Source of the DNA: Arenicola marina | Lineage: Eukaryota; Annelida; Polychaeta; Arenicolidae | Reading direction: 5' to 3' | DNA length: 64,000 bases | NCBI GenBank assembly: GCA_964019135.1 | Contig: OZ025248.1 | Coordinates: 9,555,574 to 9,619,573, forward strand | In this document: in pieces, positions 1 through 64,000 of the stretch | How positions within the stretch are numbered: the first letter of the stretch is position 1 | Layout: each line of letters begins with the position of its first letter | Position numbers and translations under genes: made by a program | Notes under the pieces: model-generated | Database searches by the model: none | What the model was told of the DNA's origin: nothing | Seen by the model: the letters and a program-made list of their open reading frames with translations, nothing else

Positions 1-279
1 AGACTCTGTGGACACGGCAGAGAATCTCCATTTATAACAGTAACAACAGATTAGCAAGATGAAGGACCGAAGAAAGCGCTCACACACGTCTATTATGTAT
101 TGCAGAACAACTCCTCTGGGAAAATCGCTTAGTCTTTGCTATTTGTCCATGTTCCTACGATGTATAATTAACGCAGAACACCAAATCCATGTTAATCAAT
201 GATGGTACGGCCTATCAAGCATCATTAGACAGTTGTCATGGCAACATTGAACTGACGGTAAACTGTGGATTCTACTCAC

Positions 280-3200
280 CGGACTCCGACAAGGATTCCA
301 AATCATCTTCTGCAGATTTCAGTGAAGGACATACTGAAACGTACAACGTTAACGCGTCAACATGCGTTCACCTGTCAACTCGCTAGCACATTGCACACTT
401 TGTTTCAATATTCCGTACCTTAATGCAAATTGTCTGAACATGGATTGAGACGCTAGGCACGGACAAGCATGACCATATAGATATCAAATAGTTCCACCAA
501 CAAATATCTGGGCGGCAATGATGACGGCATCACCCATCAGTGGTCCATGCATTGGCCATATATAACCTCTACTGACAAATTTTTGTAGTGGATTCGGTAG
601 CAGAACATTCGTGCAGTTCTATACAGATGTATGGCCAGCCAACCTTGTTCTGCACTGATGTGGAAGATGTGGTTGTTAAGGCCGAGGACTATGTCCCCCG
701 CCCGGTTGAGGAAGCACAGGGTGGAGAGGGAGTCGTTCAGAGTGATCTCCGTCAGCAGGACTTTATCCTTCTGCCACACCTTGATACAGCCGTCCGCGCT
801 GTAGTCAAACAGGAGAAACCAAAATATAAAGCAGGGCGAAACATGCAACAGGGTAGAGACATTAGCAAAATGGGTGACTGGTGCACATGTATTTACACAA
901 TGGCGCGTTGCAAACACGTGGAGTGTGACCTCCAACAGAGACCAAGGACACACACGTGCATGACCCCGGCTATAGCTACACGGTATTTAAAATTAGGAGA
1001 CATTAGCCATACAGGTGGTGACCCAGGAGCATGCCCCATGTTCCCACAGCTGTTTCCTACCTGGCTGTGCAGTAGATTCCCAGCTGTCGACAGCTGTCGA
1101 TGGCTATCACAGGACCCGGGTGGTCAGCATTCATCAGGTCCATCCCCGAGCTCTCCGTGCAGTCGTCGCCCGCCCGTACGACTTCACAAAGAAACATTTG
1201 CACAATAGTTTGACTTAAACCATAGGTTACGACATCTCACAACATAAAAAAATTTCTTTCGATTTGTTTTTAAAACGACAGCGGGCCTAATTCATTTACC
1301 AGGATGACGTCACATATTGGTTTCTGATTGGTTGGCGATTGAACACATATGGTATTATTGGTTTTGTTACAACATATATGTGTTCATTTTGTCATTCCCT
1401 GCCTGCTACACCTTGTTAATCGGTTCTTTATTACTCCATTATTAACGTTATTAATGTATCACGCTAGATATAGTTTTCAGATGTAACCCAATCTGTCACC
1501 AAATACAAACATAATGGCGAGCACAAGACCAATAGAACAGGATAGAACCTTTTGGAGCAAGACTGATGGGTGATAAATTTTGGCACCTGGCGATAGTTTA
1601 GACGCATAGTCACACTAGAACCAAACATCGACATGCTGACTGTGTCAAGCTTGCCCAGCGGCGGACTTGTCAGTTCAGCGCTAAGGGCAAAAACTCGTAA
1701 CCAGTTCAAGTTAAAAGAACGAAAGCTAATCTCGTCCACGTGGGGATGTCACCCACCGTCACGCAGGACGAGTTGGGTATCCTACCTCGGGGACGAAACG
1801 CACTGTGTAGGGTTTGTTGGATGGGTATCAAGGACTGCTGAAGAACCGATCCACTCTGGTGACACGTTATGAAGCAGGAATCCTGGGAAAACACAGAACA
1901 ATGCCACTCCAACTTATTGAATGCAATGTCACGGCGAAGGCACTAGTGACGTATACAATGCGATGGCTGAAGTTATTCCCTTAATAATAATATTTTTTAA
2001 ATTTTATCGCTCCAGCGACTAAGGTACCGGTTCGTGTTAGCTACCATGTCATCTTTTACACATATTTAGGGATAAATCTTTCTCGAAGCGTATCAAAAAT
2101 ATTTCCGCTAACAAACCGTAGTTTCTTTTTTATTTACATAACCGTCAAATGCCCCAGTTATCGCCCATGGACCATATTTGTTCAATGATGCACACATCCC
2201 GATTTTAACCAGGTGTTATAATTGTGCATAGCATGGACCAGATGCGACATAAATCAGTCAAAAACGTTTGAGCCAACGCGCACCTGTGTGGTATACCTAC
2301 ACACCCGCGATAGCTGGAACCTCGACAACTGATCCGGTATTGCCTACGACTGAGAGGGAGTGGCCATACGATTTGGACGTGTTTGTGAACTGACCAGCCT
2401 TGTGAACCCGGTGATGTCAGCAGGGGTGTGGACCACGTGGGTGAGCGTCAGTTCCGGCAGGGACCAGACCTGAATGAGCAGACTGTCCGCCTGGCGCACG
2501 CGGGTCAACAGACAGCTGTACTCAGCGTCATGACGCACGTCCTCAATCTGCAGGCAAGAACTGGAACATTAGCTCAACTATCACGAGAGAATTACAAGGA
2601 GATACAGTCCGCAATCTGTAGGCAAGGACAGGAACATTAGCTCAACTATCACGAGAGTATTACAAGGAGCTACAGTCCGCAATCTGTAGGCAAGGACAGG
2701 AACATTAGCTCAACTCTCACGAGAGAATTACAAGGAGATACAGTCCGCAATCTGTAGGCAAGGACAGGAACATTAGCTCAACTATCACGAGAGTATTACA
2801 AGGAGCTGCAGTCCGCAATCTGTAGGCAAGGACAGGAACATTAGCTCAACTATCACGAGGGAATTACAAGGAGATACAGTCCTCTATCTGCAGGCAAGGA
2901 CTGACAGATTAGTAAAATAGTTTATGCACCTATCATAAGATACTATCCGACTCCAAGGCCATTGAGAATAGTATAATAGTCAACATATTATTACAGGGAG
3001 ATATCGGTACTTAATCTACGGGCAAGGAATGACAGAACAGTACAATAGTCTATACACATAACGTAATATACCACCGATATACAGGCAGTTAACCTAATTA
3101 CACAATTAATACAGATGGTAATGGTTGATACAGTATTACTGGGAGATTACATGGACTCTCCCCACAAACAAAAGAATATCATAAGAGTTATAAGACAACT

Positions 3201-6200
3201 GTATCGACAACCTTGAAATAGACATTGGTCACAAAAAGAATTCGGTACTTGTAACGAAAAAGAAGTTGAATAGTTTGTCTGAGACGTACAGCGTCTTTGT
3301 GAGCCTGCAGCTGGAGATATTTCTCGGCCTTGACAACGGGGTCCATGAACAAGATACGGCCATCCTGGCAAGAAGCAAAAGTCTTTATATAACGTAAGAA
3401 ATGGCATTTTATTATCGACATACAACAGAGGATAATGTAAGTATTTTTTATTATTTTATTATCGAAATAAACTAGAGGATACTTGTAATGTAAACATTGA
3501 ACGAAGTAGTTAACTATAATGCGGAGGAAGGTGATCGGGATGCTAATGATGAGATTGATGATGACGAGATTGATGAGACATTGACAGGAGCGCGGATACT
3601 AATGCTGGTTGGTTGGTTGTATATTCAGGACGCTTCAACCAATTATGATCATATCGCGTCAATGGGAGAAGGCAAGTAGGGTGCAGCCATGTCCCCCGGC
3701 GTAACGCCCTACTCTCTGCGAAGTATGACATGGGATCTTTATCCTGCGACCACACAGACATGAGCACCGCGGGGCTCGAACCACCGATCCGCGTGCCGTT
3801 AGACTCATAAGTGGCCAGCGCGCTGAAGGCGAGCGCTCTAACCCAGTGAGCTATCGGGGCGCCCCGGATACTGACGCTGGGGATGATAACACGATGGTAT
3901 TGACGTGGGTCAGTAGACGACATTCTATGATGTTGAGTATTACGATAAGACTAAGGGCGTGTTCGATTTACATGAAACCGATGGGAAACCGAAACCGTTT
4001 TTGAAACCGGTTTCAACGGTTTGCCCACCCAAAGACGAACGTTTCATTTTTTTTACAGTATCACCATGTATTTTTGGTTTCATGTAAATCGAACACGCCC
4101 TTAGACGTTGACAGTCCTGGTGACGACATGTCAGTGTTGGCCATGCTGATCCCAGGCTTACCTCGAGGCCCAGGAGGAGGAAGGAGTGCCTCAGCGTGCA
4201 GACCATGCCCTGGGCAGTCCACGTCATCACATGACTCTCCAGGCTGCAGGCGCTCAGACACTCGGAGACCAACTCGTACCCAGACCCGTGCTCGGTGGCC
4301 GGGTGGCTATAGGTGTGGCCTCGCTTCTGACTCCTAGCCCGGCTCCGACCGCTGAGAACAGACACAACGTGAATCACTTATACATAAATACATGGGTGGT
4401 GTCGCCAATGCATTGGGTTAAACCAGGCAAATAAAACCTGGTCAGAGATTTCGAGTAAAGGAGCATGAAGACGGGCTGTAAAGTAAACCGCTATAAACCT
4501 AATGTGCTAGGGACAGAGCATTTGATTCAAATTACAGGTTTTTGGTTTCTAAAGTTCAAGTACGGGAGTCCCAAAATTCGGGGTATGGAAAAAGGGTCTC
4601 GGTTTCGAGGTTCCACTGTATGTACATACATTGGCCTGGTGGATAACGCGTTCGGCTATTGTCGAGTGCGGTGTGCTAGGCCAGTCGAAATGTACCGCCG
4701 GTGCGTGGTTCGAAACTTGCCAGTGCAAATATATGTTGTGTTACATAAAGATCCAATGTCTTCCTTGGCAGAGTGGTGGGTTACTCCCCTAGACATGGAT
4801 CATCTTTACCGCGACCCTTTCCATTTTCGAGATATGAACTTAGCGGTTACAGCATCCTACTTAATCAAGCAACCAACAATCGATGTACAAAAACACGGGC
4901 CAAGGTAAATCATCATTTGGGGTTAACAATGCCATCAAACACCACACCTTTTGGTGGGTTCCGGTTCTGATTTCCGCTTGGCGGCGCCACCTTCAGCCTC
5001 GACTTGCATGAGACGCTGTTGGATGTTCATGAGATCCCAGACGGCCACTCGACATGCTGGGTCAGTTCTGGAACAATATAGACAACAACGTCTCGTCAAC
5101 TAGGAACAACGAATACAACGCTTCTCTTATACTTCAGTAATAATCAGTACAAAGTGCGAACAAATTGCATCATAAAGAAATAAGTTAAAGACATGAAACC
5201 ATTAGCGAAGATATTGTAGTTAAAAGGCTCTACCACGTACATCCTTTCGATATCATTATGATGGTATCTGTTTATGCCGGCTATGAACAGCAGTGAGACG
5301 TTCGTAGGCGCCATGTACATTTCGATAGCATCTTTGTTCCGTAACGTAATAACTAATACATAAGATACATAAACCGGGGAAATCTCTTTAGTTTTGATAA
5401 ACATATAGACCACGCATCTTACCTGACAGTATAAACCCAAATCTCTTTCGTGTTGATAAGCAGATATACCACGTTGAATGAACGGTTGTAGACAGCGCCC
5501 CTGATGGTCTGTAGCGGAGACACGGAGGGCGGGGGCAGCACTGTAGACAGGTGGCGTCTGGAGCCACGTGAGAAGATCCTCACACTGCATGGACAGGAGG
5601 CATAAAGATACATACAATTAGTACATAGGAGAGCTTCAAGTTATACGGAACTGGAGTCCCACCCGACAGCTTAAAAAATGTTGCGGGAAGTATAATGGTG
5701 ATATATCCGTATATGAAATATATATATCAAATCCTAAAACTCTAATTCGTAGAGCGCATACGATATCGAATCGAGCGTTTGAGAAACTATCAAAATTGTA
5801 TCAAACAGGTGGGTTTGCGGTACTTTGCAAATATAGGAGTGTTAATTAGCATCGCTTTCTGAGACAAATATATCGGTAAGTCTCTTTTAACATTCGGCAC
5901 GAGTCAAGGAATCTCTCACCTGTTGTCCTCGCCGACGGCCATCACTCGCGTGCTCTTGTCCCCGCCGCGCGCCAAGGTCACACTGCGCACCCTGTTGCGA
6001 GAGTGCGCCCAGTAGATGGCGCTGCGGTTGATTCCCCACAGGGTGACGGTGCGTAGCGTACCGAGGAAGAGGAGATTGTCCTCCGTGAGTCCCATCCAGA
6101 TGACTCCCTCAGAGGACACGGTCAGGCTGCGGCAGTGATGAAGGCAGGTAACGAGAGTGAGGCGGTCCCCTTAGTTAAAAGGCTTTTAACCCGAAATCGG

Positions 6201-6405
6201 GTGCTTAATAATGGTTAGATTACACTGGTTGATAGGAATGCACACATTCAGGCAACAAATACACCAAGAAACATTTTAATATGTACTTAGCGATATATAA
6301 CATATAAAACGGACTAACAAATACTTTTTTTTCAAATATCGACAATGTGAGATGGGACGACAACAGTGATGTTAAGAGATAAGGTATCAGCATATAGGTG
6401 CAACA

Positions 6406-6444
<39 letters not shown>

Positions 6445-9400
6445 CGTGCTCGAGACCAAAACGACAACATTAAATTATGCTTTCCTTTATCAAAATAGCA
6501 TATTTAAAGGATGGACATGACAAAATGCATTCTCCACCTGTAGACGGCAGCCATTGTATGAAGGGACCAGATGCACACAGTGCCATCTAGCGAGCAGGTG
6601 AGGACCAGTGCCGAGGTGTCGGGGTGAAGGAGCAGGTTGGTGACGGGGCGGGAGTGACCGCGAAATGTGTGCAGCATGCCCCCCGCCAGACTCCACACTT
6701 TAACTGCAAAAACCCGACCTTGGTACATGGCAGGCATGGGGTGGTTCTATCGTCAATGTAATCGAGTACAAGTAGTAAGAGTAAAAAAAGTAAAAGTCCC
6801 AACCTAACATATAGACCTTAAAGCACCTACATGCGCCAAATGTCACACGTATGTGATGCCATGCACACATTTCCACAGATAATACAAAATTACTACATGC
6901 ACAAGTACATATGTATAGAATCGTACTCAAAGAGACGCTTATGGTTATTCCAAAAGAACAAAGGGCAAATATAACCATAGCAAAATCACGCGAACATATA
7001 TCAAGCCGAAACATGGTAAAGTGTAAATTCATATATGATGCTGAACGTAAAAGTGTTTTCAGGATTGTATGCGACTGCTTTATGGCAAACAAAATTGCAA
7101 TATTGCTAATATATTCTAATATATTTATAATTGGGTCTTGTCAAAATGGTAAGCAGCCTGGTCCCTTACCTTCTGTGTCTACCGAGGATGTAACGAACAC
7201 GCCAGCTTCCTTGGAGAAAGCACAACCAGTTATCGACATGCTGTGAGCTCTGCAAGGAGAAAAGAAAGCACAACCCGTTATCGACATGCTGTAAGCTCTG
7301 CAAGGAGAAAGCACAACCAGTTATCGACATGCTGTGTGTGAACTCTGCAATGAAAAAACACAACCAGTTATCGACGTGCTGTGTGTGAGCTCTGCAAGGA
7401 GAAAGCACAACCAGTTATCGACATGCTGTATGTGAGCTCTGCAAGGAGAAAGCACAACCAGTTATCGACATGCTGTGTGTGAACTCTGCAAGGAGAAAGC
7501 ACAACCAGTTATCGACGTGCTGCGTGTGAGCTCTGCAAGGAGAAAGCACAACCAGTTATCGACATGCTGTATGTGAGCTCTGCAAGGAGAAAGCACAACC
7601 AGTTATCGACATGCTGTGAGCTCTGCAAGGAGACCAGGACATATCAATCCACAATCGCCGACATCTCTGAGACATGAGACGACCTAGCTATATCTCTTAC
7701 CTTATCCCAGCAGCTGTCCATGTTCACTGCGGTAATAATCCTCAATGGCCCACTTTACAGTGAGATCCGACCAAAAGCGCACCACCACTTCCCATTCATT
7801 CTTCATCTTGACGAGTCAATAATAACGGTACAATAAGATTATCCTTTAAACCTGCAGCTTGGACAGTGACCGTGACAGAGCAACTATGGTCAGGTTCAAG
7901 CCCACCTTTCAAACTTGAAGAGGAGGTTTCCGTCCATGTCGTAGGCGAGCAGGTCGGTGTCGGAGCAGCAGTAGAGGTGTTGGAGGTCGAGGTCGAGCTC
8001 CACCCTCTTCACCCACGATCCTCCCACACTGGGCAGCTCATACCTGCACCAAGGACAACGACATGCAGCCTATGGAAGACCAATCAGCTTCACCGATAGG
8101 AAGTATTTGTCTAATACTACGATTCTCTTAAGAACAGTTGAAATATTAAGGACAACAGGTTTATGCATCTTACCGGTAAACTCCACTCTTTGCGAAAGAC
8201 TCTATAAAATCCTAAATCTGCATATTACAGGAAGAACTATTATATTCGCCAACAAATGCGAGGGAATTATGACCTTAGCCCAACACCAGTTGAACACGTG
8301 TGCGGAATGGAAATATAGTTACTGCATCACAAGTGTTGATTCTATAGTTCGGTAGGTGCCATCGGTAAAGTGCTAAGATACGGTTATAGCAATCAAGTTA
8401 GGTACGGTTGGCTTACTTCAATTTCAGTCTGTAGTTAGCCATGGGTTTGATTTCGTCCCATGTCTTTTCTGCAGATTGCACATACATCCACACCTGCAAA
8501 AGACAGGTCATCCAATAACTCCGTGAGTAATGCGGTTATCACTGCGACTATAACGTAGCTAGTTGTCACATGGCATCGTATGATCACAAGCCGTCATCCA
8601 ACTCTTACACAATAAATAACTTTGCTGTAACTGCGTTATAATTATTATAATGAAAACAAATCGAGTGTCTGTTATACAGGTCTGAGGCCCTGGAACGCCG
8701 GAGAACGTACCTTTGTTCCGCCGACTCCACCAGTGATGAGTTCATCTCTCACAGGGTTGAAGATCATAAACAGAATAGACCTAAGGTCTGAGCTCACGTG
8801 GCAAGTCTCCTCAAAATTTCTATTTAATACCTGCAAAAAGTGTCAAAGACAAAATGAGGTATAGTCAATTGTCCATTTTTTATGTATTACATGCATTGTT
8901 GCATATATATGTTCGAAATTTGCCCAGTACAACCAACCAATATTGGCAGAAAATAACCCTCAAGTATAATAACATTTATTTGTGATGGATTTGGATTTTG
9001 ACATGATCATCACATTCTCATACATTACCTTGAGAGAAAAATCCTTTCCCAGCGCAAAGTATACATTGTGTTTCTTTGCATAGATGAAACTGGTTAATAC
9101 TCTATATTCGTACTTCGCGTAGGTCATCGCTCGTACAACTGCAAAAGCAATATTCAACGTTATACCGAGAGAGATTCACATTTCTTTGTCAGGAGCCAGA
9201 TGGACTGCTAACTCTGTATTTATAAGTATTCAGTTTCACTGTAAACTCTTCTGGGACAGTACAGACGTCGGTACAGACGTCGGTACAGACTCTCTCGCAA
9301 TACCCATACATGTAGGTGATCCCGATAGCTAGAAATCTCAAGACAGAAAACCCCGCCGCTCTCAGGTCCTGACAGGAACCTGAAGACAGAAAAACCCGCC

Positions 9401-10448
9401 GCTCTCAGGTCCCGACAGGAACCTGAAGACAGAAAAACTCGCCGCTCTATCGGTCCCGATAGGAACCTGAAGACAGAAAAACCCGCCGCTCTCCCGGTCC
9501 TGATAGAATTGGTTGGTTGGTTGGTTATTCAGAACGCTTTAACCACTTTTGGTCATATCGCGTCAATGGGAGAAGGCATTAAGGGAGATCGAGTGGAGCC
9601 ATATCCCCGGGGGTAACCCTTACTCTTCACGAAGAAAGACATGGGATCCCGCGGACTTTCAATTCTGCCTGAAGCGCTATAAGGTTAGTTTCCCTTTTAA
9701 AGTCTGGTAGCCAGAGCTAAGAATGTGACGTTATTTGCTCATATCACTCAGCCCCTATTCAACAAAGTGTGGGTCTAACGGCAAACGGGTAGTTCCTTAA
9801 TAATTGTCGAACGTAGACATAACGTATACCTTGCTGACCAGCCGCATCTTTATTCCATGTGGTTATGCCTTTGGAATCAAGGATAACAAAGTGCCGCATT
9901 CTCCCATTGTAGGCAACTGGAAATCAAAATGGCACAATTAGAGATTTTGTGTTTTAAATCGTGACAGAAGAAGGCTCTTATTTTTTGTATTGCAACAATC
10001 TATATATTGTGTATGCAGGTATTATTAACTGGTACCGGTACATGTACCTTAAAAATATAGGAACCGCAAAGTAGAGTGCCTGACGTGCCTGCCTGGCCTG
10101 CATGAGTTCACATGAGAAACATTTAATGTTTTGGGAAATATTGTGGACTGAAGTTGTCATTATTATAATGCCTGAGAGCTAGGCCGCTAAACGCACCACC
10201 CATAATGTCGGTGCTCTTCTTGCTGTGTTCATAGGCAGCTCGGGGTTGCAGTCCATAGGATAACGATGTAAACTGCTCGGATATCCGTGTGTCCCTGTCC
10301 CCTTCCTCTGTCTGAGTATCTCTGTTGAGCAGGAGGCCATTCTCAATCTGATCTTGGATTTCTAAAAATATTGCATCTTCTTTAGGTGGAGCTTCCTCCG
10401 CAAGCAGTTCTCTAAACTCCCCATTGACTTCTTGCTCCTTGGAGTCCC
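280..10448 (-). CDS. WD40 beta-propeller protein, WDR97/WDR87-like (partial, runs off left edge)
   Basis: Exons in transcription order, all with AG/GT borders and matching phases: 10448-10197, 9916-9830, 9138-9029, 8830-8711, 8493-8417, 8043-7906, 7249-7170, 6703-6538, 6126-5920, 5584-5423, 5067-4948, 4351-4162, 3364-3290, 2547-2395, then 1181-1061, 798-644 and 333-280 after a poorly resolved stretch. About 755 residues are visible. WD-type blades are clear: GVKVWSLAGG, DGTVCIWSLH, RTVTLWGINR, ADGCIKVWQKD, with GH and AHKDA loops before them. The segments GGVGGTKVWMY and GSWVKRVELD, the RTDPACR motif and the FLNRAGDIVLGL stretch resemble the large WDR97/WDR87 proteins of cilia and sperm; that family call is from memory of those sequences. 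The first exon is unsolved: the 10448 exon needs a preceding phase-1 exon and has no early ATG. The 3' end lies beyond base 1. The propeller probably serves as a protein-binding scaffold; no catalytic motif is seen. Confidence 0.8.
1565..1882 (-). other. Uncertain exon(s) of the WD40 gene
   Basis: Between the 2547-2395 and 1181-1061 exons the reading frame must be bridged. A good 3' splice site (TTTTCCCAG) opens a phase-0 frame at 1882 beginning DSCFITCHQSGSVLQ, which reads like a WD strand, with a GTAGGA donor near 1791. A second open stretch at about 1675-1565 (frame AELTSPPLGKL to RLNYRQ) is preceded by a pyrimidine-rich AG and followed by a GTGCCA donor. The phases of these two pieces and of the 1181 exon do not close, so at least one border here is wrong or an exon is missing. 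A transcript alignment is needed. Confidence 0.3.
2541..2905. repeat. 68-bp minisatellite containing splice-acceptor copies
   Basis: About five head-to-tail copies of a 68-bp unit, for example GGCAAGG at 2621 and 2689. On the minus strand each unit contains a pyrimidine tract, CCTACAG and ATTGCGGAC, which mirrors the true 3' splice site of the WD40 exon starting at 2547 (CCTGCAG then ATTGAGGAC). The array lies directly upstream of that exon in the intron and touches it. Copies differ by a few substitutions. Confidence 0.85.
3594..3880 (-). mobile_element. tRNA-derived SINE, full length, with target-site duplication
   Basis: The element (3609-3865, minus orientation) begins with a tRNA-like head. 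An A-box-like TAGCTCACTGG is followed by a B box GGTTCGAGCCC. A unique body follows, then a 3' tail of AACC repeats, seen as GGTTGGTTGGTT on the plus strand. It is flanked by imperfect direct repeats GGATACTAATGCTGG (3594-3608) and GGATACTGACGCTGG (3866-3880), as expected for target-primed insertion. It sits in an intron of the WD40 gene. Related copies are at 9510, 14178 and 59970. These are Pol III-type elements mobilised by a partner LINE; that part is general knowledge of SINEs. Confidence 0.85.
4630..4715 (+). mobile_element. tRNA-like SINE head, different family
   Basis: A tRNA-like stretch with an A-box-like segment (CTGGTGGATAACGCG) and, about 65 bases later, a B-box-like GGTTCGAAAC. 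It lies in an intron of the WD40 gene. No clear tail or target-site duplication was found, and the interior is too diverged for a functional tRNA, so a SINE remnant is more likely than a tRNA gene. Confidence 0.45.
6405..6441. repeat. (AAT)n microsatellite
   Basis: About twelve uninterrupted AAT trinucleotides in the intron between the WD40 exons at 6703-6538 and 6126-5920. Confidence 0.95.
7212..7640. repeat. 43-47-bp minisatellite built from a splice acceptor plus exon start
   Basis: About nine tandem copies on the acceptor side of the WD40 exon 7249-7170. Read on the minus strand, each unit is the first ~36 bases of that exon (AGCTCACA, CAGCATGTCGATAACTGG, TTGTGCTTTCTCC) joined to CTTGCAG. 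Every copy therefore carries a complete 3' splice site followed by exon sequence. The innermost copy is the real exon start and then diverges into AAGGAAGC. Units vary by a 4-base CACA insertion. The outermost copy, near 7635, is preceded by GTCTCCTTGCAG, probably the ancestral intron end. Confidence 0.9.
9336..9505. repeat. 43-44-bp minisatellite, four copies
   Basis: Units begin AGACAGAAAA at 9341, 9384, 9427 and 9471. On the minus strand each has TTTTTCTGTCTTCAG, a good-looking 3' splice site. It lies in the WD40 intron between exons 9916-9830 and 9138-9029, but I see no similarity to either exon. Confidence 0.85.
9510..9660 (-). mobile_element. 5'-truncated SINE copy
   Basis: Same family as the element at 3609-3865: GGTTGGTTGGTTGG tail, then the conserved CATATCGCGTCAATGGGAGA body and the CCCCGGGGGTAACCC segment. 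The tRNA-like head is missing, as is common for LINE-driven copies. It lies in an intron of the WD40 gene directly after the 9336-9505 minisatellite. Confidence 0.8.
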
Positions 10449-12640
10449 CTGCAAGGTCAAATATATGTAATTAAACCAACATGTTTTGGTGTTTTGGGGT
10501 TTCACACACAGACTGCCCATTTACACACTTAAACAAACAGGATCACTTTAACTACTTGTAGTTAAAAACCTCTACAATGCTTGTTGAAGGTATAAAGACC
10601 TCAACCATTTAATCATCAGATAAATTATACAAATGCATATTAATTAAGCAGGGGTTTCATACCTTCAAGTCCTTTCATCATTTTAGGAAGTTACCTATCA
10701 TCTATACTTGTATCTATATATCTTCATGCAGCTGAAATGAAAAAGAGACATATATGTAACATAAAATTGCCATAGTCCCACTACTCCTGAGCTGAAATAA
10801 ATATGTAATAAATAATATAAATATGGTTTCAAATCAGTATAATTTATTATATCTTATATTCTCCTCTTCAATGATGGGGGTGTGATTAGGGTTCAGGCCT
10901 TAATTGTTGGCCTCATACATGACAGGGGAACAGAATCCTGCAGTGATTCTAATAGGCAGCCAGTGGGTGCAGGGTCCCAGTGTCCCAGAGCTCCTTAAAA
11001 TTATGAGACATCCAAACAATAATGGGACAGTAAGTGAAATGAAATATTGCGTAGTTCGCTCACTATATATTTACAAAGTGTCACCATATTCCTTCACAGT
11101 TTAATGAAATATATCACTTGAAATTTTGTGCAAAAAATGACTAAAGATGTGTAAACCTATCAGACTCGCTGACCCTGTCTCGCTATTCCAGGCAGGCAGC
11201 AAGCTCATCAGATCCTGAGATGCATGACATCATAACTATGCCACTAGAGCTGATATCAATGTATTACATTATTAGTTTATTATTATTATTATCAGGTTTC
11301 TATAGTGCCAAATCTGTTCAAAAATTAATTTCTTTATTAAACCTCAATTGTCATTTATCTTAACCCCCCCAGCCATCTAGCTGCATGGGCATGTCTCAAC
11401 TCCTTGAAATATTGACCACAGTATGTCTGGCACCAATACTCTGTGGTCAATTGGTCTAGCAGTCCAAGCTTAAACCGAAGGAGTAAGTTATAGGTATTTT
11501 TTTAGTACCATTCAATTTCATTTGGAATATAACTTCTTAAGAGAAGACAAGTGGTTTAAGCCCACCCACTTTGACTGCGGTCTGTTTCGGTGTATGGCAA
11601 AATAGCCATACTACCAGAACAGGCGTATGGGTTAGGATGTGAGGGGTAGCAGTTTATAGGCGTGGGGGAGAATGGTCGAGAGAAAAGAGATGCAGCCAGG
11701 TTTTGACCACTGGATGATTTGACTGTGGGAGTGTGGAGGGGAAAGGGGTGTATAGGCCTTATATATGGCTGGAATAGGACCCTAGCTGTCTCACTAGTCA
11801 AGGCAGGTAGATAGCTTATCAGACTCAGAGATGCCCAACGCTGTATTTCAATTAAGGAAGTGGGCTTGCCTGGGGGCACTTGCGCTAACTGCTGGAGCTG
11901 ATATGGTTCATGCTGCCGTCCAAGTATGACGCCTTATCCTGTTGCTCGCCCCAACCACCGATAGGCAACCACCATGTTTCAGCTGATTGATGATAATACC
12001 CACCTATCTCAATTCCTCTTCACCTGGGAATGCCTCTAACCCCTCGATCATTTACCTCCAAACGGCCCAAACCATCCCCAATACAAAGTATGGTTTCCAA
12101 AGTTTACCCCCACATCCCCACTGGCGGTCAAATTGTCCAGTGGTCAACATGGGCGTAAACCGGACAATTTATTGCATCGACACCACACGGCTATCATATA
12201 ATTAATACTCACCTGCACGCAGCGACTACACACGGAAGATAACAGTACTAATGTCGTAATGACCATGTGACCCAACTTCGAGACGACAACAACTACCGGC
12301 ACTTCAACCTTCAACCACTGACCAGTCAACATCCTTCACTTCAATGTAAGCCAATTCAATTCGATTCAATTCAATAATCAAGAACTAAGCTTATTCAGTT
12401 ATTTTAACTGTTAACGTATGACGACGAAAATGGCCCGGGAGCAATTATTTTTTCTATGCTCGGGTCAGCATTGACAAGAAGATCAGAATCAGCAAAAACA
12501 GACATCCGAAAGCCTCCGTTACTTTCATTGTCAACAGCCACTCATCAAAACAATGTGAACTTTTTTAAACAAACATAAAGAACATATCCAACATAGACAA
12601 GCACAAGCTAGCCTACACCTTACTTATCCGCCATGTTGTT
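10449..12640. other. Putative 5' intron/upstream region of the WD40 gene
   Basis: No convincing coding exon was found. A minus-strand ATG at 12633 (ATG GCG GAT AA, then GTAAGG) looks like a short first exon, but its phase (2) does not match the phase the 10448 exon needs (1). A ~30-bp stretch near 11861-11890 (GGGCTTGCCTGGGGGCACTT) recurs in inverted orientation near 21880-21910, so part of this region is dispersed repeat. Confidence 0.4.
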
Positions 12641-13209
12641 TACATGTAGCAACCAGGCGATCTCCCGACAGGTAGAGCTGATACCCGTCTGATGATCAGG
12701 CGCGACCTCTATCGGGTAAATTTGTTTGCCAAATACCCTGCCACCTACCGGACAGTCGAAGCGTTTCCGTCAATGCTCCTTCCCGCTCCCACTCCTATTA
12801 AGTGGAGAGGGGGCACTGATTTACTGTACCTGTGGGTGGGGGTATTGTCTGGGCGGCTCATGTCCAACGGTGTTTGAATATAAAGTCCAAGTTTAGGCGG
12901 AGTTTTAAATCCATCCGAATAGTTTCCAGCCAAAATCATGTCAGGAACTAAGATGTTAATATTTCATAGCCTGATTAATGGAAGAATGATCTGTTCTTAT
13001 AAATTGTATACATTACGGCCTGGAACTGAGCAGCATCCCTAAACTGAGCTTAAAGTTGCATGTCAGGTTCTTTCCCGCCAAAATTAAGCCCAGGTGAAAT
13101 TTATATCAAAATGTGCAGAAAACTCGATTGTTTCATTCTATAAATTCAGAAAACTTATCAACATCGCCGTTTCGGCTGTGGTGTGAGAAACGTGTCCATC
13201 CCGCGACAC

Positions 13210-13545
13210 CACAGCAGGGGCGGATCTAGGAATTTGCCAAGGGGGGGGGGGGCGGGTGCGACCGGGAGGGGGGGCAGGGCGTGCTCTCGGAGAAGCCGAC
13301 TTTAACAGTGTATGTTCAGGTTCCCATGGGGGCTGTTGCACTCTGAAAACTTGCGACCGGGAGGGGGTGGGGGGGGGGGGGGGCTTAGCAGTGGCGGATC
13401 TAGGGGGGGGGGGTTAGGGGGGTTAACAGTGTATGTTCAGGTTCCCAAGGGGGCGGTTGCTCTCTAAAGACTTGGGACTTTAACATGTATGTTAACGTGT
13501 ATGTTGTATGTTCTGGCTCCTCCTAGATCCGCCACTGCACAAAAC
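13210..13545. mobile_element. Composite inverted-repeat element with GGCGGATCTAGG ends
   Basis: Starts CAGGGGCGGATCTAGG and ends CCTAGATCCGCCACTG, with another such end at about 13387, so two copies appear nested or joined. The interior has long G runs and a segment TTTAACAGTGTATGTTCAGG that recurs, inverted, in the element at 60487-60780. The CAG-beginning ends suggest a hAT-like non-autonomous transposon; this is inference, as no transposase is present. Confidence 0.65.
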
Positions 13546-14169
13546 TCTGTCGCGGCACTCTACTTATACAAAAGCATCGCGAAGCACCCAAACTGATGAC
13601 GTTTACCACTAAAATGAAAACTTGTGGTAAATTGATATCACGGGCAAGCCTAAGAGAGACTATTTGGCAGTCTGGTATGGGTGGAGTACAGACAAAAGAA
13701 ATCTGAAATAATTCAAGGTCTGATTCTTATTTGTATTTTGACCTCTGTATTTTTGGCGGGAAACAGCTCGACATGCAACTTTAATACAGCGGACTACACA
13801 CAAATCTGTGACGTAGTAGGACCTACGCGTAGCTTCCAACTACCGATCCGAGCTGTCCTGTGTACGTTAAATAAAAGTTTATCTTATCTTACATTATCTT
13901 ATCATGTACAGCAAAAAATCCTTATTCCAAATGTTACAATTCTGTTAAATGTGAATGCTATAGCCTCTCCGACCTCACAAAATATTCTGCCAACGTTTTA
14001 ATCGGCACGTGTATAAATAACTTGCGAAACAGGCCCCGGTTCATATTATAAAACGAATATGCAGGATATATGTCGGCCCAGCTAGGACCTATGTGGTTGA
14101 GCTCGGTTTCCTTCATAGCAGCACGTATAACAGTAAAAAAAACAAAAGGGGATCCCTTATGATGCGTTC

Positions 14170-14300
14170 CTCCAGCGATGGTTGGTTGGTTGGTTATTCA
14201 GGACGCTTTAACCACTTTTGGTCATATCGCGTCAATGGGAGAATGAAGGGAGAGTGGAGCCATGTCCCCGGGGGTAACCCTCTACTCTAGCGATGGACTC
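14170..14300 (-). mobile_element. 5'-truncated SINE copy with short target-site duplication
   Basis: GGTTGGTTGGTTATTCAGG tail followed by the body (CATATCGCGTCAATGGGAGA) and GGGGGTAACC, ending abruptly before the tRNA head. AGCGATGG flanks both sides, consistent with target-site duplication of a truncated insertion. Confidence 0.8.
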
Positions 14301-14499
14301 TGGTATGTATATACATGTATGTAGTACGAAAATACTAAAATTATATTGAATATAGTTTATGAATACCGCCCTGGGATGCCATTCAGAATAATGGTGTATA
14401 TTACGAACGAAAAGTGTCTCGTAGTCCCTCAGACTCTTAGTTAACAAATAATAAAAAACAGCACTTTCATGCTTCGTAAAATACACCTTTCTTTACGCA

Positions 14500-15040
14500 C
14501 GTTATTAAAGACACTTGAAAGCCTTGAAGATGTTCAAGCATTGAATAACTACCTTCAACAGATTGGAAATTGGGCTGCTCAATGGCGTATTCAATTCAAT
14601 GCAAAGAAGACACACTTGTAGGTCATATTTCACGATACCCACTTCAAAATTCCCCCAACCTAGCCATCCCAAGCACTCGTAAAGCGTATGTCAAGCAATC
14701 CTTCTTCTGGCATGCTTCATATCATTAGAACTCGTTATCAACCAAAATTCAAAAGTCGTCATCCATCAAGACATTCAAACGTAAGCTGAAGGATACCCAG
14801 TGCTACAGGCGAAACACTTAACGAATTCCAGCTAAACGAGAGAGCGTTTCTTCACGCACGTTTGAGGATGGTTTGAGTGGGCTAACTGCTCATATACAAA
14901 AATATGGTTTTATTGAGCAAAGCAATTGTCCTCTATGCACAGCAAAAGTTGAAGACAAAATGCACTTTTTTCTCCTATGTCTCAATTTCACAGATATTAG
15001 AAAACAATTATTAGGGTCTGTTGAGTTATTGCTCGTCATG
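14500..15040 (+). mobile_element. LINE reverse-transcriptase C-terminal remnant
   Basis: Bases about 14508-14622 translate to a stretch containing LEDVQALNNYLQQIGNW and WRIQFNAKKTHL, the conserved region after the reverse-transcriptase core in non-LTR retrotransposons (W..W...FN..K). Further on, other frames give STKIQKSSSIKTFKRKL and a zinc-binding-like CPLCTAKVEDKMHFFLLC, the usual LINE carboxyl end. Stops and frame changes separate the pieces, so it is a dead copy. The family is unclear: CR1/L2, Jockey and RTE-like elements all have this layout. Confidence 0.75.
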
Positions 15041-15669
15041 TAGAACTACCTCCCCCCCTAACATAAATAAGACGTGGCGGATGAACTAATGCCAGAATCA
15101 ATCTGGTTATCGTATCAGAAAGTAACAAAGAAAAGTAGAAATTCATACTTCACCACATTCGTTTATTTACAGCATGGTATCTATAGTGTATTATGTACAT
15201 ACCAGGCACATGAAAAATGGGTCCTAAAAGAATGAATTTTTCACTAACAGCCAAATCACTAAGTACCCACATTCACATTATACAATAATGTTTTATTCAT
15301 GATATCATTTGACCCTACTTGCAAAACCTAGCGCAGAAATACCAGAATTTCCTTGTTGTTTATCCTACACATGGTGTGACCTTCAGCATCAACGAGAGCA
15401 TTCGAGAAAATAAACTCCATAATATGACAATAACATATGCCAGACATATTGCATTATGCTAAGAAATGCATGGGGTATTTGAGATTTTTCTCAAAAGCAT
15501 TATTTCTGCGCCGTTTGGAATGATATACTAATATCGCATTCACCCAATATTGCTTCTAAAAACCATTCGTTTACAAAGTACAAAATATACAATTGTTGTG
15601 TTTTTAATATGGGCATACATGTAATCAATACATCACAATTAACAAGTAATTTCACCCATTTAAAGCAAA

Positions 15670-18600
15670 TTAGCCTTCTTCTTTATCTGTCTGCGGGGTA
15701 ATCTTGCTGTCTGAGACTTCTTCTATCAACGGTCGTCCGTTGCTCTTTTTCTTTCCCGCGTCCGTGACCTTCAAAGTGGCCTCCGTAACCGCGCCGTACG
15801 CCGGGATATCATCGTCTGTGTCACTGCTGTCTGAGGTCGATGTTTCAGTGTCGCTCTCACTGTCCGAGGATCCCGCGTCAGTTTTCATCAGCGAAATATT
15901 CTAAAAGGGAAACAAATTTGCAACATGTCGTGTTCTCTCAATACGGCAAGGAATACTGTTATTACATACATTGACATTCTTGATATCTCGGTCACGGTTA
16001 CTGAGTCTAAAATGTATCCGCCATGGGCCCAATTTCACGAAACTAATGTTCGACCTTACATGAGACATAGGATAGCAATACGCAGTCAACGTTATTAAAC
16101 GAAGTCTTCACCATTTAAACATATGAAGCTTAGGATAAGCCGCACTAGCGCTGTAATTTCAACGCGCATAATTACCATTTCAATGAGCGGTCCATCGTAG
16201 TCGGCCACATTTTCTATGTCCAGCGCACCGGGAGGCAGCTCCGCCAGTCTTTTCTTCAAGTCGCAGTCTGCCTTGGCCATGGCTGGGAGAAAGCTTCGGG
16301 CTTGGGCTAGGACTGCAAAGCAAAGAACAAACGTTTACGTTAGTATATAATAAATCAAAATAAGGAAACGCAGTCAAGAAACAACCACAATCATACAGCG
16401 ACTCATAAAAACGTTGCCAGAAGCAAGGTACGGCGAGGACCAAAAAGATGACAAACATGCTGTAATACAGGCTTTGTCGCATTGAGATACCATTTACATA
16501 TTTTGTTATATTTATTTTACCGAGGATAATGAAGAGCATAACTGTTACAGTAATACATACCACCTTGACTAGACATTAAAAACACATACTTTTAAAGTTG
16601 CATGTTTCAATCAATGGTCCAGCAAGCAGTATTGATAATAGTAACTTGATCCCCTGCTGGCCCCATTGACGTGCATTGCAAAACGCACCAAATGCCGCAT
16701 TCACACAAGACGATCGACGGGAAGTTAGCGCAGGGGTTATACAGAGGCGACAGAGACGCCATGCGTATTCTTCTCCGGGATGTTGAATATATGTGTATGT
16801 GTACAAATAATATTACAGCTCCACTCTAATCTTCATCACAGCCATCATTAGGAAATTATGAAGGAATTGTACGCCATGAAACATTAATCTGGTTTGACAC
16901 ACTGCATTCATCAGCACTGACACCAATCAATTCATCATCTGAGGAAATATCGACGTTCTGGCATTGAGGATCCGAGGCAAGATCTTCAAGAAGCAGATGT
17001 TCACAGTGCGCTATCGATCGACGCATAGAGCCATACACATATTACTGGATATCCGCCCCGACCAGTCGGAAATAGCGCTAAATGTGACAGGTAAGGTACC
17101 TCACCCCTACCAGTTACATACCCCTAAGTCACAGCCTTGGTGTTACCATAAACCATATCATATAGTATATACTAATAAAATGAAGCTGTCCGTCTTCCCC
17201 ACCTATGCATTCACCAGCACCCGCCTTGGATGGGCCCCACGTGGGACACGCGATAAGCACCCAGCGACATTGTTGACACATCCAAGGCAGCCGCTGGTGC
17301 CACATGCAGCGGATCAAATTACTGACATATTGTTACTTTGTACGCTTACAGTAGACTTCCTGCAAGCGGAGGCGAGCGGGGCGGCTAGTTTCTCAAATAA
17401 TGACGATAATATTCAGTTGGCTACTGCGACACTAATCAATATGAGAGGGTCTATAATTGAATGAAACGACAAACTTTAAATAATCAGTTTAATATGTTTG
17501 AATCATATCACATTTGTATTACACAAAAGAGGGATAGCTTGTAAATCGCATACATTTTGACTTACATTATGTCTCACCACAACGAGTCTAAGCTAATAGA
17601 ACCACAGGCGCCTCAATCGTGGGTGGGTGGGGTGGAGATTGAGGCGCCTGTGATCAAACTCCAATTTCATAATGATAACGTATCGATCTTGACAGCAAAT
17701 ACTAAGGCTTTTCCCGCACAAGATGGGCTTACGAATTTGGTTAAAGTAAAATGCCACTCATCGTTCAACCTTCTACGAATAATTTAACACAATTTTTCTT
17801 GGTTCAGCAAATATTTTTTAGTATGATAAAAAAGTAAAAATCATAACGTATACATGAAAGACCCCTGGGAGTCTACCACTATCCTTGAGTCTGCCACGAA
17901 GTCTGCATAAATATCTCTATCAGAATAGTTGATCATAACGTGCATTGCAGACAGCAAGGAACGACAAGAGTACTGTTGTCGAGCGAGGAAGCGTGATCGT
18001 AGAGCGCATTTCAATAGATAGTTAGTCCACATAAGGCACTTAGGTAAATCCTTTATACGGAGGCTTGTTAGTGCCAAGTTCTGCTACAAGGGGGCCGCCC
18101 ATCAGCATATCTACTTAATTAGCACTTTGGATTTACAAGGGACAAGTAGCGGTATTCCCCAGAAACGCAAAATCACATTCCCCCATGCATTTCTGGTCAG
18201 CGAACGAGTTGCATATGAATATCGTATCCGTCTGGGAGACGTTTGGACTATCCACTATATAAAACCTCCAATATTAACTTCTTAACCTATTACAACAATT
18301 GCGATTTTTTTTACATTCAAGATATCTTAATATATTATAGAAGTATACACCTTTTGTCATTACTTTGCTATTGTTAGATTTCTTTCATGATTCTTGCCTG
18401 ACATTTTCATAATAAAATTCAGCAATTCTCTTTCATTGAGGGGTATCTAGTCAACTCGACCCACGACATGCTCGACCCATCGCCTACTCGACCCCAACCA
18501 CCTCGACCCCTGTACGGAAACGGCATGTGGCAATTCGACCAAATGGAGTGGGTAGAGTTGGGGGTAGAGTTGGGGGGGGGGGGGTGCGAATCCCCTAATC

Positions 18601-21600
18601 CATGTACCACCCATGTCAGAGTGTAGAGTTGGGGGGGGGGGGGCGAATCCCCTAATCCATGTAACACCCATGTCAGAGTCGGAAGCCGCAGTGTTCGAGC
18701 CCAGCCCAGCTGCAGCTTCAATTAAGTGGGATCGCCCCTCCCGTTCATGGGGCGGGCGGGCTGTTGTGCCCATGTGACAGCTATCAGTATATGTCAAAAT
18801 AACAATAGCAGCAGAGGCTCCTGTGTGTTTAATCAAGCAATAATTAACACACGATTCCGATTGCGCTCAAGTGGCGTGTAGTTAATGTAATTAGAAAGTG
18901 CAATTAGAGATAAATTAGAAAGTGCAATTGGAGATACGGATGCACCGTTTTACACCGCTGTAACCACAGTATTGTAACTCGTGAATCCTGTAATACAACA
19001 TTGAAATTTGAGTGAATCGGACCAGCCGTGTAGTTAATGTAATTAGAAAGTGCCATTAGAGATACGGATGCACCGTTGTACACTGCTGTAACCACAGTAT
19101 TGTAACTCGTGAATCCTGTAATACAACATTGAAATTTGAGTGAATCTGCCATTTCTGTGTCTACAGTGCATCCCTCTTAATCCCTAATGATCGTAATGCG
19201 CTTAATAAACACGATACTAGTGCACCCCTCGCTTCTGTGTCTACCGTACGTGCAATCTTTTTATCGCTAATGGTAATGCGGGGGTGGTTTGGGGTCGAGT
19301 TTGCTTGGGGTCGAGCTGGTAGGGGTCGAGTGGATGATGGGTCGAGCGTGTCGTGGGTCGTTTTGGTTTTGGGTCGAGTTGTCTAGAAACCTTGTGGGGA
19401 CATCGGTTTAACCCACAGATAATGGTCCGATATCGAAAAGAATTTTGCCAGTTGTTGCCTGGAGTGACATCCACAATTACAAAGGTGGCAGCCTTATAGT
19501 CCAGGAGGCTGAGTCAGGGGTCAACCCGAAATAACGTGCAATACTTCAAACCTCTTTTGTCTCATTCCTTAGGTATCTGGGAATATGATATTTTAAATCT
19601 ACCTTTAAAAGTCTATGGAGTGAAAAATATTTTTTACGGGGGAGGTCTACCCCACCCTGTAACACCAGAATTGATAGCGTTTAATATTGCCCCTAACAAG
19701 AAGGGCAGAAAGGTGTGGCAGTTCAGACCCATACTATGAACTGCGTACCCTTCAAGTAATAAGTGTGTTATTTATTCTAGATAATACAACAAACACAAAT
19801 AATCTTTTTTAATATTAAAGTTTATATATCAATTTTAATACGGACCATCGAATGCGTCTTAAGTTAGATAGACTGTAACTTTTCAAAATTGCCCAATTTA
19901 ACCAACTAGATATGTGTCTTATCCTTGGGCAGATCTAGAGCCATTGCGCTCTAGATAAGCATGATAAAAACAAAGTTAAAACAATTTAGATTGGGGAGGG
20001 GGGGGTGGGGGGCAATCACCATTTGTATTCTCAATGTCACCAAGACCGGTTTGATTCATCTGAATTTCATATGAAATTTCAATAAGTCCAGAAATGAATG
20101 ACTACTTCTCTGATAGCTCTTTTTCTGAACTGAATCAGTATGATTTCTGCATGCCATGGAATAGCCTATACGTGTAATCCATTTTATGCAGATATAAAGC
20201 TGTAGCAACCAATTTTTTCAGCTGCACCATGTCACTTCTAAGTTTCTGACTTGGAGGGTACAAGTCGTGATGGAGGGTACAGTATTGGTGATGGTGGAAG
20301 AAAAATGGTAATTTCTTAACCACCCCCCCTCCCCCTCCTACATATGTATTTCATAATCATAGAGAGGATAAAACGTGTGTACAAGTGGACAATTAAATTG
20401 TGAATATCGGACCATGTATGGTAAAATGTGTCAAACTGGAAATACACTGTGTCAACCGACAGGCGGGAAACAAAGAGAGGGCTTCCTACCTTAAAATTTC
20501 GTAGAAAAATTCACTATACAAGATATTTTATGTATCTTCGTAGATTATATAAATCTATATGACGCAAATCTATATAACTGGAAACAGGTTATACAGGTCA
20601 CAATGGGTAGTGCATGTCTTAAATGCCTCACCTCCTTGCCTGTTCGTACAAGTAAAAATATGATGCTTTTTGTTGGATTAAGAGGGTAATCTCACCCACC
20701 CTCTTAAAACATATGTTTCACTCAATAGAATTTGGTAGATTCTGGAAACGCCACTCCTAGATACATTAGGAATGAGAAAAGGCAGGTTGCAATGTGTAAA
20801 CTGCTATTTGTCTTCAGCATATAGGTAGCCTAGACTATCAGGGGAACTTGGTAGATATCCTTTGTATATTACATATATTAGAGCCAGGTGCAGAAAAAGT
20901 GTCACATTTCACTTTAAAATATATTTAACAACACAAAATTTATCGTTCATTCGGAATTTTGAATGCTGTTCCATTTAATAAATCAATGCATTCAATGGAA
21001 CATTGTATACCAGTTTTTTCTGAAATTTGATATTTTCTTATTGAAAATATAGCCAAAATGAAAAAAATTTTTACCTGAACTTGGAGGTGGTCGAAATGTA
21101 CTTCCAGGTTTGCTGGGTGACTTTTTCTTGTTGAGGATTAGTAGAGGGTGTCGTACAATGCCATCTGAAATACATGTAAACAAAGCAAACAGTTAGACAG
21201 CACAGGAAAATCTCAAAATATTTAGCACATATCAGGGTCCAAAACCAATACTGTCTATGCTATAAAAAATGACATATTATTACAAGCATAACCTGATCAT
21301 GGTAAATAGGAAGTACTGGTAAATTGTAAGTCTAATATCCAAGTCCCATATATCTATGGAATATTAGGCTGCATGCAATTGGATATTGTCATGTTAAAGT
21401 AGTGCAGTAGACGGTACTCGTTCCTCACATCACAATTTTCCCTAAGATTATGGCATAAGCGTAACGCCCTCTGCCGGGAAATCAGCGAGAACTGTGAGGT
21501 AACAGCTACATGGCCGCGAGGAGAAGTTGTAAAAAATTGTTGTTGGAAAGTTTTGCAAGTACGAAAAGTGATCACATTTGTGTGTATTCAATCACTTTGC

Positions 21601-23534
21601 CGACCAAACTATAAAGGTATGAAGAACAACCTGACACATCGATAAGGACCGTTTATTTGTCTACTTTTGTGTAATCGCCGTCCCAAAGAGTGCACATTTT
21701 TTAATCAACGCTAAATTTGAATATTTACTTCATGGCCCTCCGGCCCGCTCCCCAGAGTGGATAAGCCAGGGAGGGGCATGCAACAGGGCTAGCTACATAC
21801 ATACTGGGCATCCGGGGGTGGAGGGAGAAGGGGTGCGTGAAACTAGTAGGCAGGGTGATTGGTTGGCTAGATACTTGGCGCAAGTGCCCCCAGGCAAGCC
21901 CACTTCTCCAGGGGCACAAAGGTAGCAATGTTAAAATCCTTCGACTTAGTAGGGGATCGACTGTAGCTTTCTGTAGCTTTATATTCTATATACCTTGTTC
22001 TATCTTCTGACATCAAGAAAGTGTGTCAACACTTAGTTATTTGTGGAAGCCAACAATTTGTTGGTGGAGCGTGTGCGGAGCCACTAGGTTTCGGAGGGGG
22101 AACTAGGCTAGGGCCATCGTCTGAATTACTCTGATCGTTAGCCTGAATGTTCAGACGTTACAGTTTGACAGTGATGCTTACTGTTACAGTCACAAGAACA
22201 AGTGTCAAGACTGTACCGTCTGAACATTCAGGCTATCTGATCGTTTACCAGGCCTATCTCTAACTTATCACGGGGGGCCGTTAGAACCAGGCAGCATTTG
22301 CTGTCTTTGCGGTGTTGCAGCGCATAATGGCGCGGCTGGCGCTGATCGAATAAATGTGCGCAGAAAAAGCCCTGACATTGAAAGTTAGGACAATAAATCA
22401 AAGTATTTTCCTTCTGCCAGGTCAGTAACTTGCATAAGGATTCTGTAAAGATCCATATTTTGTCGGCTAGTTAAAAACTGTGCGCCCTATACGCGAAAAT
22501 ATGCACTGCAACATCGCAAAGACAGCAAATGCTGCCTGGCTCTAACGGCACCCCGTGATGGGGTACATCGTTATAGCGGAACCGAGCGAAACCGAGCAAA
22601 ACCGGGTGAAAAGTAGCGGAACCGGGCGCAAATTACCAGTTAGACAAGGTGCAGGAAGTCCAGTTTTGCTTAAAAGTACACTTATCAATGCTTCTGTTAT
22701 ATTTGTATAATATTTACGTAGAAATGTGAAGGTATTGTCTAGTAACAGAAGGATTTGTCTCCGAGTGCTGAGCCTAGTGCCAGGCTGCCATTTTGGTTGT
22801 TGTCGTAGTAAGACTCTTAGAGTCACCACTTGGCTGCGCCACCGGCGCCGACTAAACCCTAAATAATAATAATAATAAATTGTTCCACTTGTTATTTTCT
22901 TGCATTAGTTGTTTTTGATTTTGGGGAATATATTCTTCTGCCCCTCCAACAACTTGATCACTGGCGTCAATGTATAGGGTTTAGTCGGCGCCGCCAAGTG
23001 GTGACGCTAAGAGTCTTACTGCGACAACAACCGAAATGGTGGCCTGGCACTGGGCTCAGCACTCAGAGACAAATTCTTCTGTTACTAGACAATAGGTCAA
23101 TACCTTCACATTTCTACGTAAATATTATACAAATTTGTCAAATATAACAGAAGCATTGATAAGTGTACTTTTAAGCAAAACTGAACTTCCTAGTCCTTGT
23201 CTAACCTGTAATTTGCGCCCGTTTCCCGCTACTTTTCACCCGGTTTCGCTCGGTTCCGCTATAACGATGTACCGCCGTGATGCGTTGGAGACAGGCCTGG
23301 TTATCTGATCGTCAGCTGTTGCCGTGGAAGTGGGCGATATTCGGTGTTTTATAGGAGTCAACCTACGTTTTAATCCCTTATTTTCTCATACACTTAACGA
23401 TAACACTTACCTTTACATGATTCCAGAGACAATAATTCCTTAGAATTCCTGACTTCTTTTTTTACTGCTTTGTCCTTACCGGAGGAGGCATTGCAAATAT
23501 TGTCTTCCAAACGCATGTCAGTGGACGCGGCCAT
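15670..23534 (-). CDS. NOPCHAP1: NOPCHAP1 (C12orf45-like) box C/D snoRNP assembly chaperone
   Basis: Four exons: 23534-23411, 21164-21075, 16312-16176 and 15900-15670. All borders are AG/GT, phases close, and they give 193 residues against 185 in human. The N-terminus (MAASTDMRLEDN) leads to SKELLSLESC, matching the vertebrate SKELLTAGS region. The second exon gives DGIVRHPLLILNKK. The third carries the family core ARSFLPAMAKADCDLKK, LPPGALDIENV and LIEM. The fourth is an acidic serine-rich tail (SSDSESDTETS), followed by a lysine patch (GKKKS). The human protein bridges NOP58 and the R2TP/RUVBL machinery during box C/D snoRNP assembly in the nucleus; that role is inferred here by homology. 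The start is the ATG in a GCGGCCATC-type context (minus strand). Possible poly(A) signals (AATAAA, minus) are at 15292-15297 and 15162-15167. Introns 1 and 2 are full of inverted-repeat elements. Confidence 0.88.
17603..17652. repeat. Perfect 16-bp hairpin with G-rich loop
   Basis: CACAGGCGCCTCAATC (17603-17618) is followed 18 bases later by its exact reverse complement (17637-17652). The loop is GTGGGTGGGTGGGGTGGA, which is close to a G-quadruplex motif. It lies in intron 2 of NOPCHAP1. Confidence 0.9.
18445..19387. mobile_element. ~0.94-kb foldback element with CTCGACCC-repeat termini
   Basis: The left end (TCTAGTCAACTCGACCC) and the reverse complement of the right end (TCTAGACAACTCGACCC) match. 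Both continue into irregular repeats of CTCGACCC for about 80 bases. Inside are two G-run units around 18560-18660 and a tandem duplication at 18875-19147. No coding capacity is seen. It looks like a non-autonomous foldback DNA element inserted in intron 2 of NOPCHAP1; the superfamily is unknown. Confidence 0.65.
18875..19147. repeat. Tandem duplication, two ~125-150-bp copies
   Basis: GTGTAGTTAATGTAATTAG begins copies at about 18876 and 19028, and both run to ACATTGAAATTTGAGTGAAT. The first copy has a small internal duplication of AATTAGAAAGTGCAATT. It lies inside the CTCGACCC element. Confidence 0.85.
22130..22244. mobile_element. 97-bp MITE with perfect 9-bp target-site duplication
   Basis: Terminal inverted repeats TAGCCTGAATGTTCAGACG and its reverse complement bound 22139-22235. 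TCTGATCGT occurs directly on both sides (22130-22138 and 22236-22244). A 9-bp duplication is typical of Mutator-like elements, but assignment from one copy is tentative. It is in intron 1 of NOPCHAP1. Confidence 0.85.
22267..22559. mobile_element. 293-bp inverted-repeat element
   Basis: 54-bp arms at 22267-22320 and 22506-22559 (ATCACGGGG, GTTAGAACCAGGCAGC and so on) are near-perfect reverse complements. The interior shows no coding potential. It lies only about 30 bp from the MITE to its left and 4 bp from the larger palindrome to its right. Confidence 0.8.
22564..23271. mobile_element. Large palindrome: ~297-bp inverted arms, 115-bp spacer
   Basis: The left arm (22564-22860) and right arm (22976-23271) are reverse complements over their whole length, with some substitutions and a short indel. 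The outer ends are TACATCGTTATAGCGGAACC and its complement. The TA at each end would fit a TA-target element, but TA is part of the repeat, so this cannot be told apart. No ORF. It is in intron 1 of NOPCHAP1, close to exon 1. Confidence 0.85.
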
Positions 23535-24504
23535 CTTCTTTTGCGAGAGTATAGAAAGTAAACACAGAACGTTCAGATAATAATAATCATTGTATTTGGT
23601 TTAATGTTAATTGTAAAGTTTCAGTCAAGGTATGTTATATAATTAAATAAGTCAAGAAAGTTGGTGTTTAGTCATTCACATTATACTAAAAAAATAAGAA
23701 TGTTAGCTTTGAGAGTTTGCCGACCTGTTTAGGTCAGAGATCAAAGGAAATGACGAGTGGCATTCACCATCACAACTCGTTGACGAGAGAGAGCGCCTCT
23801 GCAGTTGTTATCAACCCTTTTGGTTGGTAATTTTCACTCACGGGTTCCTATTCCGCCCCATTTGGATACTTCCTGATTACCCTCACCAACTAACAACAGC
23901 AGGATACAATGGTAGGCAAACGTCAGTGGAAAAACTCGTGCAAAAAACTTTCTCTGCGTCCAGCCAGGTCACCAGCATTGCAGCAAGGCAGCAACTGCTT
24001 GGCGCAACTAACGCAAGCTTACCAGGGAAGCCCTAGCCCAGACTGTGTGGGCTGAAACACATGCCTTTAATTCTATCTCTGAAATCCAGGGAGGGACACT
24101 ACATATACCCGGTCTCACTTTATAGCGAAAAGATACAAATCTCGCGAAAAGACAGCCTAAATGCCAATTAACTCCGATTTGAAGCTGTTGAACCGGCTGA
24201 TTCGGTTCGTAATGTCTTTACTGCGGGCAGGAATGAAAAAATGTATTGTTAAATCGGGGCTCATAGATCTATGCATATTTAACAAATATTTTAACATAGA
24301 CGCCGTTATACTATAAACTGCCTATTTAAAGCCGCATATATGAGTCATTTCTTAAATTGGTAACAAACGCGCCAAATTTTAGAAACAAAAATTCAGCTGC
24401 AAAAGTAATATATTAAAATAACAAAAATTAAGGGGAGTTTAAGCAGGAAAAGAGAAGATAAAATAAATAATAATATTGAAATTATAATTAAAACACAATA
24501 ATTT

Positions 24505-24900
24505 GTAACGGATGTGACGCAGGACGTAACGGATGTGACGGGACATTATAACGGATGTGACGCAGGACGTAACGGATGTGATGGGACATTGTAACGGATG
24601 TGACGCAGGACGTAATGGATGTGACGGGATATTATAACGGATGTGACGCAGGACGTAACGGATATGATGGGACATTATAACGGATGTGACGCAGGATGTA
24701 ACGGACGTGACGGGACATTATAACGAATGTGATGCAGGACGTAACGGATGTGACGGGACATTATAACGGATGTGACGCAGGATGTAACGGACGTGACGGG
24801 ACATTATAACGGATGTGATGCAGGACGTAACGGATGTGACGGGACATTGTAACGGATGTGACGCAGGACGTAATGGACGTGACAGGACATTGTAAGACGC
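24505..24900. repeat. 43-bp minisatellite
   Basis: About nine tandem copies, for example starting at 24551 and 24594. Each consists of two half-units: AACGGATGTGACGCAGGACGT and a related half ending GGGACATTAT. Copies differ by single substitutions. Confidence 0.9.
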
Positions 24901-24904
24901 TACA

Positions 24905-25380
24905 GTGTATCATTCTCTTATACCCAGAATCACTACCGTTACACGCTTTCTGTGAATATCGGTGACAACGATAAACACGAATTCCCTTTGTGTCCAGCTG
25001 TGTTCGGAAAACTCTTCTGCAGATACATAGGTTTCTTGGAAGCTGTTGGGGTTTTCAAAATTGCAAGAAATTATCAAAACTTTCACACTGATAACAGGCG
25101 TGACGGAAGACACGACAAGTATATCATTCGCTTATGTCCAGAATCAGTACCGTTACACGCTTTCAGTGAATATCGGTGACAACGATAACCACGAATTCCC
25201 TTTGTGTCAAGCTGTGTTCGGAAAACTCTTCTGTGGCTATATAGGTTTCTTGAAAGCTGTAGGGATTTCAGAATAGCAGAAAATTAATACAACTTTCGTA
25301 CTGATAATGGACTTGACGAAAGACCAAATCGTATGAGTGTGATGTGTCCTGAATCACTACCGTTACACACATCGATGTTA
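24905..25380. repeat. ~214-bp tandem duplication, two and a bit copies
   Basis: CACTACCGTTACACGCTTTC, TGAATATCGGTGACAACG and TTCGGAAAACTCTTCTG recur with a spacing of about 214 bp (for example ACCGTTACAC at 24935 and 25149), with a partial third copy near 25359. The copies are about 90% alike. It follows directly from the 43-bp array. Confidence 0.85.
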
Positions 25381-26609
25381 AAGCCAGAAATATTAACTGA
25401 TGACATAGAGTTTGTAACAATATTGTTGCCAAGATGTAATATTAACCATGGTGAATTAATATACCATGAATAGTCATTGTGGTAATAGATAGGGCGTAAA
25501 ATGTATGTCCATAATCACTACCGTTACAACATCCCACTGTGTCCAAAATCACAACCGTTACCAAGCTAGTGAACAAATAAATTGATATCATCAGAACGCG
25601 AATAGTAAGGAGGTTTCGGAAGCATAATTCCTAAGGATATTCCATGTTGGATAATACAGCCAGAGCCATATATCCAAATATTGCTGTTACGTCATTGATT
25701 TATCTCCGACATAGTGGTCATAACGGACGTGATATCAAAAGATTGGAGGACGGAAAAATTACATTCCCCTCAATGTCTATTATTTTGGCAAAGAAACGGC
25801 GCGAAAGACGCCTGTCGCATGCGGTTCTATGTTCAGCATCGTCCGAAAGAGGTCGCGCGCAACTAACGCTGCTCCAGTAGAAATATATGGCATCGAAAAT
25901 TGCCGATAACGGTACATGACATTTGACGGAATCTTACTTGATAAAATAAATAATCGAGTAGCGTAATTTGTGAGCATCGAAATCGATAGCGGTGAATGGG
26001 AGCTGTAACACTAATTAGAAGATTACCGATTGAGATATTGGACAGAAATAAATGTTATATTTAAGTATGATCCCCGGGCACAAAACTATGAATCATAGAG
26101 GACGGAATTGCATCACGTACCGTTACGATTTAGAAAGTTCGTAAAAAAGCTATATAACCGTTAAATATATACTAAGAGTCGACGGCAGATTATAATTTAG
26201 CAGTTTCCATGGTAAGTGATGCCAGTTATAATGCTGAAGGCAAACTTTAAAGTGAGAGACTCAGGGGCCAAAATGTGGTTCCCAAACGCGTTACCAATTT
26301 ATGGCATAATTTTGTACATAATACGCAAATAAATCCTTAATTAAATAGGTAAAACTAGTGTAATTTCGATAAAGTTGTTCGTAATATAAAATTAGGATGT
26401 TCTGCGACCATTGCATTACATAATCTTTCCATAGAAGTAATTGGTAAAATAGCCCGTTATTTGACAATCGGCATGCACAAAATTAGTCAATTTTGAGAAT
26501 GACTCATATATTAAAAGCTGCACCCCAACTTTAACCTCAAAACCGGATAGGCAGGCGCCTAGAACCATTTCCGGAAAACTACATATTATAAGCTATAAGC
26601 AGATTTTGG

Positions 26610-26895
26610 CCTCTCGACCCTCCCCTGCCCCTGTATCCCTGCTTAATTCCATCCCGCCAATGAAACCAATTAATTGTTTACACAAGCAGTCGCGACCGCT
26701 AATAACATTCACTTCTCCCTCTCCGATCGCACCTCTTATCAAGTGTCATACCAGTGGCTGGCTCTTCTGGCTCCTACCAAGCCAATTAATGGTTTATACA
26801 AGCAGTCGCGACTACTAACAACATTCATCTCACCCTCTCCGATCGCGGTTTTTATCAAGTGTCACACCACTGGCTGGCTCTCATGGCTCTTACTG
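26610..26895. repeat. ~121-bp tandem duplication
   Basis: Two copies share CCAATTAATTGTTTACACAA, GCAGTCGCGAC, CCCTCTCCGATCGC and CACTGGCTGGCTCT, with substitutions. No function is apparent. Confidence 0.8.
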
Positions 26896-27245
26896 CATAT
26901 TTACTGATTTATGAATCCACTGTCATACCTACCCAGTATCAAGTTTCTGTCTGGCACAATTAACTTATTGCAATTGATGCGAGGCCAGCAGCAGCGGTAT
27001 CAATTTATACCACCTGAAACCTGGCCTCTGATCATTGGTCTACAATAGGTGTGGGTGGAGTCGTGGAGTAGTAATAAATAATACAATTAATAATTAAGTA
27101 GGTCATCGTCAGTCTTGATTGCCACAGTAACACAATGCCTGGGAAAAGAGCATCTTACGACGCAGCTGAATTATCCCCCAACTTGTTGACTTGATGTTAT
27201 GATGCAATAAATTATTTAGGCAACAGCGGTAACTTTCGTATAACT

Positions 27246-27269
27246 CCCCCCCCCCCCCCCCCCCCCCCC
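27246..27269. repeat. Poly-C tract
   Basis: Uninterrupted run of about 24 C. Its exact length may be unreliable in the assembly. Confidence 0.9.
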
Positions 27270-29266
27270 ACGTGTCTCGATCGCCACACTCATTTGAAAT
27301 CGGTAAAAGGCTGCAGCTTTAAATAGGCAGTTTATGGTATAATTAGTTATTATATACCTATGGGTCACCCAAATTTTACTCTCTTTCTCCCAAGCTTTTG
27401 AAACTGTACTCTTTTGAGACTGAAGTTTTATCTAAATTACAGCTCTTGTCTATAAAGCCTTATTCCAGTTGATATCGAAAGTGTTCAATTAATTAACCTC
27501 CATATAGTTTATATTGCCATGACTGTCACTGTCTATTTTGGATGCCTATCTATATAACCAAAGAGATATCTTTTAATTTCCATAAAATCAAGCCCTTTTC
27601 ATTCACTCTTAATATGGCCTGGGCATACCCTCACCACTGAACTAATGTAGTGTCCCCCTCCCTACCGGGCTCCATTAACTGAGCTTCTAGGTTTCGGAGA
27701 ACTAGGCCAGGGACACAGTCCTGACACTTTTTTTGACAGTGACAGTGGGTGCATTTCTATGGGCAAACCCGCTATGCTGCCTGGTATACTCAACATATTC
27801 CTGGCCTGTCGATAGTGCTATGCTGAATATCTTCACAACTGTTGTGTCCAATTCATTTACAGGTAATGAAATCTAGACATCACTTTGGAAGGTTTTTCCT
27901 GGGTTTTCCTGGTTGCAGCTTTTGCAAATGACATTACACATATAGTGATGTACAAATAATTTAGGGTGGAGTGGGGGAGGGGTGGGGGCTTGACAGGGGA
28001 CTGGCTGCTGGAAAGGCAGTCATGGTATTAGAAGGTCGTCAAAGATAATATTGTGTGAAGCATAACAATGAGTGTGATGATAAATTGGACTGTAATATCT
28101 AAAGAAATATTGCTAAATTATAATGTTCTGTAATCCCTACAGACAATGCTGTCAAGCATAACAATCAGTGAGCTCTTATTAGGCCATCAACTATCTCTAG
28201 TGTCTCATTGACATCCAATTACAACAAAATATGCTATTCAACGCTTTATGCATGCTCATTTTAGTTTGGTTGTATCAATTTGTCCAATAACTAAATATAA
28301 AAAATAATGCAAGTGTGATCTTTCTCTGTTAGCAGTTTTAATAGTAATCATGTATTTAGCATGATTTAGGTGTGTAAAGCTATATACATTTGCATTTGCT
28401 GTTTAAGACCACTTCTTTACCTGGCAGAAATAGTTCTCATGTGGCAAACATTATTTTTCTTCTGTATTTATCTCCTAGCTTGTAATTATTTTTACAATGC
28501 CACATACACTTCTCTTTTAATTAAAGGATTTAACACCAACAAGAGTAGCAAAAAATGTTTTGTAAAATTATGTCATATAAGGAATTCCAGCATAGACACC
28601 TTTGTAAAACCTGGTATGTATTTTACCAATAAAAATTGTCAATTATCTGAGGTAATCAAGGACATGTTTGACCAGGAATCTCTTTACTCACCTTAGTCTT
28701 AATTAGCATGCACTGTGTACTCTTATAGCTTTTTGTCCCAACTAACTGTTTTGCTTGTGATCATACATGTAGTTTTACTTGTGTGTATTAACCATATGCT
28801 ACAAGGGTTTGAACTTTGTTCCTTAAGAAATGTGGTGATAAGATACCTGATAAAAGTCTTGATCCTTCAATGTGTGTTCCATGACGCCTACATGGCAAAG
28901 ATGAAAGTCTGATTAGATCTAGTTGATAGGAAACTATCTGGCAAATGATTAGTGGTAGAGTGCAGTCCTTTTATCTGCTCTATTGTAGTACAGATGTGAA
29001 TGAAGTCACATATGAAGTAGCCAGACACAGCCAATGTCAGCTGTACTGTGACAGCAGTATTGCATCTGTATATATATATGCAGATTAATTATATGTATAC
29101 AATTTTATTGTGTTACGGAAATAACTGACAACATGGCGTTAATATTGTGGCCGGCAGGTGCGCCCAGTGCGCTCGCAGGACTTTCCGTCAGCGTTCTCTC
29201 CAGCCAGCCTCCAAGATCTACCAGGAACCTTCAGTATATCTCAGCTGTGCATGCCTGCGCTGAGTC

Positions 29267-32200
29267 ATGTCGTCCACGGAGAGCAGGAACACAGTCAGGA
29301 AGCGTAAAATGGTTCCCCAGTCTCTAGTCGGGTTCGCGGCCTCGTCACAACAGGCTGCTCACCTCGGCCCTAAGTCCCCACCCCCCGGAAGCGAGATGGC
29401 GACTCCGGGGCAAAATCATTCCCACTTAGTCATGGAGGTTACATCAGATGATTACGGAGGGCAGGGAGCCCAACAGCCAGAAAGGACCAACGGAGACGTG
29501 TTCACGAACACTGGGACAAAAACTAATGGAAATGGCGGCTCCCATACCGGCTCCAGCCACGCGGGTACATTCATGGGGGGTTTCCAAGAGACCAGCCTCA
29601 CCACCCCTTTGCTGCAGGATTCCTCATCCGACGAGCGCGAGGTTGGTGAGGCTGAGGCCAGAGACATTACAAACCCGGATGCTCCAGTAGAAGCCAAGGG
29701 GTCAGAAGAGGCCTCCTGGCAGGTCGCCCTGCAAGTCTTCTTCCCCTATATCGTTGCGGGATTTGGAATGGTCGGGGCTGGCATGGTGCTCGATAAGGTT
29801 CAGGTTGGTGGTGAATTGCAAATGGCATTGTTCATTGGTTTATAGGATACTTACCTTAAATTTTCTTCCCTATAACATATCTAGCCGGAGCTGATGTATG
29901 TCATTCACGTGGGTAAGTAATCCGTTGTTATTTACTATGCTTAAGCTATATATGTGTAAGATTATGTTATAATATTATTATTGCAGATTGGTATACATAC
30001 AACGATACACTATTTTATCTTATATCGCTAGCATCTAATAACCTTCTAGTAAATTAAATGTTTTCTTAATACAATTGAGGGCTTTGGTGTTATGGTAGTT
30101 CTATGTTGGCCGTCTTTGGTTGTCTTGTGCATGGTAACCGGGGTATTTACGCGTGCGGCTCGTAGACTCTCTGACATTGCTTGCAGCACTGGGATGTGTT
30201 CACACATGTGTCGGAAGTGTTCATCCTGGTACCAGCCCTGCTGGGACTGAAGGGCAACCTCGAGATGACGCTGGCATCGAGGTTATCCACACAGGTAAGA
30301 CACGGGATGCTGCATGGATGAATTGATGCTTTATGTCACCTTTGTGGGACCACGGGCCAAATCAGACTAAAGCACGTCTAGGATATAGAGGGGAAGTCCC
30401 CTCGGGTGCGGTTTGAACCTGCGACCTGTTGGTCTGCTGTCGAGTAGGCTACCTCTCCACAACGGCGGTCCCTCTCGGGTGGGGTTGAACCTGCGACCTG
30501 TTGGTCTGCGGTCGAGTACGCTACCTCTCCACAACGGCGGTCCCCACGGGTGGGGTTTGAACCTGCGACCTGTTGGTTGTAACATGTCGGAATAGATAGC
30601 CATTTTATTTCATCACTCTTTGGTTGTTTGGTTGCTTCGAGCAGGCCACTTAACACTTCAGTGTCGCCCGGCACCACCAGCTAGGGCAGTGATGCCCTAG
30701 AAATTTTTAAATGGGGGACATCGTGTCCCACACTATAAAATTTTGGGGGACATTTTGGATAATATGGGGAACTGTCAGTTCCGATGGCCGTCGGCCGTTC
30801 GTATAGCGGTCATATGGCAGTTAAAGTGCTGTTTACAACAGGCTCATGCAACCGTAGTCCATCGGACGGAGCCATAGTCCGCGACTGGAGCCATAGTCCG
30901 TGATTGGAGTCATAGCCCACGACCGGAGCCATCGCCCACGACCTCAGCCATAGCTCACGACCGGAGCAATAGTCCAGCGCACGGAGCCATAGTCCAGTGC
31001 ACGGAGCCATAGCCCCTGCACTGACCCATAGCCCGTAGCACTGAACCATAGCTCACGATCGGATCCATAGCCCACGACCGGAGCCATATCCCGCGACCGG
31101 AGCCATAATCCGTGACCGTAGCCGTAGCCCGTCGCACGGAGCCACAGTCAAGCGCACGGAGCCATAGTCCGCGACCAGAGCCGGAGTCATAGTCCGCGAC
31201 CGGAGCCAGAGCCATAGCCGGGCGCACGGAGGCATAGTCCAGCGCACAGAGCCATAGTCCAGCGCACAGAGCCATAGTCCAGCAAACGGAGTCATTGTCC
31301 GTAACCAGTGGGTCATTAATTGCCCCTGATCGGAGCCATAGCCCGCGACCGGAGCCATAGTCCAGCGCACGGACCCATGGTCCGCGACGGGAGCTATAGA
31401 CCAGCGCACGGAGCCATAGTCCGCGACAGGAGCCATAGTTCGCGACCGGAGCCATAGTCCGCGACCGGAGCCATAGTCTAGCGCACGAAGCCATCGTCCA
31501 GCGCACGGAGCCATTGCCCGTGACCAGAGCCATTAATTGCCCATGACCGGAGCCATATCCCGGCGCACGGAGCAATAGTCCGGCGCCTTGAGTGTCGGGA
31601 ACCGAGAACGCGAGAACACGAGGGCGAGAACGCGAGAATGCAAAGGTGAAACCCACCTTGCGTTGTCGCCCTGGCGTACGCGCCTTCTGGCGTTCTCGCC
31701 CCTGTTTTGTCACAGGCGAAAATGCGCGATAGATATTTGGCCGAGAACTGCAAGCATCAGCTATAAAGCTATAAAGTTAGCGGCAGGCTCCCTCCGCTCA
31801 GAGGAAATATTGCGTCCTCATAATACACACACTAAAAATGTACAATATAAGGCTGCCACCAAAGCCTGCAAAGGCCCCTACAGTTGAAAATTCCATTGAC
31901 CGCTTGACCGCAGCCGGACACGGGGACGCATGTGTCGCATTTTTACGGGACATTTGCCCTATTAGGGGGACAATGGCGCAAGGCCGCGCTCTGCGGCGAA
32001 CACTGCTAGGGGGAGGCTGGCGTTGTCGACGTGCGCCCGTTTTGGCCTCAACTCGGCCATGTTATTTGTCACTAAATATGCACGTTGTGAACTAGAATAC
32101 ATCGGCGCATCTTGTCTCATCTCTAGTTAATACTCTTTTATACGTATAATCGTCATAAATAGGACCATATTATTTTCGTACATTATCAACTCTCACAAAT

Positions 32201-35200
32201 ACTCAGCCTACTCGAGAAGTAAGCAGTGTTAACTTGCGCTACTATACTGTAACTAACTAAGGTGGATTCACAGCTGATCGATCGTCGTTGCATTTGAATT
32301 GTGGCCCTAAAACAGCACGGGGCCCTTGGTATTCGTTATCGAGTGATGCCACTCAGGATGGGTATTGCGATCGATCACATAACAGCAGTATTTGACCAGG
32401 CCATTCTGATGGGGATGCACGCCGTCAGACGAGAGTTTGTTGTCTCCAAGTGACATGTGTGGAAGGTTCGTGCGACTCCTGTCTCCATCCATCTATGGGT
32501 TGTGAACAGTAAACAAGGGCAGTAGCCACGGAAACTCTTTATTTTTACCCCTTATAAGTGACCTACTAAACGGTGTAGCTGACAACGTGGTTGGTATTTA
32601 ACAACTGTAGTACCAATGTGTATTTTACATATAGATTTATGCACGCGCGCAACAGTTGCAGGCGAGAAGAAGCCTAATGCTGTCAACGAAATTAACGATC
32701 GGATTCATACACTGCATCACACAAGCACAGATATGTGCGATGCCTTTCTTGCCAGGCACACGTGGCCAAACTGGCGTGATTACAGTTTAACAACAGCTGG
32801 TCCCCGATCTTCAGGGTGAAAGCACAAGGACTTTACAATCGCACTATTCCCGATGACACCAACACCCTCGTCGTTTATAGCATGTTGAAGACGATACTGT
32901 ACCGGTCGACAGAGGCCTCCATTACAATTTACTACCCGCTGCTATAGTCCGTTTGCCCTTGGTGCCATCTGCCTCTTCTTCGGATGGTTTGTACGAACAA
33001 TAAGTAATTTCTGATAATGATTATCTCTTTTTTTAATTATCACTAATGGCGTCATTTTAGTATCCAATTGTAATATAAACTCATTTAAATAATGATCGAA
33101 CTTAAAGCGGGTATCCAACCTAATCTAATCGCAATCTGCATCGAACGTTTACTTCTTAAAATTAAATTGGCGAGTGTTAACGCTTATTTTGGTCGAGCAG
33201 CGCGCTATTTTGCCGGAGCAAATGACGTATATTGTGATCCTTCATGTGGCGCTGCCTTGCGTTATAACTAAAAGTTATCTCGGGGAAGGAACTCTTCACG
33301 GTTGAGGTAGCCTTCAGGGGAAACGCGTGAAACGAGAGACCAGGGCCACGATTTACGGATGAAATGCGGCAGTTCCAAACGCAGTAGATCATGATTCCAG
33401 TTCCAAGCGCAGTAGATCAGGATGTTCCAGTTCCAAGCGCAGTAGATCATGATCTTCCAGTTCAAAGCGCAGTAGATCATGATGTTCCAGTTCCAAGCGC
33501 AGTAGATCATGATTTTCCAGTTCAAAGCGCAGTAGATCATGATGTTCCAGTTCCAAGCGCAGTAGATCATGATCTTAAGTGTTTCATGGAAAATAGCATC
33601 CAAACAAATTGATATACGTCTTGCGACGATTGTCTCCGTAAAAAAATCCATGATTCGCGTTAGAATCATAGCTATTTATATTAGCGATGATCACGTGCTC
33701 TTGTTTTTGTCACACCATAGGCGTCATTTCCGGTTTGCATATAATTAAAGTATCGCCTCCTGATTGGACAATCGCGGCCACACCTCCAAAAAGGGATGCC
33801 GCCCGGTTAAGCGGCGACGTGGCTGGCGGTCACTAAAGCAATCGGTAAAGTAGCGGTAGAGGCCAGACTGGCGGCTTCCTTTAAGATGTCATTATAGATC
33901 GCAAGCTTTACTTGTATGTTATTCTGCATCCCCACGAAGGAGGTAATCGATAATCAGCGGCCGAGGCCGAGTCAATATAAATGTACTGCTACAGGTCTCC
34001 CATTCAAGGGAATTCAAGGAGTATTTGCCAAAATAGTGGAGCTTTCTCACTTAAATGGACAGCGTCCGTCGCCGAATGGTAGAACACTCGATCGCAACTC
34101 AATCGGTCCCTGGTTCGAATCCCCATTTAATTAGGTCATACGATGTGCGTAGCGGCATTTGCGCTTATGGCTGAACAAGCCTATCTGTGACCGACAGAGC
34201 TTGCCGCAGTCGTCGCTTCGATGACCTGTCGATAGGTTGTGTTACTCACTGGGCGCCTTGGATTAATAAGCCCTAACAAAGCTGCAAATCCATCGTCTGT
34301 CGCAGATGGACGGATGCCAACCAGCCACCCAAGTAATCCAAATCGCTTCATTTCTCACATGAACCGCTCCGCTCTTAAGTTAACTTGTCCTTGTCAAACA
34401 AGTGTTAGGCATGGTTTGGTATTCCCGTACGGCCACAGTGATAACATTCCTACATACTGATGTTGTGACTTGGGATATGGTGGTCCCTATTTCTACTGCC
34501 TAATTGAATGAAAGCAATGGCGTTAGACTTCCCGGGGGTTCGCGGCCCGCAGTTCGAATGTCTGGAAGATCAATATCCCATGGCCTCCAAACAGGGTAGA
34601 CGTTGCCAGAGGGAAATAGCCCCGCTATTCTCTTGGTCCTCCCAATTGACCCGATATGACTGCATCAGTTCTCCTCAAACAAACCAATGAAAAACCGTGA
34701 CAGAAATTATATGTACGTAGTTCTGTCATCTAACCATAACCCTGTCATGTTTCAGGTTGCTAAATGTATTGGATATCGTAAGCAACAATGCAATTTTAAA
34801 ATTTGAATCTTGATATTGTGGGAAATTGAGGATTGATTCGAATTGCCTTTGATGCTATTGTCGAACGAATTTATTGCTAGTAACCTTGCTTCTGTTTGTG
34901 TCCCATTGTACAGGCCAACCTGGGGAATATGGATTCCAAAGTTGAGCAGTGGAAGATGATTGGGGGCAATATGGCTCTTACTCAGGTAGGGCCTTTATTT
35001 TTTTCTTGGATGATTTGTGTTTTGAAATGTTCGTCGTGGGAATCAAAAGCTGTCTGGGAATTATCTGACATATCCTTCATGCCACATTTATGCCAGAGTA
35101 TGTTTCCTTGACCTAGTTTAGGCCATTATGGGTGGAAATCTAGCCTAACGCAGTTAATCCATCTGATTATAGTAGACCAGAACAGTGAAGTAGGTTCAAC

Positions 35201-38200
35201 GAACGTACGTTGCCGTGCACATTAAATTAACCAAATAATCGTTATAAGAATGCATGTTACGTCCGGTAACTTTGCGGGTAGCAGGCTCATTCGACATTAT
35301 ACTAAAATAAACATCTATGGTGCAGCCCGTAGGTGAGAGTTTAACGGTTGCCGAGAGAGGCTCGAAAGGAATTTATTACCCTGTCGTTGCAGGCCCAAGC
35401 CATAGTGGTGGGTTTTCTGGCCTCGGTGGCGGCCATGGTATTCGGATGGATCCCACAGGGCAAGTTCAATGTCAGCCACGGCCTCTTGCTCTGTGCCAGC
35501 AGCGTCGCCACGGCAGCCTTCGCCAGTCTCGTACTCGGTAGGTGGCGCTCCGGGTCCGGTTGGCATTTTGGTGACATGCGCCATTGTGTTTTGGCATGCT
35601 GTACGCCATTTGTGTAATGCGACTAGCTGGATTATAGGAGAGGTTAGTTAATCGAACGTTAAGCTCATCATGGTCTCCTAGGCCTGTCATTCTACCTGAG
35701 TAAAGACCAAATGCCTGTACGTTTGTCACATGTCACATTTCTTTGAAAGGCTGTATGGGCTGCGGCCGTTGGCACGAAATCACCATTTGTATTGAACACG
35801 GCCTTCTCAACGCCACACAGCAACCTACAGTACTTTCTGTTTGTTATACATTATGTTAATTTAAACACGTGATGGATTCTGCGTTTGCTCCTTGTAGGAT
35901 CTATTATGGTAGGCGTGGTGCTCTTTTCCCGGAAGTGCAATATAAACCCGGACAACGTGGCGACGCCAATAGCTGCCAGTCTGGGTGACCTGACCACCTT
36001 GGCTCTGCTGGCCTCTGTGTCGTCCGTGTTTTACAAAGCCATAGGTAAGGGGACCAAGCCATCACCCGTGCTATAATTCCATGCGAATAGTATACACACT
36101 GACAAACCGTCTGGTGAGTTATATAAGGCTCTGCGGCTTGCGCAATTTCTACTGCGTGATTAGAAGCTTTGGAGACAGCCAAATGGTCACGTGGTTTTTG
36201 AACGACGGCGCATTTCACTGGTGCTTTGCTCCTGCCGCGTGACGCGCACTGGTTGTAGTCTTTGTGTCCGTTCAACAGCAGTCGCTCCTTTGATGGCCAT
36301 GTATCGATAGTACCTCATACATATGTTACTCTGGCGGTTATTTCCTGACATATGCATCAAATTTATCCGTTTTGCAAATAATTATGGATTGGGCCTAATT
36401 CTTGGCTGAATCGAGTCAGAGCGAAACTAACTAGAAAAACGAGGTAGTACAGACGGCAGTTGTACACTAGGATCGATATAGACCAACTGTCTCGCCTCAG
36501 ATACCGGACTCAGGTTTCAACCGCATGCTCCGTTTTGCTGTCTAAACTATTTATTGTCTGTAGAAGATCTCATGTCAAATATTTAATATTGGTCAGAACG
36601 CACACTACAGGTCAATAACTCGATTTGAATGATGTACCGATGTGGCTGGCACTGTTCGGTTATCGACCGTGTGTTTTCGGCTTTTAGATACTCAGGTGTG
36701 GATGTGTCCCGTGGTGCTGGCCACCTTCCTGTGCCTCGTGCCGCTTTGGTGCGTCATCTCACACCGAAACAAGTACACGCACGATGTGCTTTACGCGGGG
36801 TGGACTCCGGTGATCGGGGCCATGGTCATCAGTAGGTAGGTCAAGGTCGAACATCGGTGTCGATTTTATCAATAGGTGGGTCGGGGTCAAGGTCATTGGT
36901 AGTTTGGTCGATGTATAACATCGGGGTGAAATTCGTCAGTAGGTAGGTCGGGGTTCAACATCGGGGTCAAGGTCATCAAGATGTACGTCGGGGTCAAGGT
37001 CATCAAGATGTACGTCGGGTCAAGGTCATCAAGATGTACGTCGGGGTCAAGTTCATCAAGATGTATGTCGGGGTCAAGGTCATCAAGATGTACGTCGGGG
37101 TCAAGGTCTTCAAGACCTACGTCGGGGTCAAGGTTCTCACTGGGTAGGTCGGGATCTAACGTCGGGCAGAATTTTTCTCATTAAAAAGTTCGAGGTTCAA
37201 CATAAGGGCCAAGGTAATATTAGATGTAGCAGCCTACTTTTTGTATTATTATCCGGTTTTCTCTTAAAAGGTAGGGTGGTCAATATATCTCACATTATTT
37301 ATTACTTTGTATAATTGCCTTTCTTTCCCTTCTTACAGTATAGGCGGGTTAATATTAGACTTCGCAGTAACTGCCTACAAGGGCATCGCCGTCTTTCAAC
37401 CTGTGATAAACGGTAGGTGGAATGATATCAGATGATGCAAAAGCGTTCGTCACTTTATGGATTGTAAACGGACTGTTTTGATCTACATCTGTACGATTGA
37501 TTTAAAATGTAGAACCTCTAACAATTCAAATATGTTATGAACATATCGGGCATGCTTCATGAAGTCAACTTCATTTTACTCTCCGGGGCGGTTTCTTGGC
37601 AAAAGTTAACTTCAATGTTTGTTTTCCTCTGTCAGGAGTGGGAGGGAACTTGGTGGCCGTCCAGGCGAGTCGTCTGTCGACAGCGTTACACATGACGTCA
37701 CAGCCTGGCGTACTGCCCGAGGAGTCCGTGCATGGTTGTCCAAACCTCTGTGGCACCTTTTTCGGCAAGAGTAAGTCTCCTTTGTTCATAGCTAGGGATA
37801 TTACTGTAGAACCATTAGTCATTGTCTTACATACACGTATAAATACGTTGTTGTTGGAAATGTATTTTTTGACGCCGCGCTTATGTGCAGCCATTGGTGA
37901 AATTGAGCACAGATATTTTCTCAAAATAGATGAGATCCACAGATAACCTTATAAAATATCGTTTATTAATACCGTTGTTTACGGTAGAAAATTTTGATCA
38001 CATGATACGTGGCTGTACGTGGCTCCAAATCCTGATATTTAAGATGAAAAATGATACCATGTGTTGGGCCTACATGTGCCTTGTATCTCGTCTTTCAATT
38101 GTGTAAATCGCTCGACTAGTTCTTCTGCCAAAAAAAAATCCGAAACTTTAACATTGAACCCTTCGAGGGTCCCGATTTTGGCGGGAAAATGACCTCCTCA

Positions 38201-39821
38201 AATTCTCCATGAAGGGGACAAGTCAGACAAACGACACCGTGCGTAAGATATAACATTAGTATTTGGGCGAGGATGACTATATTGACCAAGGTCCGTTAAT
38301 ATTAATATAAAAAAGAAGATTTGTCAAAGTTGTATTAAAAAAATCGCCGTGACTGCATGAATGAAGGTGTATGACCCATATGTGGTGGAATATGTACCAA
38401 TGTTATTGCTTTCATGTTTGCCGAATGGCATCGAAATCAGACCAGTAGTTTGGACGCTAAAAATAAAACGTTAACATGTTCAATCCCATTATAAAGCCGT
38501 GATACACCAAACGACTAACGTCGCTGTGACATTCCGGCCTATAACGATATTGCATGTACCTAGTCGCAGTCGGTATTAACAAGTTCATGTTGCACCTATC
38601 CCCCCGACTTTTAACATAATAAACTGATGCGGTTGTGCATTTGTTGTGTGGACGCAGGTCCTATAAACCCACCGTACTGAACTTTGTGTAAAATAAGTCT
38701 TTATTACATATTTGTCTCACTGTATTAAGAGTTTCTCCTCAGCAAGACTGCGTGACTCCTAAAGCACACACAGGCCCTGTGTCGCCCTAGTGTGCACACA
38801 TCGAAAACACTGAGCATCATTATTCATATCGTAGATCGTCCATTTCTAAATACAGTAAAGTTATCAAATCTATGCCATATAATAATCATATATTTTTCAC
38901 TGGTAGATTGATAATCAACAAAAGAAAATTCTTCAAAGAAATAAGATAAATGAAACACATAGCGATGATCTTCTTCGATGCCTGTATTGTAGGCCTGAGC
39001 GCTCGTACCGCCCGTGTTCTGATGCTGATGGTGGTACCCGGCCACCTCATCTTCATGTACACCATACACTACATGGAGGCCGGCCACACCTCCATCACAC
39101 TGCTCTTCACGGCAGTCTACCTGACGGCCGCCATCATCCAGGTAACAACAAGCCGCCCAATACATTTCGTGTTTTAGTCGTATTGAAATGAACAGAAAAG
39201 GGTTATATCCTCGTTAATCGAGAAGTCATCTGAAGATCATCCCCCCCAGTTGCTTGGTTGTTGCTTTAAGTGTTTTGTTATTAGTCATCAGTGTGGATGC
39301 AGGTATCTTCCTAAGCTGGAGGTCGGCCTACGGCCTTGTACAGCATTATGATTACTGAGATGCTAACATCTGACCGGTAAAGGTGTGTGGCACAGATAGT
39401 TTTTTCTCAAAGTTCAAGGCGTGTCACTTTCTTGTTAATGTGGTCATGTGGATGTGGTACTGTGACATACCGTCATGACGTCATCGGCGTTCAAGCGGAC
39501 TTCTTCTGGATGTCGTGTGAGCTGGGATATCGTGAGAGATACTCCGTATATGCCGACTTCATTCATTTTGTTAATAATTTACCCTCCTCTGTTTTGTCAT
39601 GCTGACCACAATCTCTACCTCGTTGCGCTCTCCAGGTGGCGATTTTGCTGTTCGTGGCCAACTGGATGGTGCATTACCTGTGGATGGGGGGTAACGACCC
39701 GGACAACTTCTCCATCCCCTACCTGACTGCCCTGGGAGACCTGCTGGGGACCGGACTGCTGGCCCTGGCATTCCAGATCCTGTACGTGGTGGGGGACGGG
39801 GACGCCGACGTCGGGGACTGA
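29267..39821 (+). CDS. SLC41A1: SLC41-family (MgtE-type) magnesium transporter
   Basis: Ten coding exons: 29267-29803, 30187-30294, 34914-34985, 35393-35537, 35898-36044, 36688-36835, 37339-37412, 37636-37770, 38993-39141 and 39636-39821. All are GT-AG, phases close and the product is 566 residues. Residues 1 to ~145 are hydrophilic, Ser/Thr/Gly-rich and acidic. Two MgtE-like membrane domains follow. The first has [18 protein letters not shown] and [16 protein letters not shown]. The second has [19 protein letters not shown] and [16 protein letters not shown]. The paired, half-repeated motifs with conserved Asp/Asn are those of SLC41 proteins, which move Mg2+ across the plasma membrane. The end (DGDADVGD) matches human SLC41A1 very closely. 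Human paralogues are 507-573 residues; orthology to A1 rather than A2 is not settled. Intron 2 (4.6 kb) carries several minisatellites and SINE pieces. The start is the first ATG in the open frame of exon 1. Confidence 0.95.
30393..30590 (-). repeat. 72-bp tandem repeat of tRNA-like units
   Basis: GAACCTGCGACCTGTTGG starts at 30415, 30487 and 30559, a spacing of exactly 72 bp. On the minus strand each unit has a tRNA-like right half (AGGTCGCAGGTTCAA, a B box) and an A-box-like GGAGAGGTAGCG. The unit length equals a tRNA, so this is probably a tandemly repeated tRNA-derived SINE head rather than functional tRNA genes. It lies in SLC41 intron 2. Confidence 0.65.
30850..31595. repeat. 19-20-bp minisatellite
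   Basis: Roughly 38 degenerate copies of GGAGCCATAGTCCGCGACC / GGAGCCATAGTCCAGCGCAC in SLC41 intron 2. Long minus-strand frames through it (repeating WLRSRTMAP and GLWLRAL) are by-products of the repeat. Confidence 0.9.
33378..33573. repeat. 30-bp minisatellite
   Basis: About six to seven copies of a unit with CCAGTTCCAAGCGCAGTAG and ATCATGAT. The unit length is a multiple of three, so it is open on both strands. It lies in SLC41 intron 2. Confidence 0.9.
34056..34345 (+). mobile_element. tRNA-derived SINE, second family
   Basis: A head with A-box-like CGCCGAATGGTAGAACAC and, about 35 bases on, B box GGTTCGAATCCC. It is followed by about 200 bp of body with no coding potential. It lies in SLC41 intron 2, just upstream of exon 3. 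The 3' limit is a guess, as no tail or duplication was identified. Confidence 0.55.
36836..37165. repeat. Degenerate 27-bp repeat resembling the exon 6 splice donor
   Basis: Starts at the 5' splice site of SLC41 exon 6 and contains at least five close copies of a unit with TCGGGGTCAAGGTCATCAAG. The exon end reads ATCGGGGCCATGGTCATCAG, then TAG, then the GTAGGT donor. One unit near 36940 also keeps CAGTAGGTAGG. The repeat therefore looks derived from the exon end and donor. Confidence 0.75.
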
Positions 39822-42800
39822 GGCCTGATCCTGGGTGGGGAGGGTGGGGGGGTTTGCTAGGGGTGCGGTCGGGTGGGTGCTTACCTCGAGGTGTTTTCAG
39901 ACTGCGATTGTCCTATTTCGGAAAAGTCCATTAGAAGTGATCTATTATCCAGTAATAATGGACAATATTAATGGACTATTATGTATATATATAATGTAAA
40001 ATGTCGACTGCGCCACAACGTATCTTTTATTTTTCGCGCCGACAAAGATATCGCGCATTATATTCTCAATGGGTAACAAATACCATTGCGTCATTGAAGT
40101 TCACTGGCAATATTCTGGTTACAAGTGAGCACCGTTTGTTTGATTGTATAATATCGCCCCGAAAGTAGTTCACTTGAAGTGACCCTGGGCTGGCGTTGTT
40201 ATACCGATACCATGCCCGTTTGTTATGTTGCTCACAATGAGGTGTAAGTTTGCAAGAGTTTGTCGTTTTTGTTAATTAATCCTGATATCTTCTAACTAAA
40301 AATCGCTGGCTCGATCAGTCTTTTTCGAAAATGATCAAAGATCAAAAATCATAAATTCCCAATTTCGACGCTCTTCCAGTATCTTTACGTAACTCGAATA
40401 ATGCCTACTGGCCTCGTGGATTAAACGGGCCACCGCCGGGGATTAAACCGGCCATCGCCTGGGATTAAATCGGCCTGCGCCGGGGATTAAACCGGCCTTC
40501 GCCGGGTATTAAACAGGCCTTTGCCTGGGATTAAACCGGCCTTCGCCGTTACATTTATAACTGAAAAATACTCACAAAAACATAAGTGGCTGAAAAACTA
40601 TTTACAAGATGTGTACACCGTCATATTTCCCCGTTCTGTCCAATTGAAAATTTCAAGAAATTCGGGAAAAAGTGGTTCCGGTTGAAATTGTGGGATTGCG
40701 CTGCTTGGCCGCATCGCTTCACCTTTCTGCTTCACCCGAGTGATGCGCTCTCTTCCACTGCGGACTTGGCGCACAGTCGCTTGCTTGATAAACTGATGGA
40801 TAAGGCATGGTGGTATTTGACATAGGAGATTATATCAAGAACAGTCGGCAATCATGGTGTCATCATATACCAGAGAAGAGGTAGCGTAATAATTGATTGA
40901 TTGATTGCTTTATTTATTGATTGAAGGTTTGACCTTTACTCTCCCACTTTAAGCGTCCTCATACCACAATCCGCTCGTTGATTCAGTCGCCATTACAAAG
41001 GTGAGCCGTGTTCGCCATCATTGCTATATATATTTATGGTGGGAATATGTTTATTTATAGTGGCAATACCGAACTATGTTCAGTGTCTGTTGCTGTTCCT
41101 AGGTGGCGCTGTGAGTCAATAACGATGTCTTGGTAGTTACTTATGTGTGTCTGGGACAGTCTCGCGGTATGCATCGTTCTCTGTATGATTGCTGATGATG
41201 GAAGTGGTTTGTGAATGTTGTGGGTATGGTAATTAAGACGTGTTGTCATATGGTGTTCATGCTAAGAAGGAAGAATATTAAGTCCAGTTATGATTATCAG
41301 TTGTCACACACCACTTTTACTTATGGTTGTGGGCGCTAAGGTCACGCATGAAACTAGATTGGATGCATACGTTATTTGCTGATGATGCTGCAGTTCCCAG
41401 GATTCTATCGCGTATGTGCTTCGGGCTTCGTTACGTATGTAATCAACTATATCGGCGTTGTGTATCTATACTTGTTGTCTAATGTTATGAAAGTCTTGTG
41501 CTGCTGATGAAGTTATTGCAAGAAAAGGTTGCCGTTTTGTGGCTAATGATTCTGACGCTACGACTGCCGTCAACAAGTACTGAACCGCTCTAGCGGGCGG
41601 ATAACGACATTGCCATGTTAGGGAAGATAAGGATAAATGGGGTCAGTTTCACCTTTGCAATGTACAATTATGCATCGTGATGAAAGACACATATCAGGGA
41701 TTCCTAGTAGTTGGGGCATTTATGTTTAACGCCGTTCTGAATGATATTCAGATTGTAGCGCACCTTAGATTGCTTTGCTGTGTGGCACGGAGGGCATCCG
41801 GTAAAGTAAAGTTAGTGAAAGTTGGCTGAACGAATCTCTCGGTCTGTTCTATACGTAGATGTCTTCATTGGTGAGCGTGTAGTGTACATGTACAGTGGTG
41901 CAAGGGACTGGGAGAATAGGGTCTCGTGGGGGGCGTTATGATTGGGCTTATATCAACACGGTATCTGATGACATTGACGGGTTGTGAAAGAAGTACCGCA
42001 GTCAAAGAGTGTAATATACTGTTCGCCGCATGAGTGGAGAGCTTCAAGTTGTCAACTCTGCGAGTGCTAACTATTTACAAACCCATTGACACCCACAAAA
42101 CACGCACTTCGCACTTGAGATCCAACTCCAACCTGGTGAAGAATTTAAGTACTTTACCATAGCATCCGTAGCATTGTCTGACAAAAACCGACCGAGGTTT
42201 GACGCTAGATCCTGTTGGGTAGGTGTCTGTCGCTTTGTACTACTTGTGGCTATACTCCTTTAGTCATTCAATGCTTCCTAGTTAATAAGATAAGGTGACA
42301 AATCAACATGGGCCTTGGAATACCAACGTAATTTAAGATTAATTAAATTTGTAATGTGTATGTCTTATTACCACAGCAAAATTTGTTATTGCTCAAGTCA
42401 GGGGTTCTTTCCTTTCTCTCTTAAGTTTCATATTTGTTTTAATGTCTTCATCATGTGATTTGTTTCAATATCCATCATATTATTGTTTCCATGACAACCG
42501 CAAACTACCCATGGCTGTGCAGGTATTGCGCATGCGCCTCTCGGATGGTCAGATCTTGTACTGAAGGTTTTTGATCAAAGTTCAATAAAGCTTACCTATA
42601 TATTTCCATGATTGCTCCTTGTTGCAAATTCATTTAATGTAGAAGTACTATAGTTACAATTTTTCATCGCTTTCTTTGATTGATAATAATGACGGATTAG
42701 CCGATTGACGGTATATTGATCATAACGAATGCGATTTGGTTACAAGGAAAGGCGTCCAGGGCTACTGCTTCCTCCAGGCTTTCGCTAATTAATGTGGCAA

Positions 42801-42950
42801 TAATTGCTTCACTTGGCTACCGAGAGATGATGTGGATGAGCCTTAACTGCTTAACCTTGACTTTGATTTAGGTTTTCAGGTTACAGTGTTCCGTTTATTG
42901 TCGGGCTGATTTCGTTATTCACTTCAATAATTATGGTAACACTATTAGAA
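39822..42950. other. Region downstream of SLC41
   Basis: Probably includes the 3' UTR. No AATAAA occurs soon after the stop codon; the first I noticed is at 42584-42589, which would imply a long UTR. A 22-bp repeat of GGGATTAAACCGGCCTTCGC type occurs at 40410-40550. No convincing coding exon is seen. Confidence 0.5.
40410..40550. repeat. 22-bp tandem repeat, about six copies
   Basis: Units of the type GATTAAACCGGCCTTCGCCG, for example at 40441 and 40463, with single-base differences. Confidence 0.85.
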
Positions 42951-42958
42951 ATTACTAG

Positions 42959-45592
42959 TGTTGACCGAGTACTAAAGCGCTCATTGGCGCCGACTGCGGT
43001 GACCGAGTACTAAAGCGTTAATTGGCGCCGTTTGCGGTGACCGCGAATACTAAAGCGCTCATTGGCGCCGTCTGCGGTGACCGCGAGTACTAAAGCGTTC
43101 ATTGGCGCCGTCTGCGGTGACCGTGAGTAATAAAGCGCTCATTGGCGCCGTCTGCGGTGACCGCGAGTACTAAAGCGTTTATTGGTGCGGTCTGCGGTCA
43201 CCGAGTACTAAAGCGCCCATTGGCGCCGTCTGCGGTGATCCAGTACTAAAGCGCTCATTGGCGCCGACTGCGGTGATCGCGAGTACTAAAGCGTTTACTG
43301 GTGCCGCCTGCGGTGACCGCGAGTACTAAAGCGTTTACTGGTGCCGTCTGCGGTGACCGCGAGTACTAAAGCGTGTATTGGTGCGGTCTGCGGTGACCGA
43401 TAGTACTAAAGCGCTCATTGGCGCCGTCTGAGGTGACCGCGAGTACTAAAGCGTTTATTGGTGCCGTCTGCGGTGACCGCGAGTACTAAAGCGTTTATTC
43501 GTGCGGTCTGCGGTGACCGCGAGTACTAAAGCGCTTATTGGCGCCGTCTGCGGTGACCGCGAGTACTAAAGCGTTCATTGGCGCCGTCTGCGGTGACCGC
43601 GAGTACTAAAGCGTTCATTGGCGCCGTCTGCGGTGACCGAGTACTAAAGCGCTCATTGGCGCCGTGTGCGGTAACCGAGTATTAAAGCGCTCATTTCTGC
43701 CGTCTGGGGTGACCAAGTACTAAAGCGCTCATTGGCGCCGTCTGCGGTGACTGCGAGTACTAAAGCGCCCATTGGCGCCGTCTGCGGTGACCGAGTACTA
43801 AAGCGCTCATTTGCGCCGTCTGCGGTGATCCAGTACTAAAGCGCTCATTGGCGCCGACTGCGGTGATCCAGTGCTAAAGCGCTTATTGGCGCCGTCTGCG
43901 GTGACTGCGAGTACTAAAGCGGACATTGGCGCCGTCTGCGGTGACCGAGTACTAAAGCGCTCATTCGCGCCGTCTGCGGTGACCGCGAGTACTAAAGCGC
44001 TTATTCGCGCCGTCTGCGGTGACCACGAGTACTAAAGCGTTTATTGGTGCGGTCTGCGGTGACCGAGTACTAAAGCGCTCATTGGCGCCGTGTGCGGTAA
44101 CTGAGTACTAAAGCGCTCATTTCCGCCGTCTGCGGTGACCGCGAGTACTAAAGCGCTCATTCGCGCCGACTGCGGTGACCGCGAGTACTAAAGCGCTTAT
44201 TCGCGCCGTCTGCGGTGACCACGAGTACTAAAGCGTTTATTGGTGCGGTCTGCGGTGACCGCGAGTACTAAAGCGCTCATTGGCGCCGTGTGCGGTAACC
44301 GAGTACCAAAGCGCTCATTACCGCCTTCTGCGGTGACCGCGAGTACTAAAGCGTTTACTGGTGCCGTCTGCGGTGACCGCGAGTACTAAAGCGTGTATTG
44401 GTGCGGTCTGCGGTGACCGATAGTACTAAAGCGCTCATTGGCGCCGTCTGAGGTGACCGCGAGTACTAAAGCGTTTATTGGTGCCGTCTGCGGTGACCGC
44501 GAGTACTAAAGCGTTTATTCGTGCGGTCTGCGGTGACCGCGAGTACTAAAGCGCTTATTGGCGCCGTCTGCGGTGACCGCGAGTACTAAAGCGTTCATTG
44601 GCGCCGTCTGCGGTGACCGCGAGTACTAAAGCGTTCATTGGCGCCGTCTGCGGTGACCGAGTACTAAAGCGCTCATTGGCGCCGTGTGCGGTAACCGAGT
44701 ATTAAAGCGCTCATTTCTGCCGTCTGCGGTGACCAAGTACTAAAGCGCTCATTGGCGCCGTCTGCGGTGACTGCGAGTACTAAAGCGCCCATTGGCGCCG
44801 TCTGCGGTGACCGAGTACTAAAGCGCTCATTTGCGCCGTCTGCGGTGATCCAGTACTAAAGCGCTCATTGGCGCCGACTGCGGTGATCCAGTGCTAAAGC
44901 GCTTATTGGCGCCGTCTGCGGTGACTGCGAGTACTAAAGCGGACATTGGCGCCGTCTGCGGTGACCGAGTACTAAAGCGCTCATTCGCGCCGTCTGCGGT
45001 GACCGCGAGTACTAAAGCGCTTATTCGCGCCGTCTGCGGTGACCACGAGTACTAAAGCGTTTATTGGTGCGGTCTGCGGTGACCGAGTACTAAAGCGCTC
45101 ATTGGCGCCGTGTGCGGTAACTGAGTACTAAAGCGCTCATTTCCGCCGTCTGCGGTGACCGCGAGTACTAAAGCGCTCATTCGCGCCGACTGCGGTGACC
45201 GCGAGTACTAAAGCGCTTATTCGCGCCGTCTGCGGTGACCACGAGTACTAAAGCGTTTATTGGTGCGGTCTGCGGTGACCGCGAGTACTAAAGCGCTCAT
45301 TGGCGCCGTGTGCGGTAACCGAGTACCAAAGCGCTCATTACCGCCTTCTGCGGTGACCGCGAGTACTAAAGCGCTCATTGGCGCCGACTGCGGAGATCCA
45401 GTACTAAAGCGCTCATTGGCGCCGTCTGCGGTGATCCAGTGCTAAAGCGCTTATTGGCGCCGTCTGCGGTGACCGCGAGTACTAAAGCGTTCATCGGCGC
45501 CATCTGCGGTGACCGCGAGTACTAAAGCGGACATTGGCGCCGTCTGCGGTGACCGGGAGTACTAAAGCGCTCATTGGTGCCGTCCACATATT
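42959..45592. repeat. 40-bp minisatellite with a 1020-bp higher-order duplication
   Basis: About 66 copies of a 40-bp unit (GAGTACTAAAGCG, CTCATTGGCGCCG, TCTGCGGTGACCGC), with 37-bp variants lacking three bases in CCGCGAG. Bases 43321-44340 are repeated at 44341-45360; I saw a single difference (TGGGGT at ~43706 against TGCGGT at ~44726). Each unit has the palindrome GGCGCC. No stable protein is encoded. Confidence 0.95.
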
Positions 45593-46804
45593 AAACTACG
45601 TTCCCATTGACCGCCATGTGAAATGCGATTTGATGGATAATGTCTTTAACACATTTCCAAGACCAATAAACATAATCATGAAAAAGGACCAAACAATCTA
45701 TTCACAGTAAAGGCTTGGCATCCCACCCGCTCCAATCCACATCACTGCTGTAATGTGCAATCCACATCACTGCTGTAATGTGCATTATCACGGCCCTGGT
45801 GTACCCACGCTATAGGCACGTGGCGTGTTTGAGGCCTGTCCTCTCGGTACAGGTCCCTAGGTCTAATTTTCATGCGTCTAAAAACTTATATATGGTATAT
45901 AGCTTTATGCTATGGTGCCTCCACTTTTCATCTAATATGATTTATTACATTTGGAGTTCCCGGTATCGTCGCTTGTGGGGGTAAGTACAGCTGCGCACAA
46001 CACACTTCCGTTCGCGGGCGTTAAGTTATGTTACGAAAAGTCACCTTGCTGAGCAATAAGTTAAACTTTGCGGCAGGTTGTTTGGGGCCGTGTTTCGGTT
46101 CGTAGCCCTCCAAGGGAGAACCAGGAAGTTCTGTACTGCGTACGGGTCAAACTTTTACCGATAAACCTGATGTGAAAGCTACTTAAGGCAATACAAATGA
46201 AGGCCTACTTAAGAACAATGTCCAGTATTACTTGTCTGTTGTCCACCTCGCTTGCATAGTTTGCTATGTAACATCAATTATCGCGAACCAACTATAATGT
46301 GGAATAAGCATAGACCTCTAGTAAGCGCCATCTACATTCGGCACTATATTGTAATACATCGACGTAACATACTATATATTGCAAACTCCTTGTCACGGCC
46401 GCATGTCTTTTCCCAAAGGTTTTCAGATGCACTCAGATGTTGTTACAAATTTTAGTACGCTTGTTAAATATTAGGCTGTACACCACCAGCTTGTAAAGTT
46501 TTTTTACTGTGGACCATGAGACATGGGATGATGTTGCTTACAACCGCTCGCTTCCAACTTGATAGTTTCGTCACCTAAGACAAGTAGAACCTTACATTGT
46601 CTGGAGATAACATGATAAAGCATTAATTAACTTTGCCCACACCCGACAGACATCCAGCCCAACTTGCTTTGACCAGAGATAGCTCTGCATCACATTTTCC
46701 AAGAATATGTTTGCTGTCAGATAATGTACAAAAACAACATTGTGTATGGAGTTCTACTGAACATAACAGTCATATTCAACCTGTTGCAGCAAAAACAGTA
46801 TTTC

Positions 46805-46929
46805 CAGTGGCTGATTTCACAAACACAGTTTAGCTGACTACGGGGTTTAGTCGACTACAGTTACCATGTAAATGATGGGCGATTTTAGCCCCGTATCCGG
46901 CTAAACTATGTACGTGAAATAGGCCACTG
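46805..46929. mobile_element. 125-bp MITE-like inverted repeat
   Basis: Starts CAGTGGCTGATTTCAC and ends GTGAAATAGGCCACTG. The arms stay complementary for about 40 bases (AGTTTAGC, TACGGGG). No clear target-site duplication. Confidence 0.75.
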
Positions 46930-47487
46930 ATGGCGTAGCAGAATGCTAGATGTAAGAGTCAATTAGCCTACAAATAGCATGATTCGTTTTACACATTTAA
47001 CTTTTTCCAATGCGTCATATGTGGTATACGTTGTTTGCTTCTTGTAGGTATGTTTTACACGTGGATGTGTACTCAGATTAGTGGAATGGTCTGGATGACG
47101 GGAAGGACCATATCGCTCCTGGTCCAATCCAAGGACCGTCAGAACGTCGCCATGTTGCTCTTGATCCCTCAGCGCTCCCTCCCGTCCCGACGAACTAGTG
47201 AACAGAGAACACGACGTGTGGGCTCATCGGTAGATGCAATTATCCCCTTATATATGTATACACATATACATATAAATATGTACGTCTCGTACGATCATGG
47301 TGGCCAGCCAGCCTAGAATAATCCGGCTTAGTTTAAGTTAAATCCTGCACTGGGGAGAATCCCGCAAAGCCCTGGGGACGATCCTATCCCGGTTCACGGT
47401 ATCATAGCACGTACGAATTTGAGGAAACACGGAAATCCTGGAATGTACCTAGAACAAGGGTTATACGCTATCCTTGTCTGCACTGGA

Positions 47488-47645
47488 TAAGGACATCGCG
47501 ATCACGTGCGCTGAAGGACAGGATATCGCGATCACGTGCGCTAAAGGATAGAACATCGCGATCACGTGCGCTGAAGGACAGGACATCGCGATCACGTGCG
47601 CTGAAAGACAGGACTTCGCGACCACGTGCGCTGAAGCACAGGGGT
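47488..47645. repeat. 30-bp minisatellite, five copies
   Basis: Units with ATCGCGATCACGTGCGCTGA and AGGACAGGAC. Each contains the palindromes TCGCGA and CACGTG. Confidence 0.9.
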
Positions 47646-49299
47646 GACCTTCATAAACCACACGTAGGCCTACGCATCACATTGCCAGAAGTCCTTTCCC
47701 AGCTGCCGACGCACTGACATGCTGACTGGGGTGTTCTACGTGTCAATCACATACCGGGATATATACGGCACATAACGTCACTAACGACTGTAACTTATAA
47801 TCGGCTTGCCACATTTCATGCGCAAGCTGTGTGGGGTTTATGAATACCGCCCCATGACCCCGGGGAAGGGGGAGGGTGGTGGTGGTGTGGGGGGGGGGGG
47901 GCGTCCCTCCCCTGGATCCGCCATGGTATATATATATAATATATATCGATGAAAGGTCTTTGGGTTTACAATGATGTGTTGGTAAGTTCGCCGTCACCAT
48001 CCCAATAACACAACCCAACACGTGACCAGTGCTTCCTGAGGGGCAATAGGTCCGGGAACGCACCCGCCCCTCCCCGACAATGCCCTCCCTACCCCCCACC
48101 CCTGAAAACGGCTAGATATCAGATACATCAGTAACTGATTCCTCTTGGAGTATACATATGAGGCCGAAGCGCATCATATCATAGCTCCTGCCTTGCTATT
48201 TATTTACTTACTATACAGGCCAAGCATGTGCATTGTGTTTTAATGAAAGGGCTATTTGTTAAGCCAATCTTACTTTGAAATGCTTGAAACGCTCAAGCAA
48301 CATATACATGTATAAATGTATGCATACCCGTACAGCACATTTAAATGTTGGCCCTAAAAGGGGGGGCTGGGGCTGGGTCGCCCCCCCCCCCCTGGATCCG
48401 CCCCTGGTATGCGCCTCCTGACACTGTCTCTGAGTGAATCCCCCCGGACGACCGTAAATAAATATAAAATATACAATCGATACAAATATATACGCATGTC
48501 ATTAAGTGTACAAACACTGGGGCGAAGTGATCGCATTTATACCGACATGTGCATTTAATGTTCAGCTCAGCGTATGTTTCATGTATTAAATGTACTTATC
48601 AGTTATATATATATAGAGTCTAGTATTATTTACATAGCCTTAGCCCCCTATTTATATATATATATATATATTTATCTAATTTGCCAGCCTTGCAATATTT
48701 AGGCTGGGCGTTTGACTAGTCCTTAGGAAATATGATCATATGTGTACGTCTGTACATACAGACATTTATGGGAAAGTCATGAAGACTGCAAAGCAATGGA
48801 GTATGCATATATATTTTCTTGGTATGTTATACAACATGTCCTGCGCATAAAGATAAAAATAAAGATAACTATGTTTCGGCGAACAGACTGCCGCTACACC
48901 ACGACTGAGACCCGAGACCTGATACCCGCTGTTTTTGTTGTTGTGTGGTTGCCGTTCAGGTCTCTACACTTGAGCGCTGCTGTTCGTTTTACTATTTTTG
49001 TGCTTACGGAGAATCGTAGAACAGTAACTTCGTCCGCTATTGGGGCTGTGAGCGTCGTTTCTCTCTACTTCCTGCATTTATAACAAAAACAAAAGAAGCG
49101 TAGAGTAGCAGTTAAAAGGAGAATATAACGGCCCCAGGGATGAAATAACTTTGTTGGTTGGGGTCCAGCGTCCCTAGGGTAGTCTTCCTGCGGTGGTGGG
49201 CGACCCCTTCGCATGCCCTGGTGGCTAGGTGCCCTGGAAAGTCCCCTTTGTAGGTAGGCCTGGGGCCGTGTTGATAAACGACAGGTAGCTTGTAGTGTA

Positions 49300-50285
49300 T
49301 GCACATCGGGTATGTACACGACCCTGGTGTGGACAAGGCCCTGGTGTATACACGCCTGATGTTTACACCTCTGATGTGTACGGTCCTGATGTGTACACCA
49401 CTGGTGTGTACACATTAGGGGTGTACAAGGCCATCGTGTATACACATCAAGGGTTACAAGGCTATGGTGTATACACCAGGGGTGTATACACAACAGGTGT
49501 GTACAAGGCCTCGGTGTGTACTCAACATGTGTGTACACAACAGGTGTGTACAAGGCCCTGGTGTGTACACAGTAGGTGTGTACAAGGCCCTGGTGTGTAC
49601 TCAACAGGTGTGTTCGAGGCCCTGGTGTATACACAAATGGTGTGTACAAGGCCCTGGTGTGTATACAACAGGTGTGTACAAGGCCCTTGGATGTACACAA
49701 CTGGTGTGTACAATGCCCTGGTGTGGACTCAACAGGTGTGTACAAGGCCCTGGTATATACACAAGTGTGTACAAGGCCGTGGTGTGTACACAGCAGCTGT
49801 GTACAATGCCTTGGTGTGTACACAATATGTGTGTACAAGGCCCTGGTGTGTACACAAAAGGTGTGTACAAGGCCCTGGTGTGTACACAGCAGGTGTGTAC
49901 AAGGCCTTGGTGTGTACACAATAGGTGTGTACAAGGCCCTGGTATGTACACAACAGGTGTGTACAAGGCCCTGGTGTGTACACAACAGGTGTGTACAAGG
50001 CCTTGGTGTGTACACAGCAGGTGTGTACAAGGCCTGGTGTGTACACAGCAGGTGTGTACAAGGCCTTGGTGTGTACACAGCAGGTGTGTACAAGGCCTTG
50101 GTGTGTACATAAGTGTGTACAAGGCCTCGGTGTGTACACAGCAGGTGTGTACAAGGCCTTGGTGTGTACACAGCAGGTGTGTACAAGGCCTTGATGTGTA
50201 CACAAGTGTGTACAAGGCCTTGGTGTGTACACAGCAGGTGTGTACAAGGCCTTGGTGTGTACACAATAGGTATGTACCATGCCCC
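49300..50285. repeat. 32-bp minisatellite open in many frames
   Basis: About 30 copies of GTGTGTACAAGGCCCTGG followed by TGTGTACACAACAG, with starts at 49925 and 49957, for example. A short form of about 28 bases lacks CAACAG. Because 32 is not a multiple of three, three copies give a 32-residue peptide period. Frames of 423 residues (minus) and 308 residues (plus) run through it. The mirrored TGTGTACA/TGTACACA parts could pair. Confidence 0.95.
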
Positions 50286-50529
50286 GGTGTACGTGGCGGT
50301 GGACGGTTGATGCAATGCTATGTAGATGCGGGTCACATACCGGCCACTTCATGGCGTGCAGACAGATCGTTTGATTGGTATACCTCGTAAAACTCTTCAT
50401 CCCGCACGAACCTGCATCACCCGCGACAGTGGCCAACCCGCTGGCACAGTCAGCCCAGATATTACACAGCATGTTTGCTGAAGTAAATGTTCTATTCAGT
50501 CCACCGAAAATGTTTTACTTCCCCAACTC

Positions 50530-53500
50530 CCACGCGGGAGTAGGACAAATAGAGAGACGGGCTCAGCCCCGCTGTAGGAGAAGTAGAGAAACGGGCTCAG
50601 CCCTGTGGTAGAACAAATAGAAACGGGCTCAGCCCCGTGGTAGGACAAATAGAAACGGGCTCAGCCCCGCTGTAGGACAAATAGAGAAACGGGCTCAGCC
50701 CCGTGGCAGGACAAATAGAAACGGGCTCAGCCCCGCTGTAGGACAAATAGAGAAACGGGATCAGCCCCGTGGTAGGACAAATAGAAACGGGCTCTGCCCC
50801 GTGGTAGGACAAATAGAGAAACGGCCTCAGCCCCGTGGTAGAACAAATAGAAACGGGCTCTGCCCCGTGGTAGGACAAATAGAGAAACGGCCTCAGCCCC
50901 GTGGTAGAACAAATAGAAACGGGCTCAGCCCCGTGGTAGGACAAATAGAAACGTGCTCAGCCCCGCTGTAGGACAAATAGAGACGGGCTCAGCCCCGTGG
51001 TAGGACAAATAGAGAAGCGGGCTCATCCCCGCTGCAGGACAAATAGAGACGGGCTCAGCCCCGTGGTAGGACAAATAGAAACGGGCTCAGCCCCGTGGTA
51101 GGACAAATAGAGAGACGGGCTCAGACCCGTGGTAGGACAAATGGAGAAACGGGCTCAGCCCCGCTGTAGGACAAATAGAGAGACGGGCTCAGCCCCGTGG
51201 TAGGACAAATGGAGAAAGGGGCTCAGCCCCGTGGTAGGACAAATAGAGAGACGGGCTCAGCCCCGGGGTAGGACAAATAGAGAAGCGGGCTCATCCCCGC
51301 TGCAGGACAAATAGAGACGGGCTCCGCCCCGTGGTAGGACAAATAGAAACGGGCTCAGCCCCGCGGTAGGACAAATGGAGAAACGGGCTCCGGCCCGCTG
51401 TAGGACAAATAGAGACGGGCTCAGCCCCGTGGTAAGACAAATAGAGACGGGGTCAGCCCCGCTGTAAGACAAATAGAGACGGGCTCAACCCCGTGGTAGG
51501 ACAAATAGAGAGACGGGCTCAGCCCCGTGGTAGGACAAATGGAGAAACGGGCTCAGCCCCGCTGTAGGACAAATAGAGAAACAGGCTCAGCCCCGTGGTA
51601 GGACAAATAGAAACGGGATCAGCCCCGCTGTAGGACAAATAGAGAAACGGGATCAGCCCCGCTGTAGGACAAATAGAGACGGGCTCAGCCCCGTGGTAGG
51701 ACAAAGAGAGAAACGGGCTCAGCCCCGTGGTAGGACAAATAGAGACGAGCTCAGCCCCGTGGTAGGACAAACAGAGAAACGGGCTCAGCCCCGTGGTAGG
51801 ACAAATAGAAACGGGCTCAGCCCCGCGGTCGGTCAAATAGAAACGGGCTCAGCCCCGTGGTAGGACAAATAGAGACGGGCTAAGCCCCGCTGTAGGACAA
51901 ATAGAGACGGGCTAAGCCCCGTGGTAGGACAAATAGAGACGGGCTCAGCCCCGCTGTAAGACAAATAGAGACGGGCTCAGCCCCGCGGTCGGACAAATAG
52001 AAACGGGCTCAGCCCCGTGGTAGGACAAATAGAGACGGGCTCAGCCCCGCTGTAAGACAAATAGAGACGAGCTCAGCCCCGTGGTAGGACAAATAGAGAC
52101 GGGCTCAGCCCCGTGGTAGGACAAATAGAGACGGGCTAAGCCCCGTGGTAGGACAAATAGAGACGGGCTCAGCCCCGCTGTAAGACAAATAGAGACGGGC
52201 TCAGCCCCGCGGTCGGACAAATAGAAACGGGCTCAGCCCCGTGGTAGGACAAATAGAGACGGGCTCAGCCCCGTGGTAGGACAAATAGAGACGGGCTCAG
52301 CCCCGCTGTAGGACAAATAGAGACGGGCTCAGCCCCGCTGTAAGACAAATAGAGACGGGCTCAGCCCCGCGGTCGGACAAATAGAAACGGGCTCAGCCCC
52401 GTGGTAGGACAAATAGAGACGGGCTCAGCCCCGTGGTAGGACAAATAGAGACGGGCTCAGCCCCGCGGTCGGACAAATAGAAACGGGCTCAGCCCCGTGG
52501 TAGGACAAATAGAGACGGGCTCAGCCCCGCGGTCGGACAAATAGAAACGGGCTCAGCCCCGTGGTAGGACAAATAGAGACGAGCTCAGCCCCGTGGTAGG
52601 ACAAATAGAGACGAGCTCAGCCCCGTGGTAGGACAAATAGAGACGAGCTCAGCCCCGTGGTAGGACAAATAGAGACGAGCTCAGCCCCGTGGTAGGACAA
52701 ATAGAGACGGGCTCAGCCCCGCGGTCGGACAAATAGAGACGAGCTCAGCCCCGTGGTAGGACAAATAGAGACGAGCTCAGCCCCGTGGTAGGACAAATAG
52801 AGACGAGCTCAGCCCCGTGGTAGGACAAATAGAGACGAGCTCAGCCCCGTGGTAGGACAAATAGAGACGAGCTCAGCCCCGTGGTAGGACAAATAGAGAC
52901 GAGCTCAGCCCCGTGGTAGGACAAATAGAGACGGGCTCAGCCCCGCGGTCGGACAAATAGAAACGGGCTCAGCCCCGTGGTAGGACAAATAGAGACGGGC
53001 TCAGCCCCGCGGTCGGACAAATAGAAACGGGCTCAGCCCCGTGGTAGGACAAATAGAAACGGGCTCAGCCCCGCGGTAGGACAAATGGAGAAACGGGCTC
53101 CGGCCCGCTGTAGGACAAATAGAGACGGGCTCAGCCCCGTGGTAAGACAAATAGAGACGGGGTCAGCCCCGCTGTAAGACAAATAGAGACGGGCTCAACC
53201 CCGTGGTAGGACAAATAGAGAGACGGGCTCAGCCCCGTGGTAGGACAAATGGAGAAACGGGCTCAGCCCCGCTGTAGGACAAATAGAGAAACAGGCTCAG
53301 CCCCGTGGTAGGACAAATAGAAACGGGATCAGCCCCGCTGTAGGACAAATAGAGAAACGGGATCAGCCCCGCTGTAGGACAAATAGAGACGGGCTCAGCC
53401 CCGTGGTAGGACAAAGAGAGAAACGGGCTCAGCCCCGTGGTAGGACAAATAGAGACGAGCTCAGCCCCGTGGTAGGACAAACAGAGAAACGGGCTCAGCC

Positions 53501-56500
53501 CCGTGGTAGGACAAATAGAAACGGGCTCAGCCCCGCGGTCGGTCAAATAGAAACGGGCTCAGCCCCGTGGTAGGACAAATAGAGACGGGCTAAGCCCCGC
53601 TGTAGGACAAATAGAGACGGGCTAAGCCCCGTGGTAGGACAAATAGAGACGGGCTCAGCCCCGCTGTAAGACAAATAGAGACGGGCTCAGCCCCGCGGTC
53701 GGACAAATAGAAACGGGCTCAGCCCCGTGGTAGGACAAATAGAGACGGGCTCAGCCCCGCTGTAAGACAAATAGAGACGAGCTCAGCCCCGTGGTAGGAC
53801 AAATAGAGACGGGCTCAGCCCCGTGGTAGGACAAATAGAGACGGGCTAAGCCCCGTGGTAGGACAAATAGAGACGGGCTCAGCCCCGCTGTAAGACAAAT
53901 AGAGACGGGCTCAGCCCCGCGGTCGGACAAATAGAAACGGGCTCAGCCCCGTGGTAGGACAAATAGAGACGGGCTCAGCCCCGTGGTAGGACAAATAGAG
54001 ACGGGCTCAGCCCCGCTGTAGGACAAATAGAGACGGGCTCAGCCCCGCTGTAAGACAAATAGAGACGGGCTCAGCCCCGCGGTCGGACAAATAGAAACGG
54101 GCTCAGCCCCGTGGTAGGACAAATAGAGACGGGCTCAGCCCCGTGGTAGGACAAATAGAGACGGGCTCAGCCCCGCGGTCGGACAAATAGAAACGGGCTC
54201 AGCCCCGTGGTAGGACAAATAGAGACGGGCTCAGCCCCGCGGTCGGACAAATAGAAACGGGCTCAGCCCCGTGGTAGGACAAATAGAGACGAGCTCAGCC
54301 CCGTGGTAGGACAAATAGAGACGAGCTCAGCCCCGTGGTAGGACAAATAGAGACGAGCTCAGCCCCGTGGTAGGACAAATAGAGACGAGCTCAGCCCCGT
54401 GGTAGGACAAATAGAGACGGGCTCAGCCCCGCGGTCGGACAAATAGAGACGAGCTCAGCCCCGTGGTAGGACAAATAGAGACGAGCTCAGCCCCGTGGTA
54501 GGACAAATAGAGACGAGCTCAGCCCCGTGGTAGGACAAATAGAGACGAGCTCAGCCCCGTGGTAGGACAAATAGAGACGAGCTCAGCCCCGTGGTAGGAC
54601 AAATAGAGACGAGCTCAGCCCCGTGGTAGGACAAATAGAGACGGGCTCAGCCCCGCGGTCGGACAAATAGAAACGGGCTCAGCCCCGTGGTAGGACAAAT
54701 AGAGACGGGCTCAGCCCCGCGGTCGGACAAATAGAAACGGGCTCAGCCCCGTGGTAGGACAAATAGAGACGGGCTCAGCCCCGCGGTCGGACAAATAGAA
54801 ACGGGCTCAGCCCCGTGGTAGGACAAATAGAGACGAGCTCAGCCCCGTGGTAGGACAAATAGAGACGGGCTCAGCCCCGCTGTAGGACACATAGAGACGA
54901 GCTCAGCCCCGTGGTAGGACAAATAGAGACGAGCTCAGCCCCGTGGTAGGACAAATAGAGACGGGCTCAGCCCCGCGGTCGGACAAATAGAAACGGGCTC
55001 AGCCCCGTGGTAGGACAAATAGAGACGGGCTCAGCCCCGTGGTAGGACAAATAGAGACGGGCTCAGCCCCGCTGTAGGACACATAGAGACGAGCTCAGCC
55101 CCGCTGTAGGACACATAGAGACGAGCTCAGCCCCGTGGTAGGACAAATAGAGACGAGCTCAGCCCCGTGGTAGGACAAATAGAGACGGGCTCAGCCCCGC
55201 GGTCGGACAAATAGAAACGAGCTCAGCCCCGTGGTAGGACAAATAGAGACGAGCTCAGCCCCGTGGTAGGACAAATAGAGACGAGCTCAGCCCCGTGGTA
55301 GGACAAATAGAGACGAGCTCAGCCCCGTGGTAGGACAAATAGAGACGAGCTCAGCCCCGTGGTAGGACAAATAGAGACGAGCTCAGCCCCGTGGTAGGAC
55401 AAATAGAGACGAGCTCAGCCCCGTGGTAGGACAAATAGAGACGAGCTCAGCCCCGTGGTAGGACAAATAGAGACGAGCTCAGCCCCGTGGTAGGACAAAT
55501 AGAGACGAGCTCAGCCCCGTGGTAGGACAAATAGAGACGAGCTCAGCCCCGTGGTAGGACAAATAGAGACGAGCTCAGCCCCGTGGTAGGACAAATAGAG
55601 ACGAGCTCAGCCCCGTGGTAGGACAAATAGAGACGGGCTCAGCCCCGCTGTAAGACAAATAGACACGGGCTAAGCCCCGTGGTAGGACAAATAGAGACGA
55701 GCTCAGCCCCGCTGTAAGACAAATAGAGACGAGCTCAGCCCCGTGGTAGGACAAATAGAGACGAGCTCAGCCCCGTGGTAGGACAAATAGAGACGAGCTC
55801 AGCCCCGTGGTAGGACAAATAGAGACGAGCTCAGCCCCGTGGTAGGACAAATAGAGACGAGCTCAGCCCCGTGGTAGGACAAATAGAGACGAGCTCAGCC
55901 CCGTGGTAGGACAAATAGAGACGAGCTCAGCCCCGTGGTAGGACAAATAGAGACGGGCTCAGCCCCGCTGTAAGACAAATAGAGACGAGCTCAGCCCCGT
56001 GGTAGGACAAATAGAGACGAGCTCAGCCCCGCTGTAAGACAAATAGAGACGAGCTCAGCCCCGTGGTAGGACAAATAGAGACGAGCTCAGCCCCGTGGTA
56101 GGACAAATAGAGACGAGCTCAGCCCCGTGGTAGGACAAATAGAGACGGGCTAAGCCCCGCTGTAGGACACATAGAGACGGGCTCAGCCCCGTGGTAGGAC
56201 ACATAGAGACGGGCTCAGCCCCGTGGTAGGACAAATAGAGACGAGCTCAGCCCCGTGGTAGGACAAATAGAGACGAGCTCAGCCCCGTGGTAGGACAAAT
56301 AGAGACGAGCTCAGCCCCGTGGTAGGACAAATAGAGACGGGCTCAGCCCCGCTGTAAGACAAATAGAGACGAGCTCAGCCCCGTGGTAGGACAAATAGAG
56401 ACGAGCTCAGCCCCGCTGTAAGAAAAATAGAGATGAGCTCAGCCCCGTGGTAGGACAAATAGAGACGAGCTCAGCCCCGTGGTAGGACAAATAGAGACGA

Positions 56501-57220
56501 GCTCAGCCCCGTGGTAGGACAAATAGAGACGGGCTCAGCCCCGCTGTAGGACACATAGAGACGGGCTCAGCCCCGTGGTAGGACACATAGAGACGGGCTC
56601 AGCCCCGTGGTAGGACAAATAGAGACGAGCTCAGCCCCGTGGTAGGACAAATAGAGACGAGCTCAGCCCCGTGGTAGGACAAATAGAGACGGGCTAAGCC
56701 CCGCTGTAGGACACATAGAGACGGGCTCAGCCCCGTGGTAGGACAAATAGAGACGAGCTCAGCCCCGTGGTAGGACAAATAGAGACGAGCTCAGCCCCGT
56801 GGTAGGACAAATAGAGACGAGCTCAGCCCCGTGGTAGGACAAATAGAGACGAGCTCAGCCCCGTGGTAGGACAAATAGAGACGGGCTCAGCCCCGCTGTA
56901 AGACAAATAGAGACGAGCTCAGCCCCGTGGTAGGACAAATAGAGACGAGCTCAGCCCCGTGGTAGGACAAATAGAGACGAGCTCAGCCCCGTGGTAGGAC
57001 AAATAGAGACGGGCTAAGCCCCGCTGTAGGACACATAGAGACGGGCTCAGCCCCGTGGTAGGACACATAGAGACGGGCTCAGCCCCGTGGTAGGACAAAT
57101 AGAGACGAGCTCAGCCCCGTGGTAGGACAAATAGAGACGAGCTCAGCCCCGTGGTAGGACAAATAGAGACGGGCTAAGCCCCGCTGTAGGACACATAGAG
57201 ACGGGCTCAGCCCCGTGATA
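50530..57220. repeat. 32-bp minisatellite, ~205 copies, with 1710-bp higher-order duplication
   Basis: Unit ACGGGCTCAGCCCCGTGG plus TAGGACAAATAGAG, with 33-35-bp variants in the first kilobase. Roughly 51336-53045 is repeated at 53046-54755 with no difference that I noticed. The right half is largely made of a GACGAGCTCAG variant, so this type has spread locally. Each unit can fold into a hairpin (ACGGG with CCCGT). No gene. Confidence 0.97.
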
Positions 57221-57221
57221 T

Positions 57222-57530
57222 CCATCAGAAAGATACCCTGTGAAAATCGAGATCTGTCCGAAAGATAAAATGTTAAAGTCGAGATCGGTTGGAAAGATGC
57301 ACTTAAAGTCTAGATTTGTTGGTAATATACAATGGTATAGTCGAGATATGTCCGAAACATACACTGTTAAAAACGAGATGTGATGGGAAAATACACGGGT
57401 AAAGTCGAGATCCGCCAGAAAGATACTGTTAAAGTCGAGATCCGCCAGAAAGATACTGTTAATGTCGAGATCCGCCAGAAAGATACTGTTAAAGTCGAGA
57501 TCCGTTGGACATATACACTGTTAAACTCGG
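57222..57530. repeat. Degenerate 30-34-bp repeat next to the satellite
   Basis: Copies of GTTAAAGTCGAGATCCG and CCAGAAAGATACT, irregular at the left (~34 bp) and exactly 30 bp at 57405-57510. It is unrelated in sequence to the 32-bp array it borders. Confidence 0.85.
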
Positions 57531-57663
57531 CATTCCTGCACGGTTATGCACTCTTAAATTCATACACCCTTAGAAATTGCAAGAAACGCCCTTGTAGTAG
57601 TAGGCGTCCTCTTCATGGAGCTGTAAGCGGCATGTGTATTAAATATAGAGTTTGTACCAGAAG

Positions 57664-57666
57664 GCG

Positions 57667-57707
<41 letters not shown>

Positions 57708-57710
57708 ATC
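57664..57710. repeat. (TA)n microsatellite
   Basis: Almost pure TA run of about 45 bases with one TTTA interruption. Confidence 0.95.
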
Positions 57711-57840
57711 AGAACTGGCAGACCCCCCACCGACCGAGGGTGGTCTGCATTGGGGCTCGTCCCGTCGCAATACACATTGCAATACAAGCCGTTGCAAAGA
57801 AAAGCAGTGAGCGTTACACTTTTCCTCCCAAATTAATTTT

Positions 57841-58853
57841 ATACCCGTAGTTGCTCGAGTAAACGCCCGGGCGGTTATTTTTTTCGAGCATACAATTCCT
57901 CGGGCGCTTATTCAAACGAGCGCTTATTCGAACCCGGGCGCTTCATAATTTTTTGTGACGGTCGTGACAAGAATTTTTGTTAGTGAATGCGCTTATTTAA
58001 TATGTAACATGACATCATCGGAGGCGGAACTCAGCAAGCGGAATTCGATTTGCCTTGTTTTATCTCATCTATAGCATCAAGCTTAAACTCTTAGAGTGTA
58101 GCTATGTAATTTCCTCTTCCTGTTCTCACTCGCCTCTCGGGATGAATCGCGCTTCCGTTTTCTCTCGTCCGCCATTGTCGGATACTGATCGAATTGTGAT
58201 AACACGCCCTCGACACATTGATATTTATATAAACTGGTCAGTCCTCCGTTTGATAAGTGCAATTTAAAAGATAATCCAAGCAAACAACTGCATCTTTTAT
58301 GTTACGGTAAATGTGGGCAATCATGAGAAGCCGCGCCACTCTTACCCGCCCCCTACTACCCCCCACCTAACACCTGAATCAATGCAACAGATTCTTTCCT
58401 TTATCTGAACGCGCTTGCCTGTGAGGAAGCCGTTTAATCGAACAAGCATGTTAGGCCGCGACACTCTTACCCACCCCTACCCCATCCCACCTAACACCTT
58501 CGCCCACAACACAATCGCTCTTCCGAAGTCCCTGCCCATACAAATCAGTAGATGGCTATTACAAAGACCAGCAAGCGATAAAGTTTCCTTCATATTAACT
58601 CGTCGATGTTAGGAAGCCTGCATTGCAGATATCACATAATATAGCTGTAATTGTATAATACCTCGCATTGCAAAGAACGTAATGCAGTAGTAAAATGTTG
58701 GCTCCCTGGAGGTTATTCAAGCCCGGGCGCTTATTCAAGCCCGGGCGCTTATTCAAGCCCGGGCGCTTATTCATTTTTTGTGTCTCATTGACTGGGCGCT
58801 TATTCCAACGAGCGCGTATGCGAACAGGGGCGATTAATCGATCAACTACGGTA
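57841..58853. mobile_element. ~1-kb DNA transposon remnant with CGTAGTTG ends
   Basis: Left end ATACCCGTAGTTGCTCGAG; right end, reverse-complemented, ATACCGTAGTTGATCGAT. The sub-terminal parts also match and are rich in CCCGGGCGCTTATTC, present as three tandem copies near 58706-58770. TA occurs at both borders, fitting a TA-target element. The interior has no recognisable transposase, so it is non-autonomous or decayed. Confidence 0.65.
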
Positions 58854-59430
58854 TTTGTTATATATTCAGTATGTCACTAAACTATTGTAAGGCATAAACA
58901 TATGTTTTATTTCTCATGTTAAAAATGGGTTACATTTCTTCGCGAAATAAGGTAAATATGTCAAGTTAATTATATACATATAGGAGTAATATGTATAATA
59001 CTACACTATAGTAGTATAGTATACAGTAACGATTTTAAATGACTAGATAATGATATAGCACTTGAAACAAGCAGATCAACCAGTTAGCTGGCAAAGTAAA
59101 AATTATCACAGTGGGTGATTAAGTAAGATTTTTACCATGTTTAATCACTTTTGAATATTATATAATGAACGCTAAAATAAAAAAAAACGCAGTAGCCGAT
59201 CGCATGGACCTTCCACAAGACACATTTTGACTTGCCGGTGCCATCAATCAGTCCGTGGGGACTCAATAGTTCAGAGTTACTATAAATATATATTGATACC
59301 AAACACATGAACAAATAGATTACATGAACGAGGTCGTGAAGATATTGCAGATTACAACAAGAATGAGATCCTATTCCAAGGCAATGCGAAATGCATACTG
59401 TGGTGGGTGCGAACAGTGTTGAATGCTGTG

Positions 59431-61999
59431 TTAACTAGGGTTCATCCCCCATGTGATTTCGGAAGTATGCTGAACACTGTCGTCTGCTGTTGTCGTAAAA
59501 GCGCGGGAAGACTCGGTCCTCTCCGTCTTGGCGGATGCACCGGAAGTACGAATTGTGTCTGGATCTAGTTGTTCTCTGAAATAATACATAATACGTTATA
59601 CGAATAAATTTACCGTACATATGTATATATAATTATTCGTATATAATGTATTCCTATAATTTCGGTTTAGTGAATACATCGGCACTTCGTGATTCTCGCT
59701 CACATAGCACTCGAACATCGTGATGTCAGTCGCTCTCAAAAATAGCTCGCCAATAAATACAGACATTGTTCCGGAATCTTACACGAGCGTTCTATATTTA
59801 CTCTGACTCTTTACCGGGCTAATGTCATCGCATATATCAGTACAGAAGTCCTAACGAAAACATGTCAAGGGCCGATGGACGCGTATGACGCCAGTCGAGC
59901 GCCGCCACAAACTTATCAGAGTGCGGGACTCTGTTTGCTACACGCTCCGCTGGATAGGAAAAGATTACGACGCCCCGTTGGTTACTCAGAACGATTTAAC
60001 CACTTTTGGTCATATCGCGTCAATGGGAGAAAGAAAGAAGAGTGGAGCCATGTCCCCGGGGGTAACCCCCTACTCTTTACGAAGAAAAACAATGGATCTT
60101 TATCCTGCGACCACATAGACATGGCCACAGCGGGGCTCGAACCACCGAACCACGTGACGATAGGCTCTCAGGTGGCCGACCAGAGCACTCAATGCGAACG
60201 CTCTATCTAGCCCACTATCCTGCCGGCCCTTTACTCTCCGAATAGACCGCCACACGCCTGCATAGTTTTACGTCACAATGTCGCGACGGCAGTGAAGACA
60301 TCCGATAAAGGGCGGGGGTCTACCACAAGTCACACAATAAACACTGAGTGTGCGGCGGGTCAATCCACAACAAAAAGTGCGAAGGTTTCTGACGCACCGC
60401 CACACGCAACGTCTGTGACGTGCGTGAGGGCGTGGACAGCGCTACTTCACACCTTAATAGGTCACTCCCACAACCACACCCAAAGGCAGGGGCGGATCTA
60501 GGGGGGGGGGGGGTTACGGGGGTTGCAACCCCCCCCCCCTGCGAACCTGAACATACACTGTTAAAGTCGGCTTCTCCTCCGAGCATCCCGCCCCCCCTCC
60601 CCCGGTCGCAAGTTTTTTCAGAGAGCACGCCCCCGCCCCCCGGTCGCAAATTTTCAGAGAGCAACCCCGCCCCCTTGGGAACCTGAACATACACTGTTAA
60701 AGTAGCACCCGGTGGCAAGTTTTTTCAGAGAGCAACCTCCCCCCACCCCTCCCCTTGGCAAATTCCTAGATCCGCCCCTGAAAGGGAACGCCTCACTCTC
60801 CTAATGCCCACATAGTCCCCCCACCCACCCTCACCAGATCCCGAGCGGCAGTTTTGTTTCTGGCCACACGCGGGCATTATATTTCCGATCCAAATGACTC
60901 CTTATCCAAAAGCATCCATTGATTTGCCAAGCATATATATTCGGTATCCCCACATGAATCGAATCCCCAAGAACGAAGCGAGAATAATATCGAATCTCCA
61001 AGATAAGGACTACTCAAGACTGGGCGCGAAAAAAAAAACTTACTGGGGATATCGCGAATATCGAGGAATTCATTGACTGCTGTAACTGATCGCGGTAAAT
61101 AGGGAAAGGGTCTTCGCGCTGCACCAGGAAATGGTACGGATAACGATCCCCAAAAATTGCCAACTGCTAATCGCGAATCTCCAAGAATTGCTGGATGCTA
61201 ATCGCCGAGATCGGAAAAGGTATTCCCTCCCCTCTATACATAATATATGGCGAAAATGATGGATAGAGCCTATAATGCCACTGTACCTATGACTAAGATA
61301 GACGTCCAGGAGAAATTCGATCCGCCTGTGTTGTCCCCTCGGGTTGCAGTAGTTGCCCGCCCTGGCCTCGCCCTTCACCGTGTTATCACGTCGGTTACGC
61401 AGCAGAGGATCCGCGCCACCCTTCAGCAAGGCGCACACGACTTCGGCGTAACCGCGATACGCCGCTAGGTGGCAGGGTGTGTCTAGAAACTCGTTTCTGG
61501 CGTTGCAGTCGGCACCCCATTTTATAAATAACCTGCAAGTGTAAAGTGATCAAAGGTTAACAAACAAGCATAAAAGTGGCTTAATTCCTTAGCGTTATTT
61601 TTTTCCGCAGATATAACGGCAGAAATCTCTTAATTAATTGTGAGCGGAATTTGTCGAAAAGGTGACAAGATGAGGCCGATGCCTTCAATGCGCTTACCGA
61701 ATTATATCCAATCTCCCATTATCGGCCGCTGCATGAAGCGCGCATGCTTTGCTCGCACGACAAGCCGGGCCGTTTACGCATGCGCCAAGGGTCAGCAACA
61801 GTTCTGCCATCAGCGTCCAGCCATGACAGGATGCCCAGTAGAGGGCGTTTCCACCTATATCCTCTCCCTCTTGGCGCAGTTCTGCTTGGTTCCATTGACG
61901 GTTCAGCAATAGCTCCATTGCCTTCTCCTGGGAGCCAGACTGCATGAACTTCAACAGCAGCCCGGCGGATGTTGAATGATCTTCGCAGCGTGGTGTCAT
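59431..61999 (-). CDS. Ankyrin-repeat protein, unnamed
   Basis: Three exons, 61999-61698, 61532-61287 and 59575-59431, with GT-AG borders and closing phases, giving 230 residues. After an N-terminal helix-like region (AGLLLKFMQSGSQEKAMELL) there are about three clear ankyrin repeats: ALYWASCHGWTLMAELLL, CALHAAADNGRLDIIRLFI (spanning the first intron) and TPCHLAAYRGYAEVVCALL. A degenerate fourth follows (RRIEFLLD). The C-terminal ~50 residues are Ser/Thr-rich and end WGMNPS. Ankyrin stacks bind other proteins; the partner cannot be guessed. The start is the first ATG after an in-frame stop. A possible poly(A) signal (AATAAA, minus) is at 58906-58911. The second intron holds a SINE and an inverted-repeat element. 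The junction from exon 2 to exon 3 is the least certain part. Confidence 0.75.
59970..60232 (-). mobile_element. tRNA-derived SINE, near full length
   Basis: Same family as 3609-3865. The body (CATATCGCGTCAATGGGAGA, CCCCGGGGGTAACCC) leads to a B box (GGTTCGAGCCCC, minus strand) and a tRNA-like head ending near 60230. The AACC tail has shrunk to about one unit. It lies in the second intron of the ankyrin gene. Confidence 0.85.
60481..60787. mobile_element. hAT-like inverted-repeat element with GGCGGATCTAGG ends
   Basis: Begins CAGGGGCGGATCTAGG (60487) and ends CCTAGATCCGCCCCTG (60780), with AAAGG on both sides as a possible short target-site duplication. The interior is C-rich with TGAACATACACTGTTAAAG repeated twice. 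It is related to 13210-13545. It lies in the second intron of the ankyrin gene. Confidence 0.75.
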
Positions 62000-62674
62000 A
62001 GCTTGTGTCAGGGCTAATGACCGAATTCTTGTTCCGATACCAGATTAATATTTCGATTAATCGGCTTCAAATGTAGTCGTACGTTATTTGTTTGTTTTTA
62101 ATGTCCAAAGAAACGATCTAGCTGCGATCTAGTTGCGATCCAGTTGTATTCACCGTCTTCTTGCAGTTAGTTAGTCGTGGCCTATACAATATACCATGTG
62201 TGAACTGTATCGTCGCCGTGGGGCGTGAGCCTGAGCGTCCTCTGGTGTAAACGGGTGAGCAAGCCCACGCTATATAGGCCTCTCCAGTGTAAACACAAGC
62301 CAGTGTGATTCAATGTTAAGCACGTAGTACCAGTTCGAGTGACGCGGAGTGAGCGAGGGTGGGTTGGGGGGGGGGGGGGCGGGGGCAGAATGAAGGCGGC
62401 TCGCTGAGGAACACACGTTAACCACGCTGGGCTGCGCACATTGGCTCATTGAGGCGTGTGGGGGGTGGAGGGGGGGGGTGCATGCAGCTGTCGCTAAAGG
62501 GGGATTCCGCGTAGCATATTTACTTATATCGCGTCGGGGGACCTCCACACTGACGTGGGCTACGTCACGCCAGCAACTATCGCTGATTCACAGAATGAAC
62601 GTTCGCTTTCTTCTTCATAACCGCTATGTTACTAAGGAACTGATTCACCGACTTGCGTCACGAATTAGACCATA

Positions 62675-63022
62675 AGGTATGTAAGTGACGTCACAGACAG
62701 CGCGCGCTCACCTCTAGAAACAACCATTCTGGGTACAACGAGTCAGCGGGTCCCTATACTTTACTATGGGCGTCAAATTAGACTCGGTGATGTTTTGGAT
62801 ATGAATGCACTGTTAGAGTTGAAAACCATGTGGAGTAAATGTTTGGGGCTGTACCTCCATACCATACTAGTTTTAAATCGAACGACGCTGGGTTTTTTGT
62901 GCGTTTCACGCAATTACAAAGAGCTCCCCGTGTTATGTATATGGGGCGGTGAAGTGTCATGTACCCAAAACCGGATTCGCTGGAGGTGAACGCGCGCTGT
63001 CTGTGACGTCACTTACAGACCC
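62675..63022. mobile_element. ~348-bp MITE with CRE-like motif in both ends
   Basis: Arms of about 40 bp: GTAAGTGACGTCACAGACAG then CGCGCG and TCACCTC on the left, and their reverse complement on the right, with TA just outside both ends. TGACGTCA, the full cAMP-response-element palindrome, is present in each arm. No ORF. It lies about 0.7 kb upstream of the ankyrin gene start. Confidence 0.85.
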
Positions 63023-64000
63023 TATTGCCAGTGAAGTATGTGGTCCTAGCACTTTCTGTATCAGTTTATTGTCGATTATTTTTGTCTAGGTTATTTACCG
63101 GATTGTTTACTGGTTTGTTTACCATTATGTGTGCCAGTCACGTGTATTAGTATTAGTTGTTTACCACACTGTGCCTACTGGTTTGTTGATGTTTGTTGTT
63201 GTTTGCGCTGCGATGTTTACTGCTAGTGCGGTACCGGCCACAATGATATTGATATTTTTTTCTCGCACTCTGTTGTCAGTGGCCAATGTTGACACCAGGT
63301 CCGGGAAAAACCCATCTCGGTATACGTGTCAGAAATTGAGATTTTATCATATTTTGTTACAGTTTGACAAATTAGTTCATGTGGCGAAGTTTGGCGGCTT
63401 AAAAGCTGAAACTTACTTCATAAAATCCATTTTAGTTTTCCAGTCGTGCGTAAGGCTCAGGCAGGATTTTGGAGACTTGTGCTGAGATAAACCCATCTCG
63501 CACTCGAAGCAATGCCATATGCATATCATCTCGCTCTCGCTCTCTCGATTTTTTACTTTTCCCAATAATTGTAATAAATGATCAACATGAAATGAGTTTG
63601 CATGGTGAAATCACACACTAGCTACCAGTGCACATATGTTCAGGGTTGGAATGGGGTCTGTTTATGATTAATTAAGTTGCTGAAATTCCCCCTCAAAATG
63701 GCGTCGGGGCAGGGCCAGGGATGGTAGGAAAGTCGGGGGGGTGGATCCAGGAATTTAGATGACGGAGCTAAAACCAGTCAGTCAGACGGCGTAGCATCGT
63801 AAACATACGAGATTTCCTCATACGACGACTTGCACACGATATCCTATTCAGTTGATGGGAGATCGTTTTTTTAAATGTTGGCGGCGTGTGTGTGTGTGTG
63901 CGGGGGGGGGGTAAGTTTGTTCAGGCGATGCAGTGGTATAACACATAGATATACGGTTTAATTATTAATATACTGCTGCCTATATATTTGATCGATCTCG
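63023..64000. other. No gene recognised
   Basis: An open frame at 63129-63485 is hydrophobic at its start but matches nothing I know and has no splice context. A (GT)n plus G-run lies at about 63887-63912. Confidence 0.5.

Follow-up and report, generated by a model that had tools for sequence, protein, structure and literature searches.

Tandem copies of splice boundaries in a WD40-repeat gene and other genes of an annelid genome resemble the mirage minisatellites of amphioxus

The window analysed here, a 64,000-nucleotide stretch of the genome of the annelid Arenicola marina, carries on its minus strand a WD40-repeat gene that continues past the window start. Our model of this gene comprises 20 exons joined across GT-AG introns in an uninterrupted frame of 795 codons; of exon 20, only the first 5 bp lie within the window. 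The predicted product contains WD40 repeats according to a Pfam search (PF00400, E 6.1e-17) and matched WD40 structures in a PDB search, in agreement with a first-pass annotation of this DNA, which had placed exon 7249-7170 in a WD40 gene. The gene is single copy, with one DNA match only, and a search of the genome found no paralogues that could represent an array-free ancestor. The features of this gene to which we refer below are, in window coordinates:

1 to 10681, minus strand: WD40-repeat gene, 20 exons seen in the window, continuing past the window start
7249 to 7170, minus strand: exon 8, whose acceptor AG (7251-7250) is the innermost copy of array 1
7213 to 7633, minus strand: array 1, nine tandem copies of the 3' splice site and the start of exon 8
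7629 to 7633, minus strand: outer TCTCC, in the pyrimidine tract of the outermost acceptor (GGTCTCCTTGCAG)
7213 to 7217, minus strand: inner TCTCC, within exon 8 (GCTTTCTCCAAGG)
7439 to 7579, minus strand: copies 2 to 4, first 141-bp three-unit block
7298 to 7438, minus strand: copies 5 to 7, second three-unit block, 137/141 identical to copies 2 to 4
7250 to 7297, minus strand: copy 8, with the sole extra acceptor whose use would add 16 in-frame codons and no stop
2395 to 2547, minus strand: exon 15, of which most array 2 units share only about 9 bp (one mismatch)
2539 to 2901, minus strand: array 2, 68-bp units carrying GTTCCTGTCCTTGCCTACAG before and ATTGCGGAC after the junction, ending at the real exon 15 acceptor

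The window is rich in repeats and includes very long minisatellites at 50540-57217 (32 bp x207), 42966-45584 (40 bp x67), and 49401-50290 (32 bp x28). A dispersed tRNA-like element (GATAGCTCAGTGG ... GGTTCGAGCC, with the shared tail GACGCGATATGACCAAAAGTGG) was found at window position 3855 (-) and at 4694 and 1986 (-) of the locus L081, and tails of it at window positions 9564, 14233, and 60021 (-); its appearance is that of a tRNA-derived SINE. Scanning the window for tRNAs and Rfam families gave no matches. Further long open frames lie at 61073-62044 (-) and 29264-29842 (+), the first group being ankyrin-like by eye. Elsewhere in the genome, two nuclear globin exons matched giant extracellular haemoglobins, one entry being from Glossoscolex paulistus and the remaining ones presumably of annelid origin. 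The mitochondrial contig (C762; 15,942 bp) encodes on one strand nad4L-nad4 ... nad1 ... nad3-nad2-cox1-cox2-cox3-nad6-cob-atp6 ... nad5, which we take to be the Lumbricus-type annelid order. Nine of the ten open reading frames tested had Pfam matches (nad4L, nad4, nad1, nad3, a nad2-type antiporter domain, cox2, cob, atp6, and nad5), the nad6 candidate had no Pfam match, cox3 was assigned by eye, and ARAGORN made 25 tRNA calls, some of them spurious. The mitochondrial gene order and the haemoglobin matches point to an annelid host and speak against amphioxus.

Array 1 lies at the end of intron 7 and was described by TRF with a period of 47, 9.1 copies, and 89% matches. It contains nine minus-strand acceptors of the form TTGCAG/AG (the slash marks the junction), and the start of exon 8 is repeated after each. 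The first exon-like bases are at 7622, 7579, 7532, 7485, 7438, 7391, 7344, 7297, and 7249, with spacings of 43, 47 (six times), and 48 bp, and the innermost copy runs on into exon 8. The first-pass annotation had read positions 7212-7640 as a minisatellite made of acceptor and exon-start copies, and aligning the units with the exon, the check it had proposed, bore this out. Its count of about nine competing acceptors holds for the total, although only eight are extra and the ninth is the real one; likewise, the exon start is indeed repeated in each unit, but the exon part measures 37 bp including TCTCC rather than about 36. Each unit therefore spans the boundary of a real exon, with 37 bp of exon and the end of the intron. 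Among pairs of 47-mers in the region 7150-7700, the best was identical at 47/47 positions versus at most 29/47 in 200 dinucleotide shuffles, and a chance origin of the similarity is excluded. The AG is kept in 8/8 extra copies of array 1 and 5/5 of array 2, among copies found by similarity to a query that itself includes the AG. As had been claimed, the innermost acceptor leaves exon 8 intact, and with this authentic boundary copy the frame is open over the 20 exons.

Both ends of array 1 are bounded by TCTCC, a 5-bp direct repeat correctly noticed at first pass in the outermost pyrimidine tract and inside the exon; this homology is one case, that of array 1. The accompanying statement that the unit is exactly the DNA between the two TCTCC copies applies to the 43-bp outermost unit only, because copies 2-7 carry a 4-bp insertion. 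Since the outermost copy, copy 8, and the exon all lack this insertion, the exon-like form is probably ancestral. The repetition of the 141-bp block at 137/141 identity suggests that the array grew by a multi-unit step, and is an indirect sign of length instability. Slippage or unequal exchange, the origin put forward in the first-pass annotation, fits both the TCTCC repeat and the three-unit repeat.

The eight inner acceptors of array 1 are chimeras, in which exon sequence (GATAAC...GTGCTTTCTCC) stands upstream of TTGCAG. GATAAC is a branch-like motif whose A lies 24 nt before the end of the CAG (29 nt in the innermost copy), and it could act as the branch point of the copies. We scored the acceptors with a PWM built from 61 array-free acceptors of this genome (5% and 95% quantiles, 7.5 and 14.4). 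The innermost acceptor, which has the longest pyrimidine tract of the nine, scored highest (14.4), copies 2-8 scored 11.8-13.5, and the outermost was the lowest (6.3); for array 2 the values were 11.6 for the innermost, real site, 10.8 for the copies, and 4.8 for the outermost. Going by these scores, duplication may have improved the acceptor, or alternatively the weak outermost acceptors may have decayed after falling out of use. It would be a long shot to propose that boundary duplication served here as a route to splice-site upgrade, turning a weak acceptor into a chimeric one with its tract drawn from recycled coding sequence, and that the leftover, length-variable intron arrays tune the splicing of many genes.

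Use of the extra acceptors could produce alternative isoforms, or, by way of frameshifts and nonsense-mediated decay, it could make the amount of WD40 mRNA depend on copy number. None of the nine AGs is disrupted, 7/8 extra acceptors score 11.8-13.5, and the one at 7297, alone in frame and open, would add 16 codons. We nevertheless regard such use as unlikely, given that exon 8 would be read out of frame from five of the eight outer acceptors (7622, 7532, and 7391 by +1; 7485 and 7344 by +2) and that those at 7579 and 7438 preserve the frame but run into a stop. These outcomes for seven of the eight speak for use of the innermost site. Moreover, 6/14 arrays of this genome have a median unit divisible by three, near the third expected by chance, and the accessible text of the amphioxus work reports no interference, its Adh3 data and globin RT-PCR suggesting that regular splicing is undisturbed (PMC3087553).

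Array 2 is of the same kind as array 1 and lies in the same gene; it was absent from the first-pass annotation. The real acceptor of exon 15, with its first base at 2547, is preceded by five extra acceptors in 68-bp steps (2615, 2683, 2751, 2819, and 2887) and by a diverged copy at 3015.

TRF was also run over 200,533 bases, with some overlaps, made up of 59 globin and myosin loci plus a neighbouring stretch of 10 kb. Arrays were found on acceptors and donors of one globin and several myosin genes, for a total, including the two WD40 arrays, of 14 boundary arrays in eight genes as judged by map position. Those outside the WD40 gene are, by locus, unit, and copy number:

Globin acceptor: 61 bp, 34 copies found
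L079 myosin acceptor: 81 bp, at least 11 copies
L075 myosin acceptor: 54 bp, 15 copies
L066 myosin acceptor: 77/88 bp, 7-8 copies
L065 myosin acceptor: 84 bp, at least 6 copies
L058 myosin donor: 62 bp, 55 copies
L071 myosin donor: 33 bp, at least 57 copies
L078 myosin donor: 98-110 bp, 19 copies
L057 myosin donor: 32 bp, 12 copies
L065 myosin donor: about 37 bp, 9-10 copies
L079 myosin donor: 119/126 bp, 3 copies
L086 donor: 42 bp, at least 10 copies, on an exon outside the TRF set

The real exons of the L079 and L065 acceptor arrays and of L066, L075 (weakly, E 0.03), L071, and L086 matched the myosin profile, and those of L058, L078, L057, and the L065 and L079 donor arrays were matched by the myosin family. 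In every one of the 14 arrays an intact copy is joined to the exon; as the real copy was recognised through this junction, its exon-proximal position is partly a matter of definition. Leaving out L086, donor copies scoring as high as the real site numbered 50/54 in L058, 16/18 in L078, 44/56 in L071, 10/11 in L057, 5/8 in L065, and 2/2 in L079. If the exon-proximal donor is the one used, position and not strength must therefore decide. The corresponding figures for acceptor copies were 12/14 in L075, 5/6 in L066, 2/5 in L065, and 8/33 in L038. Only in L079 (0/10) and both WD40 arrays did the real acceptor score above all copies; in the remaining scored arrays, the real copy does not stand out by its strength. 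Mis-assembly is a common hazard of tandem arrays, and a supplement legend in the accessible material of PMC3087553 describes an aberrantly assembled amphioxus mirage. That mis-assembly multiplied the copies here is nonetheless extremely improbable, since they carry distinct substitutions and indels, with diverged edges and a higher-order pattern, and since 14 arrays in eight genes show the same thing.

In two of the myosin arrays, L075 (2139-2954) and L071 (2814 onward, oriented), the 54- and 33-bp units, read by hand, are open through most of the array (e.g. VSKHVGIIAIL repeated), so that intron retention could add a repeated peptide. One copy of L075 has a stop and two spacings are off by 1 and 2 bp. 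All 15 acceptors listed for L075 read TATAG/GTACAAG, with a donor-like GT directly after the acceptor, which resembles a recursive splice site.

A splice-site-specific mechanism (e.g. R-loops, splicing-coupled breaks, or retro-copying) could also make boundary arrays, as 14 of them span boundaries of acceptors and donors. We asked how often a 34-nt boundary-spanning sequence has a further copy within 300 bp. The globin and myosin genes, a non-random sample, provided 80 exons (29 globin, 44 of 77 matched myosin rows, chosen as lying in the DNA analysed, and 7 further exons). Of their 160 boundaries, called automatically with a matrix derived from the WD40 gene (18 acceptors, 19 donors), 102 were testable and 58, with no site scoring at least 5 within 24 nt, were dropped; the WD40 gene added 37. 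This strict test was positive at 10/139 boundaries, comprising 1/37 in the WD40 gene, 1/25 in globin genes, and 8/77 in myosin genes or, by type, 2/64 acceptors and 8/75 donors. Of the ten, L062 and L089 are G-rich and weak, and for L038 the test picked an incorrect AG close to the real one. The rate does not include five arrays whose exons were not in the matched set (L065 acceptor, L066, L071, L075, and L079 acceptor). Array 2, which spans its boundary with about 9 bp of exon only, failed the strict 14-nt test.

At noncoding positions, the same test was positive in 1807/9416 cases (19%; 62 non-redundant loci), in 48/355 within the WD40 gene, and in 815/3487 over the whole window. The boundary rate does not exceed those of the same loci or of the WD40 gene, and comparing the 139 boundaries with noncoding positions of the same loci we found neither enrichment nor a coverage peak at splice sites. 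Repeat coverage at acceptors was 2/64 at the site, 16/64 at 300 nt, and 13/61 at 500 nt, ranging from 13/62 to 16/64 between 200 and 500 nt. For donors, the site itself had 9/75, positions from 36 to 250 nt had 12/75 to 15/75, and those at 300 and 500 nt had 14/74 and 8/70, respectively. Acceptors are thus depleted of repeats, and donors, which stay at about the intronic level, little or not. The profile by distance shows that arrays are not concentrated at splice sites, and a splice-site-specific mechanism is accordingly very improbable. The acceptor-donor difference was not significant (p 0.11), nor did donors alone (8/75) differ clearly from background (p 0.058), these p values being rough because the control positions are autocorrelated.

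Considering all these data, we think it very likely that array 1 is a mirage born by tandem duplication between the TCTCC copies and tolerated with the exon-proximal site in use. A short segment across the intron 7/exon 8 junction would have been duplicated in tandem between these copies, and the array would have been enlarged by slippage or unequal exchange, one step involving three units. The duplication would have yielded chimeric acceptors with a pyrimidine tract and a putative branch point copied from the exon, stronger by PWM than the outermost one. The exon-proximal copy, running into an intact exon 8, would be the acceptor in use, and every outer copy would therefore simply be intron. 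Because this site wins, the array would be tolerated, and its growth into the intron would be harmless, as suggested at first pass. The repeated occurrence of such arrays in this annelid would follow from two circumstances: tandem repeats make up about one fifth of the sampled noncoding DNA, and splice sites would accept them as long as one good copy stays next to the exon. Seen in this way, mirages resemble the tolerated fringe of a general process in a minisatellite-rich genome.

The presence of mirages in several annelid genes, with more copies, suggests that they arise generally where new minisatellites form rapidly. For the study of splice-site choice the arrays serve as natural experiments: at least 55 near-identical donors stand in a row, and the exon-proximal one alone is joined to a protein-coding exon. 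They also bear on intron gain and complicate gene annotation. A literature search, covering sources outside most subscription journals and bioRxiv preprints, found no paper on annelid splice-boundary arrays. With intron gain by tandem duplication, for example in potato RdRp (PMC4974935), they share a within-gene tandem duplication involving splice signals, but they multiply the boundary of an existing intron and no new intron was seen. Earthworm metallothionein genes likewise have annelid intronic minisatellites; according to the accessible text (PMC12783039), however, the repeats lie within intron 1 and duplications of exon 4 are absent from transcripts, and these are not splice-boundary arrays.

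The closest likeness is to amphioxus, as the first-pass annotation had suggested: mirages are published under that name, according to the accessible parts of PMC3087553 and PMC3902484, for Adh3, the globins BflGb6 and BflGb9, and troponin C, with similar repeats in PGBD5. In the same sources, boundaries are duplicated on either side of exons, many copies retain AG or GT, the authentic copy adjoins the exon, haplotypes differ in length, and Adh3 shows somatic instability. Mirages are possibly general in cephalochordates (PMC3087553, accessible text). The annelid arrays resemble them in anatomy, as read from genomic sequence, being tandem repeats across an intron/exon boundary on the acceptor or donor side. 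Published amphioxus units measure 10-72 bp (Adh3), 150-160 and 157 bp (globins), and 60 and 108 bp (PGBD5) in the accessible text (PMC3087553, PMC3902484), whereas those of the annelid range from 32 to about 126 bp, with copy numbers reaching 55 and at least 57, in eight genes within about 0.28 Mb of partly overlapping sequence. The annelid arrays belong with the mirages, in a different phylum and as larger arrays.
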